From the NCBI GenBank assembly GCA_019695305.1, contig JAIBAG010000009.1, forward strand, positions 1 to 64,000: 64,000 bases of DNA, written 5' to 3'. The notes beneath the pieces were generated by a model that saw only the letters and a program-made list of their open reading frames with translations, was not told the DNA's origin and searched no databases. The stretch is from a bacterium (GTDB lineage: Bacteria > UBA10199 > JAIBAG01). The translations under genes and the position numbers were made by a program. Shown here piece after piece: positions 1 to 64,000 of this stretch (position 1 is its first letter; every line of letters starts with the position of its first letter).

Positions 1-131
1 TCATCCGAAATAAAACCATATTGCCCCTGCACCAACCACAAGGTGGGCAAAATAGCCGCTTTTTTGGTAGGATAACGCGTTAAGAGCGTGTCAAATTTCT
101 TTTTATTATCTGCTGTAAATTCAATCGCCAT
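1..131 (-). CDS. nuoE: NADH-quinone oxidoreductase subunit E, N-terminal fragment (cut by window edge)
   Basis: Only the first 43 codons are present; the gene continues beyond base 1. The ATG at 131-129 opens a peptide whose order F-x-x-L-x-x-R-Y-P-x-K-x-A-A-x-L-P-x-L-W-x-x-Q-x-x-x-G is the usual N-terminus of the 24 kDa NuoE/HoxE family, the thioredoxin-fold subunit that carries the [2Fe-2S] cluster N1a beside NuoF in the peripheral arm of complex I. The cluster-binding cysteines lie downstream of the visible part. It starts 18 bases after the nuoD stop, as expected for the last visible gene of the minus-strand nuo operon. Identity is inferred from this short stretch plus gene order. Confidence 0.85.
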   Translation of the reverse strand, partial: MAIEFTADNKKKFDTLLTRYPTKKAAILPTLWLVQGQYGFISD

Positions 132-149
132 CTTTTTGCTATACAAGAC

Positions 150-1349
150 CTAGCGGTCTAATTCTCCTACAATCACATTAATAGAACCAATCACCGCCAC
201 CGCATCGGCCACCATTTGTCCAACAATCATTTTTTCGTATGCGTTAAACAGAGGAAAACACGGAGGACGCACTTTAATACGATAAGGGTTCATCGAACCA
301 TTACTAATAATATAAAATCCCAATTCACCGTTAGCCGCTTCGGTGGCCGAGTAAATTTCACCGGCAGCAGGCTGAATACCATGCATAATCAGTTTAAAAT
401 GATTCATCAAACCTTCAATGCTGCCATACACTTCTTCTTTGGTAGGAAGCACCACGCGTGGATCATCCGTAAAAATGGGACCACCGGGTATTTTATCAAC
501 CGCTTGTAAAATAATACGGGATGACTGATTCACTTCTTCCAAACGCACCATGATACGATCGTAGGTATCACCGTTTTCAGCTACAGGAATATCAAAATCA
601 AATTCATCGTAATGATAATAGGGTTCCGTTTTACGTAAATCGTGCTCGATGCCGGTAGCACGCAAAGCCGGGCCGGTAAAACCCCATTTAATGGCTTGTT
701 CCTGGGTTACCGCACCCACATCCACCGTGCGCTCAACCAGAATACGGTTATTTTGAATAAGCCCACGTATATCTTTAATACCGGCTGCTACTTCTTTTAA
801 AACTGCCTTCACATCACTTTCAAAACCGGGATAAATATCACGCGCCAAACCACCAATACGGGTATAAGCATAGGTCAGACGAGCGCCCGAAATTTTTTCG
901 ATAATGTTATAAATTTTTTCGCGCATGTTGAAGAAAAACCAAAAATTGGTAAGCGCGCCTAAATCTACCAGATTTGTTCCCACACACACAAAGTGATCCA
1001 TAATGCGGGAGAGCTCGCAAATAATGACACGAATAAATTGAGAACGGTCAGGGATGGTAATGCCTAAAAGCTCTTCCACCGCTTTGCAATAACCCACATT
1101 GTTCATGAGGGCCGAACAGTAATTGAGACGATCGGTATAGGGAATAACTTGCTGGTAGGTAGAGTGTTCGGAATGCTTTTCAAAACAACGATGCAAATAA
1201 CCCATTTCGCTTTTAGCCGAAATAATGGTTTCACCGTCTAAAATCATCTGCGTGCGCAAAGCTCCGTGCATAGCCGGGTGCGACGGCCCCACGTTGATGG
1301 TCATTGTGGGGGTTTCAAGTTCTACATTTTGTAAAGCGTTCTGTGTCAT
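150..1349 (-). CDS. nuoD: NADH-quinone oxidoreductase subunit D (49 kDa)
   Basis: 399 residues, the normal length for a stand-alone NuoD. NuoD sits in the peripheral arm of complex I and helps form the quinone-binding cavity near cluster N2. Family signatures are visible: GPSHPAMHGALR near the N-terminus, EMGYLHRCFEK, IPYTDRLNYCSALMNN, and the C-terminal GSMNPYRIKVRPPCF followed by DAVAVIGSINVIVGELDR. It is separate from nuoC, not fused as in enteric bacteria. It lies between nuoC (90 bases upstream) and nuoE (18 bases downstream). The 90-base gap to nuoC is filled by a run of short palindromes, annotated separately. Start ATG at 1349-1347. Confidence 0.98.
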   Translation of the reverse strand: MTQNALQNVELETPTMTINVGPSHPAMHGALRTQMILDGETIISAKSEMGYLHRCFEKHSEHSTYQQVIPYTDRLNYCSALMNNVGYCKAVEELLGITIPDRSQFIRVIICELSRIMDHFVCVGTNLVDLGALTNFWFFFNMREKIYNIIEKISGARLTYAYTRIGGLARDIYPGFESDVKAVLKEVAAGIKDIRGLIQNNRILVERTVDVGAVTQEQAIKWGFTGPALRATGIEHDLRKTEPYYHYDEFDFDIPVAENGDTYDRIMVRLEEVNQSSRIILQAVDKIPGGPIFTDDPRVVLPTKEEVYGSIEGLMNHFKLIMHGIQPAAGEIYSATEAANGELGFYIISNGSMNPYRIKVRPPCFPLFNAYEKMIVGQMVADAVAVIGSINVIVGELDR

Positions 1350-1369
1350 TTTAAATCAATCCCTCTTCA

Positions 1370-1443
1370 ACCAGCGACAAAGTCGCGTTGGGGGGAGGCT
1401 CAAATCCGGCTTTGCCGGTTTGAGGGGCGACGCAAGCCCCTAC
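1370..1443. repeat. Palindrome cluster between nuoC and nuoD
   Basis: Three hairpins lie side by side. GCGAC/GTCGC has a 3-base loop (1374-1386). TCAAATCCGGC pairs with GCCGGTTTGA with one bulged base (1400-1423). AGGGGC pairs with GCCCCT around a 7-base loop (1423-1441). The outer end TTGTAGGGGC on the minus strand contains the nuoC stop codon. It looks like a small REP-type element inserted in the operon. In the transcript it would fold and could affect relative nuoC/nuoD expression or mRNA stability. No second copy of this exact element was noticed in the window. Confidence 0.6.
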
Positions 1444-1919
1444 AATAAATCAGCAGGCTCCGGAATAGCCTGGCGTTTTTCTAAAGGATAATCTTTCCGT
1501 AACGGGTGTCCTTCAAACGCTTCCCACATGAGAAGCCTTTTTAAATTAGGATGTCCATCAAACTTAATTCCAAACATGTCATACGCTTCGCGTTCAAACC
1601 AATCGGCTGCTTCCCAAATATCAATCGCCGATTTCACAGTAAGATCATTTTCGGGAACTTTAACACGCACACGGATGCGCATTTTTTTAGCAAAAGAATA
1701 CAGGTGATAAACCACTTCAAAACGCACTGACTGACCCAAGTAATCAACACCACAAACATCGAGCAGCATATTAAAAGGGTATTCACTGTTATCACGCAAA
1801 AATTTAAGCAGCTCGTGGCTTTTTTCTTTGGCAATAATCACCGTTGGAAATCCACCCTTCTCGTTTGAATCGAGAATAGAAGATGCAAAATTCTTTTTTA
1901 ATAAATCAATGACTGACAT
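1440..1919 (-). CDS. nuoC: NADH-quinone oxidoreductase subunit C (30 kDa)
   Basis: 159 residues. NuoC is a cofactor-free peripheral-arm subunit that packs against NuoD. The family signature is present near the C-terminus: WFEREAYDMFGIKFDGHPNLKRLLM, then FEGHPLRKDYPL (quoted here as two separate motifs around residues 107-147). The N-terminal part contains the usual LDVCGVDYLG strand. It is separated from nuoB by only 4 bases, so it is surely cotranscribed. The TAG stop at 1442-1440 lies inside the repeat TTGTAGGGGC, so the last bases of the reading frame and the palindromic element overlap. Confidence 0.97.
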   Translation of the reverse strand: MSVIDLLKKNFASSILDSNEKGGFPTVIIAKEKSHELLKFLRDNSEYPFNMLLDVCGVDYLGQSVRFEVVYHLYSFAKKMRIRVRVKVPENDLTVKSAIDIWEAADWFEREAYDMFGIKFDGHPNLKRLLMWEAFEGHPLRKDYPLEKRQAIPEPADLL

Positions 1920-1923
1920 AATT

Positions 1924-2388
1924 TTAATCTAAACTCTTCCGCGGATCGATCTTATCCATAATTTTGATGACCGCATTCATAATTTGTTCAGGGCGGGGAG
2001 GACAACCCGGCACATACACATCCACCGGGATAATTTCATCAATTCCCTGCATCACACTATAATTATTGTAAAACCCGCCCGAGGCCGCACAAGCACCCAC
2101 AGCAATCACCCATTTAGGGTCACACATTTGTTCGTAAATTCTTTTTAAAACTGGAGCCTGTTTGTAGTTGATGGTGCCCATTACGAGAAGTAAATCGGAT
2201 TGACGGGGAGAAAAGCGCACCACTTCGGCACCAAAGCGCGAGATATCGTGCATACTGGCAACCGTACCCATAAATTCAATGGCACAACATGCCGTGCCAT
2301 AGGGCATGGGCCACAGGGCATATTTACGTCCCCAGTTCACCAAGTCTTCCAGCTTGGTTGTAATCACGTTATCTTCAAAAAATCTCAT
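1924..2388 (-). CDS. nuoB: NADH-quinone oxidoreductase subunit B (iron-sulfur cluster N2)
   Basis: 154 residues. NuoB carries [4Fe-4S] cluster N2, the last electron donor to quinone. All four expected ligands are visible: the adjacent Cys34-Cys35 in GTACCAIEFMG, Cys100 in VGACAASGGFY, and Cys129 in VYVPGCPPRPEQ. The N-terminal extension is short, so the protein begins close to the catalytic core. It is followed after 4 bases by nuoC, and preceded by nuoA across an 86-base gap that holds a hairpin element. Confidence 0.98.
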   Translation of the reverse strand: MRFFEDNVITTKLEDLVNWGRKYALWPMPYGTACCAIEFMGTVASMHDISRFGAEVVRFSPRQSDLLLVMGTINYKQAPVLKRIYEQMCDPKWVIAVGACAASGGFYNNYSVMQGIDEIIPVDVYVPGCPPRPEQIMNAVIKIMDKIDPRKSLD

Positions 2389-2396
2389 ATCGTTTA

Positions 2397-2473
2397 TCGC
2401 TAATCGTCTATCGCTAATCGAAAGAGCAAAAAAAGACTCTTGCGAACTGCGATAAGCGATTCACGATCAGCGA
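2397..2473. repeat. Imperfect long inverted repeat between nuoA and nuoB
   Basis: A left arm of 24 bases (2397-2420) pairs with a right arm of 24 bases (2450-2473) at 20 of 24 positions. The left arm itself is a direct repeat of TATCGCTAATCG. The 29-base loop contains a second small stem, AAGAG (2422-2426) with CTCTT (2437-2441). In the nuo transcript this would form a large cruciform-like hairpin between nuoA and nuoB. It could be a REP-type element, an attenuator or a processing site. The sequence gives no way to choose between these. Confidence 0.6.
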
Positions 2474-2474
2474 A

Positions 2475-2852
2475 TTATTTCCATTCCAGCGCACCTTTGC
2501 GCCAGATGTACGCCAAACCAACAACTAAAATAACCACAAAGATAGCCATTTCAACGAACATAAAAGTTCCCATGCCACCTTTAATAGAATCTTTATATAA
2601 AATAGCCCAAGGGAACATAAAAACGGTTTCTATGTCGAACAAAATAAACAACATGGCCACATTAGAAAATTTAATATCAAGCTGTTCACGTGCCGAGCCG
2701 ATAGGATTTAATCCGCATTCGTAAGAAGATAATTTTGCCGCCGAGGCTTTTCTTTTTTTAGGGCCAATAACAGCCGAGAGCGTTAAGAAGAGTGCCGAAA
2801 ATCCGATACCAACTAAAAGAACAATCAATATGGGAAAGTAAGGATGATCCAT
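2475..2852 (-). CDS. nuoA: NADH-quinone oxidoreductase subunit A
   Basis: 125 residues with three hydrophobic membrane segments: roughly 6-28 after MDHPYFPI, 68-90 around MLFILFDIETVFMFPW, and 98-118. The family motif YECGLNP (near residue 45) and the loop-to-helix segment F-D-I-E-T-V-F are intact. NuoA is one of the small membrane-arm subunits next to the quinone chamber. It is the first gene of the operon. Its start faces ruvX across about 100 bases, which must hold both divergent promoters. Confidence 0.97.
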   Translation of the reverse strand: MDHPYFPILIVLLVGIGFSALFLTLSAVIGPKKRKASAAKLSSYECGLNPIGSAREQLDIKFSNVAMLFILFDIETVFMFPWAILYKDSIKGGMGTFMFVEMAIFVVILVVGLAYIWRKGALEWK

Positions 2853-2956
2853 GAAAGTGCGTGCATCTTAACAGAATTATTAACAAAAGCTAAAAGTTTT
2901 TTCGAAAAATGCGTGCCGTATTTACATTTAAGTTATATAAATGACAAGAAATAACT

Positions 2957-3406
2957 ATGATACGTTCATTAGGACTCGACATTGGTGACAAAACGGTTGG
3001 CGTTGCTGTGAGTGATGGCCTGGGAATTACAGCTCAAGCTTTAGAAACCATTTATATCAAAAGCCCTCAAGATAGCTTTAAACGACTTTTGGAAATTATT
3101 TCGGAATACGATGTAAAAATTTTGGTTCCAGGCCTTCCGCTCAACATGAACGGCACTGAAGGCCCGCGCGTCGCTAAAACAAAAGAATTTATACGCCAAC
3201 TTGAAGTATTCTTGAACAAAAGAAACACTTTTGTTGAAATTATTTATTGGGACGAACGTTTATCAAGTGCAGCCGTGGAGCGTACGTTACTGGAAGCTGA
3301 TATGTCGCGCGAAAAGCGTAAAAAAGTGATCGATAAACTAGCCGCCAGTTATATTTTGCAAGGATATTTAGATTCGAAACGTATTTATAATGATGACACT
3401 AACTAG
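2957..3406 (+). CDS. ruvX: Putative pre-16S rRNA nuclease / Holliday-junction resolvase-like protein RuvX (YqgF)
   Basis: 149 residues, typical of the YqgF family. This RNase H-fold nuclease is implicated in 16S rRNA 5'-end maturation. The signature elements are all visible: GLDIGDKTVGVAVSD at the N-terminus (first acidic residue), LVPGLPLNMNGTEG in the middle, DERLSSAAVE (second acidic residue), and the C-terminal DKLAASYILQGYLD with the last Asp. It is followed by mltG after 6 bases, so the two form one transcription unit, a common pairing in bacteria. Confidence 0.93.
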   Translation: MIRSLGLDIGDKTVGVAVSDGLGITAQALETIYIKSPQDSFKRLLEIISEYDVKILVPGLPLNMNGTEGPRVAKTKEFIRQLEVFLNKRNTFVEIIYWDERLSSAAVERTLLEADMSREKRKKVIDKLAASYILQGYLDSKRIYNDDTN

Positions 3407-3412
3407 CCCAAA

Positions 3413-4423
3413 ATGAAAAAATTCCTCCTTTTTTGTCTTTTTTCCCTCATTTTAGCATCTGGATTTGTTTTTTACATCTATCAAAAGGGAAATTCTTATA
3501 AAAATCCCCAAACCATTACTGTTTATTTTCAAAAAGGCTCTTCTTTAAAGTCAATCGCCCAAGAATTAGAACAAAACCACATCATTTATCATCGTTATCA
3601 TTTTGAAGTGATGGCCCGCCTTACACATCAAGATCGTAAACTGAAATATGGAGAATACGAATTTGAAGAAGGTTTTACTCAAAACCAAATTATTGAAAAA
3701 ATGGCCAAAGGCCTTACCAAAAAATACCCGCTTACTATTCCCGAAGGCTATAACTTAAAAGATATTGCTGCCGTAGTTGCTAAAAGTGAAGTTTTGCAAA
3801 ACAAAGAAAACTTTTTAGCCCTTACACAAAATACGGATCTCATCAAAAAACTGAATATCCCTATCAATAATTTAGAGGGCTACATTTTCCCCGACACCTA
3901 CAACATTGCACGCGAAACAACATCAGCCGATTTGCTAAAAAGCATGACGGATTTGATGCAAAAAAATTTATCGGATGAAATTGTGGGAAAAGCCAAAGCG
4001 ATGAATTTAGACAAGCATGCTCTCCTCACACTGGCCTCTGTAATAGAAAAAGAAACAGGAAAAGCCAGCGAACGCCCTCTCATTGCCTCTGTGTTTTTTA
4101 ACCGCTTTAAAATGAACATGCCACTGCAATCAGACCCCACCGTTATTTATGGAATCCCCAACTTTAACGGCAATTTAACCCGTACCGACTTGGATCGTGA
4201 TCACCCCTATAATACCTACACACGCCCGGGATTACCTATTGGGCCTATTTGCTCACCAGGCTTAGAATCCATTAAAGCTGTAGTAAGTCCGGCTCAGAGT
4301 GATTTTTTATATTTTGTAGGAAAAGGTGACGGCAGCCATTATTTTTCAAAAACGCTGGAAGAACATAACCAGGCTGTGCAGTATTATCAGCTTAAGCAAG
4401 GTAACCCGCCGGGGGGAGAGTAA
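3413..4423 (+). CDS. mltG: Endolytic murein transglycosylase MltG (YceG-like)
   Basis: 336 residues, the usual family length. MltG is anchored in the inner membrane and cuts nascent peptidoglycan strands, acting as a terminator of glycan elongation. An N-terminal membrane segment (about 4-24) is followed by a LysM-like domain (PQTITVYFQKGSSLKSIA) and the YceG catalytic domain. The catalytic Glu is in LASVIEKETGK (near residue 212), followed by LIASVFFNRF, MPLQSDPTVIYG and YNTYTRPGLPIGPI. The stop is 2 bases before the left end of a palindromic repeat. Start ATG at 3413. Confidence 0.95.
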   Translation: MKKFLLFCLFSLILASGFVFYIYQKGNSYKNPQTITVYFQKGSSLKSIAQELEQNHIIYHRYHFEVMARLTHQDRKLKYGEYEFEEGFTQNQIIEKMAKGLTKKYPLTIPEGYNLKDIAAVVAKSEVLQNKENFLALTQNTDLIKKLNIPINNLEGYIFPDTYNIARETTSADLLKSMTDLMQKNLSDEIVGKAKAMNLDKHALLTLASVIEKETGKASERPLIASVFFNRFKMNMPLQSDPTVIYGIPNFNGNLTRTDLDRDHPYNTYTRPGLPIGPICSPGLESIKAVVSPAQSDFLYFVGKGDGSHYFSKTLEEHNQAVQYYQLKQGNPPGGE

Positions 4424-4425
4424 GA

Positions 4426-4514
4426 GTAACCCCTCCCAACCTCCCCTTAACTTAAGGGGAGGAGAAAGAAAGTCCTCCCCCCTTAAGTTAAGGGGGGAGA
4501 TAGAGGGGGGTTAT
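4426..4514. repeat. Palindromic intergenic element, family A copy 1
   Basis: Begins GTAACCCCTCC and ends GGGGGGTTAT, so the ends are inverted copies of each other. Inside are two hairpins, each centred on a TTAA-containing palindrome: CCTCCCCTTAA/CTTAAGGGGAGG (about 4439-4462) and CCCCCCTTAA/GTTAAGGGGGG (about 4477-4497). It separates the convergent mltG and the 90-residue gene. The stop of the latter (4513-4511) falls inside the element's right end. Two more copies are at 6274-6383 and 26211-26299. Length and inverted ends resemble a MITE-like or REP-type element. As a G+C-rich hairpin it could also end transcription in both directions. Confidence 0.8.
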
Positions 4515-4783
4515 TCTTTCTCTGCTACCGCAACTTTCATAGTTTCTTCTTTTTCATTTTGTACACTGCACAAAATAGTCAGATTTGCAGCATCACATTC
4601 ACCACGTGTGCCACTAACCTGGCAGCCACATTCTTTAGCGGCTTTACGTTTTTCCTGAGTATCATCTCCGGAATATTTTACATAGCTGCCACCGCTGCAA
4701 ATATAGCAACCATCGGCTTTAGCTAATGTAGAATAACCAGCAACAATAAAACCTACAGCCAACATTAGAAGTACTTTTTTCAT
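4511..4783 (-). CDS. Small exported cysteine-rich protein, unknown function
   Basis: 90 residues. A Sec signal peptide is clear: MKK, a hydrophobic core to about residue 20, and a likely cut after AKA at residue 23. The mature part is about 67 residues with six cysteines: C26 and C29 in GCYIC, C52 and C54 in ECGC, C63 and C72. That is enough for three disulfides or a small metal site. The C-terminus is acidic and Glu/Lys-rich. No family was recognised. It begins 30 bases after the rimO stop on the same strand and probably shares its transcript. Its stop codon overlaps repeat family A copy 1. Confidence 0.7.
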   Translation of the reverse strand: MKKVLLMLAVGFIVAGYSTLAKADGCYICSGGSYVKYSGDDTQEKRKAAKECGCQVSGTRGECDAANLTILCSVQNEKEETMKVAVAEKE

Positions 4784-4813
4784 GAAGTGTCCTTTACGAT
4801 GTGATTCTACCGC

Positions 4814-6217
4814 TTACTTTCCCCATAAATCGTAGGCCGTAGAATCGGTTATGGTTACGGGAACAAATTGTCCCACGCGGGAGTGTAAAGGAGATTGTGG
4901 ATTTAATGCAATAAAAACTTGTCCGTCAATACCAGGGGCCTGGCCGGCATGGCGGGCTTTCATAAATTGCCCACTCTTAAGAGGAATTTCTTCGGGCATA
5001 TCATCGCCTGTGGCTAGTCCTTCAAGTAAAACAGTGAGTGTTTTCCCTACATAAGCAGCATTTTTTTCTTCGGAAATTTTTTGCTGGAGGCGCATTAAAT
5101 GCCCCCGACGATCTTCTTTAACCTGATCGGGCACTTTGCGCTTCAAATTATAAGCAGGGGTTCCTTCTTCGTCGGAATATGTAAAAATACCTACACGGTC
5201 AAAACGGGTCTTTTCAATAAAGCTGGCCAGCTCTAAAAAATCTTTTTCGCTTTCTCCGGGATAACCCACAATAAAAGTGGTGCGCAAGGTAATGCCCGGC
5301 ACATGCGTGCGCAAATTATCGATAAGACGGTGGATGTAACGCGACGACGACCCGCGATTCATGGATTTAAGCATTTTATCAGAAATATGTTGCAGCGGAA
5401 TATCAACATACGGAACCAAATGCTTATGCCCCGCCATCATTTTTACCAAGCGATCGGGAAATTGAAGCGGATACATATACAAAGGACGCAGCCAAAAATC
5501 GCCTTCAATAGTATCCAGCTCTTCAAAGAGTTTAAAAAGACTAGAACGTTCGGATAAATCGCGGCCAAATTCATTAAGATCTTGGGCGATGAGATTAAAC
5601 TCTTTCACACCTCCTTTGGCAGCTAAACTTACTTCTTTTACTACATCGTCTACAGTACGGCTCATAAGACCACCACGCATTTTGGGAATGGTACAAAATG
5701 AACACGCATGCGAACAACCTTCGGACACTTTCACATAACGCGAATAAAAAGGTGTAGCATGCAGACGCGGGATATCAAAACTGGGAAGCTCTTTGGGTTT
5801 TTTAATAAAATTGCGCGTTTGTTTTTTAGTAAATTTTTCTTCTGCCAGTTTTAGTTCTAAAAGTTTAGGAAGACTTGAAAAATCGCCGGTGCCAATAAAG
5901 GCATCCACCTCGGGCAGTAATTTGGGAAGCTCACCTGTGTAACGTTGCGCCAAACACCCAGCTACAACAAGAAGCTTTAAGCTCCCCTTTTTCTTTTCCT
6001 GGGCTAACTCTAAAATAGTGTTGATGGATTCTTCTTTGGCATCTTCAATAAATCCACAAGTATTGATAACGGCCGCATCGCTGGCACTATCATCGCCCAC
6101 AATTTTAAAATTACCGGCATTTAAATGTCCCATCATAATCTCGGAATCCACCAAATTTTTGGGGCACCCAAGCGACACAAAACGGACGGTAAAAGGTTTA
6201 TCGTGAACTTCTGCCAT
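4814..6217 (-). CDS. rimO: Ribosomal protein uS12 methylthiotransferase RimO
   Basis: 467 residues from the ATG at 6217-6215. This radical-SAM enzyme adds a methylthio group to an Asp of ribosomal protein S12. The N-terminal UPF0004 domain carries VRFVSLGCPKNLVDSE with its first cluster Cys, then INTCGFI and VAGCLAQR. The radical-SAM triad is in SEGCSHACSFCTIP. RPLYMYPLQFPD and DIPLQHISDKMLKSMNRG are further RimO/MiaB hallmarks. A TRAM domain ends the protein. An in-frame TTG at 6256 would add 13 residues, but ATG is preferred because family similarity begins only after it. No strong Shine-Dalgarno is visible. Confidence 0.95.
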   Translation of the reverse strand: MAEVHDKPFTVRFVSLGCPKNLVDSEIMMGHLNAGNFKIVGDDSASDAAVINTCGFIEDAKEESINTILELAQEKKKGSLKLLVVAGCLAQRYTGELPKLLPEVDAFIGTGDFSSLPKLLELKLAEEKFTKKQTRNFIKKPKELPSFDIPRLHATPFYSRYVKVSEGCSHACSFCTIPKMRGGLMSRTVDDVVKEVSLAAKGGVKEFNLIAQDLNEFGRDLSERSSLFKLFEELDTIEGDFWLRPLYMYPLQFPDRLVKMMAGHKHLVPYVDIPLQHISDKMLKSMNRGSSSRYIHRLIDNLRTHVPGITLRTTFIVGYPGESEKDFLELASFIEKTRFDRVGIFTYSDEEGTPAYNLKRKVPDQVKEDRRGHLMRLQQKISEEKNAAYVGKTLTVLLEGLATGDDMPEEIPLKSGQFMKARHAGQAPGIDGQVFIALNPQSPLHSRVGQFVPVTITDSTAYDLWGK

Positions 6218-6273
6218 AAGGGGGCAAGCTATAATGAACTTGGGGAAAAGACGCAAGGGGGTGAATTTAAAGA

Positions 6274-6383
6274 GTAACCCCCTCCTGGCCTCCCCCTTAA
6301 TTTAAGTGGGAGGGACTTTTATCGACCAATTTTGCTATAAGTCCTCCTCCCTTAGATTAAGGGAGGAGACAGAGGTGGGTTAC
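6274..6383. repeat. Palindromic intergenic element, family A copy 2
   Basis: Starts GTAACCCCCTCC and ends AGGTGGGTTAC. As in copies 1 and 3, two internal hairpins are built on CTCCC-TTAA-type palindromes: CCTCCCCCTTAA with TTAAGTGGGAGGG at about 6289-6314, and CCTCCTCCC with GGGAGGAG at about 6343-6369. This copy is longer because about 20 A+T-rich bases separate the two hairpins. It lies between smc (stop at 6413) and rimO, in the middle of a minus-strand run of genes, and does not interrupt a coding sequence. Confidence 0.8.
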
Positions 6384-6412
6384 ATTCCACGAATGTCAAA
6401 AATTAGGCTAAA

Positions 6413-9400
6413 TTAATGCATTTCCACCGACACCAATTGTGATACACCCGGGGTTTGCATGGTCACACCATACATGGTGTCGGCCATTTGCATGGTGTTT
6501 TTATTGTGGGTAATCACCACAAACTGTGTACGGCTGGTCATATCACGAATAAGCTCGTTGTAGCGGTGTACGTTTGCCTCGTCCAGCGGGGCGTCAACTT
6601 CGTCCAGCAAGCAAAAGGGCGAGGGTTTAATTTGGAAAATGGAGAAAATAAGACTTACCGAAGTAAGTGCTTTTTCACCACCCGATAAGAGTGAAATAGA
6701 TTGAAGCTTTTTGCCCGGGGGCTGAGCCACAATTTCCACACCGGTTTCCAAAATATTGTTTTCGTCGGTTAAAAGCAGTTCGGCACGTCCACCACGGAAT
6801 AATTTGGGAAACAAAACTTTGAAACGTTCGTTTACCATGTTGAAGGTGGTAAAGAACCGGTCTTTGGTGGTGCGGTTAATTTTTTGAATCACACGTTCCA
6901 ACGCTTCCAGCGAGGTGTTTAGATCGTCGCGTTGTTTACTTAAAAATTCAAAACGGGTTTTAATCTCTTCAAATTCTTCAAGAGCTGCCGTGTTTACTTC
7001 ACCCAAGCGCGCAAGCTTGTCTTTTAATTCGGCCACCAACGCCTTGGCTTCTTCCACATTAAGCTCGGTATCGTAATGCACATCGCATACTTCCGACAAA
7101 CTGAGCATGTGGCGTTCTAAACACTGCTCCACCAAATTTTTTGTTAAGTTGCGCACGTCGGCCAATTTTAAGGTTACTTCATTTAATTGCTGGCTTGCTT
7201 CTTCATGTTCTTTACGACGTTCGCGTATAAACAATTCGCGATCTCTAATTTTATTACCAATGCCTTCAAAAGCTTCACGCTCCTGCGATAATTGAGATTC
7301 TAAATCGGCATGCTTGGTTAGTTTTTTATCGAGCACTTTGTCTAAATGAGCCTGCTCACTGGCCAATAATTTTGTTTTAGAGTCTAAAAAGCTTAAGCGT
7401 TCTTCGTAAGTAATTTTTTCAATACCAATTCTAAATTGTTCATCGCTTAAACGGTTAATTTCCGATGACAGATGTGTGTTGCGCTCACCAGCCTGGGCTA
7501 GCTCCACTTTTAAACGGGTTAAGTTGTCATTTTTAGTATCAAACGATTCTTTTAAAACTTCCAAGCGTCCACGACTATTTTGTAGTATATCGGTTAAACC
7601 CAGTTTTTCTTCAGCCAAGCTGTCGCGTTCAATATTTAAATTTTGTAGTTCGGGTTCAATAGCATCTACCGATATTTTTTCGTTTTCAATTTGCTTTAAC
7701 AACACCTGTTGCTGATCCGACAATTTTTCCATTTCCTTGCGGCAATGATCTAAATCTTTTACTTGCGTGGCGAGTTTTATTTCTTCTTCTACCGAGGTAC
7801 TTTTTACTTCTTCTAAGGTAGACGTTAAGGTTTCTACTTTTTGAGTAAGCGAGTACAGCGTATCTTCGTTTTGCGACACTTCAAAACTTAAGTGCTCGGT
7901 AATAGAAAGAAGTTCTTTAATTTCACGTTTTTTCTCAAGCAAGGCTTTAGAGGTAGAAGCCAAAGTACCGCCGGTAATAATGCCGCTTTTATCCACTACG
8001 GCACCATCCATGGTAACAAGAGTTTTATCTTGGTAACCACCTTCCCACAAACCTAAAGCACGCTGAAGCGTATCAACCACAACAGCATCGCCAAATAAAT
8101 AATCGCCCAATTTATCGTAACCGTTTTTAAAATTAACAAATTGCTTTAACGGCCCCACCACACCTTCTTGATGGGCATAGTCGCCAATATGGGATCCACT
8201 AAAGGAGGACGATTCGATGGGGACAAACGAACTGCGACCCGATCCGGAAGTTTGCAAATAATCGATAGCCGAAACACCCTGAGCCTGCGATTTAACCACC
8301 ACGTATTGAAGTTTTTCGCCCAATACAGCCGAAACTGCACTTTCGTAAACAGGATCGGTTTCAATACCATCGGCAATGGTTCCTAAAATACCATCGGCGC
8401 TAATTTCTTCTTTTTTAAGCAACACCGAACGCGGGCCTTCTTGGTAGCCTTCAAAAGTTTTTTCAAGTTCTTCCAAAGATTTTAAACGTGAACGTTTTAA
8501 CGTAAGATCATCTTTTAAATTTTTAAGTTCAGCTTGTTTTGAAACAAGAAGCTGTTTTTGCGTATGCAAATCAAGAGCCAGCTCGTCTGTTTTAGAAGTA
8601 AGGTTAAGTTTTAATTGTTTTAAATTATTGAGCGATTCATTGGCATCGCGGTACACATGACTTAAACCCTGATAATTCTTTTTTAATCCTTCTAACTCCA
8701 TTTCCTGGCGACTCATGCGAGTTAAGAGATCTTCGCGTTTATTTTTTAAATTTTCTTCAATGGTATTAATTTGCGTAATACGCGAATCAATTTGATGCGA
8801 GCGACTTTTAGCATGCTCAAAAGATTCGGTAAGTTCCATCATTTGTAATTCTAAATTATCAACTTCTTGCTGCAACATTTCGGTTTCTTCACGCAAACTT
8901 TCTTCGTCGCAATCGGCCAAAAGTTTTTGTTCGTTAATTTGCTCTACGCCATTGCCCATACCGCTCATTTCGGCCGAAAGTTCGTAAACATGCTTTTTAA
9001 TATCGTCCATTTCACGCGTAATTTGCGTAGTGAGCTGGCGTTTATGAAGCAGAGTGTTTTCGGCCAAGCGAATAATATTGGTGGTTTCAAAAAAATCGTT
9101 TTGGATGCGGTTAACGGCGCGTTCTTTTTCAAGCTGGATAAGCTTTAATTCTTCTAATGCGTTTTCTTCTTCTAAAATTAAAGTGCGAGTCTGATTTTCT
9201 TTTTCGTCAGCTTCGCGCAGCACTTTTTCAAGTGAATGTTGTTCAGTCTGGTTATTCTTGAACAGATAAGAAGCAAGCTTCAAATCCCAGGTTGTAAATT
9301 CGGTTTTTACTTCGCGATATTTTTCGGCTTTTTTAGCCTGGCGATCCAGGCTTTTCATCTGACGATCAAGTTCGGTAATAATGTCGGTTAAACGCAAAAT

Positions 9401-9970
9401 ATTTTGCTGGGTTGCTTCCATCTTGCGCAGCGCTGCTTCTTTGCGGGCTTTAAAACGCGAAATGCCAGCAACTTCTTCAATATAAAAACGGCGTTCTTCG
9501 GGTTTGGCTGTAATCACTTGAGCCACACGGCCTTGTTCAATAACGGAGTAAGCGCGTTTACCAATACCGGTTCCTAAAAAGAGTTCGGTAATATCCTTTA
9601 AGCGACAGGGAACTTTGTTGAGAAAATATTCTGATTCGCCGCTGCGATATAAACGGCGGCATACGGAGATTTCGGATTGGCCCAAATATTCAACGGGTGT
9701 GACGCCGCCATCGGTAGAAAAAGTAAGTTCCACATGCGCCATCGATTGAGGCGCGTGACCATCGGAACCGGCAAAAATAACATCTTCCATGTTTTTGCCG
9801 CGCAAGTGCTTGGCGCTTTGTTCGCCCATCACCCAACGAATGGCATCCACAATATTAGATTTGCCACAACCGTTTGGTCCAACCACGGCCGTGATGTCTT
9901 TTTCAAAAGTCACCACGGTTTTTTCCATGAAGGATTTAAAACCAATAATTTCAAGACGCTTTAGCTTCAT
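6413..9970 (-). CDS. smc: Chromosome segregation protein SMC
   Basis: 1185 residues, full length. SMC dimers with ScpA/ScpB load on and compact the chromosome. The N-terminal ATPase half has FKSF and Walker A GPNGCGKSN at 31-39. The coiled coil of roughly residues 170-500 is followed by a hinge (about 505-680) with GILGTIADGI, LQYVVVKSQAQG and GITGGTL-type glycines. A returning coiled coil leads to the C-terminal head with the ABC signature LSGGEKALT and Walker B PFCLLDEVDAPLD. The start ATG at 9970 has no obvious Shine-Dalgarno. The 239-base region upstream holds a perfect pair of DnaA boxes. Confidence 0.98.
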   Translation of the reverse strand: MKLKRLEIIGFKSFMEKTVVTFEKDITAVVGPNGCGKSNIVDAIRWVMGEQSAKHLRGKNMEDVIFAGSDGHAPQSMAHVELTFSTDGGVTPVEYLGQSEISVCRRLYRSGESEYFLNKVPCRLKDITELFLGTGIGKRAYSVIEQGRVAQVITAKPEERRFYIEEVAGISRFKARKEAALRKMEATQQNILRLTDIITELDRQMKSLDRQAKKAEKYREVKTEFTTWDLKLASYLFKNNQTEQHSLEKVLREADEKENQTRTLILEEENALEELKLIQLEKERAVNRIQNDFFETTNIIRLAENTLLHKRQLTTQITREMDDIKKHVYELSAEMSGMGNGVEQINEQKLLADCDEESLREETEMLQQEVDNLELQMMELTESFEHAKSRSHQIDSRITQINTIEENLKNKREDLLTRMSRQEMELEGLKKNYQGLSHVYRDANESLNNLKQLKLNLTSKTDELALDLHTQKQLLVSKQAELKNLKDDLTLKRSRLKSLEELEKTFEGYQEGPRSVLLKKEEISADGILGTIADGIETDPVYESAVSAVLGEKLQYVVVKSQAQGVSAIDYLQTSGSGRSSFVPIESSSFSGSHIGDYAHQEGVVGPLKQFVNFKNGYDKLGDYLFGDAVVVDTLQRALGLWEGGYQDKTLVTMDGAVVDKSGIITGGTLASTSKALLEKKREIKELLSITEHLSFEVSQNEDTLYSLTQKVETLTSTLEEVKSTSVEEEIKLATQVKDLDHCRKEMEKLSDQQQVLLKQIENEKISVDAIEPELQNLNIERDSLAEEKLGLTDILQNSRGRLEVLKESFDTKNDNLTRLKVELAQAGERNTHLSSEINRLSDEQFRIGIEKITYEERLSFLDSKTKLLASEQAHLDKVLDKKLTKHADLESQLSQEREAFEGIGNKIRDRELFIRERRKEHEEASQQLNEVTLKLADVRNLTKNLVEQCLERHMLSLSEVCDVHYDTELNVEEAKALVAELKDKLARLGEVNTAALEEFEEIKTRFEFLSKQRDDLNTSLEALERVIQKINRTTKDRFFTTFNMVNERFKVLFPKLFRGGRAELLLTDENNILETGVEIVAQPPGKKLQSISLLSGGEKALTSVSLIFSIFQIKPSPFCLLDEVDAPLDEANVHRYNELIRDMTSRTQFVVITHNKNTMQMADTMYGVTMQTPGVSQLVSVEMH

Positions 9971-10140
9971 TAATAATATGCTTGGATGGAGTTTTCCCTC
10001 TTAAATAAGACTAAACTTTGACGTGACCGTAGCACATGCTAGTTTTTTTTGTAAAGGTGATTGTGTGCCTCTGATTAAAATATTTTAAACACGTCTAAAC
10101 CCTTAATATAACATACTATTTTAGGCGCATTTTGGACCAA

Positions 10141-10162
10141 CTTATCCACAGCTGTGGATAAG
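10141..10162. promoter_or_regulatory. Two perfect DnaA boxes in inverted orientation
   Basis: The 22 bases at 10141-10162 are a perfect palindrome: TTATCCACA at 10142-10150 and TGTGGATAA at 10153-10161, separated by 2 bases. Both match the strict DnaA-box consensus. The pair lies between the stop of the large amidase-domain gene (10210) and the start of smc (9970), so it could control smc transcription. It could also be a DnaA titration site. Two boxes with no dnaA/dnaN neighbours and no visible AT-rich 13-mer array are not enough to call an origin. Confidence 0.6.
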
Positions 10163-10209
10163 TCTGTGAATATAAATGTAAGGTAGTGTATGGTCATTCG
10201 CTTCTGAAA

Positions 10210-13200
10210 TTATTTAGCGCTTACAGCTTGAGACGTACTGGGTACATTGGCTCCCCACAGAAAAGAGCCAGGGGAATAAGACAGAACACTTTGTTCACCG
10301 GCTTTTTGCAGTTGATCAAAAGTATAAACATCGTTGGGTTTTCCAAAAACAAGTACACCCTGGCCAATAGTATTGGGCTCTGAAGCTTCTACTCGCCCTG
10401 CCCATCCCCGCATAGAATCAAACACCATGGTTTCGTAATCGTGGCGATCTAACAGAGCCCCTACTTCGGAATGATCTACCAAATGCGTGCGACGCGGCGA
10501 GACTCCTACCAAATCGAGGTACGGTTCGCGGTCCATAAGCATGGCTGTGGGCACACGTTGAGGTTGAGCCCGTAATAACACCGTGCCCTCGCCCAAAATT
10601 TCATCAATGAGAGCATTGTTAGTAGCATCTTGCTGCATCACGCGCGGATAATAGGCATATTCTTCTTGTGCTTTACGAAGGCGCACTTCCAAATTTTCGT
10701 CCAAGCGAATTCCCACACGCGGCGGCTCTAACATATTGCGCACTCCTGTTTGTACCGGCTGCGGTACCCATTCGGGAATCCAGCTACCAGCATTTTGCGT
10801 TGGATTCATGAGTGTCCACAATACTTGCGAACGCGTTTTGGGACCGTAGATGGAACCTTGAAAGTCGCCGATGATGGCACTGTGTAAATCATCGGATAGT
10901 TCCACCACCTCAAAGCCCTGTGCGCGTAAGGCGTCTACACGGGCATAAAGAGCATCACGTACTGCAGGTTCTTGCATCTCAAAATCTTTTTTCACATAGG
11001 CTATACGCGGAACATACGGAGTAAGCGTTGGTGCTGGAACACTTGACGTGGCGCTAATACCCTGAGCCACTCTAAAAGCGGTTTCGGCATCTTGCGCCAT
11101 CATGCCAATATGATCGTCGGTAAGTGAATAATGCACCACACCCTGGCGCGGAATACCATCTACCGGTGGAATATAAGAACCCACACCCGATACAAGTGAT
11201 GCGGGCGCGTGAATAGACCCGCCTGTATCCGAACCTGAAGCCACCTTGATGGGACTAGTAGAAGATTTTACCAAATAGACTGTAGGTGATGACGATCCTC
11301 CAATATCGGTACCGCGATAAATAACACCATCAATTTCTACCACCTGCTCGGAGGCAGGCGACGGGTTAGGAATATAACGTCCACGCACATCTTTAGCCGT
11401 TCCGCCATTACCGGCTGTAACCGCGCCAATAGGAACTTCTATGGCACCCAACTCACCCACACGGCGTGAAAAGAAACTCACTTCGTCGCTGGCTAATCCT
11501 GGTCCCATCGACCCCATGGTAGTGTAGCCTGCAAATCCATCTTTGGGCACACTCGTTACCACTAAATCTTTACTGCCAACAAGTAAGCCAGTAATTGTTT
11601 CTTTTTGTCCACCCACTTCAAAATAAACCGGACGCCCGCTGTCCCACAAGCTATCCGCCTCACGAGCCACGCTTCTATAATGAGTTACATCGGCTTGGGT
11701 ATTACGTGTGTAGATAGAGTTATTGGCAAAATCGGGATCACGCAGCATGACATCAATCTGTGTTTCACAACGCATTAACCGTTGCCCGTTAATCCCGTTT
11801 TGCGGATTAAAAGCCCAAATCAAATCGTCGGTAGTAAATTGGCGATTGATAAAATCGAGTGCCACATTAGGTTCGCTTGCTAATAATTCTTCAAAATTGC
11901 GATACCCATTCCGTTCCAAATAAGTCTTCATCTGCTGAGCCGCTGATGTATTGGGAATACGGGTAATAGGGGTTGTGAGTTTATTAGGTTCTTTTTTACC
12001 ACCCGTAATTGTATCCACAGTATCCAGTTCACCGCTGTCTAATTTAGCACGTGCTTCGGCATGCATGGTATCGTTGGCATCTAAAGTTCTTTCAAGTCCT
12101 GCGCGATGATTGGCACGTGTGGGTAAATAACGTTCGGCATCCAACGCAGCCACGGTGCGCGCGTGTGTTGATGCATCTTCGGGAAGAACAGGATGTTCCT
12201 CAGGCAATGTTCCTATTGCACGCCTGGCACGCTCAACAGCCAAACTTTCTTCGCCTGCTGCATGGCGTGTTGCATCGGCCAAAATTTGTTCGGCTGTAAA
12301 ATCACCGTTAACGGCAGGATTTGAACCTGTTTGCGACATCATGCTGCGATTAGCCGCATTTTTCATGAGTAAAGGTTCTAGGTGAGCTAGACTTAACAAG
12401 CTTACGGTTGCTGCAGAAAAAAGCATTTGTCCCACACTCACTTGCGAATCCTCATCAGTAGCAGCCGAATAAAGATACGATCCTAAGCGTGTAAGTTCGA
12501 TGGGTAAAAGTGTTTTGGATAAAGGATCCCACACGCGCGCCAAACCGGCGTGCATGGTCGACAAATTGCCGGCAAAGCGAGGATGGGACGCCATTTCTGC
12601 AGCATAATGGGTTGAAGACATAAAGCGACGTACGGCATCAGCATCTTTAAGAGCTTGCCCCATAGCAGCAGTCCCCATACCGCTTGATTGGTACATCGAC
12701 AAACTGTTACCAAAAGTTCTGGCTCCTTGCGCCCAGGCACTTACACCAAAAGCAGTGCCCACGGCACCTACAGCCCACCCACCCACATTAAGAGTATCAT
12801 CTAGGGGTGTATGCTCCGAATTTGCGGGATAATCTTGCGTAGCGAGCCTTTCGGCAGATTCCAGAGCAGCTGGTGCCGACCGCACCGTTAAATAGGCACC
12901 GGCGGCTGTAATGGTAGCTGCTCCTGCCGCAGAAAAAGCAATAGTAGAAGCCGTAGCGCCAACACCTGCTACAAAAGCTCCCGCTCCCACTAAACCAGCA
13001 CCCACCAAAGCAGCGCCGGCAACAGGTGCCAGCAACGCAGCCCCTGCTACAAGAGCCCCACCAACTACAATAGTAGTGGCGGCCACATCTACATAATCCC
13101 AAAAACCCCATTCTTCTTCAGCGGCCGCAATTGTGCCAGAAGCTTCCGCCGGCTCATGGGGTGGTACATAGGGTTCAATAGGTTCATCCACCACAGGTTC

Positions 13201-13359
13201 GTACGCCGGTCTTAATACCGGAGGCACATATTCATCTTCTATAGTAGAACAGGTTGGAGGCGGCAGACACTCATCCTCATCCATCATCGACATGCCATAT
13301 GCGTCTTCTAGAAAAGAAGTATCGTAGGCAACAGAATCTATGTAGTCCCCAGCGCCCAT
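10210..13359 (-). CDS. Large protein with C-terminal amidase-signature domain and hydrophobic N-terminal region
   Basis: 1049 residues. Residues 20-75 are acidic and Pro-rich. Residues 93-160 are a long Gly/Ala-rich hydrophobic stretch, enough for two or three membrane passes. Residues 160-460 match no recognised family. From about 575 the chain follows the amidase-signature fold of GatA and FAAH. Lys597 is in VGSKD, Ser689 in DIGGSSS, and the nucleophile Ser715 in GSDTGGSIHAPAS. These are the Lys/cis-Ser/Ser triad, with 26 residues between the serines against 24 in GatA. Further GatA-like segments follow (HIGMMAQDAETAFRVAQG; AVRDALYARVDALRAQGFEVVEL). The gene looks richer in G+C than the pel genes. 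The family hydrolyses amides; substrate and location here are unknown. It is not an ordinary gatA because it lacks gatB/gatC neighbours and is twice the length. Confidence 0.75.
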   Translation of the reverse strand: MGAGDYIDSVAYDTSFLEDAYGMSMMDEDECLPPPTCSTIEDEYVPPVLRPAYEPVVDEPIEPYVPPHEPAEASGTIAAAEEEWGFWDYVDVAATTIVVGGALVAGAALLAPVAGAALVGAGLVGAGAFVAGVGATASTIAFSAAGAATITAAGAYLTVRSAPAALESAERLATQDYPANSEHTPLDDTLNVGGWAVGAVGTAFGVSAWAQGARTFGNSLSMYQSSGMGTAAMGQALKDADAVRRFMSSTHYAAEMASHPRFAGNLSTMHAGLARVWDPLSKTLLPIELTRLGSYLYSAATDEDSQVSVGQMLFSAATVSLLSLAHLEPLLMKNAANRSMMSQTGSNPAVNGDFTAEQILADATRHAAGEESLAVERARRAIGTLPEEHPVLPEDASTHARTVAALDAERYLPTRANHRAGLERTLDANDTMHAEARAKLDSGELDTVDTITGGKKEPNKLTTPITRIPNTSAAQQMKTYLERNGYRNFEELLASEPNVALDFINRQFTTDDLIWAFNPQNGINGQRLMRCETQIDVMLRDPDFANNSIYTRNTQADVTHYRSVAREADSLWDSGRPVYFEVGGQKETITGLLVGSKDLVVTSVPKDGFAGYTTMGSMGPGLASDEVSFFSRRVGELGAIEVPIGAVTAGNGGTAKDVRGRYIPNPSPASEQVVEIDGVIYRGTDIGGSSSPTVYLVKSSTSPIKVASGSDTGGSIHAPASLVSGVGSYIPPVDGIPRQGVVHYSLTDDHIGMMAQDAETAFRVAQGISATSSVPAPTLTPYVPRIAYVKKDFEMQEPAVRDALYARVDALRAQGFEVVELSDDLHSAIIGDFQGSIYGPKTRSQVLWTLMNPTQNAGSWIPEWVPQPVQTGVRNMLEPPRVGIRLDENLEVRLRKAQEEYAYYPRVMQQDATNNALIDEILGEGTVLLRAQPQRVPTAMLMDREPYLDLVGVSPRRTHLVDHSEVGALLDRHDYETMVFDSMRGWAGRVEASEPNTIGQGVLVFGKPNDVYTFDQLQKAGEQSVLSYSPGSFLWGANVPSTSQAVSAK

Positions 13360-13514
13360 CTCGTTCCTTAATAAAAGAAGCCATCGTTCTGATGTCTTCT
13401 CTAGTGGAAAGCCTGAGCAAATATGATGCCATGCGTCATTAGCTAAGTAAGCACCTGAATTTTATTGCTTTTTATAAGTAATTGCTCAATTAGAAAACGC
13501 CTCAAAACCGTGCA

Positions 13515-13533
13515 ATGCCCTAAAATAGGGCAT
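13515..13533. repeat. Perfect 8-base stem hairpin in a divergent intergenic region
   Basis: ATGCCCTA (13515-13522) and TAGGGCAT (13526-13533) are perfectly complementary around a 3-base loop. The hairpin lies in the 246-base gap between the divergent amidase-domain gene and the small exported protein. It has no T-run, so an operator or mRNA leader structure is more likely than a terminator. An 8-base palindrome TAGGCCTA follows about 10 bases later. The rest of this gap is A+T-rich and showed no further clear structure. Confidence 0.4.
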
Positions 13534-13605
13534 GAGCGGGCTATAGGCCTACAAATTAAGCAAAATTAAGTTGATTAAAAACCAAAACGCCTGCACAACC
13601 AAAAA

Positions 13606-14148
13606 ATGAACAAAATAACTTTCCTATTTATTGTTGCTTTCTCTTTTATCACTCTTTCTTTTGCCCACGCTCAAAGCTTGCCCGCACCCTGTAACGGCAT
13701 TCAAGCTGGAACTGGACTACAAATGGCCGGGTGGGATGTTTTAAAAGCAGCTCAACTGTTCTGTGCTTCACATCCTCAAGGGAATTGGAGTGGAATGACA
13801 CTGTTTGCTCACGAAGAACCCCGTAAAATTAAAAAAGGAAAAGGGAAGCAAGCTTTTGGCTGGTCTACCAAGAATAGACAGGCTCATATTAGCCTGGTCG
13901 GCAACAAAGTAAGCCAAATTGAAATTCTCCATCATGAAATTATGGGACATTTAATTCCCAACGCCTGGGAACATGATGATAAATTTAGAAGAAATCGGAT
14001 GCAATCGGCCGTTGATTTAGGCTGGCTTACTAAAGAAGAAATGAACCGTGCCTTAAGCCAAGATCTTAAAGAACGAGTATATCAGCAATGGATGTACCCA
14101 CGTATTAGAGAGTGGATGATGAAAAATAATATTGCGCAAAACGATTAA
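13606..14148 (+). CDS. Small exported protein with zincin-like HHEIMGH motif
   Basis: 180 residues. A Sec signal peptide is obvious (hydrophobic to about residue 20, cut after AHA or AQS). The mature protein has only two Cys (C29, C53), which may pair. The segment ILHHEIMGH (residues 107-115) resembles the metal-binding helix of zinc metallopeptidases but has HExxGH spacing rather than strict HExxH. His123 in AWEHDD could serve as a third ligand. The chain is strongly basic around residues 72-82. No family was recognised, and peptidase function is an inference from one motif. It is a single gene, convergent with fumarase (8 bases between stops). Confidence 0.6.
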   Translation: MNKITFLFIVAFSFITLSFAHAQSLPAPCNGIQAGTGLQMAGWDVLKAAQLFCASHPQGNWSGMTLFAHEEPRKIKKGKGKQAFGWSTKNRQAHISLVGNKVSQIEILHHEIMGHLIPNAWEHDDKFRRNRMQSAVDLGWLTKEEMNRALSQDLKERVYQQWMYPRIREWMMKNNIAQND

Positions 14149-14155
14149 TAATTTT

Positions 14156-15778
14156 TTAAACCTTAAAATGACTGTTATCGCATTCAAAAAAATCGTTTCC
14201 TTTATCGTCGGTAATAATAAAGGCCGGAAAGTTTTTAACTTCAATTTTACGCACAGCCTCCATGCCCAATTCGGGAAAATCAACCACATCCACACTTAAA
14301 ATATTTTCTTTAGCTAAAATAGCAGCCGGCCCACCAATAGAACCCAGATAAAATCCGCCATATTTTTTACAAGCATCCTTCACAACAGAAGTGCGATTCC
14401 CTTTAGCCAGCATAATCATACTACCGCCATGTTGCATAAAAAGATCAACGTATGGGTCCATACGCTGCGCTGTAGTGGGGCCAAAACTGCCGCTGGGCAT
14501 GCCTTCGGGTGTTTTAGCGGGCCCTGCATAATAAACAGGATATTTTTTAAAATATTCCGGCATAGACTTACCCTCGTCTAGCAACTTTTTAATTTGGGCA
14601 TGGGCAATATCACGCGCCACAATGAGTGTTCCATTTAAAATGAGACGCGTTTTAATAGGATATTGCGATAACTCGGCCAGAACGTCTTTCATGGGACGAT
14701 TAAGATTAATGACCACCGGTTTTTCCAAAGTGGGTGGGGTTTTTGGTAAATATTTTTCGGGATTTCGTTCCAGCTTTTCCAAATAAATACCTTTGGGTGT
14801 AATTTTAGCTTTAATATTTCTATCAGCCGAACAGCTCACACCAATTCCTACAGGGCAACTAGCCGCATGACGCGGCAAACGAATAACACGCACATCATGC
14901 ACAAAATATTTACCGCCAAATTGCGCGCCTATGCCGCTTTCATTAGCTATAACATGTGCTTTCTTTTCCCATTCCAAATCGCGATAAGCCTGCCCTCCCG
15001 CATTCCCCTCTGTGGGCAAATAATCGAGCTCGCCGGCACTGGCTTGCTTCACCACCTTTAAATTGGCCTCGGCCGAAGTGCCACCAATAACAATAGCCAA
15101 ATGGTAAGGTGGACAGGCAGCCGTGCCCAGTTTTTTAATTTCGTCGCGCAAAAACTGCGTAAGACTTTCTTCATTTAAAAGTGATTTATTTTTCTGAAAT
15201 AAATACGATTTATTGGCCGACCCACCACCTTTGGCCAAAAACACAAAATGATATTCGTTGCCAGGCACCGAATAAATATCAATTTGCGCCGGCAAATTGG
15301 TGCCGGTATTTTTTTCGCTAAACATGCTTAAGGGTGCCAGTTGCGAATAGCGTAAATTTTCACTCTGATATGTTTTACAAATTCCTTTTGATAAAGCTTC
15401 ACAATCATCCACATCGGTCCATACGTTCTGTCCTTTTTTAGCCATGATGATGGCTGTTCCTGTATCCTGGCAGGTAGGCAATTGCCCCTTAGAAGCCACA
15501 ACCGAATTTTGCAAGAGCGTATGCGCCACAAAACGGTCGTTATCGCTAGCTTCGGGGTCTTTTAAAATTTTAGATAATTTTTCGAGATGAGCCGGACGTA
15601 AAAAAAACGAAACATCCTTTAAAGCTTCGGCAGCCAGTAACTCGAGTCCCTTGGGATCGATTTTAAGAATGGTTTTATCCTTTACCTTTACCGTTTTAAT
15701 ATAATCTTTGGTAATAAGACGATAAGCGGTTGGATCCTTTTTAATGGGGAAGGGTTTTTGATATTTAAACATATTCAC
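14156..15778 (-). CDS. fumA: Fumarate hydratase, class I (iron-sulfur, homodimeric type)
   Basis: 540 residues, the length of FumA/FumB-type one-chain class I fumarases. It interconverts fumarate and malate in the TCA cycle with a [4Fe-4S] cluster. Family features are [18 protein letters not shown] (first cluster Cys), the middle [18 protein letters not shown] with a second Cys, and the C-terminal beta domain with [24 protein letters not shown] and [15 protein letters not shown]. Alpha and beta domains are fused in one chain. A related tartrate dehydratase cannot be excluded by motif alone, but the fused architecture and length favour fumarase. It stands alone, with no TCA neighbours. Confidence 0.93.
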
Positions 15779-15815
15779 CTCTTAACATTTTGCTCTAAGA
15801 AGTGAAGAAAAAAGC

Positions 15816-16415
15816 TTAAAACCTCATCTGCACCCCGCCCTGAATAGTTTTACCATCATACGAAACAGTAGGTTCTATACGTTTAGCCGGGCTTTTAAGA
15901 TTTTTATTATGTTTGTGTACCAAAAGAGGTGTCATCACGGCATCCACCAAAAAAGCACTGGCAACAAAAGTAACGCCAAAACCAAGGGCAATGCCTTTAA
16001 ACCCAAAATCATCGTCACCGTCAATTTTAAGCCCGGCAATTAAAAGAGGAACACCAACAGCCTGTTGAAAAATAAGCAACCCTCCCCATACAGGATGACC
16101 CGTGTAAATAAGACCATCCCCACCAATGGGCGACAAAGCCAAACCCCAACCTATACCTGTACTTAAGGGTTTAAAGGTATCGGTACGACTATCGTATTGT
16201 TTTTCGTAATAAGGAGCAGTGTCGTTAGGGTTTTGAGCAGGTATTATTTCAACGGGCGGATTTGTTACTACCGAAGATTCGGATTGGGTTACCGAGGGCG
16301 CTTCTTCTTGCTTTTTATCCTGACGCGATCTGTTTCGTAACGAAGGATAATCACCGGCAATTGCAACAGTAGCTTGTAAGAAAACTAAACCAAACAATAC
16401 AATTTGCTTCATCAT
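15816..16415 (-). CDS. Exported or membrane protein of unknown function
   Basis: About 200 residues from the double ATG at 16415/16412. A signal peptide (MMKQIVLFGLVFLQATVAIAG) is followed by a Lys/Gln/Ser-rich low-complexity linker to about residue 70. Two or three hydrophobic Gly-rich segments follow (around GWGLALSPIGGDGLIYTG, WGGLLIFQQAVGVPLLIAG and IALGFGVTFVASAFLVDAVM). The last residues, GVQMRF, end in Phe, which would suit an outer-membrane protein, though the middle looks helical. AAGGTGGTG just before the ATG is a good ribosome site, so the TTG at 16436 is rejected as the start. No family was recognised. Confidence 0.65.
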   Translation of the reverse strand: MMKQIVLFGLVFLQATVAIAGDYPSLRNRSRQDKKQEEAPSVTQSESSVVTNPPVEIIPAQNPNDTAPYYEKQYDSRTDTFKPLSTGIGWGLALSPIGGDGLIYTGHPVWGGLLIFQQAVGVPLLIAGLKIDGDDDFGFKGIALGFGVTFVASAFLVDAVMTPLLVHKHNKNLKSPAKRIEPTVSYDGKTIQGGVQMRF

Positions 16416-16426
16416 CACCACCTTGG

Positions 16427-16473
16427 GAATCTGCAATCGCTAAAACCTTTCCTATTTTAGCGATTGCAGATTC
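16427..16473. repeat. Perfect 19-base inverted repeat (long hairpin)
   Basis: GAATCTGCAATCGCTAAAA (16427-16445) is perfectly complementary to 16455-16473 around a 9-base loop. It lies between two minus-strand genes, downstream of the lipoprotein stop (16498) and directly before the ribosome site of the gene starting at 16415. No T-run follows, so it is not a classical terminator. It could limit read-through or govern translation of the downstream gene. The arm contains GCAATCGCTA, similar in style to the ATCGCTAATCG repeats near nuoB. Confidence 0.65.
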
Positions 16474-16497
16474 AAATATCCACATTTATTGCGTGCA

Positions 16498-17358
16498 TTA
16501 CAAGCAGTAATCAACCCATGCATCATTCATCTTTACTTTTTTAGATTCTCCTTCGGCGCAACGATATTTTTGTGAGTGCGAAAAAGCACGTGTGGTATGT
16601 AAGGCCGTGTCTAAACTTTCAACGGTTACGGTGCGTCGCGAATAAGTGCTAATACGAATATCGGCATCGCCAAAACCTTCCATAGATTCGTAAGCAGTAT
16701 CGTGACGAAGAGAAATTGTCATATCACCACTAGCTAAATCATCAAAAAAATAATGATCTAAATCCAAGGTGTACGAACCATCATCACTGGTGGAAAACTG
16801 GGTCCAACCTGAAGCTCCGTCGGTAGTAGTATAAGAAACATCTACATAAAGCTTACCCAAATTTTTCTTAGTCCAGGTAAGCGATACTTCGGAACCCGGT
16901 TCCACAATGTCATCTTGAGCAGGCGTGATAAGTTCGGGAACACCTTGCGAAGAAAACTGCGCTGTGGTTTCTACACCATCCACATCTTTATAGATGAGGT
17001 AATAATCTTCACCTACAGCTGGTTTGTCTAACTTGGTTTTATAGGTTTCGCCAATATCTAAAAAGTTATAATCATAGCTCATGAGCGTATAATCTACAGG
17101 ATCACTTCCTTCTTTGGTCCCTACTTTAAGGGTTTCACCCTGGTTAAGCTGAATACCTGTGCCATCCGGAATGGTTTTTAAAAGAGCCGTAGCGTCCACC
17201 TGGTCTTCATCATTATATTCATAAAAAGTACCGGTAATTTTAAGATCACTGGCTTTAGTTTCCTTTAATTCGGAACTCGTAATATTAGGGTTACAGGCTT
17301 GTGTTAAGCCCATAAGCGCCATAAAAACAGCCATTTTTGTCATTTTAAATTTCATCAT
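16498..17358 (-). CDS. Putative lipoprotein with Ig-like/beta-sandwich body
   Basis: 286 residues from the ATG at 17358, chosen because GGAGAAG lies a few bases upstream and a lipoprotein-like signal (MALMGLTQAC) follows at once; a longer TTG start has no support. The mature chain is Asp/Thr-rich with repeated beta-strand patterns. A middle segment (VPELITPAQDDIVEPGSEVSLTW) resembles the fibronectin/Ig-like modules common in secreted proteins. The C-terminus has two cysteines (YRCAEG and YCL). The lipobox residue at -3 is Thr, so lipidation is probable rather than certain. It is divergent from the ECF sigma gene across 156 bases that contain ATGGG palindromes, so it may belong to the sigma regulon. 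Confidence 0.65.
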   Translation of the reverse strand: MMKFKMTKMAVFMALMGLTQACNPNITSSELKETKASDLKITGTFYEYNDEDQVDATALLKTIPDGTGIQLNQGETLKVGTKEGSDPVDYTLMSYDYNFLDIGETYKTKLDKPAVGEDYYLIYKDVDGVETTAQFSSQGVPELITPAQDDIVEPGSEVSLTWTKKNLGKLYVDVSYTTTDGASGWTQFSTSDDGSYTLDLDHYFFDDLASGDMTISLRHDTAYESMEGFGDADIRISTYSRRTVTVESLDTALHTTRAFSHSQKYRCAEGESKKVKMNDAWVDYCL

Positions 17359-17422
17359 ATTTCTCTTCTCCATCAATAAGGTTAATTTGAACCCTTTTAA
17401 GCTTTGAGCAAAGCAAAGTGGA

Positions 17423-17481
17423 AAATGGGTAAATTTAAATTGAATATTAAATGGGCCCATGACAAATAAAGTTACCCATTT
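17423..17481. promoter_or_regulatory. Symmetric ATGGG sites in the lipoprotein/ECF-sigma divergent promoter region
   Basis: AAATGGGTAA (17423-17432) has an exact inverted partner TTACCCATTT (17472-17481), with centres 49 bases apart. Between them lies a perfect 10-base palindrome ATGGGCCCAT (17451-17460). Four ATGGG half-sites therefore lie within 60 bases in the only gap between two divergent genes. This arrangement suits a shared operator bound by a dimeric or cooperative regulator. No regulator is identified. Promoter elements could not be assigned with confidence. Confidence 0.45.
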
Positions 17482-17514
17482 CAGCACGTTATCTTGTCAG
17501 ATAAAGGAGAACAC

Positions 17515-17991
17515 ATGGACAAAGGGGACATTAAAACCCTTTACGAAAAATACGCCGGAGCCCTGCACGCCCAAGCTTTCAAGATTTTAAGAAACAAGGC
17601 TTTGGCCGATGAAGCACTGCAGGATGCGTTTATTAATGTGGTGCGCTATGGCGATTCGTTTAAGGGAGAATCTAGCCCTTATACGTGGCTATATAGAATT
17701 GTAACAAACTGCGCGCTCAGCATTATTAAAAAGAACAAGCCCATGGATGAATGGGATGAAAAAGATAGCCGGGAAACTGTTCCTGTATCGCGCTTTGAAA
17801 AAAAGGATGTTTCTCAGTTTTTAGATAAGCTTAAAGACGATGAAAAGCAGATTTTTATTTACCGCTATTTTGACGATTTGAAGATGGATGAAATTACCGC
17901 ATTAACGCAACTTTCGCGCAAAACGATATTTAATAAATTAGAACGCGTGGAAGAGAAAATTAAGAGATTTTTTGGAGAGCATCATGAATAA
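17515..17991 (+). CDS. RNA polymerase ECF sigma factor
   Basis: 158 residues from the ATG at 17515, which has AAAGGAG 6 bases upstream; an in-frame TTG at 17494 is less likely. Region 2 is clear: YEKYAGALHAQAFKILRNKALADEALQDAFINVVR, then the -10-binding segment around YTWLYRIVTNCALSIIKK (two separated motifs, residues 10-75). Region 4 is the C-terminal helix-turn-helix FDDLKMDEITALTQLSRKTI. It starts a three-gene operon: its stop overlaps the start of the anti-sigma gene (8 bases) and the caspase gene follows. ECF factors redirect RNA polymerase in response to envelope signals. Confidence 0.93.
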   Translation: MDKGDIKTLYEKYAGALHAQAFKILRNKALADEALQDAFINVVRYGDSFKGESSPYTWLYRIVTNCALSIIKKNKPMDEWDEKDSRETVPVSRFEKKDVSQFLDKLKDDEKQIFIYRYFDDLKMDEITALTQLSRKTIFNKLERVEEKIKRFFGEHHE

Positions 17992-18751
17992 TAATCAATG
18001 CCCCAGCTCCTTTGCCTTGGAACTGTATGTTTTGGAAAATACAGGCGATGAGACCTTAAAAGATCATATAGCCTCGTGTGCGCATTGCCAAGAACAGATC
18101 GCGTCTATTCGCAATGAACAAAAGGCTTTTTTGGTTACGCATCCGTTTGAACCTTTTTATGAGAAGATAACCACCCCGTCGTCATCCCGGCGGAAGTCGG
18201 GATCCATCTTCGATTTCTTTTCACTCCCGTCTTTTCGATGGGCTTCCGGCCTGGTAATGGCCATGCTCGCTCTCTTCATCTTAAAACCTGTGCTATTTGA
18301 AAGTAAGGGTGTACGTTTTAAAGGCGAACCGGTAATTGGCTACTATATAAAAGAAGGCACTGAAGCCGTTTTAGGAAAACCCGGTGACCTTGTTTCTCCC
18401 GGAAATCAAATTAGGTTTTATGTAAACCCCGGTACTTACACGCATGTTGTGGTTTTGGGAGTGGAATCGGATGGAACCATCAATCGTTATTATCCCGATA
18501 AAGGCGACACCAATATTCCTATTCCACAAAATACACCCTACTTTTTTCCTGATAGCATTGTGCTCGATACTTCACCGCATAATGAGCTGATTATAGCGGT
18601 TTTTGGAGATGCTGATTTATCGTACGCTTCCGTGGAACAAAAATTAAAAAATATTCCAGGGCTTTATGACAGTATTAAAAAGAAAGAAACACCGGCTCTT
18701 AATAAATTAGGTTTAGTCACCTCGAGCCTTATCCTTAATAAGGGCGAATAA
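17984..18751 (+). CDS. Zinc-finger anti-sigma factor with one membrane segment
   Basis: 255 residues from the ATG at 17984, with GGAG upstream and overlapping the sigma stop. The N-terminal ZAS-type motif is His28-x3-Cys32-x2-Cys35, the usual zinc site of cytoplasmic anti-sigma domains. A membrane helix (about 86-105) separates it from a periplasmic beta-rich domain. That domain (GNQIRFYVNPGTYTHVVVLG, then INRYYPDKGD) resembles the DUF4384-like domains often linked to bacterial caspases. The linker just before the helix is encoded by a palindromic repeat (18181-18207) read in frame as Ser/Arg-rich sequence. Membrane topology suggests it holds the sigma factor until a periplasmic signal arrives. 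Confidence 0.85.
   Translation: MNNNQCPSSFALELYVLENTGDETLKDHIASCAHCQEQIASIRNEQKAFLVTHPFEPFYEKITTPSSSRRKSGSIFDFFSLPSFRWASGLVMAMLALFILKPVLFESKGVRFKGEPVIGYYIKEGTEAVLGKPGDLVSPGNQIRFYVNPGTYTHVVVLGVESDGTINRYYPDKGDTNIPIPQNTPYFFPDSIVLDTSPHNELIIAVFGDADLSYASVEQKLKNIPGLYDSIKKKETPALNKLGLVTSSLILNKGE
18181..18207. repeat. REP-like palindrome inside the anti-sigma gene
   Basis: GTCATCCCGGCGGAAGTCGG continues into GATCCAT. The stem TCCCGGC/GTCGGGA has a 4-base loop and one G-T pair. It matches the style of the widespread intergenic palindrome GTCATTCCCGCGAAAGCGGG. Here it is in frame within coding sequence, giving the Ser/Arg/Lys-rich linker after TTP at about residues 66-74 of the anti-sigma protein. No frameshift or stop results. 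Confidence 0.65.
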
Positions 18752-18754
18752 TTG

Positions 18755-20230
18755 ATGAAATACTGGCTTACATTCATTCTTTTCATAATTAGTTTTTCGG
18801 CCCACGCCGCCATTAAAAAATTTGCCATCATTGCCGGCAATAACACAGGAGGTTATGGCAAAGCAGCCCTGCAATACGCCGAAAAAGATGCCACCAGTGT
18901 TTACCAGGTACTCACAAGCCTGGGTGACTTTAATCAAAACAATGTGGTTTTTTTAAGAAACCAAGACGCCATTGCCTTAAACGATTCATTTAGTGTCCTG
19001 TCTAAAAACATCAAAAAAAGCACAGAGTCGGGAGATGAAGTTGTTTTTTTCTTTTACTACTCAGGCCATGCCGATAATAACACTCTGCGTTTAGGCGATA
19101 GCGTTTTCCCTAGCGATAAACTTAAAAATTTAATTAAAACCGTACCGGCTCAGGTAAAAATTGCTGTTATCGATTCGTGCCATAGCGGCAGTTTTACGCA
19201 AACAAAGGGAGGCACCAAAGCCGCTCCCTTTGAAGTGGTGGTGGATGATCAACTTAAAGTTTCGGGCGATGTTTTTATCACTTCCAGCACCGAACTTGAA
19301 ACCTCGCAGGAATCGGACGAGCTGTCTGGATCTTATTTTACACACTATTTTACGGCTGGTTTAAAAGGAGCGGCCGATAGTGATCATGATAACCGCATTT
19401 CACTGTATGAAGCCTATCAATATGCCTACACACACACGGTACGTCATTCGGCCGAAGCTATAGGTCCCATTCAGCATCCCACGTTTTTGTACGAGCTTAA
19501 AGGCAAAGGCGATATTATTTTGGCCGATTTAACAAGCAAATCTTCTTATCTGTTATTTCCACCACCTCTTAAAGGCACTTTTTATATTTACGACCGTAAC
19601 AGTCAATGGATGGTGGGTGAATTTGATAAAGAATCTGCGCAAAATATGAAATTTGCAGTTTCTCCCGGACGCTTTTCTATTAAACAAAAAGATGGAACTT
19701 TGTTTTACGAAAAAGATTTTGATGTGATTGATGGGCAAAGCTTAACAATAAGTATGACAGATGCCATTAAAAAACCGCTCACTCAGGGCGCCTTTAAACG
19801 CACACTTCAGTATAGTTATGCTTCGTCGGCTAAGGCTGGTGAAAAAGTTATTTTGCAAAAAGGCACCATTATCAAAGTTCGTTTGCTGGAAAATTTAAGC
19901 TCTAAAACCAGTTATATTGGTGAAAAAATTCACATGGAAGCAGCCACCGATGTACAAATCAACAATAAAGTGGTGATTCGTGAAAATGCACAGGCTATTG
20001 GTGAAATTTTAGACGTAGGTAAAGGCTTAAAAATTCCTCCTTTCCCCAACAGAAAAGGCATGCTCATCATCTCCATCCGCTTTGTAGAAGCTGTAGATGG
20101 CACCATGGTCCCGCTGTCCTCCATGTATGCCAAAAAAGGCAAGGGCGGCCGTTTGCAAAATGCAAAATACATCCGCGGCACCGAGTTTGATGCGTTTGTG
20201 GATGAAACAACTACACTCAATATCCCCTAA
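18755..20230 (+). CDS. Exported caspase-like (C14 family) protease
   Basis: 491 residues from the ATG at 18755, 3 bases after the anti-sigma stop. A Sec signal peptide (about 1-19, ending AHA) is followed by a p20-like caspase fold. KFAIIAGNN is the first strand; the catalytic His105 is in YYSGHAD and Cys142 in VIDSCHSGSF. FITSS and DNRISLYEAYQYAYTH follow, as in bacterial orthocaspases. Residues 250-345 form a beta-rich PEGA-like region. The C-terminal 130 residues (KGTIIKVRLLENLSSKTSYI to VIRENAQAIGEI) resemble a surface-module fold seen in other exported proteins. As the third gene of an ECF/anti-sigma operon it may act in, or be the output of, an envelope stress response. Target unknown. 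Confidence 0.88.
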   Translation: MKYWLTFILFIISFSAHAAIKKFAIIAGNNTGGYGKAALQYAEKDATSVYQVLTSLGDFNQNNVVFLRNQDAIALNDSFSVLSKNIKKSTESGDEVVFFFYYSGHADNNTLRLGDSVFPSDKLKNLIKTVPAQVKIAVIDSCHSGSFTQTKGGTKAAPFEVVVDDQLKVSGDVFITSSTELETSQESDELSGSYFTHYFTAGLKGAADSDHDNRISLYEAYQYAYTHTVRHSAEAIGPIQHPTFLYELKGKGDIILADLTSKSSYLLFPPPLKGTFYIYDRNSQWMVGEFDKESAQNMKFAVSPGRFSIKQKDGTLFYEKDFDVIDGQSLTISMTDAIKKPLTQGAFKRTLQYSYASSAKAGEKVILQKGTIIKVRLLENLSSKTSYIGEKIHMEAATDVQINNKVVIRENAQAIGEILDVGKGLKIPPFPNRKGMLIISIRFVEAVDGTMVPLSSMYAKKGKGGRLQNAKYIRGTEFDAFVDETTTLNIP

Positions 20231-20321
20231 TGCCTGGCCCTCTTCTTAGATGGTTTTGAGTTATTTCCACCAGCGTTAAATAATACTGGCACTTCTTGAA
20301 AAGATTCTTCACACTCTCTTC

Positions 20322-20828
20322 ATGCTCAAAAAATTTATTTTATTATCCTTTGTGTTTGGAACATTTATTTCTTCAACAACGCATTCTATGGAAATCCATC
20401 CCAGTTTTTCTCTTTTTAGCGCTTCACAATTTGGCAATAACGATAACATGGGAAAATATGCTCCGGGCCTGGGTGTGGAGGCTTATGTGAGACTTTTTAG
20501 ATTTTTTGGCACCGGTGGTGAATTTGTTTATAATTTTGGCCGTGATGATCGTAAGTTGGGCCAACTTAATTTACTAGCCGGACTTCATCTGCTGGATCCC
20601 GATAATGAAAAACTAGATGTGTATGTAAAAGCCGGTATTGGAGATGCCTTTTATACAGGGCAAAATAGCATAGTAGCCATAGGACGCCTGGGTACCGATT
20701 ACTGGTTTATGCAAAAACTGGGAGTAACAGCAAGCGCTGGTGTAACCAGTGTCCTTAAGTTTAAAAACAGCGATGATTCTTTTAGCTTGGGGCAACTTAA
20801 TGCAGGTGTTCGATTTAGATTTGATTAA
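20322..20828 (+). CDS. Small outer-membrane beta-barrel protein
   Basis: 168 residues. A signal peptide (about 1-22, THS/M) is followed by alternating hydrophobic/polar strands with many Gly and aromatic residues (GLGVEAYVRLFRFFGTGGEF, LDVYVKAGIGDAFYTG, KLGVTASAGVTSVLKF). The C-terminal strand is LNAGVRFRFD, close to the barrel-closing signature. The size and pattern suggest an eight-stranded OmpA/OmpX-like or OmpW-like barrel. It lies 91 bases after the caspase gene on the same strand and could be part of the same regulon. No strong ribosome site was seen. Confidence 0.7.
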   Translation: MLKKFILLSFVFGTFISSTTHSMEIHPSFSLFSASQFGNNDNMGKYAPGLGVEAYVRLFRFFGTGGEFVYNFGRDDRKLGQLNLLAGLHLLDPDNEKLDVYVKAGIGDAFYTGQNSIVAIGRLGTDYWFMQKLGVTASAGVTSVLKFKNSDDSFSLGQLNAGVRFRFD

Positions 20829-20911
20829 TTTTGTACCCCTCTTTTTCTTTTTTTCCTTCGCCAAGTAATGTCTAAAAATACTAAATAATATCAGTTATTT
20901 AAATAAATAAA

Positions 20912-20923
20912 TGAACATGTTCA
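20912..20923. promoter_or_regulatory. Palindromic operator O1 of the TetR operon
   Basis: TGAACATGTTCA is a perfect 12-base palindrome located just upstream of the -35 hexamer. The same palindrome recurs at 20964-20975 with centres 52 bases apart, close to five helical turns, so both face the same side of DNA. The third gene of the downstream operon encodes a TetR regulator, the natural candidate to bind both. Confidence 0.75.
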
Positions 20924-20932
20924 ATTTTTTAA

Positions 20933-20961
20933 TTGACAAATTCGAGCCTATTCTGTAAATA
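20933..20961 (+). promoter_or_regulatory. Sigma70-type promoter of the TetR operon
   Basis: A perfect -35 TTGACA (20933-20938) is followed by a 17-base spacer and a weaker -10 TAAATA (20956-20961). Transcription should begin near 20968, inside operator O2. The first gene starts at 21018. The promoter is thus flanked by one operator and covered at its start site by the other, a layout expected for tight repression. Confidence 0.65.
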
Positions 20962-20977
20962 TTTGAACATGTTCAAA
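20962..20977. promoter_or_regulatory. Palindromic operator O2 of the TetR operon
   Basis: TTTGAACATGTTCAAA is a perfect 16-base palindrome that contains the same 12-base core as O1. It begins directly after the -10 hexamer and covers the expected transcription start, so a bound repressor would block initiation. Being the longer palindrome it may be the stronger site. Confidence 0.75.
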
Positions 20978-21017
20978 AGTACAGGGATGGTCCTGATACT
21001 TTAAGAAAGGAAACACA

Positions 21018-21407
21018 ATGGAATTAACAACAGTCAACAATACATTAAACCTTACCACTTTGGGTATATACTTAAGCATTAGCTTACTCATTACTGTTTG
21101 GGTGGCCAACACACTCTTCAAAAATGGTCGAGTCTTTTTGCTGGATGCTTTTAATAACAATATAGGCCTGGCCGATTCGGTAAACAAACTGCTGGTCGTG
21201 GGCTTTTACCTGGTAAACCTGGGTTATGTAAACCTGCGCGTGAGCCATATCTATATAGACAACTCGGTAGACTCCGTTCTTTTTTTAATGAAAAACATCG
21301 GCACGGTTTTGGTAGTGCTGGGCTGCATGCACTTTTTCAATATTTTTGTGCTGTCGCGCTTTAAAAATAAAAACGGTAAAAACACACTAACCCCGCAAGA
21401 GGCTTAA
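21018..21407 (+). CDS. Integral membrane protein, unknown function
   Basis: 129 residues with AAAGGA as ribosome site. Three hydrophobic helices are visible, near 14-36 (LGIYLSISLLITVWVANTLF), 59-77 (LLVVGFYLVNLGYVNLRV) and 90-118 (VLVVLGCMHFFNIFVLSRF). The C-terminal tail is Lys/Asn-rich and likely cytoplasmic. It is the first gene of a three-gene operon with another small membrane protein and a TetR regulator. Control by the palindromic operators upstream suggests a transport or lipid-related task that responds to a small ligand, but nothing in the sequence shows the substrate. Confidence 0.75.
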   Translation: MELTTVNNTLNLTTLGIYLSISLLITVWVANTLFKNGRVFLLDAFNNNIGLADSVNKLLVVGFYLVNLGYVNLRVSHIYIDNSVDSVLFLMKNIGTVLVVLGCMHFFNIFVLSRFKNKNGKNTLTPQEA

Positions 21408-21418
21408 GAAAGGATTTT

Positions 21419-21769
21419 ATGGATATCTTAACATTTAGTCTCTTTTTAAAAAGATTTGGCAGTCAAATGCTGCTGGTGGGAACGGTCAGCCTGGTGCTGT
21501 ATATCAGTGCCAGCCGCTGCTTTAAGCATACTCTACCCCACAACAAACCTTTGGCCCGTTTTTTAACACGCCATTTTATAGGAGGTTATTTTGTGGCTGG
21601 CGCCGCCTATTGCTGGCCACGCTATTGGGAAAACTTAGAAGCTTATAGTGTAAAAAATATGGGACTTGCTCTATGGCGCAACATGGACGCTCTATTGGCA
21701 AGTCTTGCCTTTGCTTATATTTTATTGCTCCTCATCGCAGGACGGTTTAAGGAGTCTCATGCCTCGTAA
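21419..21769 (+). CDS. Small integral membrane protein, unknown function
   Basis: 116 residues with about three membrane helices (around MLLVGTVSLVLYISASRC, FIGGYFVAGAAYCWPRYW and ALLASLAFAYILLLLIAGRF). The loop with RFLTRHFIGG is basic. It starts 11 bases after the preceding membrane gene, and its stop overlaps the TetR start by 11 bases, so the three genes are translationally linked. No family was recognised. Its pairing with the previous gene suggests a two-component membrane complex. Confidence 0.72.
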   Translation: MDILTFSLFLKRFGSQMLLVGTVSLVLYISASRCFKHTLPHNKPLARFLTRHFIGGYFVAGAAYCWPRYWENLEAYSVKNMGLALWRNMDALLASLAFAYILLLLIAGRFKESHAS

Positions 21770-22445
21770 AAAAGAAACACCCAAAGCACTTGAAACCAAA
21801 GAAGCACTGTTTGAATGTGCCATGCAGCTTTTTTTGGAAAAAGGCTTTGAAAAAACCACCATGCGTGAGCTGGCCGCTAAAGCGGACATGGCCTTGGGGG
21901 CCACCTATTATCATTTTGAGTCTAAAGAGGCCATTGTGCTGGAATTTTACCACCGCAATTTGGGTGTGATGGGGCAATTGGTCAATTCACTGGTGAATCA
22001 GAGCACAAGCTTTGAAACACGCTTTAAAAACTTGATGCGGGCGCAATTTGATTTTGCACTCCCTTACCGTAAAGTATTTCCGGTACTAGCCGGGCTTTCC
22101 ACTAACCCCACACACCCGCTCTCGCCCTTTAGCACTCAAACGCAACCTATCCGCGAGGCTAGCATTGCCAATATTGAAAAACTCATTACCGGTAGCGACA
22201 TTGTATTTTTTGATGAACTCAAACCTCATTTACCCACTCTCTTTTGGCTCTACCACATGGGGCTCATCTTTTTTTGGATTTACGACAATTCGCCCGATCA
22301 GCAAAAAACATTAAGACTCTTAGACAAAAGCTTTGGCATGATTGAATCCCTCTTAAAATTAAGCAAAAATCCACTCTTAGGCAGCATTCGCAAAAATATT
22401 TTAGCCCTGTTAGGCGAACTGTTGCCGTTCTCAAATGGGTCTTAA
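21759..22445 (+). CDS. TetR/AcrR family transcriptional regulator
   Basis: 228 residues from the ATG at 21759, with AAGGAG upstream; the longer upstream frame lies within the neighbouring gene and is rejected. The N-terminal helix-turn-helix is textbook: FEKTTMRELAAKADMALGA, then YYHFESKEAIVLEFY (residues 25-65). The C-terminal ligand-binding domain is all-helical and shows no recognisable ligand signature. It is the last gene of its operon, so it probably represses its own synthesis and that of the two membrane proteins through the TGAACATGTTCA operators. Confidence 0.92.
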   Translation: MPRKKETPKALETKEALFECAMQLFLEKGFEKTTMRELAAKADMALGATYYHFESKEAIVLEFYHRNLGVMGQLVNSLVNQSTSFETRFKNLMRAQFDFALPYRKVFPVLAGLSTNPTHPLSPFSTQTQPIREASIANIEKLITGSDIVFFDELKPHLPTLFWLYHMGLIFFWIYDNSPDQQKTLRLLDKSFGMIESLLKLSKNPLLGSIRKNILALLGELLPFSNGS

Positions 22446-22494
22446 ACCCTTATTTTTTAAAGCAACTTTTTATTGAGGCGTCCGATAATACTTT

Positions 22495-23913
22495 ATGGGC
22501 AACGGGGATATTTCCTTACCAACTTATTCTATGCCGCCACAGCATGTGGCCGATGTTCCTATTGTAGACATAGAATTTACTAGTACTCAAACCACCGTGG
22601 TTCCCGCTAACAATAACCCCATGGTGTATGTTATCGACCAATTTTCTACCGCCGGAACGCCCAGATTAGCCATGGATTTACCTCATGGGTTTTTAACACT
22701 TATTAACCTGTTAACCATGGATTTAAACCACGATGGTGTAGCCGATGTTCCTGTAAGCAATACTATTGGTATAGCCACCAGACTCGATGACGCATCCTCC
22801 ATATACGAAAACTTAGATCACATCTTCAGCACCCCACAACCCACAGGACTGGTCAATTTATCTATGGGACAACCAGGATTCCCTCTTCCACTTTTGTACT
22901 GGGATATATTGCCCTTAAGAATGCGCCCTGTAAAAAAACAGGATGATTATGTCGATTTTGCCTTAAAGCCACACGAAGCCGAGCGTTTAAGAATGCGTTT
23001 AAGTAAAGTTGAAGGGCTTGTAAATCATTCATTAAACAAAAAAAAATCACCAATCCGTTTAATTAACACAACGCTCATGCAAACCATGGAGAGGCTCAGC
23101 ACTCAATATTCTTTTTTTCAAGCTGGTGGAAATGAAAGAGTGGCAGAAAATGATAAACACAAAAAAATAAATATTAAAGGCTACACCCAATTTTCACCCG
23201 CATGGTTAAGCAGCGCTCTGGTCGCCGTAGGCGGACTAGACGCAAACGGAAATCTGGATGATGAATCGGCCTATGCAAACGACGTAGGTGCCCCCTTTGA
23301 AGCCCGTTTTTCATTGGAAGTTTTTGCTGATGAAACCGGCAAACCACAAATACGATGGACTAATCAGTTAAGCGGTTTATCGGTTGTGACTGGTTTTATA
23401 GTTCCTTTAGAAACCGTCTATGCTGTGAGTATAAATCATACTGCCAGCAATCAACCCATGGTTTTTAATTATGGATACAATGTCCAAAATAGAGACCCCA
23501 GAGAAGCGCACATTACAACAAATGATAATGGAGTTTTTTTAGAAGATAGCGCCGGCCTTACACCTGTTACTCCGCTGTATCCATACGATTATGTAGATTT
23601 ACCCGATGTTGTTGGTCAAGACCAACATAGTGTTGCTGCCTATCTGTATGCCAAAGATGCCAACCAAGACGGATTACCCGACATACCGCAAGAAGTTGTT
23701 GTAAGCGGCACGTCTTTTTCTACACAATACGCCGTTGCCCTGGCTTATTTAGTACAAACAGCTGTTCCACTTGAAACACGCAACACTTTAAACCCAGCCG
23801 AATTCGATGACCGGTTTGTAAAGGCCTTGCACATTCTTACCAGCGGAAAAATAACACCCGAGCTCATCAATCAGGATGTTATTGATGAGTTGGTACAACG
23901 TATTTACTATTAA
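22495..23913 (+). CDS. Subtilisin-like (S8) serine protease without signal peptide
   Basis: 472 residues. The S8 triad can be traced: Asp48 in MVYVIDQFST, His64 in LPHGFL, and Ser407 in VVVSGTSFSTQYAVALAYLV. Supporting subtilase landmarks are GLVNLSMG, the oxyanion-loop candidate FFQAGGNERV, and SSALVAVGGLD. Two Asp-rich calcium-type loops, DLNHDGVADV (76-85) and DANQDGLPDI, are also present. No signal peptide or prodomain is visible from the ATG at 22495, and upstream bases offer no in-frame extension. The His motif lacks the usual HGTH, so activity is not certain. Single gene, 49 bases after tetR. Confidence 0.72.
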   Translation: MGNGDISLPTYSMPPQHVADVPIVDIEFTSTQTTVVPANNNPMVYVIDQFSTAGTPRLAMDLPHGFLTLINLLTMDLNHDGVADVPVSNTIGIATRLDDASSIYENLDHIFSTPQPTGLVNLSMGQPGFPLPLLYWDILPLRMRPVKKQDDYVDFALKPHEAERLRMRLSKVEGLVNHSLNKKKSPIRLINTTLMQTMERLSTQYSFFQAGGNERVAENDKHKKINIKGYTQFSPAWLSSALVAVGGLDANGNLDDESAYANDVGAPFEARFSLEVFADETGKPQIRWTNQLSGLSVVTGFIVPLETVYAVSINHTASNQPMVFNYGYNVQNRDPREAHITTNDNGVFLEDSAGLTPVTPLYPYDYVDLPDVVGQDQHSVAAYLYAKDANQDGLPDIPQEVVVSGTSFSTQYAVALAYLVQTAVPLETRNTLNPAEFDDRFVKALHILTSGKITPELINQDVIDELVQRIYY

Positions 23914-23954
23914 TTCCCTAAAATATTTGTGATAGAAGTAAAAAAGGAGCCCGT

Positions 23955-24785
23955 ATGTCTTTTTTAGATACCGAATTATTAAAACAAGCCTCTCTCTTTT
24001 CGTCACTGGCCGATAAAGAAATTAAGGAACTCGCTTTTTTGTTTATGGAAAGCGTGTGCAGCGAGGGCGAAACTTTATTTGAATTTGGCGATACTGGCGA
24101 TACGCTTTACCTCCTTGTGAGTGGCCATGTAGAATTATCGGTACGTGACCACACGGGGCAAAAAGTAATTTTAAAAGTAGCTAATCCCGGCGATTTATTT
24201 GGTGAGCTCTCTCTCATGGACGGCGGCCCCCGCACAGCCACAGCTACGGCACTGGAAGATTGTGTATTAGCTTCCCTCACGCATGATAACTTTATTGCTT
24301 TTTTACAACGAAAACCCGAAGCCGCACTCGATTTATTATCGGTACTTGCCGGTCAAATCCGTCAGGCCAACGATTTAGTACGCGGCCGTGTGGCCCGCAA
24401 TGCCAACGATGAAGCCATCGAAGACTTTACACGCGGCCAAAAACTGGCCAATTTTATCTCCGATTTTAGTGGCAGCATGCCGTTTCTATTTCTTAATGCC
24501 CTCTTTTTTACAGCATGGGTAATAGTAAATCTGGACCTCATCCCTGGCATTCCGGCGTTTGACCCCTATCCGTTTGGTTTTCTCACCATGGCCGTATCGC
24601 TAGAGGCCATCTTTTTAAGCATCTTTGTACTCCTCTCACAAAATATTCAGGCCGCTAAAGATAAAATTAGAAGTGATATTGAATACGAAGTAAATTTAAA
24701 AGCCGAACTGGAAATCACTTACCTGCACGAAAAAGTAGACCGCATGAATGATGAAATTCTTAAGCTGTTGCGCAAAAAGAAATAA
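23955..24785 (+). CDS. Cyclic-nucleotide-binding domain fused to DUF1003 membrane domain
   Basis: 276 residues with AAGGAG as ribosome site. Residues 10-135 form a CRP-type cNMP-binding fold: GETLFEFGDTGDTLYLLVSG, GDLFGELSLMDGGPRTATATA with the phosphate-binding-cassette pattern GELSL...RTATA. Residues 150-265 are DUF1003, with RGQKLANFISDFSGS, two membrane helices (about 178-197 and 208-230) and LSQNIQAAKDKIRSDIEYEVN. The C-terminus is a short Lys-rich coiled coil. It lacks a DNA-binding domain, so it is a membrane-attached sensor or channel-like protein rather than a transcription factor. Function unknown. Confidence 0.88.
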   Translation: MSFLDTELLKQASLFSSLADKEIKELAFLFMESVCSEGETLFEFGDTGDTLYLLVSGHVELSVRDHTGQKVILKVANPGDLFGELSLMDGGPRTATATALEDCVLASLTHDNFIAFLQRKPEAALDLLSVLAGQIRQANDLVRGRVARNANDEAIEDFTRGQKLANFISDFSGSMPFLFLNALFFTAWVIVNLDLIPGIPAFDPYPFGFLTMAVSLEAIFLSIFVLLSQNIQAAKDKIRSDIEYEVNLKAELEITYLHEKVDRMNDEILKLLRKKK

Positions 24786-24833
24786 TATACCCCAGCTCCT
24801 AACGGCCTGAAATGCATTGTTAAATCGATGGCC

Positions 24834-24842
24834 TGTGGATAA
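24834..24842. promoter_or_regulatory. Single perfect DnaA box upstream of glyS
   Basis: TGTGGATAA matches the strict DnaA-box consensus on the minus strand. It lies 47 bases before the chosen glyS start, in an otherwise plain 103-base gap. A single 9-base match can occur by chance, so its role is uncertain. Confidence 0.3.
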
Positions 24843-24888
24843 GTTTTTCTTGACCAATCAGGGGGGCAATGTTACCCACTCACCCCTC

Positions 24889-26214
24889 ATGGCAACTAAT
24901 ATAATGGAAGAAATCGTAAGTTTGGCTAAACGCCGTGGCTTTGTGTTCCAAAGTAGCGAAATCTATGGAGGAATTAACGGTTTTTGGGATTTTGGACCCA
25001 TTGGCGTGCGCCTTCGCAAAAATGTGAAAGATTCGTGGTGGAATGCCATGGTGAATTTTAGGAACGATGTAGTAGGCGTAGATACCTCCATTATTGCGCA
25101 CCCCACAACCTGGAAAGCTTCCGGACATGTTGACTCGTTTTCAGACCCGATGGTGGATTGTAAAAAATGCAAAGGTCGATTTCGCGCCGATCAATTAGCC
25201 GACCAACCCTGCCCCGAACGCCCCAGTAAAAAAGTGGGTGAATGTGGTGGTGAACTGACGGAAGCAAGAGCTTTTAATTTGATGTTTCAAACCTATGTGG
25301 GTGCTAACCAAGAAGCAGCAAGCATTGCCTATTTGCGGCCTGAAACCTGCCAATCTATTTTTACCCAATTTAAAAACGTACTCACTACCTCGCGCCAAAA
25401 AGTGCCTTTTGGCATTGCGCAAATTGGCAAAAGTTTTAGAAACGAAATTACTCCTCGTAACTTTATTTTTCGTTCACGCGAGTTTGAACAAATGGAAATG
25501 GAATTTTTTATTAAACCCGGCCCCGGTGAAGATACCAAATGGTACGAATACTGGAAAAACGAACGCATGAACTGGTTTTTAAGCCTGGGTGTTAAAAAAG
25601 AAAAACTGCGCTTTAGAGAACATGAAAAAGACGAATTAGCGCATTATGCCAAGGGTTGCGTAGACGTGGAATATGAATTCCCCATGGGTTTTAGTGAATT
25701 AGAAGGCATTGCCAACCGCGGTGCGTATGATTTAACGCAACACATGACGCACTCCAAAAAAGATTTTAATATTTTTGATGAAGCCACCAAAGAACGCTAT
25801 GTACCCGCTGTTATTGAGTGCTCGGCCGGTGTGGATCGCACTTTATTAACCGTGCTTTGTGACGCGTTTGATAAAGACACCGTTGGCGGCGAAGAACGCA
25901 TTGTATTGCGTTTTGCGCCCCACATGGCACCCTATACTTTAGGTGTATTCCCGCTTTCCGGCAAACTGTCGGAACCCGCCATGAAACTGGAACAAGATTT
26001 GCGCAAAAAATTTGCAACCGAATATGATGATAGCGGCTCTATTGGCAAGCGCTACCGCCGCCACGATGAAATTGGCACACCTTTTTGTGCCACGTACGAT
26101 TTTGAATCGGAAACCGATAAATGCGTGACTATTCGTGAACGCGACACAACCAAACAAGAAAGAATTTCGATCGATAAGATTGAACAGTTTTTAAATGACA
26201 AATTGAAGAGGTAA
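24889..26214 (+). CDS. glyS: Glycyl-tRNA synthetase, alpha2 (archaeal/eukaryotic-like) type
   Basis: 441 residues from the ATG at 24889; ATG 24904 is also possible, and an upstream TTG is not supported. This class II synthetase charges tRNA-Gly. The motifs are GGINGFWDFGPIGVRLRKN, the zinc-type segment VDCKKCKGRFRADQ, RPETCQSIFTQFKNV (motif 2 region), FRNEITPRNFIFRSREFEQMEMEFF, and motif 3 near IECSAGVDRTLL. The anticodon domain ends the chain. Such single-chain dimers replace the alpha2-beta2 GlyQ/GlyS of most proteobacteria. The TAA stop at 26212-26214 lies inside the left end of repeat family A copy 3. Confidence 0.95.
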   Translation: MATNIMEEIVSLAKRRGFVFQSSEIYGGINGFWDFGPIGVRLRKNVKDSWWNAMVNFRNDVVGVDTSIIAHPTTWKASGHVDSFSDPMVDCKKCKGRFRADQLADQPCPERPSKKVGECGGELTEARAFNLMFQTYVGANQEAASIAYLRPETCQSIFTQFKNVLTTSRQKVPFGIAQIGKSFRNEITPRNFIFRSREFEQMEMEFFIKPGPGEDTKWYEYWKNERMNWFLSLGVKKEKLRFREHEKDELAHYAKGCVDVEYEFPMGFSELEGIANRGAYDLTQHMTHSKKDFNIFDEATKERYVPAVIECSAGVDRTLLTVLCDAFDKDTVGGEERIVLRFAPHMAPYTLGVFPLSGKLSEPAMKLEQDLRKKFATEYDDSGSIGKRYRRHDEIGTPFCATYDFESETDKCVTIRERDTTKQERISIDKIEQFLNDKLKR

Positions 26215-26299
26215 CCCCTCCCGACCTCCCCTTAATCTAAGGGGAGGGGAAAGAAAGCCCTCCTCCCTTAAGTTAAGGGAGGAGACGGAGGTGGGTTAT
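26211..26299. repeat. Palindromic intergenic element, family A copy 3
   Basis: Starts GTAACCCCTCC, ends AGGTGGGTTAT, and has two hairpins: CCTCCCCTTAA/CTAAGGGGAGG (about 26225-26248) and CCTCCCTTAA/GTTAAGGGAGG (about 26261-26283). It contains the glyS stop (TAA in GTAAC) and ends 5 bases before the ppdK ATG. Its GGAGGT is the only Shine-Dalgarno-like sequence available to ppdK. It therefore supplies both the end of one gene and part of the leader of the next. Confidence 0.8.
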
Positions 26300-26304
26300 A
26301 TTTT

Positions 26305-29049
26305 ATGGCAAAAAAGAAAATTAAAAAAACATCCAAACCTAAAAAAGTAGTATCTTCTAACAAAAAAACCTCCAGCAAAAAAATGGTGTATTTTTTTGGC
26401 GGTGGCAAAACCGAAGGCAAAGTAACCATGAAAAACTTGCTGGGTGGCAAAGGTGCTAACTTGTCCGAAATGGTGGGCTTGGGCATTGCCGTTCCTGCCG
26501 GTTTTACCATTACTACCGAAGTGTGTACTGCTTTTTACGCCAACAATAAAAAATACCCTGCCGAACTTCGTAAGCAAGTAGAAGAAGGTTTGGCTAAAAC
26601 CGAAAAAGTGATGAATGCCAAATTTGGCGATGCCGAAAATCCCTTGCTCGTTTCCGTTCGTTCGGGAGCCCGAGTATCTATGCCCGGGATGATGGACACC
26701 ATTTTAAACTTGGGCTTAAACGATACCACTGTGCAAGGTATTATTAAACAAAGCGGTGATGCCCGTTTTGCTTATGACAGCTACCGCCGTTTTGTGCAAA
26801 TGTACTGCAACGTGGTTTTGGGCGTAAAACATTCTAAATTAGAAGACATTATCACCAACATGAAAGCTAAACGCGGTATTAAAGAAGACACCGACGTAAA
26901 GGCCGATGATTGGAAACAGATTGTTAAAGAATTTAAAGAACGCATTTTATCCATTACTGGCAAACCCTTTCCGGAAGATCCCAAAGAACAACTCTGGGGT
27001 GCTATTGGCGCTGTATTTAGTTCATGGATGGTTCCCAGGGCCATTGAATACCGCCGTATTTATGGCATTCCCGAAGAATGGGGAACTGCTGTTAACGTAC
27101 AGTCGATGGTGTACGGCAACATGGGTAACGATTGTGCTACAGGCGTTGCCTTTACCCGCGATCCTGCCACCGGCGAAAAAGTATTTTTTGGTGAATACCT
27201 TATTAACGCCCAGGGCGAAGATGTGGTGGCCGGCATTCGTACACCTCAGCCTATCAACATTATTGGTAAACAAAGAAGCGGCGTAAACTTGCCTTCCATG
27301 GAAGAAACATTGCCCGAATGTTATCAGGCACTGGTTAAAATTTATAAAAAACTCGAAGCACATTATAAAGACATGCAAGATATTGAGTTTACCATCCAAA
27401 AAGGCAAAGTGTGGATGTTGCAAACTCGCAATGGCAAACGCACAGCCCAGGCTCAGGTTAAAATTGCAGTAGACATGGCCAAAGAAAAACTCATCACAAA
27501 GGAAACAGCCATCTTGCGCGTTGATCCTGCAGCCCTCGATCAGCTGTTGCACCCTACTATTGATCCTAAGGCTAAAAAGAATGTAGTAGCCAAAGGCTTA
27601 CCCGCTTCTCCCGGTGCCGCTACAGGTATGGTGGTATTTACTGCCGATAAAGCTGTTGAACTTGCAGCCGAAAAAGTAATTTTAGTACGCGAAGAAACGT
27701 CTCCCGAAGATATTCACGGCATGAACGTAGCCCAGGGTATTTTAACAGCCCGTGGCGGCATGACAAGCCACGCCGCAGTGGTAGCTCGCGGTATGGGGAA
27801 ATGCTGTGTAGCCGGTTGCGGCGATATTCATGTGGATGCCGAGAAAAAAGAATTTCATGTAGCGAACCAGGTTGTACGCGAAGGCGATTGGATTACACTG
27901 AACGGTTCAACAGGTGAAGTAATGTTGGGTAAAGTAGATACCATTGAGCCTCAACTTTCCGGCGATTTTGGCATTATTATGAAATGGGCCGACGAGTTCC
28001 GCCAGCTCAATGTACGCACTAATGCCGATACGCCTCACGATAGTAAAGTGGCCCGTAGTTTTGGTGCTGAAGGTATTGGTTTGTGCCGCACCGAGCACAT
28101 GTTTTTTGAAAGCGACCGTATTGATGCCGTGCGTGAAATGATTTTGGCCGATAGCACCGAAGGTCGTAAAAAACCCTTGGCTAAAATTTTACCCATGCAA
28201 CGCGGCGACTTTAAGGGCATTTTCCGTGAAATGAAAGGGCTACCGGTAACCATCCGCTTGCTCGACCCTCCTCTTCACGAATTTTTGCCTCACACCGATG
28301 AAGATATTAACGATTTGGCTCAAAAAATTGGTGTGGATGCCATTATTCTTAAACGCAAAAATGCAACCTTGCATGAATTTAACCCCATGCTGGGTCACCG
28401 TGGTTGCCGTTTAGCTATTACCTTCCCTGAAATTTACGATATGCAAGTACGCGCCATTATGGAAGCAGCTTGCGAACTGGTCATTGAAGAAAATTTTAAA
28501 ATTATTCCCGAAATCATGATTCCCTTAGTAGGTCATGTGAAAGAATTGGCTATTTTACGCAACAACGCCATCCGCGTTTGCGAAGAAGTGCTGAAAGAAA
28601 AGGGTGTAAAAATTAAGTACCTCATTGGTACCATGATTGAGTTACCCCGTGCGGCTATTACAGCCGATGAAATTGCCCAAGAGGCCGAGTTTTTTAGCTA
28701 TGGCACCAACGACTTAACCCAAACTGCTTTGGGTATTTCTCGCGACGATGCTCAAAAATTTTTACCGGCCTACGTGGAACAAAAAATTTACAAGACCGAC
28801 CCGTTTGTATCCCTCGATCAATCAGGTGTGGGCCAGTTGATCAAAATTGGTGCTGAAAAAGGTAGATCTACCCGTCCCGATATTAAACTAGGGATTTGCG
28901 GGGAACATGGCGGCGATCCCGAATCGGTTATTTTTTGCCATGGTGCAGGGCTCGATTATGTGAGCTGTTCTCCCTACCGTGTGCCTATTGCCCGCTTGGC
29001 TGCAGCCCATGCGGCCTTAAAAAACCCACGGAAAATGAAGAAGAAATAA
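26305..29049 (+). CDS. ppdK: Pyruvate, phosphate dikinase
   Basis: 914 residues. It interconverts pyruvate, ATP and phosphate with PEP, AMP and pyrophosphate at the centre of carbon flux. The N-terminal ATP-grasp domain has GGKGANLSEM and VSVRSGARVSMPGMMDT. The phosphohistidine domain carries the swivelling His in GGMTSHAAVVARGMGKCCV. The C-terminal PEP/pyruvate TIM barrel has GLCRTEHMFF, IMIPLVGHVKEL and the catalytic Cys in GICGEHGGDP. An unusual 26-residue Lys/Ser-rich tail precedes the core start MVYFFGGGK. A start at 26383 would remove it but has no ribosome site. A strong terminator follows. Confidence 0.97.
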   Translation: MAKKKIKKTSKPKKVVSSNKKTSSKKMVYFFGGGKTEGKVTMKNLLGGKGANLSEMVGLGIAVPAGFTITTEVCTAFYANNKKYPAELRKQVEEGLAKTEKVMNAKFGDAENPLLVSVRSGARVSMPGMMDTILNLGLNDTTVQGIIKQSGDARFAYDSYRRFVQMYCNVVLGVKHSKLEDIITNMKAKRGIKEDTDVKADDWKQIVKEFKERILSITGKPFPEDPKEQLWGAIGAVFSSWMVPRAIEYRRIYGIPEEWGTAVNVQSMVYGNMGNDCATGVAFTRDPATGEKVFFGEYLINAQGEDVVAGIRTPQPINIIGKQRSGVNLPSMEETLPECYQALVKIYKKLEAHYKDMQDIEFTIQKGKVWMLQTRNGKRTAQAQVKIAVDMAKEKLITKETAILRVDPAALDQLLHPTIDPKAKKNVVAKGLPASPGAATGMVVFTADKAVELAAEKVILVREETSPEDIHGMNVAQGILTARGGMTSHAAVVARGMGKCCVAGCGDIHVDAEKKEFHVANQVVREGDWITLNGSTGEVMLGKVDTIEPQLSGDFGIIMKWADEFRQLNVRTNADTPHDSKVARSFGAEGIGLCRTEHMFFESDRIDAVREMILADSTEGRKKPLAKILPMQRGDFKGIFREMKGLPVTIRLLDPPLHEFLPHTDEDINDLAQKIGVDAIILKRKNATLHEFNPMLGHRGCRLAITFPEIYDMQVRAIMEAACELVIEENFKIIPEIMIPLVGHVKELAILRNNAIRVCEEVLKEKGVKIKYLIGTMIELPRAAITADEIAQEAEFFSYGTNDLTQTALGISRDDAQKFLPAYVEQKIYKTDPFVSLDQSGVGQLIKIGAEKGRSTRPDIKLGICGEHGGDPESVIFCHGAGLDYVSCSPYRVPIARLAAAHAALKNPRKMKKK

Positions 29050-29057
29050 AACTTCCA

Positions 29058-29083
29058 GGCCCCTGAAAAGGGGCCTTTTTTTT
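29058..29083 (+). terminator. Rho-independent terminator of ppdK
   Basis: GGCCCC (29058-29063) pairs perfectly with GGGGCC (29070-29075) around a 6-base loop, followed by eight T residues. It lies 9 bases after the ppdK stop, and closes that transcript before marC. Confidence 0.93.
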
Positions 29084-29109
29084 GCCCTCTCCCGTGCTAC
29101 AATAGAGGC

Positions 29110-29703
29110 ATGGATTTTGTAACTCATTTACTGCTTGCCTTTATCCCTCTTTTTGTAGCGGCCGATCCAGTAGGACTAGCCGCTATGTTTGCCGCCATGA
29201 CACGACACATGACCGAAGACCAAGCGCGCAAAGTAGCTATTCAGGCTGTATTTACAGCCTTTGGCGTGGGGCTTGGTTTTATGTTTTTAGGGCAAGCTAT
29301 TTTTAGTGTGGTAGGCATTACCGTGGGCGATTTTCAAATTGCGGGCGGCTTGGTACTTTTCTTTTTATCGGCGCAGGATCTTTTAGGTTATACGCATGCT
29401 CCTACCGAAGATCGTGATGATATCGCGATTGTGCCCCTAGGCATGCCGCTCATTGCGGGTCCTGCCATGATTACAGCTCTTTTATCGCTTTCTAAAACTG
29501 TTGGGCTATTCCCCACTCTTACTGCCTTAACCGCAATTATGATGCTTACAGCGCTGCTTTTTATTAAAAGCCGCCTTCTTAAAAAAATAATAGGCGTTAA
29601 GGGACTAAAAGCCTTTTCTAAAATCATTCATTTGCTTTTGATTGCCATTGCCGTGAACATGATACGCCATGGTATTGAAAACTTCATCCGCCAAACACCG
29701 TAA
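29110..29703 (+). CDS. marC: MarC family (UPF0056) membrane protein
   Basis: 197 residues, six hydrophobic segments, the normal MarC length. Signatures are FIPLFVAADPVGLAAMF near the N-terminus, the Gly-rich third helix FQIAGGLVLFFLSAQDLL, and PLGMPLIAGPAMITALLSLS. MarC proteins are inner-membrane proteins whose role is unproven; the old link to multiple antibiotic resistance has been doubted. It begins 27 bases after the ppdK terminator, so it needs its own promoter in that short stretch. Confidence 0.9.
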   Translation: MDFVTHLLLAFIPLFVAADPVGLAAMFAAMTRHMTEDQARKVAIQAVFTAFGVGLGFMFLGQAIFSVVGITVGDFQIAGGLVLFFLSAQDLLGYTHAPTEDRDDIAIVPLGMPLIAGPAMITALLSLSKTVGLFPTLTALTAIMMLTALLFIKSRLLKKIIGVKGLKAFSKIIHLLLIAIAVNMIRHGIENFIRQTP

Positions 29704-29761
29704 CTAATTAGATTAAAAAACAATTGTAAAAGCCTCTAAAATTATCTATGCCTGATCTCTC

Positions 29762-30910
29762 ATGAAGCACTTCAAAACAGGCGTTTTGGTTTTTACACTT
29801 TTTACGGCAGTGGCATGTACCAAAAGCAGCGATATTTTTCCGGACGTACCGGTAGATGTAACCGCCGATGATTTTGAAATTCCTAACCCCATTGCCATTA
29901 TTAACGACACCGTTAACACTCAACTTATTGTTGTTAATTCTAACGTCGATTTCTTTTTTGATGGTGGCTCTATAACCACTTTTGACGTCGATGGCACCGA
30001 CCCCGATAATCCGGTTTTAACTCCTACAGCCGCTTTGGCTACCGCCAACTATGCAGGAAATGTTGTATTTGATGGTGCCAGTCTTTATGTCCCCTTTCGC
30101 GAACATGCTGAAGATGATGAAGAATCAGACCGTTTAGCCAAATATACTATTGGATCAGCCTCTATTACATTAGATACCGAAACCACCACTGCCAAAAACC
30201 CTTTTGGTATTGCCCTTTCTGCGGGCGGTTTGTTAACGGTAGTATGTGATAACGAACTCGATATTTATAACACCTCGCTTGAAATTCAAAACACGGTAGA
30301 TTTAACAACAGCCGATGATGCCGGTCTTGCTGATGCTACGGCTCTGTATGTTGAAAACGTAGCCATTGATGATGCCAATAACCGTGCTTACATTACCAAC
30401 CGATCTGATCGTATGTTTGTAGTGAGTTTAGATACCAATGCCATTACCCATGTAATAGACGGCCCTGAAAATTCCCGTTTTATTGTAAACGATGGTTCCA
30501 ATTTTTATGTTACCGATGGTAACGATGCCTCCCTCTGGATTCTAGACCCAACTCTACTCCCAGCAGCAGCCGATCCTGTAGAAGTAGTTGATGATTCCGA
30601 AGTGTTTGTAGACGTTATGGACTTAGGTGCTGCTCCCAATGGGATTTTAGTAGATACCGCAACTAACCGCATTTACGCCACCAATTCTAACGATAAAACT
30701 CTATCGGTTTTTGATTTAACCACACATAACGAATTGGCCCGTATTTCGCTGGATGAAGACGATACCGATTTAGATGATGTGAGATTTCCACTAGCCCTTG
30801 CAACTGGCACTTTTGATGGTACCGATTATATTTTTGTATCAGGTTTTGAAACCAACAATATTGCTGTTATTCGATCGGATACTCTAAAATTGGTAGCTGT
30901 TTACGAATAA
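29762..30910 (+). CDS. Lipoprotein with YVTN-like beta-propeller
   Basis: 382 residues. A lipoprotein signal (MKHFKTGVLVFTLFTAVAC) has its lipid-modified Cys at 19. The rest shows repeating blades of about 45 residues with D-x-x-x-N-R-A-Y/I-Y-I-T-N style motifs (DDANNRAYITNRSDRMFVVS, DTATNRIYATNSNDKTLSVF). This is typical of seven-bladed YVTN/NHL propellers. It is rich in Asp and Thr. It is the first of two tandem paralogues, 8 bases before the next. Such proteins bind partners on the outer face of the cell; no ligand is visible. Confidence 0.82.
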   Translation: MKHFKTGVLVFTLFTAVACTKSSDIFPDVPVDVTADDFEIPNPIAIINDTVNTQLIVVNSNVDFFFDGGSITTFDVDGTDPDNPVLTPTAALATANYAGNVVFDGASLYVPFREHAEDDEESDRLAKYTIGSASITLDTETTTAKNPFGIALSAGGLLTVVCDNELDIYNTSLEIQNTVDLTTADDAGLADATALYVENVAIDDANNRAYITNRSDRMFVVSLDTNAITHVIDGPENSRFIVNDGSNFYVTDGNDASLWILDPTLLPAAADPVEVVDDSEVFVDVMDLGAAPNGILVDTATNRIYATNSNDKTLSVFDLTTHNELARISLDEDDTDLDDVRFPLALATGTFDGTDYIFVSGFETNNIAVIRSDTLKLVAVYE

Positions 30911-30918
30911 CAAAAGAT

Positions 30919-32070
30919 ATGAAAAAACTTACACTCTTGAGCACTTTTTTGTTTTTTACAGCCTGCGCCGGCAGCGGGGGTGATGGTATTTTTTTGGAAC
31001 CTGCTTCTTTAGCTGTTGATTCAACCAATAGTCGTGTTTTTGTACTTGAAAATGAAGGACGTCTTATTGCTGTTGATGCCACAAATCAAGATGACATTGG
31101 TGATCAGCCTCGTATTTCCAGAAAACGTAACGCAGATATACACGATTTACTCCCTTCGTCTCCCGCCCATACGGCTGTTTATAGCGACGGAACCACATCA
31201 CGCCTGTTTATTAGTGGGGCCATTGCTAACGATGAAGGTAATTTAGTGACAAACCGCATTACAGTTTTGGATTTTGATGGCACTACTTTCTCCATCTCTG
31301 GCATATCTCCCATTACCGTGGATGATGGCAATGATGGCACAACGGATACCGATGATGTATTAGGTGATTTAGTTGTCGATCAAGCAAATGGTCTTTTATA
31401 TGTAAGTAATGTTTCTAACGGAAATCTTTTTGTTTATAACACAAGCGATGGAACAGAAGATGTAGCTGCTATTGCTATTGGCGGCGAACCCAATCAGATG
31501 AGTTTAGATAATGACCGTTTGTATATTGCCAACACCTCAACGGTAGAAGCTGAACAGGTCATTACCGTTGTCAATACAGTCGACAATAGCCTTACCGAAA
31601 TTGATTTAGATGCTCCTACAAGTGATGTGAGTGTATCTACAAACGATGCTGGCACTATAATGTTAGCCACACAATCCTCCGGCGGGCAAAAAGTTTTTGT
31701 GCGCTTGGTTGATACCGCTACCTATGCAGCATCAACAGCCATAAGCGCAGGAGATGATTCGGCTCAAGATGGCGAATTGGTAAGCGGGTTGGGGTTAACA
31801 TCAACCGTGGGTGGCGTTATTGTGGTATCAAACGGCACCAGTCTGTTTGGATATGTGGGTCAAGCCGATGGCGATGCAGCCTTTATTAGTTTTGCCAACG
31901 ATCTCTCTTCATTTACAACCACTTCGCTTATTTCATCCACTAGTGTTTTAGAACAACCGGTTGTGTATGCCGATGGCAGCACGGATGCAATCGTGTATAT
32001 GCTCGCCACTTCTTCTGGCGATTTGGTATGGGTAGATGCTGGAGATAACGGCTTAGATGCGCGCTTTTAA
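30919..32070 (+). CDS. Lipoprotein with beta-propeller, second paralogue
   Basis: 383 residues with the lipobox FFTAC (Cys at 16). Blade-like repeats are again clear (LAVDSTNSRVFVLENEGRLI, VVDQANGLLYVSNVSNGNLF, LDNDRLYIANTS). Spacing and style match the preceding gene, so the two arose by tandem duplication and probably act together. A Ser/Gly-rich segment follows the lipid-modified Cys. The stop overlaps by 4 bases the stop of the convergent DUF3999 gene. Confidence 0.8.
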   Translation: MKKLTLLSTFLFFTACAGSGGDGIFLEPASLAVDSTNSRVFVLENEGRLIAVDATNQDDIGDQPRISRKRNADIHDLLPSSPAHTAVYSDGTTSRLFISGAIANDEGNLVTNRITVLDFDGTTFSISGISPITVDDGNDGTTDTDDVLGDLVVDQANGLLYVSNVSNGNLFVYNTSDGTEDVAAIAIGGEPNQMSLDNDRLYIANTSTVEAEQVITVVNTVDNSLTEIDLDAPTSDVSVSTNDAGTIMLATQSSGGQKVFVRLVDTATYAASTAISAGDDSAQDGELVSGLGLTSTVGGVIVVSNGTSLFGYVGQADGDAAFISFANDLSSFTTTSLISSTSVLEQPVVYADGSTDAIVYMLATSSGDLVWVDAGDNGLDARF

Positions 32071-33419
32071 CCTTTCATTTCTTTTAACAAACTACGGCTC
32101 ATCCAAAATAAAAATAAAACGCCCGCTATAAGTGCTCCCCAGAGTATTCTTTGAGCACCCACTTTTTTATCGGATACTACTGGCATTAACAATTTATCGG
32201 GACCCCCTAAATCTATTTTTTCTCCAATAATAGCCGTACCATAATTTTGTTTACCCAAGGTCACATTGGGTGTCCCTAACACATTTTCAACCTTAAATGT
32301 TGCGGGTTCAACAATAGCCGAGCCAAAGGCTAAAGTAAAAGGACCATTCCCTTGAGCTAAAAATACGAGATCATGCGGGTAATATCCCAACTCCAGTTCA
32401 ACATCACCCGAACCTACTCCTCCTTCTTTTTCTGTAAATTCCACAATAAAATATCTGCCTCGAGCAAGCCTCTCAAAAGCTTGAGTTTTCGAATAAACAG
32501 CCTCTCCCTTCTCTGCCAGCTTAAAAGCAAACCCGCTAGCCAGATAAAATCCATCTGGCTTCCAGTCTTTACCAGAAGCGTAAAGCAAATAAGGAACCAC
32601 TGTATTATTTTGTGGCAAATTGATTTTTACATTATACCAGGGATAAGCGCCGCCCATATCAAAGCCATAGCGGTTGTCGCCCAGCTTTATACCCTTTATG
32701 CGAACTCTCTTTGCGTCCTGCAAATAACTCTCACCCGGCTTTTTAAACAAAACCTGCTTTAAATCAAAAATAGGTTTTTCATCGTGAAATATAATTCTGT
32801 AGTATTTATATTTGTCACTTCTTGCCGATAAATCAATTTCTCGCTGCTCCAAAACATGCTCACCTTGTTGCATCATCGCTAAAGCTTCAGTGTCCGACAA
32901 CGTAAACCAACTACTTAAATTATCACTCCCTTCTACACTCACAAGAGTCATAAAAACAGCACTGGGGCTATCCCATTTTAAAATAATTTTTTCCGGGCTA
33001 AAATCTAACTGTGAAGCATCTATTAAAAACCCCACCCTTTTTTTATCGCCAGTAACTGCAGCATTTTTGGTTTTAGTTTTTAAAATCCCCTTAAAATATT
33101 CAATTTCCATTTCATTACCTTGTTCTACATCAAGGGGATAAAAAGAAAGATTCGTAAACACTTCTTTTCCTAAAACACTTTTCTGACCCGATACAAGAGT
33201 ATGTGGCACAACAAGACTTTCTCCATTAAAAACCCGCATATCACCCCATTCGCCATTTACCGTGCTTTGATAAACTGTATCAGGTAATTCCATTTTATTA
33301 AGTGAGGCTTGCGCATCTACATCAAGCTTATACCCATAAGCAAAATCTTGCGGCACCGGAACAGCAGCACGCAGTGGCAATGACCATAAAAGAATGGATA
33401 CAAGTAATATTTTATACAT
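32067..33419 (-). CDS. DUF3999-family exported protein
   Basis: 450 residues. A signal peptide (about 1-18, LRA/AV) is followed by a large beta-rich periplasmic part, and a single membrane helix near the C-terminus (RILWGALIAGVLFLFWMSRSLL). The order DFAYGYKLDVDAQASLNKMELPD and EREIDLSARSDKYKYYRI fits the DUF3999 family. A perfect GGAGG lies before the ATG. Its start overlaps the stop of the DUF2339 gene by 8 bases. The pair is conserved in many proteobacteria and presumably forms one envelope complex of unknown role. Confidence 0.82.
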   Translation of the reverse strand: MYKILLVSILLWSLPLRAAVPVPQDFAYGYKLDVDAQASLNKMELPDTVYQSTVNGEWGDMRVFNGESLVVPHTLVSGQKSVLGKEVFTNLSFYPLDVEQGNEMEIEYFKGILKTKTKNAAVTGDKKRVGFLIDASQLDFSPEKIILKWDSPSAVFMTLVSVEGSDNLSSWFTLSDTEALAMMQQGEHVLEQREIDLSARSDKYKYYRIIFHDEKPIFDLKQVLFKKPGESYLQDAKRVRIKGIKLGDNRYGFDMGGAYPWYNVKINLPQNNTVVPYLLYASGKDWKPDGFYLASGFAFKLAEKGEAVYSKTQAFERLARGRYFIVEFTEKEGGVGSGDVELELGYYPHDLVFLAQGNGPFTLAFGSAIVEPATFKVENVLGTPNVTLGKQNYGTAIIGEKIDLGGPDKLLMPVVSDKKVGAQRILWGALIAGVLFLFWMSRSLLKEMKG

Positions 33420-36060
33420 TTTTTACCTCCTGTTTAGGGGGAAGCGGTGAAAAATAACCCACAACCAATATAAGCATTCCAGACCCCATAAAAGCTATAA
33501 TACGATAGAGGCTATCGATACGCTTCATATCAACACCCACTAGTTTAATGACTGTTACTAAAAGCAACGCAACACCCACTTGCCATATTAATCGGCTCTT
33601 GTTTTTTGTTCCTCCCAGCATCAACACCATTGCAAAACATGTCCATAATAACGACATAAGAGCTTGGAAAAGCGGCGTTTGCAGTAAAACCTGAGAAGAA
33701 TATACAAGCTCCGTATAAAATGAAATGGTGCGTGCCAATACAAGATTGAGAAACACAAAAATGCTAATGCCCACACAAGACATCCACATCATTTTTTGTT
33801 TAGAATTTATGATTCCATTTTTTTCAGATCTTTTAATCCAATAAAAAAGTAACATTATAATGGCAACACTAAATAAATCGGCAAAATTTAAAAACGGTAA
33901 ATATGAATTAAGAAGAACGCTTACTCCTGAATGGTGCGGGATTATCAGAAAAAACCAAACTAATAATACAGCTGTAACCACGTTTAACGCCTTCATGTAG
34001 ACATTGCTTTTTTGCGCAAATGGCCAGAAGTTTTTATGACTCAGTTTTACAATTGTAAAACTGGATAATATAAATGCCAAAATGGGGCCAAAATAATATT
34101 TATCTTTAAACATAAAAAGGGATTCATCAGCGGCATAAAGTTGCATTTTAAAAGTCATTTGCACAATTTGAAACAGGTGCCCTACAAAAAGAAAAACTGC
34201 ATACAAATTTAAAGCGTGCATAAGCAACTTAACATACGTTGTTCCATCGTTTTTATAGAGATAGTAGGATTGCGCCAATAAACAGGCTGCTAACGATAAA
34301 ACCACATGCCATTGGGGTAAACTGTAAAAATGATCCCCAACAATTATGACCATACCTATAACGCTAGCCGGGAAAACAAGAGGAACAAAACATTTAATAT
34401 TTTCCCATTTTAAAATTACCGACACAAATTGCCAAAATAGAATTGATGTTGCTATAAAAATGAGTATAGCGGTATCAAGATAGGCAAATGAAATATGCTT
34501 ACTCAGCTCGAAAATAAAAATGAAATTAAACCAAAAGTGTCCAAAAAATACACACCACCCATAAAAAAATGTTTCTCCTGGCTTAAGAACATTTTTGTTT
34601 TTAAAATATTGGTACGAAAAAAATAAGTGCCCAATAGCTAAAATAAGGAACACAACAAAAATTTCGTTCACAAACAGTGTATGGCCATGATCCTTTGTTA
34701 ATAGTTCAATAACCCTAATACTCCCCATAATAATTAACAAAAAACCCGCCAAACGTGGCAAAATACGCGCCTGCTTAAGCCCCATCCAGGCAACACCACA
34801 GCCTTCTATTACCCAAACAATACTGGTTGCCGACTTATCCAAAGCGAGTGGAACAGCGAGTGTAAAAAAGCCAATGCCTAGGGCCACAAAACCTTGCACA
34901 ATAAGCTTTAGCGTTTCGGCATATTTGTTCCACATTAGCCGCCCTACAGTAATATAGAGCGCACTTAATAAAATTGAAAAAATGGCAAGAGCATTATTAC
35001 TTTCAAAAACGAGAGATTGATAAAAAATAGTAATGAGCGGCGTACCAAAAACCAGTGTAGCATCAACAGGATTAGATTTTCCGTTTGTCTTTTTTATGGC
35101 AAATAAAATGGAAACCGCAAAAAAGATGGTAAAAAAGAGCAAAATAAATGGTTCGGTCGTACTAAAATTTTGAGGAGTATAATATTTAAATCCCCAGATA
35201 GTGCCAACACCATAGGTAAAAAAGAAACCAATCAAATTAAGAACTCGCCACGACTGATAATAAGCTACACCCAAAATACCCAAATTAAGCACAGCATAAT
35301 ATCCAAATAACGCCACATGGTTACCCGATCCGGTAGAGGCCAAAATGGGCGCCATAAATCCACCTAAAAAACCCGTAATAGCCATCGCTTTATTACGTTG
35401 AACTACCGAAAGTAAAACGCTGATCACCACGGTAATAACAAGAAGCGTAAAAGTAAATCCGGCAGGAATTAGATGATAAAGCCTATAAGAGGCAAAAATA
35501 GTGAGATAAAATACAGCCAGCCCTAGGCCCTGCAAAAAAAGCCCATATTGCCCTTTTTTGCGTAAAAACCAGCCCAGCCCCAGCAAGCCTAAAGCCATAA
35601 GGGCTGCCATAGCCAAACGATATTCAATAGGGAAAAGTCCGCGATCGGAAACATATTTTACTAAAAAAACAATACCTAAAAAAAGAACAATACCTCCAAT
35701 GCGAAACACCAAATTTCCTCCAGTAAAAAAATTTTTAATAAATGTTGTAACAGGATCAGGTTTTCTAGGAATTACCGGTATTGACCTGGGGGTAGTAGAT
35801 GCGGCTGGTGGCGGTATATTAACACTTATAGAGGGAGCGGGACTCTCAGAAGCCAATGCCTTTTCTGGGGTTTTATCAGGCTTTACTTCTGTTTGTACAG
35901 AATCAGGCGGTATTGCACTATCGGGTTTTTGCTTTAACCGGTCAATTTCTAGGTACAATTGCGAAATTTTTTGTTCAAAATCTTTTTGTCCAATTTTTCC
36001 AGTACTTTTAATAATTGCAATTATTGAGATTACCAGTGCAATAAAAACCCAAAAAGCCAT
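33412..36060 (-). CDS. DUF2339-family polytopic membrane protein
   Basis: 882 residues with more than twenty predicted membrane helices, from about residue 110 to the C-terminus. The N-terminus is one helix (2-18), then a short coiled coil (KDFEQKISQLYLEIDRLKQK) and a Pro/Ser-rich linker with PVIPRKPDP. The conserved region FFTGGNLVFRIGGIVLFLGI and LMALGLLGLGWFLRKKGQ is characteristic of DUF2339. Function is unknown; the size and helix count suggest a transporter-like or scaffold protein. It is coupled to the DUF3999 gene downstream. Confidence 0.85.
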   Translation of the reverse strand: MAFWVFIALVISIIAIIKSTGKIGQKDFEQKISQLYLEIDRLKQKPDSAIPPDSVQTEVKPDKTPEKALASESPAPSISVNIPPPAASTTPRSIPVIPRKPDPVTTFIKNFFTGGNLVFRIGGIVLFLGIVFLVKYVSDRGLFPIEYRLAMAALMALGLLGLGWFLRKKGQYGLFLQGLGLAVFYLTIFASYRLYHLIPAGFTFTLLVITVVISVLLSVVQRNKAMAITGFLGGFMAPILASTGSGNHVALFGYYAVLNLGILGVAYYQSWRVLNLIGFFFTYGVGTIWGFKYYTPQNFSTTEPFILLFFTIFFAVSILFAIKKTNGKSNPVDATLVFGTPLITIFYQSLVFESNNALAIFSILLSALYITVGRLMWNKYAETLKLIVQGFVALGIGFFTLAVPLALDKSATSIVWVIEGCGVAWMGLKQARILPRLAGFLLIIMGSIRVIELLTKDHGHTLFVNEIFVVFLILAIGHLFFSYQYFKNKNVLKPGETFFYGWCVFFGHFWFNFIFIFELSKHISFAYLDTAILIFIATSILFWQFVSVILKWENIKCFVPLVFPASVIGMVIIVGDHFYSLPQWHVVLSLAACLLAQSYYLYKNDGTTYVKLLMHALNLYAVFLFVGHLFQIVQMTFKMQLYAADESLFMFKDKYYFGPILAFILSSFTIVKLSHKNFWPFAQKSNVYMKALNVVTAVLLVWFFLIIPHHSGVSVLLNSYLPFLNFADLFSVAIIMLLFYWIKRSEKNGIINSKQKMMWMSCVGISIFVFLNLVLARTISFYTELVYSSQVLLQTPLFQALMSLLWTCFAMVLMLGGTKNKSRLIWQVGVALLLVTVIKLVGVDMKRIDSLYRIIAFMGSGMLILVVGYFSPLPPKQEVKNV

Positions 36061-36123
36061 AATACCCCCTTATTAAAGAAAGAGTAGATTAAACACCCTT
36101 TTTAAAGCGAAGTCATGATTTAT

Positions 36124-37368
36124 TTAAATAGACCCACTGTCGGGCCATTCGGGGGCTAATTCGGGAACATGGGTAGAAATAACGTAGATTAAGGCTTTCA
36201 CATCATCCACAAAAGTCAGTGCTTCGGTTCCATCTTCAAAAAATACATCATGTACATCCTGTTTTACTGCGTCCCAATCAATGTCGCTGTCATCGGGATA
36301 TGTGTAACTTAACAGATCAATTAACCACTCAACATCATCTTCGGTATAGCTTGCACTGTAAGTGGCCTCTCCCCCCTGATATTCCTTGCAATAATCAACT
36401 ACGCGCGGTGCATAAGTTTGCGTTTCATCATGCATATGGTCTAAAAAGTCACTGCCATAAACTTCCAACGCATTGGCGGCGCCATAGGCACCACCATTAT
36501 AAGCAGCAGCTTGCCACAATGCTTTGCCATCATCACTTTGAAAAAGATCTACAGCATTGTCTTCCACAAAATTGTACGTGTTAAATAAAAGATACTGTTG
36601 CCAGTAAAAATAAAGTCCTGACGCAATAACTCCATGCGGAAAATTCACCACACTCGATACATCGGTGCCGTCTATGTCGTGTTGAGATGGGTCTAGTGTG
36701 AGTCTAAATTGATCGCTTGAGGGAATTTCACCAAAATAGGATTCCTGATCTACAAAAAGATCATCTTCATAGTAATCGCTGTCACGATCTGTCCAAAACC
36801 AGCCCGACACTCGGTTTGGATAGCTATCGTTTAGCTGTGCCTGGCCAAAAGTATTGGTAATTTGAAAACAACCTTCACCATTAGATGAAGAAACCGCTGC
36901 ACAATTGCCTGATGATTCGGCCGAAAGAACGCCCATTAAAAAATAGGGATTGATCTTAAAACGTACCGAGGTCCAGGCAATAAAGAAAAGGTCTTCTTTG
37001 GAAAGAAGAAGCTCTAGCCCATTAACCTCGGCATCCACACTATTTAAAACAAAAGTAGAAATTGCATTGGCATCATAATCAAAGTCACATACATCGCTTG
37101 TAAGTTCCTCCTGATTGCCCACATCCCTGTAGGTATCGGCAATCACTTCGTATGGAGGGCCACAAATAGTATCATCCACACACATATCATCAAGGCTAGC
37201 CGAGGCATAAATAGTTTGAGAACCAGGGCTTGGATTTCCCCCTATTTCACGAATAGGATCTCCTTCTCCATTATTGCCACCAAATATACCAAAAGGATCA
37301 AATACATCTTCAAAATTACAGGACGATAGAAAGCAGACAATCAGAATAAAAAATAGAGAGCGTTTCAT
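36124..37368 (-). CDS. Lytic-transglycosylase-like lipoprotein
   Basis: 414 residues. The signal MKRSLFFILIVCFLSSC ends in a lipobox with Cys17. A Gly/Asn-rich linker follows. A lysozyme-like fold is indicated by INPYFLMGVLSAESSGNCAA (candidate catalytic Glu in AESSGN, near residue 155), then SSSNGEGCFQIT and, much later, AAAYNGGAYGAANAL, the three standard SLT motifs. Between them lies an unusual acidic insert (DRDSDYYEDDLF). The C-terminus has a further 60 residues of no known family. It probably cuts peptidoglycan at the outer membrane. It stands alone. Confidence 0.8.
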   Translation of the reverse strand: MKRSLFFILIVCFLSSCNFEDVFDPFGIFGGNNGEGDPIREIGGNPSPGSQTIYASASLDDMCVDDTICGPPYEVIADTYRDVGNQEELTSDVCDFDYDANAISTFVLNSVDAEVNGLELLLSKEDLFFIAWTSVRFKINPYFLMGVLSAESSGNCAAVSSSNGEGCFQITNTFGQAQLNDSYPNRVSGWFWTDRDSDYYEDDLFVDQESYFGEIPSSDQFRLTLDPSQHDIDGTDVSSVVNFPHGVIASGLYFYWQQYLLFNTYNFVEDNAVDLFQSDDGKALWQAAAYNGGAYGAANALEVYGSDFLDHMHDETQTYAPRVVDYCKEYQGGEATYSASYTEDDVEWLIDLLSYTYPDDSDIDWDAVKQDVHDVFFEDGTEALTFVDDVKALIYVISTHVPELAPEWPDSGSI

Positions 37369-37452
37369 GTAGGGATATACCCTATCATACCTTGACCGTA
37401 TTAAACATTAATTGTTTGTTAATTAATTCAAAATTTGATATTTTTATTCTTT

Positions 37453-38433
37453 ATGAATATTTTTCTATTTTCTGTTATTGCTGCTTTTATTCCTGTGTCT
37501 GTTTATGTTCTTTTTTTACGCTGGCTCGATCGTTACGAACCCGAGCCACTTCTCCACACGGGGCTTGCTTTTTTAGGCGGAGCCACCCTTTCGGTTGGGT
37601 TTTCTTTTGTTATCAATACCGCTATTTCTGCTATTGGTTACTCTGTAATGACCGAATCGGGCAGTGAATTTTTTTCGGCCGCTGTTGTAGCCCCCTTTGT
37701 TGAAGAAATTAACAAAGGTTTAGTTGTGTTACTGTTTTTTATTTTAAGTGACGAGTTTGATACTGTTACCGATGGTATTTTTTACGGTGCCGTAGTGGGG
37801 CTTGGTTTTGCATTTTCCGAAAATATCTATTATTTCACCAATGTATATAAGTCGGGAGGGCAGTTTAACTGGTTTGACAATATTTATACCCGTAGTCTGT
37901 TATCGGCAGGGGTTCATGCTAGTGCTACAGGCCTTTTTGGTGCTGCAGTTGCTTACTCATACCGTCATAAATGGCTTGAAAAAATAGGCACCTTTTTGGT
38001 GGGGCTTATGTTGGCCATGATGGTCCATTCTTTTTGGAACGCTCTTCTCACCGAAGCCTCTCTTTCTCAAGATCGCGTTTTACAATTAGTTCCGTTTATT
38101 GGCCTACCCATCATCATGCTCACTATGTTTTTGATGTTTCAAATTTCGGTTTATAAAGAAAGTGCCATTATCGAACAGGAATTATTATTTGAATCTCAAA
38201 ATGGAGTTATACCTCCTGAACACATCAGTTTTATTAAATCCTATTTTGCCCGATCCAAAGATCATTGGCTGGAAAAACATGTTCCTAAAGATAAATATAT
38301 AGATCTTACCACGAGCCTAGCATTTACTCGTAATCGTATTTTTTTATCACCTACTCATAAAAGACCGGCACTCGAAAAAACAGCCGAAGAACTTAGAGGC
38401 AAAATTAAAAGCTTGCTGGCAAAAAATCCATGA
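37453..38433 (+). CDS. PrsW-family intramembrane metalloprotease
   Basis: 326 residues from the ATG at 37453. About eight membrane helices occupy residues 1-225, and a soluble tail of about 100 residues follows. PrsW signatures are present: RWLDRYEPEP after the first helix, VVAPFVEEINKGL with the paired Glu, DGIFYGAVVGLGFAFSENIYYF, and a His-containing helix AGVHASATGLFGAA plus MMVHSFWNAL. In Bacillus PrsW cleaves the anti-sigma factor RsiW, so an anti-sigma substrate is conceivable, for example the one at 17984. The stop overlaps the next gene (ATGA). Confidence 0.88.
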   Translation: MNIFLFSVIAAFIPVSVYVLFLRWLDRYEPEPLLHTGLAFLGGATLSVGFSFVINTAISAIGYSVMTESGSEFFSAAVVAPFVEEINKGLVVLLFFILSDEFDTVTDGIFYGAVVGLGFAFSENIYYFTNVYKSGGQFNWFDNIYTRSLLSAGVHASATGLFGAAVAYSYRHKWLEKIGTFLVGLMLAMMVHSFWNALLTEASLSQDRVLQLVPFIGLPIIMLTMFLMFQISVYKESAIIEQELLFESQNGVIPPEHISFIKSYFARSKDHWLEKHVPKDKYIDLTTSLAFTRNRIFLSPTHKRPALEKTAEELRGKIKSLLAKNP

Positions 38434-39668
38434 TAAAAATTAACAATAATAAAGGGAATATTTTACGCACTGTTTTGGTAATTGTAGCTTACATTACCTT
38501 TTTTATTGGCGCTTTCATTTTTAAACACACCTACAAATCCAAAATGCTGCGCGATTTTCCAGCAACTCATACGGCCAAGCAGTTTTTGCTGGCCCATCCA
38601 CAAGTTGCTGCTACTTTGGGCGATAACATTGTGTATGGTTCAAATCTTGGTGGCAGCTTTACGTATAACAACCAGGGTGGAGATGGCACTATTGCTTTTC
38701 CAGTAGCGGGTTCCAAGGCTAATGGTGTGATAAAGGTAACACTGGTTCAAGATGGAAATAATATGCCCTGGTTTGTAAGCAAAGCCGTGTTTAAAGGACC
38801 AGAAAAAAAGGAATACCCTCTAGATACTCCTGCCGACTGGCTTAAACAGGCATACGCAGCTTTAGATAATTTAAACGAAAAAGAAGCTGTTCTCATGTGT
38901 GAGCGCCTTAAAACAGCTGTACCTGATGATGAGAACGTTACTTATTGTGAATCGGAATTGGCTTTTAACCGATACGAAGACCATCGCTATATAGAGTTAA
39001 AGCGAATTTTGGCCGAAAAATATCCGCAATATGCACGCTACGAATCTGAATTAGGAAATGCCTTTTACGAATTAGGGCAACCTCAAAGTGCTATTGTATA
39101 CTACAACAAGGCCTGGGACATAAAACCCGACATTCAAACGGCTGGATGGATTGCCGCGTTGCATTTAGATGACAATCAACTAGATCAGGCTAAAATTTGG
39201 CTCGATAAAGCCTATGCTCTTGGCAAGCCTACGGCCTATATCGATTACTTAGAAGGTCTGTATTTACTTAAAAAGAACGATCCTAAGCTCGCCATCAGCT
39301 ATTTTAATTATTCGCGTGAAGCCGATCCTATGTACGAATACCCTTACTTTGGACTGGCTACAGCCTATCAAACTTTAGGACAAGATACCGATGCGGTTTA
39401 TTATTACGAACAGGGAATTTCACGCAAACCTACCGGTGTTTTAAAATTTAGAAAAGCCCTGGTTAATTTGTTGATTAAAATGAAATACACCGACGATGCT
39501 ATTTATCATTTACTTAAAATTGCCGATTATCATCCAACCGATGTAGAAGGTTTGCAAAAATTGGCACAAATATATGATTCTCAGGGCCGTACCTCAAGCG
39601 GCGATTGGGCCCGGCAAAAAATTGCCGAGATTCAAGCTAAAGCCCAGCCTAACAACAACTCTCTTTAA
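38430..39668 (+). CDS. TPR protein with N-terminal Coa1-like domain
   Basis: 412 residues. One membrane helix (about 11-30) is followed by a Coa1-type domain (YKSKMLRDFPATHTAKQFLL, LGDNIVYGSNLGGSFTYN, GVIKVTLVQDGNNMPWFVSK) like that of cytochrome-oxidase assembly proteins. From about residue 130 tetratricopeptide repeats take over (YARYESELGNAFYELGQPQS, YFGLATAYQTLGQDTDAVYY). It is coupled at both ends: ATGA overlap with the PrsW gene and TAATG overlap with the next. No oxidase genes are nearby, so the role of the Coa1-like part is unknown. Confidence 0.82.
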   Translation: MIKINNNKGNILRTVLVIVAYITFFIGAFIFKHTYKSKMLRDFPATHTAKQFLLAHPQVAATLGDNIVYGSNLGGSFTYNNQGGDGTIAFPVAGSKANGVIKVTLVQDGNNMPWFVSKAVFKGPEKKEYPLDTPADWLKQAYAALDNLNEKEAVLMCERLKTAVPDDENVTYCESELAFNRYEDHRYIELKRILAEKYPQYARYESELGNAFYELGQPQSAIVYYNKAWDIKPDIQTAGWIAALHLDDNQLDQAKIWLDKAYALGKPTAYIDYLEGLYLLKKNDPKLAISYFNYSREADPMYEYPYFGLATAYQTLGQDTDAVYYYEQGISRKPTGVLKFRKALVNLLIKMKYTDDAIYHLLKIADYHPTDVEGLQKLAQIYDSQGRTSSGDWARQKIAEIQAKAQPNNNSL

Positions 39669-39868
39669 TGTTTGAACTAGACACCCTTATTGCCGGTATT
39701 TTCTTTAGCATTATTGGCTTTTATGCTTGGCGTTACGGCCGGCAAAATAACAGTGCCCGCCATATGCTGTTGGGCGTAGGCTTAATGGCTTACGGTTATT
39801 TTATACCCAATATTTGGTTATGCCTTCTTCTGGGAGGGATCATGACGCTTTTCCTCTTTTGGCCGTAA
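39668..39868 (+). CDS. Small two-helix membrane protein
   Basis: 66 residues with two hydrophobic helices (about 7-25 and 35-63) and a short basic loop YGRQNNSARH between them. Its ATG shares one base with the preceding stop (TAATG), which strongly supports translation by coupling. No function can be assigned; it may be a small partner of the TPR or PrsW protein. Confidence 0.75.
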   Translation: MFELDTLIAGIFFSIIGFYAWRYGRQNNSARHMLLGVGLMAYGYFIPNIWLCLLLGGIMTLFLFWP

Positions 39869-39913
39869 ACTTCCACTCTGTACAGCTCTCTTAAAATATG
39901 GTTAGAACAAATT

Positions 39914-40702
39914 ATGTCTTATTTTGAGGTCCCCGATATTTTTTATGAAGTAAAAGGCGATAAAGCCGCTACATTTTTGCATGGGCAACTTACGAACAGC
40001 ATCAAAACACTTAAAAATGGCGAGTGTAACTACAATCTCTTGTTAACCCTTAAAGGCAAAGTGTTGGCCGATTTGTATGTGTATAAAAAAGAGGATAAAT
40101 TTTATTTTTCGTGCGCTCCCCAAGCCGAACCTATCATCATCACGCATCTAAAAAAAATGGCACCTCTCTCCCGTGTAGAACTTATTCCGTACCCTACTTG
40201 TGTTTTTCATGTGTTAGGGGCCAATAAAGCGGGGGTTTCTTTCAAAACAGATCGCCTGGGAATAGAGGGATATGATGTGTGGGATTTAGATAAACCGGAA
40301 GGTGAAATAATACCACCGGAAACTCAAGAATGTATTCGGATAGAAAACAAGATTACTCGATGGGGCATCGACTTTAACGATGAAAACCTGCCACAGGAGG
40401 CGCTGTTAGACCGCGCTCTTCACTTTAATAAGGGTTGCTATCTGGGCCAAGAAATTATCGCCAGACTTCATTATAAGGGCCATGTAAACAAAATTATTGG
40501 TCTTTTAAAATCGGATACAGAAATGAAAAAAGGGGACGAAATTTATTATGAAAAAAAGGCCATTGGAAAAATTACATCGAGTGTTTATTCTAAAAATTAC
40601 AAATCGTGGATGGCACTAGGTTACCTGCCTTACAAATTAAAAGATTCAAATTCAGCTTTTGAGGTAGGAAAAAGCCGCATCAAAACCACACTTGTTGTTT
40701 AA
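39914..40702 (+). CDS. ygfZ: YgfZ/GcvT-domain folate-binding protein
   Basis: 262 residues. The diagnostic motif K-G-C-Y-x-G-Q-E is present as NKGCYLGQEIIARLHYKG, near residue 176. The N-terminal FLHGQLTNSIKTL and the C-terminal short beta barrel with WMALGYLPYKL fit the family. YgfZ supports assembly or repair of certain iron-sulfur enzymes with a tetrahydrofolate cofactor. The gene is shorter than E. coli YgfZ (326) but complete. It is convergent with the next gene, and the two stops share TTAA. Confidence 0.9.
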   Translation: MSYFEVPDIFYEVKGDKAATFLHGQLTNSIKTLKNGECNYNLLLTLKGKVLADLYVYKKEDKFYFSCAPQAEPIIITHLKKMAPLSRVELIPYPTCVFHVLGANKAGVSFKTDRLGIEGYDVWDLDKPEGEIIPPETQECIRIENKITRWGIDFNDENLPQEALLDRALHFNKGCYLGQEIIARLHYKGHVNKIIGLLKSDTEMKKGDEIYYEKKAIGKITSSVYSKNYKSWMALGYLPYKLKDSNSAFEVGKSRIKTTLVV

Positions 40703-41007
40703 TCCAAATCTTGTGGGTTGTTAGCCAATGCCGCTTCAATCATCTCAAGCTCTTCAGCAATATCCTCATCATCTTGACCGTAGCGCATGACATTATTTTG
40801 CTGGCACACCATAATTTCATGTTCATCTTTAGGCAGCGTAATGAACATGGGCTTTTTAAACGTGGCCAAGTTTTGAGGTGCATTTTGCGGCAAAAAATTA
40901 CCGCCACAGCTCAATACCTCTGACTGATGAGACGGCATGAAGGTTTGTTGTTGGGAGGAATTACCCAGGATAACCGAACCACACAAAGTGTCTTTCCATC
41001 TGCTCAT
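40699..41007 (-). CDS. Small hypothetical protein
   Basis: 102 residues, hydrophilic, with no signal or membrane segment. Three Cys (in TLCGS, LSCGGN and MVCQQN) and Gln/Asn-rich stretches occur, and the C-terminus is acidic (DDEDIAEELEMIEAALANNP). No family recognised. The gene is convergent with ygfZ and lies alone. A short palindrome (41026-41042) precedes its start. Coding status is supported mainly by length and by good fit between neighbours. Confidence 0.55.
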   Translation of the reverse strand: MSRWKDTLCGSVILGNSSQQQTFMPSHQSEVLSCGGNFLPQNAPQNLATFKKPMFITLPKDEHEIMVCQQNNVMRYGQDDEDIAEELEMIEAALANNPQDLD

Positions 41008-41025
41008 AGTGCCCTCGTTTTTCCC

Positions 41026-41042
41026 AAACCCATCATGGGTTT
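41026..41042. repeat. Perfect palindrome AAACCCATCATGGGTTT
   Basis: Eight-base arms around a single central base, in the 223-base gap between the pelG stop and the small hypothetical gene. It could be an operator for the small gene or part of a transcription stop for the pel operon. No T-run follows on the minus strand. The remainder of this gap shows no other clear structure. Confidence 0.4.
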
Positions 41043-41230
41043 AATAACTTAAATATAAAGCAAACCCCATGCCAGAAGCTCAAAAAAACAGCTCCTCGCC
41101 AAGCCTTGAAAATATTGGGTTTTATAACCATCAACCTATAAAATCTTAACGCATGGCCCCAAAAAGCGTCATGTTTTTAAGGGGTTAGTGTCAAAATAAT
41201 GGCAAACTTCCCTTTTTGATTCTCTTTTAA

Positions 41231-42637
41231 TTATTTGGATTTTTCTGATTCCAATTTGAAGGCGGGGATGGAGATGGGTTGCTGCATAAAAGTCCAGTAA
41301 TCGAGTTCCGAAACACGTTTGTTAAGAATTAAAAAGCTCACTAAAAGAGTAATAAACCCGGCCAACGCATAACCAAAACCATATGACTCAAAACCAAAAT
41401 AAAGTGTCATAAATGTACACACAGCGTTACTCACAAAAAATACTGCTGCCGTAAAACAGGCTTCCTTTTGAAAATCAAAATAGAAAATAATATTAATCAC
41501 CATCAAATAACCCATTTGTAAAAAAGCAGCTAAAATTCCAATGCGAAAAATACCCATTTGCAAAGGGTTTAAATTAAAAAAATCGGCTATAACATAAATA
41601 AAAAGAACTACCATGCCGCTAATGATGCCTTGAAAAATAGCATACTTTTGAAAATGCCCCGACAAACTATCCACCATCTCTTGTCTTTTTTGTTCAATAG
41701 TATGAAGTGAAGCTCTTTTACGAACGTGCTCGTAGTACGACAAATACACCTTTAAAAAATTGGTTTCCATCTGCACCATAAAAAAGGCCATAGAAGGAAT
41801 TACTGTTAAAAACGAAAGAAATATGGGGGTATCGTACAAGGTAAAAACACGTAAATGCGGAATAATTACATCTCCATTGGGCGAAAACCAAAATATAAAT
41901 TTATCAATCCATAATCCTGCATAATAGAAAATACCCGCACCCATTAAATAGGGATGCTTTTTAAAGTATTCAAAAAAACCAAAATCGTAAGCAGAAGTGT
42001 AACCAAACTCTTTAAAAATACGCATTGTTAAAATAGTAAAAACTACACCTTCACCAACCGTAAACGCCTGAATGTAACCAATAAGACCCTTAGATGATCC
42101 CCATATATAAGAAAGAGCAGCACTAATAATAGCCCCGGATAAAAAAGCCCACACCACCGCCAAGTAATTTTTTCCGGCCGACAAATACACCATGGCCATC
42201 CAAATACCGCTCATAAATAAAAATAATACGTACAAAACCCATTTTGCCGTAAACGGTATTTGTAAAAAATATAAATAGGGTAAACTTACTACCGTTTGAA
42301 CAGCAAAAAGAACGTGCAAAACAGCAATGTACGATGGTGAATAGGCCGACACTTCTTTTAAAAAATATTTATCGGCCAAATAGCGTGTCACTACATAAAA
42401 AAATGGGGCTGTGCCCAGCATAGAAAATGCAAACACGTATACAATAAGAGAGAAAAATAAATTGGACTCCTCTAAACTTAAATAATCTTGAATAAAAAAT
42501 TTAATACCAAAAAGAGTCCCCATCACCACCAAAAAAGGTCCCGACGAAATCATGGCCGAGTATGAATAAGCCCGTGCAATATCGGTATAAGAACCGCCTG
42601 CCAGCATTTTTTGTAATTTAAATGCAATTCCAGCCAT
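41231..42637 (-). CDS. pelG: Pel polysaccharide inner-membrane transporter PelG
   Basis: 468 residues with about twelve membrane helices, normal for PelG. PelG belongs to the polysaccharide-transporter (MOP/MATE-like) superfamily and, with PelD, PelE and PelF, carries the nascent polymer across the inner membrane. It begins MAGIAFKLQKMLAGGSYTDI and contains AYSYSAMISSGPFLVVMGTL, a very typical PelG opening. Position directly after pelF, 58 bases downstream, is the standard order. It is the last gene of the locus. Confidence 0.93.
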   Translation of the reverse strand: MAGIAFKLQKMLAGGSYTDIARAYSYSAMISSGPFLVVMGTLFGIKFFIQDYLSLEESNLFFSLIVYVFAFSMLGTAPFFYVVTRYLADKYFLKEVSAYSPSYIAVLHVLFAVQTVVSLPYLYFLQIPFTAKWVLYVLFLFMSGIWMAMVYLSAGKNYLAVVWAFLSGAIISAALSYIWGSSKGLIGYIQAFTVGEGVVFTILTMRIFKEFGYTSAYDFGFFEYFKKHPYLMGAGIFYYAGLWIDKFIFWFSPNGDVIIPHLRVFTLYDTPIFLSFLTVIPSMAFFMVQMETNFLKVYLSYYEHVRKRASLHTIEQKRQEMVDSLSGHFQKYAIFQGIISGMVVLFIYVIADFFNLNPLQMGIFRIGILAAFLQMGYLMVINIIFYFDFQKEACFTAAVFFVSNAVCTFMTLYFGFESYGFGYALAGFITLLVSFLILNKRVSELDYWTFMQQPISIPAFKLESEKSK

Positions 42638-42695
42638 ATTAATTATAGGGGCCTACGCATCCCCTTCATCGCTCGCATTCGTTTTCTGCTTTATT

Positions 42696-44159
42696 TTAAC
42701 GCAACTCAGTTTCGTAAACATTGAGATAGCGGCTTAATAAATCATCCTGATCGTAATAACGTGCCACCCTTTGTTTACCAGCCTCTCCCATTTTTTTATA
42801 AGTTTCTGGCTCCGCCAATAAATCGACCATGGCTTTAGCAGTTTGGGCTGGATTAGCCACTCCCGTCACTACACCACTAGGCCCTAAGGCTACGTCTTCA
42901 GGATATACGCCATATAACATTTCGGCACAGGCCCCCACATTGGTAGAAACCACCGGAATACCCACTGCATTTGCTTCTAAAACAACATAGGGCTGTGCTT
43001 CAGATACACTGGTAAGTACAACTAAATCGAGTTTCCCCAAAATATCGGCCATATTCATTCGGCCCGTAAACTGTATTTTGTTATTAAGCCCTAAAATATC
43101 AACCAGAGACTTACATTCATTAACATAATCTTCTTCCTCCTCTAAAGGCCCTACAATAAAAAACTCCGCATCGGGCTTTGATGCCAGTACAATTTTAGCG
43201 GCTTCAATAAAGGTTTTGATGTCTTTAATTCCTACCACACGCCCAATTAAACCAATACGGGGATGAGTGCTTGGTGTGGGCAAAATTTTCATATAATCGG
43301 TCATTCTAATACCGTTTGGAATCACCATTACTTTTTCGGGCGCAGCACCTTCAAAAATTTGTTTTAATCTATTCCCCTCGTACAGAGTAAAAATTTTATC
43401 AGAAGCAAAATAACTCATCCTGCTTAAAATTTTAAAAAGCGTAATCCACCATTCTTTAAAAAATGAAATACGCGACGTGGCACGGACCAAATCGGATTCT
43501 TCATCATATATCCAATTGGCCTGTGTAATTTCTAAAATACGCTCGTGCGTATATATCCCATGCTCTGTTAAATAATATTTACCACCGCTCATGCTTTTTG
43601 CCACAGCTCCCAATAACCCGGCATACCCTGTAGAAACAGCATGATAAATTTTAGATTGCGGAACTTCGGTAGTTAAAATTTGTAATAGAGGAAGATGTGT
43701 ACCACGCCATGTCCAAAAAAAATCGATGAAGGACACATCAATTTTAAGTTCATAATAAAGTTTATGAAGCAAATCCCATACTCCCTTGGATTTAAAAAAA
43801 GAAGGGATGGTAAAACATTTATTTTGTCCCTGAAAAAGCCTCAAAAAATCATCCCAAATGTCAAAATTGTTTTTTAATATCCCTCGGTAGAACAATTCAA
43901 TAGTGTCAAAGTCGTGCTTTTGAGGTTTACGTATTTTTTCATCTTCCAAACGATAATCGTGTAAATCAACTTCTTTGATGTAAATAATATTATCGGGCAA
44001 ATGATATTTAAATGTGCGGGTAGGATCTGCATGAGGAGAAATATAAACAATACCAAAACGAATATCACGCATGTGGCTTACAAGTTGATGAACCCATGTT
44101 GAAACACCACCCGCCACATACGGATAAGTACCTTCCAATAAAAGGCAAACATCAATCAT
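42696..44159 (-). CDS. pelF: Pel polysaccharide glycosyltransferase PelF
   Basis: 487 residues from the ATG at 44159; a longer upstream frame is rejected because this ATG overlaps the HEAT-gene stop as ATGA. GT-B fold family 4 glycosyltransferase that polymerises the Pel sugar in the cytoplasm. Signatures include DVCLLLEGTYPYVAGGVSTWVHQL (residues 2 onward, two linked motifs), AVSTGYAGLLGAVA, YLTEHGIYTHERI, the nucleotide-sugar site IGLIGRVVGIKDIKTFIEAA and the E-x7-E pattern in SVSEAQPYVVLEANAVGIPVV. In this locus a HEAT-repeat gene comes just before it. Confidence 0.95.
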   Translation of the reverse strand: MIDVCLLLEGTYPYVAGGVSTWVHQLVSHMRDIRFGIVYISPHADPTRTFKYHLPDNIIYIKEVDLHDYRLEDEKIRKPQKHDFDTIELFYRGILKNNFDIWDDFLRLFQGQNKCFTIPSFFKSKGVWDLLHKLYYELKIDVSFIDFFWTWRGTHLPLLQILTTEVPQSKIYHAVSTGYAGLLGAVAKSMSGGKYYLTEHGIYTHERILEITQANWIYDEESDLVRATSRISFFKEWWITLFKILSRMSYFASDKIFTLYEGNRLKQIFEGAAPEKVMVIPNGIRMTDYMKILPTPSTHPRIGLIGRVVGIKDIKTFIEAAKIVLASKPDAEFFIVGPLEEEEDYVNECKSLVDILGLNNKIQFTGRMNMADILGKLDLVVLTSVSEAQPYVVLEANAVGIPVVSTNVGACAEMLYGVYPEDVALGPSGVVTGVANPAQTAKAMVDLLAEPETYKKMGEAGKQRVARYYDQDDLLSRYLNVYETELR

Positions 44160-46105
44160 GCTACCTGCCTCTCTGTTCGGCTCATAAAAAAACGAATCGC
44201 TTTGGTACAAATACTGTTAAAACTCACATAATGGGAATCACATAAAAATGAAATCAGCTCAGACAATGTTTCCGCTTTATAACCACAACCTAAACTTAAA
44301 ATAAGTATTTCAACATTTTTGGCATCTGATAATTCGGAGAGTTTACGAATAATATTTTGCGATAAATCGAAATATAATAAATCACCATCATAAATACGCC
44401 GCTGCATTTGTTGCAGCGCTTCTGCCATCAACTGCCTGTTGTCCAAATGCTCTATAAAATCATTTAAAGCAAATAGATTCAATTTCAAACATACAGCGAG
44501 CCAATCAAAAAGTATTTTTGTAAAGCGGCCTTCTTGATCTAAACACATTAAGGTTTTAGAAAAATTAAAAAGAACAATAGGGGATAATTTTTGAATAACA
44601 AGAAGGCTTAAAAGGCGCTCTGCAAAAACTACATCGGTAACCGTCATTAAAGTTTCTGCTGCCTTGATTGGATCTTGGCTAACAATATCATGGATAATAT
44701 CATCTAAAACCTGCTTAATAGCGGGGTCTTGCTCTTTTTCTTCCAAAATTGTGAGACTTAAAAAAAGTGAGGGATCGACTTTCAATTTTAAAAGCTGCAA
44801 AACTAAATACCGAATATTGGCTACTGGATGGTTCATGAGCGGAATAAGAAAATCTTTTAAGTTCTCATCTGCTTCAAATCCCATTTTACAGGCGTGCTTT
44901 AAAAAAACTTGGATTGTTGACTCGTATTTTATGGTTTTTTCCAAGTAAAATAAAAGTGGCATATTTTTATTGTTTCCCCATATTTTACATAAAACTCCAC
45001 TAGCCACATACGCATTAACCTGACTTTTACTTAAACCATCTTCTAGTAATGGAATGTATCGCTTATCACCCTGGTACCCCATGCATTCCATTAAATGAAT
45101 GGTTTCCTTATCGTCCTTTTTTCCCCTCCATTCTTGCATCAAATAATGAAAGCAATCATCATCCTTCTTTAATGAAGCATATAAAGTAAGCACTCGAAAA
45201 CGAATAACTGAATTTTTATCAGACATCATTTTTTTAAGATAACGAGATAACATGGACATGGGGAAACCCAATAATGTAGCTTCGGCTTTGAGAACCACAT
45301 TTCTGTCGTTAGAGCGCGTTAAAATATCTACCAAATGTCGCACCACTTTAAAATTGGGATGTACCGCTAAACAAGAAATAGCCTCTTGACGAACATCAGC
45401 CGATAAATCACCCATAGAAAGTTCAAAAAATAGGTTGCGAACCTTGTGTTTACGGTCTCTTTTAATAATCCACAAAATGGCTTTTCGAATACGTGGTGAA
45501 GGATCTTTAATTTGAAGCAAAATAAGTTTTAAAATCTGGCGCTTCATATAGTGGTATATAGAGCCCAGAGCTAATAAGGCATGAAAGCGCACATTTTCGT
45601 CGTTACTATTTAAAAAATACGCTGCATCATTAAAAATACGCTTATCGGCTAACAACCTAATTCCCATCAAACAGGCCATAAATGTTTTTTCATCTTGTTC
45701 CCGCATAATTCTTAAAATTGGAACAGTGCTTTCAGAAACTGCATGTGAGGTCAGTTTATCAATGGCATACAGCCTTGCCTTGGGATGTGGTGCCTTTAAT
45801 ATATTAAGAAGTCTTTTAATTTTTTCGGGATAGCGGTTTTTATCGTAAGCCAAAATGGCTCGTTCTACTACCGACTCGTTTAAATCATTAAGAAGTGTTA
45901 CCAAATAGCGGGATGAGCGTTCATCTTCTAAACGGGACAAAAAGCGACAAAATAAAATTTTTAAAATAGGATCAGTTGCAATGAGTATGCGTGTTATTTC
46001 CTGAAACGCCTCTGGCGTTTGAGCATAATACAAATCAAACCACGCCTTGTGTTGTACTGCCTCATCCTGACTTTCTAAATTAGACCGAATTAAATCGAGG
46101 TTCAT
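44156..46105 (-). CDS. HEAT-repeat protein inserted between pelE and pelF
   Basis: 649 residues from the ATG at 46105. It is almost wholly alpha-helical with repeating 30-40 residue units such as YLVTLLNDLNESVVERAILA, LLNILKAPHPKARLYAIDKL, and LLALGSIYHYMKRQILKLIL. This is a HEAT/Armadillo solenoid. No signal peptide or clear membrane helix is visible, so it is probably cytoplasmic. It is coupled to both neighbours: ATGA overlap with pelE upstream and with pelF downstream. Solenoids bind partners, so a scaffold between PelD/PelE and the glycosyltransferase PelF is an attractive guess. It is not part of the canonical seven-gene pel set. Confidence 0.88.
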   Translation of the reverse strand: MNLDLIRSNLESQDEAVQHKAWFDLYYAQTPEAFQEITRILIATDPILKILFCRFLSRLEDERSSRYLVTLLNDLNESVVERAILAYDKNRYPEKIKRLLNILKAPHPKARLYAIDKLTSHAVSESTVPILRIMREQDEKTFMACLMGIRLLADKRIFNDAAYFLNSNDENVRFHALLALGSIYHYMKRQILKLILLQIKDPSPRIRKAILWIIKRDRKHKVRNLFFELSMGDLSADVRQEAISCLAVHPNFKVVRHLVDILTRSNDRNVVLKAEATLLGFPMSMLSRYLKKMMSDKNSVIRFRVLTLYASLKKDDDCFHYLMQEWRGKKDDKETIHLMECMGYQGDKRYIPLLEDGLSKSQVNAYVASGVLCKIWGNNKNMPLLFYLEKTIKYESTIQVFLKHACKMGFEADENLKDFLIPLMNHPVANIRYLVLQLLKLKVDPSLFLSLTILEEKEQDPAIKQVLDDIIHDIVSQDPIKAAETLMTVTDVVFAERLLSLLVIQKLSPIVLFNFSKTLMCLDQEGRFTKILFDWLAVCLKLNLFALNDFIEHLDNRQLMAEALQQMQRRIYDGDLLYFDLSQNIIRKLSELSDAKNVEILILSLGCGYKAETLSELISFLCDSHYVSFNSICTKAIRFFMSRTERQVA

Positions 46106-47142
46106 ACTACCCCCCACCACTGCGCCAATGAAATATACTGTGATGGCAATGTACCGTTTGTGGTTCCTTGTCTTAACTCCTTGGTCAATTCTTGATACCT
46201 TTGTTGCTCAAATAAAATACGAATACGCCAATCCAGTTCGTTGGTAAAATCAATAAGCTGCATGTGACGTGCTTTTTCTAATACATCCAATGCTTTTATG
46301 TAGTTTTTTTGCTTAAAAAGTAACTCCAATAAAAAAAGAACAACTCGTGTATTCACGTGCTTACTATCAAAACAAAATAAAAGATGTTTTTTAGCTTCTT
46401 CGTAATAAATAGCAGCTGTTTCACTATTTACTAAACCCGATTCGGCATATTGCTGATAGACTTTAGCTAAAAAAATACGTGCCGAAACTTTGTATTCTCC
46501 CTCTTTCAACTGTTCATGGGCCGCTTCAATTTCTTCTTCAAATTTCTTTCTTATTTTTTCAAGCCCAGACGTAACATAAAACCGCGTATCAGCCGAAGCC
46601 GATGATCTCATCGACATTAAAAGATTTACCGACTCGGGACTTGCAAGTGCTACCAAACGATCAATGGCCCCTCTCTTCATTTCGTCATCGGATAGCATCA
46701 TAATATCGGCAAGCGATAATACGTCGTTTGCCTCAATTAAGCGCTCTTCTAAAGGACGTATATCGTATAAACTACGTTTGGTAAGTTCTGGGGTTATTTC
46801 ATCTTCGTAGTAATTGGGATTGTCTACATCGGGCTTAGCAAAGCGACAAAATAAAAAAATAGGTAAAGCCATTACCGCGCCAAAAACAGGAAAAAATAAT
46901 CCAAAAAAAGAAAAAAGACGCGGCCAGTTCCGCATGTGATCAAACCAGCCAAAGCCTTTTGATTCGGAAAAAAGCAAAACAATAGACGATAGCAGATGAA
47001 TGGCCATAGCCGATTCGGGCCTAAATAAAATTTTTGAATTATTCCCCAAAAAAAACGACATGAAAAAAGGATATTCAAGGCTGAGTGCTATAACCCAGCA
47101 CAAGATGAACCTCACAGTAATGTAGAGTCTTGTTTCAAGCAT
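46102..47142 (-). CDS. pelE: PelE-like membrane-TPR protein
   Basis: 346 residues from the ATG at 47142, which overlaps the pelD stop by 8 bases. Two to three N-terminal hydrophobic segments (around VRFILCWVIALSLEYPFF, AIHLLSSIVLLFSESKG, FSFFGLFFPVFGAVMALPIF) are followed by helical TPR-like repeats (YKVSARIFLAKVYQQYAESG, KQKNYIKALDVLEKARHMQL). This matches PelE, an inner-membrane TPR protein that sits between PelD and PelF/PelG. Sequence similarity to reference PelE is not obvious by eye; the call rests on architecture and position. Confidence 0.75.
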   Translation of the reverse strand: MLETRLYITVRFILCWVIALSLEYPFFMSFFLGNNSKILFRPESAMAIHLLSSIVLLFSESKGFGWFDHMRNWPRLFSFFGLFFPVFGAVMALPIFLFCRFAKPDVDNPNYYEDEITPELTKRSLYDIRPLEERLIEANDVLSLADIMMLSDDEMKRGAIDRLVALASPESVNLLMSMRSSASADTRFYVTSGLEKIRKKFEEEIEAAHEQLKEGEYKVSARIFLAKVYQQYAESGLVNSETAAIYYEEAKKHLLFCFDSKHVNTRVVLFLLELLFKQKNYIKALDVLEKARHMQLIDFTNELDWRIRILFEQQRYQELTKELRQGTTNGTLPSQYISLAQWWGVV

Positions 47143-48490
47143 CCAGCATGGTCCTGGCTTTTTCAATAAGCATCTGTGCGTCGTTCATTCCCGGCATAAA
47201 CGACGAAATTCCCAGATGTAATTCCACTCCATCGTGTAACTGCAACTTATTGAACCTGTCTTCAATAATTTTGGCCAATTCACTCGCTTTGGCTTCGGTA
47301 GTTGTGCTTAACAAACACATAAACGACAAACGAGCATCGGTACTTTTAGCAAGTACATCGGTATCACGCAGGCTTTCGTTTAACAAACGTGATACCAATA
47401 CATAATATTTATGTTTAACGGCTATATCCTTATCGGCTAGTCCCGTTAAACGTACCAACATAAGAGAAACAGGCAGATAGTATGTTACTGAACGGATAAA
47501 TTCTTGCTTCAAACGTGTTTCAAAATAACTGTAGGTGTAAACATTGAGTTCATTATCCATAATTTCCTGTCCTCGCATTTCTTCCATATAAAAAGAACGG
47601 CCTAACGACCGTGATGCCCAGGCTGCCAAAAAGGATAATAAATTAGTTGTGGCACTGTTAAGATTAGTAATCGCTATTTTTTGTACGGCAAATATAGCCA
47701 CCAAATCGCCGTTTTCACCGTTATAAAGAGGGCACGCTAGCAAACACTCCCTTGGGCCATGTCCTTCATTACCGGTTGTTGTAAAATCTTTAATGGTTAC
47801 AAGTCTACGCGATGAACCCGCCAAACCCACCAAACCCTCATTCGCCCCATAGGCCGCTGGAAATTGATTTGGGTTTTCCCAACCATAACGGGCCCTTAAA
47901 ACCCACCCCGTATCGGTACGCATATATAAAGATGCTGCTTCCAAATTTAAGGCTTTTGCAAAAAAATCTACTATACCGGCGGTTAATTCATCTAAATCGT
48001 TTGCATCTAAGCGACGTGCACCTTCATAAAGTGTAACCATTGTGGTAAAACGGCTTACAATTTTTTTCTCTAAATCGCGTGAAATCGCCTTTTGTGCCTC
48101 TACCTCTCGGGATAAATTTATAATTTCCTGACCCAAATCCTGCATACTCTTTTTTTGGTTAGCAATAATAAAAATATATCGATTTACCCCCAAACCAATT
48201 AACGTTCCCAAAATAATAAAGAGAGCCGGCAAAATGTAAAAGGTAACATCTTCAAAAACATATCGTTCACCAAAAAACCAAATAAGCCCCAAATACGAAA
48301 ATGTAGAAACAAACCCGGATAACGAGCCAGCAACTAACCCATAACGAAAACCAAACAGCAAAATACCCAACCAAAACGGATGTGGATGAATATCTAAAAA
48401 ACCGGGATAAGCTCGAAAAAAAGTAAAATTAACAACAATAATAAGGAAATAAAAAAAGAAAATTTCAAAATAAAAGGATTTGTTTTTCAT
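47135..48490 (-). CDS. pelD: PelD-like c-di-GMP receptor
   Basis: 451 residues. Three or four membrane helices (about 8-110) are followed by a coiled coil (115-145), a GAF domain (about 150-300) and a degenerate GGDEF domain (about 315-450). At the expected place stands RDTD (Arg375-Asp378), an RxxD inhibitory-site motif, while the GGDEF active site is replaced by STDAR. This is the hallmark of PelD, which binds c-di-GMP without making it and activates Pel export. A second basic residue, Arg412, lies roughly where the second c-di-GMP arginine of Pseudomonas PelD is found. Start ATG 48490. Confidence 0.9.
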   Translation of the reverse strand: MKNKSFYFEIFFFYFLIIVVNFTFFRAYPGFLDIHPHPFWLGILLFGFRYGLVAGSLSGFVSTFSYLGLIWFFGERYVFEDVTFYILPALFIILGTLIGLGVNRYIFIIANQKKSMQDLGQEIINLSREVEAQKAISRDLEKKIVSRFTTMVTLYEGARRLDANDLDELTAGIVDFFAKALNLEAASLYMRTDTGWVLRARYGWENPNQFPAAYGANEGLVGLAGSSRRLVTIKDFTTTGNEGHGPRECLLACPLYNGENGDLVAIFAVQKIAITNLNSATTNLLSFLAAWASRSLGRSFYMEEMRGQEIMDNELNVYTYSYFETRLKQEFIRSVTYYLPVSLMLVRLTGLADKDIAVKHKYYVLVSRLLNESLRDTDVLAKSTDARLSFMCLLSTTTEAKASELAKIIEDRFNKLQLHDGVELHLGISSFMPGMNDAQMLIEKARTMLDA

Positions 48491-48529
48491 TTACCCTTTA
48501 AAAAGGAGAGAATTACCCAATACATTTAA

Positions 48530-48898
48530 CTAGCCGGCCAATAACGTTTTAATTTGCCCCACTAACTCCTGTGGCTCAAACGGCTTTACGTAAAAATGAA
48601 CATCGTTTTGAAACAATAATTTTCTTTCGGCATCACTTAATGTTTTGGCTGTTAATACAATAATGGGTGTTTTTTTATAACGAGAATCAGCCCGCGCCGA
48701 CTTAATAATGTCAAAACCACTCACCTCAGGCATCATCAGATCTGTTAAGATTAAATCGTAGGTTTGTTTTTCCAGTTCTTTGAGTGCAACAACCGGATCG
48801 TTTAAGGTAACAGCTTCAATGTTATGAAAATGAAGCATTGTGGTGAGTAAATCGGTAAAATCTTTCTCGTCATCAATAAATATTACTTTTTTTGACAT
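48530..48898 (-). CDS. Single-domain CheY-like response regulator inside the pel locus
   Basis: 122 residues, one receiver domain and nothing else. The acidic pocket (Asp9-Asp10 in FIDDEKD), phospho-acceptor Asp53 in LILTDLMMP, Thr in IIVLTAK and Lys in FYVKPFEP are all intact, so it should be phosphorylatable. It lies 39 bases before pelD and 50 bases after pelB, exactly in the place of the missing pelC. No kinase is adjacent. It may link Pel export to a phosphorelay by binding one of the Pel proteins. Confidence 0.9.
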   Translation of the reverse strand: MSKKVIFIDDEKDFTDLLTTMLHFHNIEAVTLNDPVVALKELEKQTYDLILTDLMMPEVSGFDIIKSARADSRYKKTPIIVLTAKTLSDAERKLLFQNDVHFYVKPFEPQELVGQIKTLLAG

Positions 48899-48948
48899 AC
48901 CAGTAAGCTAGTGTATTTCTTATGGAAACTCAACTGAATTTAAGTTTG

Positions 48949-51918
48949 CTACTTCCAATATCCGGTCATACTGAGCAAGCCCTCATGCGACTGTCCGCTG
49001 GTGGTTGACTGGCTCTCCGAACCATAGCGATAAAGACCCTCCAAAACATAATTTTTACCCCAATACCATTTAAGATTGCTTTGGGCACCCCACAAATCGC
49101 CTTCAAAAAGATGCAGGTTTCTCTTAGTATCTTCTCCACCAAAAACACCCACTTGGTAATACAAATTGCGACCAACATGATGAGCAAGATCTAGTGAAAA
49201 ATAATGAGTACGGGTATCGGCCAAAAGATTAACTTGGCTTAAAAATGAAGCACTTTGGTTGATATGCATAAAACTTAAGCGATATCCTGCGGTAAGTGAA
49301 GGATTTTTTAAAAATTTGTAGCTAATACCGGGTTCGATCACGTGACCTGTTGCTGTATCTCCTGCTTTTAAACTGTAACGACTAAATTCGTAGCGAGCAT
49401 TGAGGGCTAAACGATCACTTGGTTGAAATAAAGCCAAAAATTCTCCCGTATGTTCCTTACCCCCCGCAGGAATCGCCTGAGGCGTACTGAGCATGGCCTG
49501 GTTGACTTTAATATTTTGAATCAACGTGAGTGAATCATATATTACTTCACGACTCTGCAGCGAAAAACCAGGCGCCTTTACAAAATGACTTTGAGTATAA
49601 TCGGCCTGTACTTCCACGTTCCAAAACGGATTAATATTAAAACCCACGCCTAAGGCAGCATCTACAGTATTGTTTTTAGTATTTTTACTGCCCACATCAT
49701 AAAAACCATGGCGCCCTTGGCCCATTACATAAAAGCGGTTATTTAAAGCAAAACGCACAAAAGCTGCATTTTGCATATAAAAATCCAGTCCCAAATCGTT
49801 AAAGAAAAACTTGTATCCTGCATGGCTTGATTTCTCGTCACGAATCAAACGATACAAATCTTGCACTAAGGGGATATGTTTCTTTGAAGCCGAAAGAGAT
49901 TCAAGGGTATTTAAAGCTTCTTTCCACTGCCCATTTTTATCCTGCACATACGCTAAATCGTGGTGTAAAAAATAATTATCCGGGTCAAAAGTCAGTGCTT
50001 CTTTAAAATACCGAATCGCCTTTTTCCATTCTTTATCAAGCACCGCTATACGTGCCAAAGTAGAACTTTTGGTCTGCACGTCATCGGGATAGTAAGTAGT
50101 ATAACGCACATAATAACTTCCGGCCTCCCGAGACTTTTTATTTTCAATCAAAAGATCAATCACATCAAAATAAAACTGCTGCTCACGGGGATATTTTTTT
50201 ATTATTTGGGCGTAATCGTTAAGAACATGATCGTTTAAGCTCATACGGCCACGCGCCTTTAAGGCTTTGGCCATAAGCTGAATGGAAGGTGATTTTTCTT
50301 TTTTGTAGAGAGTTAAATAATGTTGAAAATGAACAAAAGCTTCCTGTTTACGATCTTTACCGTACTCAATTTCACCCAACCAATAGGAAGGAACAAGTTT
50401 ATCGCCTTTTTTTAGAAGATTGTTAAAAATAGATTGGGATTCCGTTACTTGACCCCAAAAATAAAACAAAGCCCCCATCTCTTCCATAATTTTATCATCA
50501 TTTTCATAATGAACCACAACATGATGGGCCCATGTTTCAGCTTCGTTTTGTTTGCCACTTTTATCCGCTAAAAAAATAAGGTCTTTTAAAATTGTGTAAG
50601 AAGGATTTTTCCCGGCTATTTTTTTAAGGCGACTATAGGCATCGTTATAACGGAGAGCATCCACCAAAACCGACACCAGTGTTTTTTGATAAACAGATGA
50701 ATTACCAAATGCTTTTTCGTGCTCTAGTAGCCATGCAAGAGCAACTTCTCTTTTATTTTTCTCAATCAACAAATTAGCCACATCCATGGCAAAAGACGCA
50801 TCCGGGAAAAAAATCAAAACTTCGCGGTACAAACTCAAGGCGCTGTCATCTTTTAACTTATACAAAAGGGTTTCGGCCATATTTTGCTTCATCGAGGTAT
50901 CATCTGAAAAGTTCTTAAGATAACGCTCCATGTAATAAAGCACTTCATCAAAATTACCCAAACGAGCATAAGCATCAATCATACCCCGCCATGAGTCTCG
51001 ATCATTTTCATCTAAAGATGTCAGTCTTTCAAAAAGTTTTATACCTTCTTCGTCGCGTCCCACATCTACATACAAAGTAGCCAATAAACGCATCATGCTA
51101 ATGCGCTCCAAATCATTTAAGGTTTTTAAACCCAAGGTTTTTTCGGCAAACGGGATTGCATCGGAATATAATTTTAAATCATTAAAAACCTGCGTAATGC
51201 GCATGAGAAGAATTTTATCAAAAGGGGAAAGTAAAAGACCTTCTCTTAAAATTTTTAATGCCTCCTGGTTTCGCTTTTGAACCTGTAAAATAGAGACAAT
51301 TTCGGTACGAATACCCGAATTTTGTGGCTGTTTTTGAAGTTCACCTCTTAAAAATTCCAAGAGCTTATCTGTTTTTTTAAAGCCCTTGTCTAAATCAACA
51401 AGTCGATAGGTATAAGCCTCTGGACGCGGGGTAATAGGAATAATTTTGAGCAATATAGAATAGGCCTCATTAACCTTTTGTGTCCACAAGGCATGCTGTA
51501 AGGCAGCATCATATAGAGACGCCACCTTGTAACGCGCTACTCTTTTATCGTTTATAAACATATCGGCTATTTTAAGCCTGGCTTTATAAAGATCTTCATC
51601 TTGGTTCATTTCAGAAAGCATATCCAGGTATAATTGTGCCACTTCCCAGTCAGCTTTTCGATAATCCATTAATTGTTGTAATACATGTAAAGCCTTGCTT
51701 GGTTCTCCCATCCGCTTATACAAAGAAGAAAGACGTTTAATAACAAATTTGCTATTTGGTTTTTTTTGAAGATAATCCAGATAATATTGCTCGGCACGTG
51801 TTAGCTCACTTTGTCCCTCGTAAATATATCCCAAAAAAAGTTTAGAGGGATACAAAAGCCACAACAAAAGAAATATTGTGAGAAAAAAAATCCCTATTTT
51901 GATTTTAGATAAATTCAA
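48949..51918 (-). CDS. pelB: PelB-like TPR and outer-membrane beta-barrel exporter
   Basis: 989 residues. A short N-terminal hydrophobic anchor (about 7-26) precedes a long series of TPRs (residues 40 to about 690; for example RAEQYYLDYLQKKPNSKFVI and YFKEALTFDPDNYFLHHDLA). The last 300 residues form a beta barrel with alternating strands (NTVDAALGVGFNINPFWNVE, HYFSLDLAHHVGRNLYYQVG). This is the PelB layout: a periplasmic scaffold for PelA plus the outer-membrane pore. It is shorter than Pseudomonas PelB (near 1190). It ends ...SMTGYWK, an aromatic-rich terminal strand. Confidence 0.9.
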   Translation of the reverse strand: MNLSKIKIGIFFLTIFLLLWLLYPSKLFLGYIYEGQSELTRAEQYYLDYLQKKPNSKFVIKRLSSLYKRMGEPSKALHVLQQLMDYRKADWEVAQLYLDMLSEMNQDEDLYKARLKIADMFINDKRVARYKVASLYDAALQHALWTQKVNEAYSILLKIIPITPRPEAYTYRLVDLDKGFKKTDKLLEFLRGELQKQPQNSGIRTEIVSILQVQKRNQEALKILREGLLLSPFDKILLMRITQVFNDLKLYSDAIPFAEKTLGLKTLNDLERISMMRLLATLYVDVGRDEEGIKLFERLTSLDENDRDSWRGMIDAYARLGNFDEVLYYMERYLKNFSDDTSMKQNMAETLLYKLKDDSALSLYREVLIFFPDASFAMDVANLLIEKNKREVALAWLLEHEKAFGNSSVYQKTLVSVLVDALRYNDAYSRLKKIAGKNPSYTILKDLIFLADKSGKQNEAETWAHHVVVHYENDDKIMEEMGALFYFWGQVTESQSIFNNLLKKGDKLVPSYWLGEIEYGKDRKQEAFVHFQHYLTLYKKEKSPSIQLMAKALKARGRMSLNDHVLNDYAQIIKKYPREQQFYFDVIDLLIENKKSREAGSYYVRYTTYYPDDVQTKSSTLARIAVLDKEWKKAIRYFKEALTFDPDNYFLHHDLAYVQDKNGQWKEALNTLESLSASKKHIPLVQDLYRLIRDEKSSHAGYKFFFNDLGLDFYMQNAAFVRFALNNRFYVMGQGRHGFYDVGSKNTKNNTVDAALGVGFNINPFWNVEVQADYTQSHFVKAPGFSLQSREVIYDSLTLIQNIKVNQAMLSTPQAIPAGGKEHTGEFLALFQPSDRLALNARYEFSRYSLKAGDTATGHVIEPGISYKFLKNPSLTAGYRLSFMHINQSASFLSQVNLLADTRTHYFSLDLAHHVGRNLYYQVGVFGGEDTKRNLHLFEGDLWGAQSNLKWYWGKNYVLEGLYRYGSESQSTTSGQSHEGLLSMTGYWK

Positions 51919-51965
51919 TCCAGTCCCTAATTTCTAAAAAAATAACTTATACGTTTTCTATACAG

Positions 51966-54035
51966 CTAAGGAATTAGCGTTATATTAACCGCAAGCGCTT
52001 CCTTTTCATTTTCTGCACTTGGAAAAGTGTAATCCAAGATTCCATCTTGAGAGGCAGAAGCCACAGCTTCTTGATTGGCATAACTAATTAAATACCTAGC
52101 CTTTGAAGGTAACCCTCCCAGGCTCATCCTGCTTTTATGCCAACCTTTTTTTTCAAATGAAATATTTTTCCCTTTAACATCCCAATTCATGACATCAAAT
52201 GTAGATTGAACAATATAAGGCTTTCCAGGTTTTAATCCGGTTAAATAAATTATCTGAGAGTCTTCATCATTTAAAAATACATACAAATTACCCTGATCAT
52301 GATGAAAACCAAGCACACCTCGTGAGCGTACAAGATCTACATTTAAAATGGTGTTATCAAAACGGATAGTTTTTAAATGAGAGTGATTACTAATAACATA
52401 ACCACCGCTATCATTAATGGCAATTTGGGTGGAATAGAAACCTTGGGCTAATTTTGAAAAACGGCTGGCGGTAATAGCAAAAATGGACTGGGCCAGTGCA
52501 TAATCGTATGCTTTTTTAAGTGCTTTTAAAGAGGCTTGATACTCACCTGAATAAAAATGATAATAAACATTGAGAGGTTTAATTCGTTTGGGGGTATTGG
52601 TATTTTGAAAAGTTTCAATTACATCCTGATAACCATAATAAGGACCCTTCCAGCGATTGGTATAGGTATTTTCATTGGAATTACTGGCATAAATTTGCCA
52701 AATGCCATTGTGATTCAAACCCAAAGGCGCCACATAGGAAACGCTATCAAAAATGCGATCAAATCGACTGTCACCACCATTAATATTGGCCAAACCTGCC
52801 TCGCTTGGTACTCGAGCCTGCTCGTCGGTGGGCAAACAATTTCCTGTCCATTCAAACAAATCTACTTTTTTGGAAACGCCCATTTTTTTTAATAATTGAT
52901 TCATTTTTTCTGCAGAAGTCGCTATTTCCTTTTTTTCATCAAATCTGTAATCCGCAATTTTCAGGGAGTAAGTTTCCTTTTTCCAATCTAGGGGATGAGC
53001 ATAGCCATGCGAAGAAGGTTCAATATTGGGTAAAGAATAAATATTCTGGTATAATTTTTGAATACGCTCTGTATTAAATTCTGGCATATCAAAGTAACCG
53101 GTAATCAGAGAAGCCGTGATGGGAATAGAGGAATATTTTTTAAGAATCTCATTATAAATTATTTCACCATCATACGACTTGCGATCGATATTAGATAAAT
53201 TAACAATACCATCTCCATCAATATGGCTGTAAAAAATTCGGTTGCCGTTAATGGTAGTAGTGTCGGGTATTGGAAGCCCCTGTAAGCCATAGGCTTCTTC
53301 AAAAAACAAAAAGGGATTAACTCTCCACTGCTGCTTTTTAATATCGGGAACCATATAAAAAGCATGTGTGGGTTGTGCATAGCCCCCGTTTTCGGAAGTA
53401 AACACCATAGACGAGTCGCTATTCTCCAAATCGGTACGGCGTATCGTTAAATGGGAAGTAACTGTTGAACGTGCGGGTTTAATAAGACGATAAACTATAG
53501 GCTCTGAAAAAAGAAGTTTTCTTTCATAGCTCATCATTTTGGGATTAGAGTAAACTAATTCAAAAAAATAAGGGTTATCCGAATACTCCGATGTATATAT
53601 ACCGCCCAATCTTTTAAAAGCTTCACTACACACAGGAGAAAGCCCCGAAGCTTTTTCTTCTAAAAATCCTAATTCCGATAAAACCACCATCTTTACCCCG
53701 CGGTCGAAGGCCTGGTTTAAAAAGTTGCAATAATCTTGTGTGTTAGGAACAACATTGGGTGTTTTAAACCAACTCAATATCCCTCTCACATCGCTTAATG
53801 TATCCCAATTTGGTAAAGGTTTATTTACACCCCAATACATGAGTTTAAGCCCCAGATGGTTAAGAGAGGACTCTACATACTGATGAATATCGGTGTAAAA
53901 TGGTGCGGGATAAATTTTGTCGTCATAAAAAACGAGAATGGTTCGCTTTACCGGAGTTTCACCAGCAAAAGAAAAAGGCAAGATAGAAGAAAATGCCCAT
54001 AAAAAAAACAGCGCTTTAGCAAATAAATTTTTCAT
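51966..54035 (-). CDS. pelA: PelA deacetylase portion, encoded as a separate protein
   Basis: 689 residues with a Sec signal peptide (about 1-24, FAG). It corresponds to the middle and C-terminal parts of Pseudomonas PelA. A Rossmann-like region (RTILVFYDDK...GVKMVVLSELGFL) is followed by the carbohydrate-esterase core: His271, Asp273 and Asp275 in FYSHIDGDGIVN, then His343 and His347 in PSSHGYAHPLDW. These are the metal-binding and catalytic positions expected in this polysaccharide deacetylase type. A C-terminal beta-rich domain ends the protein. The hydrolase domain that normally precedes it is missing and is encoded by the next gene upstream, which overlaps by 4 bases. Confidence 0.92.
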   Translation of the reverse strand: MKNLFAKALFFLWAFSSILPFSFAGETPVKRTILVFYDDKIYPAPFYTDIHQYVESSLNHLGLKLMYWGVNKPLPNWDTLSDVRGILSWFKTPNVVPNTQDYCNFLNQAFDRGVKMVVLSELGFLEEKASGLSPVCSEAFKRLGGIYTSEYSDNPYFFELVYSNPKMMSYERKLLFSEPIVYRLIKPARSTVTSHLTIRRTDLENSDSSMVFTSENGGYAQPTHAFYMVPDIKKQQWRVNPFLFFEEAYGLQGLPIPDTTTINGNRIFYSHIDGDGIVNLSNIDRKSYDGEIIYNEILKKYSSIPITASLITGYFDMPEFNTERIQKLYQNIYSLPNIEPSSHGYAHPLDWKKETYSLKIADYRFDEKKEIATSAEKMNQLLKKMGVSKKVDLFEWTGNCLPTDEQARVPSEAGLANINGGDSRFDRIFDSVSYVAPLGLNHNGIWQIYASNSNENTYTNRWKGPYYGYQDVIETFQNTNTPKRIKPLNVYYHFYSGEYQASLKALKKAYDYALAQSIFAITASRFSKLAQGFYSTQIAINDSGGYVISNHSHLKTIRFDNTILNVDLVRSRGVLGFHHDQGNLYVFLNDEDSQIIYLTGLKPGKPYIVQSTFDVMNWDVKGKNISFEKKGWHKSRMSLGGLPSKARYLISYANQEAVASASQDGILDYTFPSAENEKEALAVNITLIP

Positions 54036-54847
54036 TCATCTTCAATCAAAACATTTTTTTCAAAAAGAATGTCGCTTACCAAATAATGGAACCCCATTTT
54101 TTTTAAATCACGAATGCCATTTTGGATGCGATAGGAATGTATATTGGTGCCGTACAGTACCACATAAACCGGTTTATTGAAACGTTCTTTAAAGCTTTGC
54201 AAGTACCGTATTTTTACTTCTCTTTCATCCCGGGCCACATCGGTATAAGTCTTGTTTTTAAAATCATATCCCGTCATCACATCTTCGGCCACCGCACCAG
54301 TAATGATATTTCCCATTTTGTCTAAAAGAGCGAGAGCGTTATTGGTATAAATCTCTAAATCGGGGTATTGATTGTGAAGTTTGGCTATAAAACCTAACAA
54401 CGCTTCCTGTGATCCTTGCTGATTGAGTACGTTTTCGGCATAAAGCGCCGTATCGAGCGTATCTAAAAAAAGTCCACTATAACCATCAGCCATAAAACGA
54501 GGAATAAGTGTGTTAATCAAATAGGTCTGCCATTTGGCATTTCTAATATCTACCCTATAAGCGCCGTCCCAATCGGGATTCTTTTCAAGAATGGTTTTAG
54601 AATTGTTAAAAAGCACAAAATACGGCCGTGTGTCATGGATTTCACCCACACTTAAATAGGCAATAAATTTAGTAGTCTTGGGATAGGATGCAGGCGTAAT
54701 ATTGTCGGGGTCGGTAATAATAAAATTGAGCTTAGATAAAGACGAAGCGTTTAAATTTTTACCATAATAGATCATCCAGCCCGATGTTTGTGAGGAGCAA
54801 GCACTTAAAAAAAATAAAAAAAGAATTAGAGTAATTCTTTTTTCCAC
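54032..54847 (-). CDS. PelA hydrolase portion (GH166-like) as a separate lipoprotein
   Basis: 271 residues from a GTG at 54847 with AGGAGG just upstream. A lipoprotein signal ends at Cys17 (LSAC). The rest matches the PelA endo-alpha-1,4-galactosaminidase fold (TIM barrel): WMIYYGKNLNASSLSKLNFI, FIAYLSVGEIHD with Glu69, GYSGLFLDTLDTA with Asp129, and EIYTNNALALLD. In Pseudomonas this domain is the N-terminal part of PelA. Here it is an independent, probably lipid-anchored enzyme. Its stop overlaps the deacetylase start by 4 bases, so the two products are made together. It begins 22 bases inside the end of the ArsC-like gene. Confidence 0.9.
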   Translation of the reverse strand: MEKRITLILFLFFLSACSSQTSGWMIYYGKNLNASSLSKLNFIITDPDNITPASYPKTTKFIAYLSVGEIHDTRPYFVLFNNSKTILEKNPDWDGAYRVDIRNAKWQTYLINTLIPRFMADGYSGLFLDTLDTALYAENVLNQQGSQEALLGFIAKLHNQYPDLEIYTNNALALLDKMGNIITGAVAEDVMTGYDFKNKTYTDVARDEREVKIRYLQSFKERFNKPVYVVLYGTNIHSYRIQNGIRDLKKMGFHYLVSDILFEKNVLIEDE

Positions 54848-55182
54848 TCATCCTCCTTAAATCCAACCAAACCTATTTTTGGCGATAAAACAAAAGGTCT
54901 TTTAATTAAATTACCATTACCTGCTAGCAATTTTAGGATATCCGCTTGTGAGAGTGACGGTAATTGATTGGCAATTTTCAAGGTTCGGTAATCCTGGCCA
55001 GAGGTATTAAAAAGCTTTTTGACTTCTCCTTTTAAATGGACCAGCATACTTTTTATTTCGCCTTGAGATGGAGGTGTTTCTCGAATAGGAAACACTTGAT
55101 GCTTAATATTGTGCGCGTTTAAAAATTTAAGTGCTTTTTGACAGGTGCTACAGTTTTTATAGACGTATATTTTAAGTAACAT
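54826..55182 (-). CDS. ArsC/Spx-family thioredoxin-fold protein
   Basis: 118 residues. The N-terminal active-site motif is Cys11-Ser-Thr-Cys14 in YKNCSTCQKAL, followed by the family landmarks DYRTLK and NLIKRPF. A CxxC is the Spx/YffB pattern rather than the single Cys of arsenate reductase, so the substrate is not assigned. It is the first gene of the pel-linked minus-strand run, overlapping the hydrolase gene by 22 bases, and is divergent from the CapA-like gene with only 27 bases between starts. Cotranscription with pel genes may be incidental, or may reflect redox control. Confidence 0.85.
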   Translation of the reverse strand: MLLKIYVYKNCSTCQKALKFLNAHNIKHQVFPIRETPPSQGEIKSMLVHLKGEVKKLFNTSGQDYRTLKIANQLPSLSQADILKLLAGNGNLIKRPFVLSPKIGLVGFKEDEWKKELL

Positions 55183-55209
55183 AGAAGCACTATACTGGAC
55201 ATTTTTCTT
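55183..55209. promoter_or_regulatory. 27-base divergent start region of arsC-like and capA-like genes
   Basis: The ATGs of two divergent genes are 27 bases apart. A TATACT hexamer (55191-55196) would serve as -10 for the plus-strand gene and would give an almost leaderless message. The -35 regions of both promoters must lie within the opposite coding sequences. The pel operon has no larger intergenic region upstream, so its main promoter must be here or further upstream. Confidence 0.4.
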
Positions 55210-56232
55210 ATGAAAACAAAAATTTTACTCTTTCTTCTTATTCTCCCTTACCCTGCATTTGCATTTACCATTGCTCTGGGTGGAGATACTATGTTGGGAC
55301 GTAATGTCGCATTGGCTAATCGTGATGCTTCGGTTAGCGAAGTGTGGGGTAACAGCCAGGAACTATTTCTAAAAGCCAACTTTGCATTGGTAAATGCCGA
55401 ACTCGCTTTTACAAATCACACCAAAACTTACGAAAAAAAGGCATTTTACTTTAAAGCACCGCCGTCTCATGTTCGTTTTTTAAAAGCATTAGGTATAGAT
55501 GCCGTCAATTTGGCCAATAATCATGTTCTTGATTACGGGCTTGCGGGCTTAAAAGACACACTTCAAACCTATAAAAAAGCTGGTATCACAATAGCGGGCG
55601 CCGGACTCAAGCACAATGAAGCCTACACTGTTCCTCTGATTAAAGTTCAAAACCATACTATCGCTCTTATTTCGCTAACCGATAATGTAGTTTCCTGGCA
55701 AGCCCAAGATAATAAGCCAGGTATTGCCTACGCTCCTATTAATAGTAGCGGTTTAGCACAAACCATTGAACGAATCAAAAAAGCCAAAGCGAGCGGCGCT
55801 GATTATATTATTATATCTCTTCACTGGGGCGGCAATTGGGTAAAAGCACCCTCAGCCGAATTTCAACATTTTGCCCACGGTCTTGTGGATGCCGGCGCTG
55901 ATCTTATTCACGGGCATAGCCCGCATGTTTTTCAAGGAATGGAACTTTATAAGGGCAAACCCATTTTTTATAGTTTGGGCGATTTAATTGATGATTACGA
56001 GGTAAAACCAGACATGCGAAACGATTTGGGACTTATTGCCGAGGTAAGATTAAACGAAAATATGACATTTAAAAAAGCGTCTCTTTATCCAGTTAATATT
56101 ATCAACACAAAAACGCGTTTAGCTGAAGAGAACAATCTTAAAACAGCCCTTGATCGCGCTAAGATGTTATCACAAGCTCTTGGCACACAGGGTGCCATAG
56201 AGCAAAACCAATTTGTAATAACAGCGAAGTAA
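55210..56232 (+). CDS. CapA family (poly-gamma-glutamate-type) exported protein
   Basis: 340 residues with a signal peptide (about 1-18, AFA). The calcineurin-like phosphoesterase fold of CapA is shown by IALGGDTMLGRNV, NAELAFT, VNLANNHVLDYGLAGL, ISLHWGGNW and HGHSPHVFQGMELYKGKPIFYSLGD (quoted as separate motifs). CapA proteins take part in capsule anchoring or export in Gram-positives; in Gram-negatives the role is unclear. It is divergent from the pel-linked run across 27 bases, which hints at a shared envelope-polysaccharide function without proving it. Confidence 0.88.
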   Translation: MKTKILLFLLILPYPAFAFTIALGGDTMLGRNVALANRDASVSEVWGNSQELFLKANFALVNAELAFTNHTKTYEKKAFYFKAPPSHVRFLKALGIDAVNLANNHVLDYGLAGLKDTLQTYKKAGITIAGAGLKHNEAYTVPLIKVQNHTIALISLTDNVVSWQAQDNKPGIAYAPINSSGLAQTIERIKKAKASGADYIIISLHWGGNWVKAPSAEFQHFAHGLVDAGADLIHGHSPHVFQGMELYKGKPIFYSLGDLIDDYEVKPDMRNDLGLIAEVRLNENMTFKKASLYPVNIINTKTRLAEENNLKTALDRAKMLSQALGTQGAIEQNQFVITAK

Positions 56233-56263
56233 ATTATGAATGAGCTCCATTACCGTTCTGTCA

Positions 56264-57367
56264 TTATAAGTTTGCAAGTTCCTTATCGGCTGTTTGATAG
56301 ATAGACGATTCTTTATCACCCACCAAATTTTTGGCTGCTTCTAAAGCCGCACGGGCTTCTTCTTTTTTACCTTCGCTCTTAAGCACAATGCCATTGTAAA
56401 GCGATAAATTTGCCGTTACTTTTTTATCGTGATGTGGATCCATTTTTTGTGTGGTTTCTAAATACTTACGGGCTTCAACATATTTTTGCTGTTTAATAAG
56501 TCCAGCCAGTAAATAATAATTTGACTGAAACTGGTAATAAGAATTGCATTTGTGACTGTCACAAAAACTCATAAAATCCTGATAGGCAGCCTCCGATTCC
56601 GCATATGCCTTACCACGATATGCATATTTAATTTTTGAAAACCGAAACTGCGGATTATTGGGATATTTGGCAATAAGAGGTTCTAAATATTTTTTAGTTT
56701 GTGTGTAATCTTTTTTAGATTCGCCAAAAATATAAGTAAGCAAAAATTGGGCATCGGCCTGATAAATATTAGAATTATTAGCGGTTTGGTTTAGTTGCGA
56801 TATGCCCTTTTGCTCATTACCCGAAATTCCCATAATACCCGTTAAAAACTTAAGCCCAGGAGGAATATTGGCAGCAAAATAATTAAATGAGCCAATGGCC
56901 AAATAGGCATCGTAACGGCTAGGATCCTTTTCTATGGCTTCTTCCATATGCTTTTTACATTTTTTAAGAATAAGCCCTGCGCGCGATTTTTTATCTAAAT
57001 CAATCCATTTACGCGCCAAATACAAATAGGAATTTCCCAAGTTGATCATTTTATCAATATTGTTCTGGTCTTTATCCCATTGATGAAAAGCCAAATCATT
57101 GGCCCTTTTATAATCAGCTAAAATTTGAGTATCGTTTGCTCCTCTTAAGTTATTGACTTGGTCTTCCCAATCACCAATGGTTCCTTTGACAATATAACCC
57201 ACAGGATCATCGGGATGAGCCCCTATATATTGGTTAATAGCGGCTTTAGCCTCAGACGTTTGTGCATTATAAGCCGCATCGATGGCTCTCTGTAAGGTAG
57301 GATCCACACCGGCCTGAACGGCTGACGATATAAAAATAAATGATACTACCAACCAAACTTTTTTCAT
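56264..57367 (-). CDS. Exported TPR-like protein
   Basis: 367 residues from the ATG at 57367; the upstream extension is rejected because the signal peptide MKKVWLVVSFIFISSAVQAG begins here. The mature chain is helical with tetratricopeptide-like units (YNAQTSEAKAAINQYIGAHP, KKYLEPLIAKYPNNPQFRFS, EARKYLETTQKMDPHHDKKV). Lys-rich and probably periplasmic. It follows folC by 44 bases on the same strand. Function unknown; no partner is visible. Confidence 0.8.
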   Translation of the reverse strand: MKKVWLVVSFIFISSAVQAGVDPTLQRAIDAAYNAQTSEAKAAINQYIGAHPDDPVGYIVKGTIGDWEDQVNNLRGANDTQILADYKRANDLAFHQWDKDQNNIDKMINLGNSYLYLARKWIDLDKKSRAGLILKKCKKHMEEAIEKDPSRYDAYLAIGSFNYFAANIPPGLKFLTGIMGISGNEQKGISQLNQTANNSNIYQADAQFLLTYIFGESKKDYTQTKKYLEPLIAKYPNNPQFRFSKIKYAYRGKAYAESEAAYQDFMSFCDSHKCNSYYQFQSNYYLLAGLIKQQKYVEARKYLETTQKMDPHHDKKVTANLSLYNGIVLKSEGKKEEARAALEAAKNLVGDKESSIYQTADKELANL

Positions 57368-57411
57368 AAAGACCTCGCTTCCTTTAAGTAGGGTATCAAC
57401 AACCATTAACT

Positions 57412-58635
57412 TTAAACATTAATAGTTTTTAAGGCTTGTTTAAACTGGGCTACCAGATACAGCGACCCTGTAATGATAATGTGATCGGATTGAGAATAAG
57501 ACTCAAGCCATTTTTTTAAATAAATCTCTTGAAGATTAAGTACTTTTATATCTGCTCCAAGCTCTTGAGACAGGCGCTTGGCTTCTTTCTGTAACGTTTC
57601 AAGAGGGTACATACGATTGGTTTCAAAATAAACCAATGTTAAGGACAAAACATGGGGTAATAATAAACCCGCCAAGTGTGAAAGAGGCCTGTCGGATAGA
57701 CAACCAAAAAAGGCATGAAACTTGTAGGGGTTAGTTTTCAAAAATGTGACTAAACTTAAAATACCCTCTTCATTATGCGCTCCATCCACCACAATTTGGG
57801 GTTTATTATAAACCGTCTCCAAACGACCTTCAATATGGGCGTTTTGAAGTCCAGCGGCTATGGCTTGTGACGATATGGCAAAACCTAAAGAATTGAGGGA
57901 ATGAATAATACCCACTGCCAGAGCCGCATTACGCTTTTGATGCTCACCCTCAAGCCCCAAGGGAAGCTCCTCTACAAAATGAAGTATATTTTTATCTATT
58001 TGATGAAAAATAGCTCTGCAAGACTGGCAATGCTTCTTAAGAACTGGAAGAAGATGCATGTTATCAATACCAGTCCAAACCTCTCCCCCCTTAATGATTT
58101 GCATTTTTTCTATCAGAATTTTTTCTAAAGTGTTTCCCAAATAGTGTTCATGGTCCATGGCCACCGTAGTAATGGCACTTACTAAGGGAGTAACCACATT
58201 AGTGGCATCCCAACGTCCACCAAGCCCCGTTTCTAAAATAGCAATATCCACCTGACGTTCGGCAAAATACAAAAACATGATGAGAATAATCCATTCAAAA
58301 TAAGTGTGTTTTTTTAGCCCTACTTTTTGTTTTAACAATTGATGTAAGCGCGCAAAATCTTCCTCCGAAATCCAAGTTCCGTTTATTTGAATGCGCTCAC
58401 GTACCGATTGAATGTGGGGCGAAAGTGTCAGTCCCGTTTTGTATCCTGCTTCAATCAGCATTTGGGCCACAAAGGTACAGGTAGATCCTTTACCGTTAGT
58501 ACCTGCTATATGCACCGATTGAAACGAACGCTGAGGATTTCCAAATAGATGAAGTGTATTGAGTATAGTATCAAGGCCCGGATGTATGCCGTTTTTTTGT
58601 AATAATTCTAAATCGTAGATAATAAAAGAATCCAT
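57412..58635 (-). CDS. folC: Folylpolyglutamate / dihydrofolate synthase
   Basis: 407 residues. It ligates glutamate to folates, and in bacteria often also makes dihydrofolate. Mur-ligase fold signatures: the P-loop HIAGTNGKGSTCTFV, TGLTLSPHIQSVRERIQING, ILETGLGGRWDATNVV, and DGAHNEEGILSLV. It starts 1 base after the stop of the HATPase-GAF-PP2C gene, so it is cotranscribed with a regulatory module to which it has no obvious functional link. accD, its frequent neighbour, is absent. Confidence 0.93.
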   Translation of the reverse strand: MDSFIIYDLELLQKNGIHPGLDTILNTLHLFGNPQRSFQSVHIAGTNGKGSTCTFVAQMLIEAGYKTGLTLSPHIQSVRERIQINGTWISEEDFARLHQLLKQKVGLKKHTYFEWIILIMFLYFAERQVDIAILETGLGGRWDATNVVTPLVSAITTVAMDHEHYLGNTLEKILIEKMQIIKGGEVWTGIDNMHLLPVLKKHCQSCRAIFHQIDKNILHFVEELPLGLEGEHQKRNAALAVGIIHSLNSLGFAISSQAIAAGLQNAHIEGRLETVYNKPQIVVDGAHNEEGILSLVTFLKTNPYKFHAFFGCLSDRPLSHLAGLLLPHVLSLTLVYFETNRMYPLETLQKEAKRLSQELGADIKVLNLQEIYLKKWLESYSQSDHIIITGSLYLVAQFKQALKTINV

Positions 58636-58636
58636 C

Positions 58637-60322
58637 TTACTTAAGAGTCATAATAAGTGCCGATGCATCATCGGCGCGTTTTTGACCTAAAGAAAACTGT
58701 TTGGAGCTTTCCATCAAATATTCCACATTGTGCGAGGCATGATCAAAAGAAGACAATTGAAATGAGGAGGCCAAACGATTAAGCCCATAACGTTCGTTGT
58801 GCCCGTTAGCACACTCAATAATACCATCGGTATAAAATAAAACTGAATCCTGCTTACGAAGAACAATTTCTATGGCCTTATATTCTTCGGAAGGCACAAT
58901 ACCTAAAGCAACGCCAGCTTCCTCATAACCGGCTATTGGCCACACCTTGCCATCACGTTTAATAAGCGGGAAAAAGTGACCAGCCGAAGCCACCGACAAG
59001 GTAGCATACGAATGATGATAAACTGCTAACACCATAGTAATAAATTGATCGGACTTATATAAATCGTTGTAGAGCGAGGTATTAAGCAGCGAGAGAATTT
59101 TTTCCGGCTTTTTCTCCTGTAACAAAATGGCCTTCATCTGACTTCTAAAATTGGCCATGGTAAGAGATGCGGCCAAGTTATGCCCCGACACATCGGCCAT
59201 CACCAGCACTGTTTCTTCGTCGTTTAAACGAATCACATCATAATAATCGCCACCTATCTCAAGTGCTGTATCACACTGGCCATGCACTTCTAAATCGGGA
59301 AATGGAGGAAACGCGCGTGGCAAATAATGTTCATGAATTTTACCGGCAATTTCAAATTCGTGTTTTAAACTTTCGGCTTCGGTGGCTCGCACCAACAAAT
59401 TTTTTAAATACAAACAAGCTGCTGCCTGATTAGCAATAGCTGTTAAAAGCAAAAGATCCTTTTTTGTAAAAGCCTTTCCGTCACGCCTGTCGGTCATATT
59501 AATAACACCCACCGATTCAAGCTGTTTGGTTTCGGGGGCATGATAAAAAAGAGGTGCCGAAATAAACGAATGGGTTTTGTATTTTTTCTTTTTTTCCCAA
59601 CCCGACTGATTTTTTTTGATATCCGCAATAAGGCATGGCTTTTGGTGTTTAAACACATAACCGGCAATCCCTTCACCAGGGCGAACTTCCACCGATCCAA
59701 CCTTGGAAAGTCCACGACTTGCTGCCAGTTTTAGCTTACGAGCACTAGCATCGTATAAAAGAATAGATGCCTTAAGAGCACCAAAAACGTCGGCCGCTCT
59801 TTCTAAAATAAGCTGATATATCATGGAGGGGTCTTCTGTAGATAAAAGGCGGCTGCTCATTTCTAAAATAAAATTTAAATCACGTAGTTTAGGATCAAGC
59901 CCAATAAAAGCACGGCTTAATGTTAACACATTTCCTTTTTTACTCTTTTTATAGTGAACCGTATCCACCAGTTGACGCATCAAAAAAACACCTCTCCCCG
60001 ATTCAAGCATGTTTTTAAAATCGGGGGCTTTAACTTTTGTTACATTAAAGCCAGGCCCGTGATCGGTAATAAAAAGAGTAATCCCTTTAGCAGTCAGCTC
60101 AATTTTCACATCTACTTTTTTATTCTTTTCCAGTTCTCTGGCATGACGAATGGCATTGCCCACTCCTTCGGCATAGGCCAGTTTAAGATCGGATACAAAT
60201 TGGTTGGAAAGATGTGAGCTAGCGCCTTTTTTACGCAAACTTGAAAAAGCGCGATCAAAACTAGGCAACATGTCCCCTTCGCGGCGAACAGAAAAACTAA
60301 CCTGAATGGTACTATTTTTCAT
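58637..60322 (-). CDS. Fused HATPase - GAF - PP2C phosphatase regulator
   Basis: 561 residues. Residues 1-135 are an RsbW/SpoIIAB-like kinase domain with N-box YAEGVGNAIRHA and G1 box TDHGPGF. Residues 150-310 are a GAF domain. Residues 340-560 are a SpoIIE-type PP2C phosphatase with EIGGDYYDVI, MADVSGHNLAASL, YTDGIIECANG and the C-terminal RADDASALIM. The same chain thus holds the domain that phosphorylates STAS antagonists and the one that dephosphorylates them. The STAS gene overlaps its start by 4 bases. Together they form a complete partner-switching unit, sensing through GAF. Confidence 0.92.
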   Translation of the reverse strand: MKNSTIQVSFSVRREGDMLPSFDRAFSSLRKKGASSHLSNQFVSDLKLAYAEGVGNAIRHARELEKNKKVDVKIELTAKGITLFITDHGPGFNVTKVKAPDFKNMLESGRGVFLMRQLVDTVHYKKSKKGNVLTLSRAFIGLDPKLRDLNFILEMSSRLLSTEDPSMIYQLILERAADVFGALKASILLYDASARKLKLAASRGLSKVGSVEVRPGEGIAGYVFKHQKPCLIADIKKNQSGWEKKKKYKTHSFISAPLFYHAPETKQLESVGVINMTDRRDGKAFTKKDLLLLTAIANQAAACLYLKNLLVRATEAESLKHEFEIAGKIHEHYLPRAFPPFPDLEVHGQCDTALEIGGDYYDVIRLNDEETVLVMADVSGHNLAASLTMANFRSQMKAILLQEKKPEKILSLLNTSLYNDLYKSDQFITMVLAVYHHSYATLSVASAGHFFPLIKRDGKVWPIAGYEEAGVALGIVPSEEYKAIEIVLRKQDSVLFYTDGIIECANGHNERYGLNRLASSFQLSSFDHASHNVEYLMESSKQFSLGQKRADDASALIMTLK

Positions 60323-60657
60323 GAAGGATAGGAACTTACAGCTTCATCCACACTGGGGTATATCTGAAATACCTTATCAAGACGTGTAATTTGCAAAATG
60401 GATTTCACTTCCTCGCAGGGAGAAGCAATTTTAAGATCCCCGTTTTTTTGTCTTAACGTGCGCGACAGCCCAACAAAAGCACCCAAACAAGTACTGTCGA
60501 TAAAATCTACTGCATTTAAATCGAGTACCAATTGCTTGGTATCGGTAGGAATGAGTTTATTTATTTCCTCCTTCAGCTTTGCCTGTTTACCAATTTCAAG
60601 TGAACCGGAAAGAGAAATAATAACAACATCGTTTTTACGAATATGAGAAGTAATCAT
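60319..60657 (-). CDS. STAS-domain anti-sigma-factor antagonist
   Basis: 112 residues, a single STAS domain. The phospho-acceptor context is DFIDSTCLGAFVGLSRTL, with Asp54-Ser55 in the usual position. It should be phosphorylated by the HATPase domain and dephosphorylated by the PP2C domain of the downstream protein, with which it overlaps by ATGA. It lies 8 bases after a sigma54 activator gene. No sigma factor is next to it, so the switched target may be another regulator. Confidence 0.93.
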   Translation of the reverse strand: MITSHIRKNDVVIISLSGSLEIGKQAKLKEEINKLIPTDTKQLVLDLNAVDFIDSTCLGAFVGLSRTLRQKNGDLKIASPCEEVKSILQITRLDKVFQIYPSVDEAVSSYPS

Positions 60658-60665
60658 AATTGATG

Positions 60666-62045
60666 TTAATGAGCCAGACCGTACTGTTTAATTTTACGAT
60701 AAAGAGTGGCCTGACCAATATTTAGTTTTTTTGCCACAATGGCCACATTGCCCTGAAATTTCATCATGGCCACTTCAATAGCCTGACGTTCTAAATCATC
60801 TAGCGGAATTACCGACTGTTCTTCAATTAAACCAGGGCGCGATAAATCGTTGAAGCTAATAGAACAGCGTACTTTTTGAATGTTTTTAGGTAAAAACTTA
60901 AGCTTAACCTGCGAATCGTTATTAAGCACCACAACACGTTCAATGGTATTTTCTAATTCGCGCACATTGCCGGGCCAATCGTAATTGATCAGCGCTTCCA
61001 AAGCATCACTGGCAAAATCTAAAAAGATTTTGTCGTTTTTAGCCGAATAATATTCTAAAAAGTGTTGAGCTAATAAGGGAATATCGTCACGACGTTCTTT
61101 AAGCGAAGGAATATTGATATTCACAACATTTAAGCGATAAAATAAATCTTCTCGGAATTGCCCACTTTGAATATGCTGCTGCAAATTGCGGTTGGTAGCG
61201 GCAATAATACGGACATCCACATCAATTTTTTGTGTGCCACCAATGCGCATAAAACTTCTTTCCTGTAACACACGCAGTAATTTTACCTGAAGCAATGGAT
61301 CCATTTCGCTAATTTCGTCCATAAAGAGAGTTCCCTTATGGGCAGCTTCAAAACTGCCATTATAGCGCTTATGCGCTCCGGTAAATGCACCTTTTTCATG
61401 TCCAAATAATTCGTTTTCCAACAAATCACGCGGTATAGCACCACAATTAAGATCTACAAAACGATTACCAGCACGCTCGGAGCGCTTATGAATAGCTTTT
61501 GCGACTAGTTCCTTACCTGTACCCGATTCACCTGTAATAAGAACCGTAGCATTTGATTTAGCAACTGCCGTAATCATCTTAAAATTTTCCTGCATGGCCT
61601 CGCTTTGGCCCACCATGCCTTCAAAACGTGCACTTTTACCATCGTCGGAATGCAGTAAATAAACCCGGCGTGTCATGTGGTACATTTTTACTGCATGCGC
61701 TACCACTTTTTTAATTTTATCTTTAGAAGCTTCTTTATGAACAAATTCACTAATACCCGTTTTCATAAAAAGCACAGCATCTTCCCAAGAACCAGAGTCG
61801 GAAAAAACTACAATAGGGATAAGATCGTTAATATTTTTAATGTCTAAAACAAAATTAACAGCCGACTCCTGATCATCTTTACCCACACAAAAAAGAATAA
61901 GGTCAAAATCCTTCTTTTTAACTTCGCGCAACAATTCTTCAGCTTTTAAAATTTCGAGCTTGTAATTCTCTTTTTTAAAAAGAGTATTTAAAAAATCAAC
62001 ACCCTGTTTATAATTTCCTGATATGGCAATAGTTTCTTTATTCAT
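60666..62045 (-). CDS. Sigma54-dependent activator with degenerate receiver (Cys in place of Asp)
   Basis: 459 residues. Receiver-like domain (1-118), AAA+ domain (about 145-370) and Fis-type helix-turn-helix (about 415-455; NVAIVAKKLNIGQATLYRKI). The AAA+ part has Walker A GESGTGKE, the sigma54 loop GAFTGA, Walker B and R-finger region. In the receiver the phospho-Asp position is Cys53 in DLILFCVG, and the Lys loop is HKEAS instead of KP. It therefore cannot be controlled by normal phosphorylation. The second of three adjacent sigma54 activators lies 15 bases upstream, the STAS gene 8 bases downstream. Confidence 0.92.
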   Translation of the reverse strand: MNKETIAISGNYKQGVDFLNTLFKKENYKLEILKAEELLREVKKKDFDLILFCVGKDDQESAVNFVLDIKNINDLIPIVVFSDSGSWEDAVLFMKTGISEFVHKEASKDKIKKVVAHAVKMYHMTRRVYLLHSDDGKSARFEGMVGQSEAMQENFKMITAVAKSNATVLITGESGTGKELVAKAIHKRSERAGNRFVDLNCGAIPRDLLENELFGHEKGAFTGAHKRYNGSFEAAHKGTLFMDEISEMDPLLQVKLLRVLQERSFMRIGGTQKIDVDVRIIAATNRNLQQHIQSGQFREDLFYRLNVVNINIPSLKERRDDIPLLAQHFLEYYSAKNDKIFLDFASDALEALINYDWPGNVRELENTIERVVVLNNDSQVKLKFLPKNIQKVRCSISFNDLSRPGLIEEQSVIPLDDLERQAIEVAMMKFQGNVAIVAKKLNIGQATLYRKIKQYGLAH

Positions 62046-62060
62046 AAATTAGCTCAAAAC

Positions 62061-63455
62061 CTAATCCAACTTGGCCTCAATACGGTATTTTCGTAGTATT
62101 TTTCTAAAATTACTACGATCCATCCCTGCTTTATCGGCCGCTGCCGTAATATTACCGCCCGTTTTTTGCAAGAGACTGATGATATAAGAACGATTAAAAA
62201 TGTTCAACGCCCTTTTCTTGGCTTCTTTATAGTCAAAATCGGATAAATCCTCATCGGAAGAAGGAGCCTTGTAAAAAGACGACGACAAAATTTTTGCTGG
62301 CAAATTTTTAGCTGTAATAATTGACGTGTGCGATAACACAATTGTACGCTCAATCACGTTTTCAAGCTCACGCACATTGCCAGGCCATGCATAGTTTTGT
62401 AGGGCCTGCAAAGCATCCACCGAAAATGATTCCACTTTATTGGGCGTACGAGACCCGTAACTGCGTAAAAAATGATAGCTCAGTGGAATAATATCTTCAG
62501 TACGCTCACGCAAGGGAGGAAGCGTGATATTGATAACGTTTAAACGATAGAATAAATCTTCTCTAAAAAGTCCTTGGCTAATTAGGGCCGTTAAATCGCG
62601 ATTAGTAGCCGCCATAATACGCACATCAACAAAACGAGATTCATTATCACCAACACGCCTAATTTCGCCTTCCTGCAATACACGCAACAATTTTACCTGG
62701 GTAGAGAGAGTAAGTTCACCAATTTCATCTAAAAAAACTGTACCACCATTTGCGGCCTCAAATAAACCCTGTTTGTCATTGGCAGCGCCCGTAAATGAAC
62801 CTCTCATATAACCAAATAATTCCGACTCCAAAAGAGATTCGGGCATGGCGGCACAATTAATCACCACAAAGGGTTTATCTTTTCGGCTACCATGCTTATG
62901 CAACGCTTTAGCCACCAATTCTTTACCAGTGCCCGACTCACCCAAAATCAATACAGAACTTTCGCTTGAAGCCACTTGGGTGAGCATTTCAAACAATAAT
63001 TTCATTTTGGGCGACTGCCCAATAATACCTTCAAAATGAGGTGGCTCTCCACGTAACGCTTTGGCCTGCGCTTCTTTAACCAGTTTAAATTTTTCAAGAG
63101 CATGGCGCAAACATGCCGCCACTTTTTCGTTATTATCAAAAGGTTTGGTTAAATAATCGAAGGCTCCCATCTTAAGAGAGGTAACAGCCAACTCTACCGA
63201 CGACATAGAAGAAATAGCAACAAACTCGGGAGGAACTGGCAAATTACGTGTCCATTCCAAAAGCTGTAAACCAGAAAAACGCGGCAATGAAATTTCGGAC
63301 ACCAATACACGATAGCGGTTTTTTTCAAGAAACCCCAAGGCTTCATGACCCGTTTCGGTAGAATGAAAACTAAAGTTGCTGGATCGGGCCACGTTTTCTA
63401 TAGCAGCCCGCAATTGAGGATCGTTATCCACAATCAAGATATCATAAATTTGCAT
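62061..63455 (-). CDS. Sigma54-dependent activator with phosphomimetic receiver (Asp to Glu) and GSFTGA loop
   Basis: 464 residues. Receiver domain (1-120) with the acidic pocket in IVDNDP, a Lys in YLTKPF, but Glu54 in VLVSEISLP where the phosphorylated Asp should be. That substitution often mimics the active state. AAA+ domain: Walker A GESGTGKE, and the sigma54-contact loop reads GSFTGA instead of GAFTGA. Fis-type helix-turn-helix at the C-terminus (GGNITAAADKAGMDRSNFRK). Fifteen bases before the next activator and 14 after the third. Both changes suggest a constitutive or altered activator. Confidence 0.92.
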   Translation of the reverse strand: MQIYDILIVDNDPQLRAAIENVARSSNFSFHSTETGHEALGFLEKNRYRVLVSEISLPRFSGLQLLEWTRNLPVPPEFVAISSMSSVELAVTSLKMGAFDYLTKPFDNNEKVAACLRHALEKFKLVKEAQAKALRGEPPHFEGIIGQSPKMKLLFEMLTQVASSESSVLILGESGTGKELVAKALHKHGSRKDKPFVVINCAAMPESLLESELFGYMRGSFTGAANDKQGLFEAANGGTVFLDEIGELTLSTQVKLLRVLQEGEIRRVGDNESRFVDVRIMAATNRDLTALISQGLFREDLFYRLNVINITLPPLRERTEDIIPLSYHFLRSYGSRTPNKVESFSVDALQALQNYAWPGNVRELENVIERTIVLSHTSIITAKNLPAKILSSSFYKAPSSDEDLSDFDYKEAKKRALNIFNRSYIISLLQKTGGNITAAADKAGMDRSNFRKILRKYRIEAKLD

Positions 63456-63469
63456 ATTTGCAGGCCCGA

Positions 63470-64000
63470 TTAATTGATATATTTTTCAAGACGTTTCTTT
63501 TTAATTTTTTCAACCAAAGTGGTGCGATTGAGTTTTAATAAATGTGCCGCCTTGTTTTTGTTCCAACCTGTTTTTTCAAGCGCTTTTAAAATGAGTGTAT
63601 TCTCAAAATCATTTACGGCATTTTTAAGTGAAATACCGGCATCGGGTATATGAAGCCCCGAATTTTTAAAAATAGTGTCGCTCACTTGCTGAAATTTTTC
63701 GGGCAAATCGTTGATAACAATTTCCTGCCCTGGTTTTAAAACACATAAACGTTCTACTGTATTTTCAAGCTCTCTAATATTACCCGGCCACTTGTAGTTC
63801 ATAAACAAACTCATCACTTCCTGATTAATAACCGGCGCAGGGGATTGCGACGCTTGAGCATAGGCATGCATAAAATGATCTACCAAAATAGGAATATCAC
63901 AAACGCGCTGACGCAAAGCCGGCACGGTAAGTGGAATAACATTAAGGCGATAAAATAAATCTTCTCTAAACTCTCCTTTAGCTACCATTTCTTCCAAATT
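63470..64000 (-). CDS. Sigma54-dependent activator, C-terminal part (cut by window edge)
   Basis: The last 176 codons of a gene that continues past 64000. The visible part begins inside the AAA+ domain (GEFREDLFYRLNVIPLTVPALRQR), continues with YKWPGNIRELENTVERL, the typical end of the AAA+ lid, and finishes with a Fis-type helix-turn-helix (NKNKAAHLLKLNRTTLVEKI). The N-terminal sensor domain and the GAFTGA loop lie outside the window. It is the first visible gene of the regulatory run on the minus strand. Confidence 0.9.
   Translation of the reverse strand, partial: NLEEMVAKGEFREDLFYRLNVIPLTVPALRQRVCDIPILVDHFMHAYAQASQSPAPVINQEVMSLFMNYKWPGNIRELENTVERLCVLKPGQEIVINDLPEKFQQVSDTIFKNSGLHIPDAGISLKNAVNDFENTLILKALEKTGWNKNKAAHLLKLNRTTLVEKIKKKRLEKYIN

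Follow-up and report, generated by a model that had tools for sequence, protein, structure and literature searches.

A nine-gene Pel locus occupies positions 41231-54847 on the minus strand of the window, by which we mean the whole 64,000-nucleotide stretch analysed, and is complete, running in the order PelA hydrolase (PelAh), PelA deacetylase (PelAd), PelB, a single-domain receiver (REC), PelD, PelE, a HEAT-repeat protein, PelF and PelG (Table 1). An earlier note, drawn from the letters of the window, had described these genes together with an ArsC-like neighbour as ten closely packed minus-strand genes, and this description holds: all ten ORFs lie where it placed them, and with the start of pelF corrected the junctions from the ArsC-like gene to pelG measure −22, −4, 47, 50, 39, −32, −4, −4 and 58 bases, those of the pel locus ranging from −32 to +58. 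Overlaps of 4 bases link PelAh to PelAd, PelE to HEAT and HEAT to PelF, the last with ATG 44159, where it meets the HEAT stop, as the most likely start of pelF.

Seven Pel functions (both PelA activities, PelB, PelD, PelE, PelF and PelG) were identified by family profile or structure match, which upholds the proposal that this is a variant Pel system. The locus is best explained as a synthesis and export system for Pel, a sticky sugar polymer of biofilms that consists of partly deacetylated alpha-1,4 N-acetylgalactosamine, of a widespread type marked by the HEAT and receiver genes. The genome to which the window belongs (58 contigs, 95.6% complete) has as its nearest named relatives metagenome-assembled genomes (MAGs) called Deltaproteobacteria bacterium, such as CG11_big_fil_rev_8_21_14_0_20_47_16 and RIFCSPLOWO2_02_FULL_50_16, which we take to be placed in GTDB UBA10199. 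Elsewhere in the window, adjacent genes at 32067-36060 encode DUF3999 (2e-72) and DUF2339 (1e-144) membrane proteins.

Table 1. Genes of the pel locus and its upstream neighbour, in the order of transcription
Gene	Position	Strand	Product and supporting matches
ArsC/Spx-family gene	54826..55182	-	118 aa; TIGR01617 6e-28
pelA-hydrolase (PelAh)	54032..54847	-	271 aa, lipobox LSAC, likely lipoprotein; GH114, PelA 5tcb
pelA-deacetylase (PelAd)	51966..54035	-	689 aa, signal peptide; PelA 9cgy match
pelB	48949..51918	-	989 aa; N-terminal TM helix, TPR solenoid, C-terminal 16-strand barrel
REC	48530..48898	-	122 aa; single-domain CheY-like receiver; PF00072 2e-19
pelD	47135..48490	-	451 aa; N-terminal TM region, GAF, degenerate GGDEF; GAF/GGDEF profiles
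pelE	46102..47166	-	354 aa or less (start uncertain); TM + TPR-like region
HEAT-repeat gene	44156..46105	-	about 650 aa; HEAT_2 2e-22; start ATG 46105
pelF	42696..44159	-	GT4 glycosyltransferase (polymerase); NF038011 1e-148, 496 bits, cut-off 100
pelG	41231..42637	-	inner-membrane transporter; PF16933 5e-122, 408 bits, cut-off 29

PelA, PelD, PelE and the flanking gene

The two PelA activities are encoded by separate, overlapping ORFs, where the canonical locus has a single fused PelA. PelAh matches both the GH114 profile (2e-17) and the PelA hydrolase domain 5tcb (2e-17) and keeps a glutamate at the position of the catalytic one in solved PelA (replaced by Ala in 5tsy). PelAd aligns with residues 276-852, i.e., the non-hydrolase part, of solved PelA 9cgy (4.5e-65) with conserved HIDGDG and SHxxxHP motifs, and Pfam profiles gave no match to the 689-aa protein. 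The split had been taken as a mark of the variant and does not serve as one: PelA is fused (959 aa) in L030, a locus from the same taxonomic order as the window, and split in the other Gram-negative loci L051, L057 and L115; separate hydrolase genes also occur in loci without HEAT, and Gram-positives have separate PelADA and PelAH (PMC7112168). A split PelA is thus ruled out as a hallmark.

The ArsC-like gene shares 22 bases with pelAh and is likely co-transcribed with the pel locus. Its inclusion in the system by the earlier note did not survive comparison, as none of the related loci carries such a gene and its slot is filled by another receiver in all nine class relatives that have this flank. 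The starts of the ArsC-like gene and of a divergent PGA_cap (CapA-like) gene at 55210-56232 lie 27 bases apart, which leaves almost no space for two promoters, so that one of them may be annotated too far upstream.

Since neither Pfam nor NCBIfam has a model for PelD or PelE, both were identified by iterated profiles and position. Seeded from the window, these reached Pseudomonas PelD at 2e-97 and Pseudomonas PelE at 2e-89, the PelE profile drifting to other TPR proteins as well; a phmmer search of the window PelD against solved structures found no match. The RxxD of the I-site, a predicted c-di-GMP site, lies at R375-D378 and is kept in 21 of 25 PelDs from HEAT-type loci. R402, the second c-di-GMP arginine of P. 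aeruginosa, has no clear counterpart in the window PelD, where K407/I408 occupy this place and R412 lies nearby. The I-site is altered to TxxD, AxxD and KxxD in L023, L062 and L068, respectively, all of them HEAT-type loci that keep the receiver, and perhaps a phosphorelay has taken over from c-di-GMP there. The PelD ORF of another HEAT locus (L024:9705-10520, 272 aa) is without the N-terminal membrane region, and this locus is also without the receiver.

The HEAT and receiver genes across phyla

The AlphaFold2 model of the HEAT protein (pLDDT 90.6) is all helical and forms one continuous alpha-solenoid; profile and model thus agree on the tandem helical repeats of a HEAT/ARM solenoid, and no signal peptide was seen in the protein. 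Its closest Foldseek matches are generic binding scaffolds, namely karyopherins, the PP2A A subunit and beta-catenin. When 99 related genomes were searched with a HEAT alignment of 23 rows, a full-length HEAT protein (at least 182 bits) was found in 16 of them, all 16 PelF-positive, and the next match (107 bits) is a generic HEAT protein. PelF exceeded its cut-off in 17 of the 99, with G095 as the only PelF-positive genome that lacks HEAT. Judged by this co-occurrence, the HEAT protein is a pel-specific family.

A PelF alignment search of genome contigs yielded 80 named loci, and a scan of viral contigs with PelF found no relative. HEAT stands directly before pelF, mostly with a 4-base overlap across phyla, in MAGs named Deltaproteobacteria (the class of the window), Elusimicrobia, Auribacterota, one Planctomycetota and several other bacteria, and in the Bdellovibrionota groups Bacteriovoracaceae, Halobacteriovoraceae, Bdellovibrionales and Oligoflexia. 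It was not found in the pel loci of Pseudomonas, Marinobacter, Nitrosospira, Granulosicoccaceae, Verrucomicrobia, Calditrichaeota, Desulfovibrio or Eremiobacterota. Five changes are required to explain the presence of HEAT on an 86-row PelF tree, and HEAT may have had one origin, which points to an old, partly lineage-bound feature.

A single-domain receiver lies directly upstream of pelD in 21 of 26 HEAT loci and in none of 44 others (Fisher p=2e-13, or 3e-8 when loci are crudely merged by organism name, both uncorrected for phylogeny). In an alignment of 21 pel-linked receivers the phospho-acceptor D53 is conserved along with D10 and K105, and these proteins share family-specific residues (E91, P109 and an FH motif). 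The recurrence of both genes in the same slots across several phyla bears out the proposal that they are conserved parts of the locus. As for related genomes in which they might be unlinked from pel, which the earlier note had named as evidence against it, the linkage stands for HEAT, with no unlinked case, and gives way for the receiver, which is missing from five HEAT loci (L024, L045, L046, L086 and L111) and is therefore dispensable to the HEAT family. No REC-PelD or HEAT-PelF fusions were seen, and the long PelD proteins of L046 and L096 showed no fused receiver. PAS-HisKA-HATPase kinases are encoded upstream of pelA in three class relatives (L033:1587-3862, L034:1558-3969 and L035:11615-13854), two of them hybrid, with extra single-domain receivers directly upstream of pelA; these kinases and receivers are candidate partners of the pel receiver.

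PelB and the absence of PelC

The predicted structure of PelB (pLDDT 86.8) comprises an N-terminal helix, a TPR solenoid, also matched by TPR profiles, and 16 strands, and it superimposes on PelB of the PelBC complex 9h80 with a TM-score of 0.70 by target length over 441 columns (Foldseek). The model contains no extra domain able to stand in for PelC, the partner that forms an outer-membrane lipoprotein ring. We built a PelC model from Pseudomonas-type loci and extended it over the fetched loci; the PelC that it found in L111 matches solved PelC of 9h80 at 1e-9. The profile gave no match at E<=0.01 in the window genome and found PelC at 8e-45 in G074, another genome with HEAT and receiver, from a phylum represented by three genomes only. 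Among class relatives the matches are scattered and weak (8.6e-4 to 0.0099) and include genomes without PelF, and no PelC was found at the pel loci of the class. The window locus also has no space for pelC, with gaps of 50 bases between pelB and REC and 39 between REC and pelD, and most loci of the class are likewise. As far as sequence can tell, pelC is absent from both locus and genome, as the earlier note had proposed for the locus, although a very divergent PelC may be encoded outside the locus or in the ~4% of the genome that the assembly lacks.

An undetectable PelC is not unusual. Of the 38 non-HEAT loci in which pelD precedes pelF, 20 likewise show none, some of these being Gram-positive-like or on incomplete contigs, and the protein itself is short and only weakly conserved (identities of 20-32% within the set). 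The further suggestion that pelC had been replaced fared less well: PelC, receiver and HEAT occur together in L023, L047, L049, L070 and L084, and PelC and HEAT without the receiver in L111, in the order PelB-PelC-(REC)-PelD-PelE-HEAT-PelF-PelG where the contig shows it. Two other loci carry PelC in long ORFs, one of 1130 aa with the PelC domain fused to PelA (L092:12940-16329, Granulosicoccaceae) and one of 651 aa (L110:5201-7153, in a record named Akkermansia muciniphila), and these possibly reflect a natural link between PelC and PelA.

Interpretation and comparison with known systems

We propose that the locus encodes a Pel synthase in which a HEAT solenoid organises PelE and PelF and a phosphorylation input acts beside c-di-GMP, a reading to which we assign a probability of about 0.6. 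Judged by family or structure match, PelF polymerises the sugar, PelG, PelD and PelE form the inner-membrane complex, PelAd deacetylates the polymer, the separate lipoprotein PelAh cleaves it, and PelB carries it through the outer membrane, in this lineage probably without the PelC ring. The HEAT solenoid may act as a cytoplasmic synthase scaffold that binds PelF and/or PelE and thereby keeps the soluble polymerase on the PelDEG complex. A histidine kinase, whose gene lies next to pel in some relatives and elsewhere here, would phosphorylate the receiver, which would then switch the complex post-translationally through PelD or HEAT as a second input beside c-di-GMP on PelD. Soluble PelF is known to be brought to the membrane by PelD, PelE and PelG, the subsequent activation by c-di-GMP being unexplained (PMC8461298), and in Myxococcus the single-domain regulator EpsW is known to touch an exopolysaccharide enzyme directly and so activate it (PMC12802240). 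A more ambitious version, that these loci form a distinct multi-phylum class of Pel synthase in which an obligatory HEAT subunit brings in or switches on PelF under the control of a gating phospho-receiver, with output needing both c-di-GMP and a phosphorelay and with some PelB proteins working without a PelC ring, is tentative, and we would bet against it, if not heavily.

Two other accounts concern PelC. It is somewhat unlikely that PelC is present and too divergent to detect, leaving the receiver and HEAT as the only novelty: the shortness and poor conservation of the protein would allow this, and P. aeruginosa is reported to require PelC for Pel export (PMC12141448), but there is no room for the gene in the window or in most class loci, the profile that is silent in the window genome at E<=0.01 is emphatic in G074, and the weak class matches also turn up in genomes without PelF. 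That the receiver and/or HEAT substitute for PelC in export, the outer-membrane ring having been swapped for other parts, would agree with the missing PelC here and at the class pel loci and with the position of the receiver between pelB and pelD, the pelC slot in Pseudomonas. We nevertheless regard this as highly improbable, and largely ruled out by coexistence, given that six HEAT loci have pelC, five of them with the receiver too and with pelC preceding it, that neither protein shows an export signal whereas PelC is an outer-membrane lipoprotein, and that many loci without HEAT also have no detectable PelC.

The target of the receiver might also lie outside Pel, and it may be an ordinary orphan response regulator, co-transcribed incidentally and serving, e.g., motility or transcription, with HEAT as the only real added Pel part. 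Receivers are abundant, five of the 26 HEAT loci lack this one, and the second receiver and kinases at the 5' end in relatives suggest a set of signalling genes that travel together; against this stand its constant slot in several phyla, its absence from all 44 non-HEAT loci and the residues peculiar to the family, and we consider an orphan regulator unlikely. Quite unlikely, finally, is that Pel parts have been reused for a polymer other than Pel. The evidence on the product consists of homology, and divergent pel-like loci may yield different polymers, as cautioned in PMC7112194, but the hydrolase glutamate and deacetylase motifs of solved PelA are kept and PelF scores far above its curated cut-off.

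The proposed synthase with its HEAT scaffold and phosphorylation input has two conserved extra parts at the PelD-to-PelF activation step, a solenoid coupled to pelE/pelF and a receiver coupled to pelD; as activation of PelF by c-di-GMP is the step left unexplained (PMC8461298), they offer testable handles on it. The survey also shows Gram-negative-type PelB systems without detectable PelC, a protein reported to be indispensable in P. aeruginosa (PMC12141448), and adds uncultured and predatory lineages to those with recognised Pel loci.

The locus is a widespread and, it seems, undescribed variant of a known machine: in the part of the literature that our search covered, no paper joins a pel operon with HEAT repeats, and papers found by a broader search describe no such locus in their titles and abstracts. 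Gram-negative pel operons of Nitrosospira, Leptospirillum and aquatic thermophiles already show rearrangement, gene gain and fission of PelB, and the accessible part of that account mentions no HEAT or receiver genes (PMC7112194). With pelABCDEFG of Pseudomonas aeruginosa the window shares the PelA activities, PelB, PelD with its RxxD, PelE, PelF, PelG and the order B-D-E-F-G, but it lacks PelC, divides PelA between two genes and places the receiver before pelD and HEAT between pelE and pelF. Separate hydrolase and deacetylase genes and the absence of PelC are shared with the Gram-positive pelDEADAFG of Bacillus cereus (PMC7112168), from which the window differs in its HEAT and receiver genes, in a PelB with an outer-membrane barrel, and in having PelA before PelB rather than inside D-E-A-F-G. 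EpsW-EpsZ of Myxococcus (PMC12802240) belongs to a Wzx/Wzy pathway, targets a phosphoglycosyl transferase and has no HEAT protein, but it likewise ties a single-domain receiver to exopolysaccharide synthesis and so provides a model for how the pel receiver may act.
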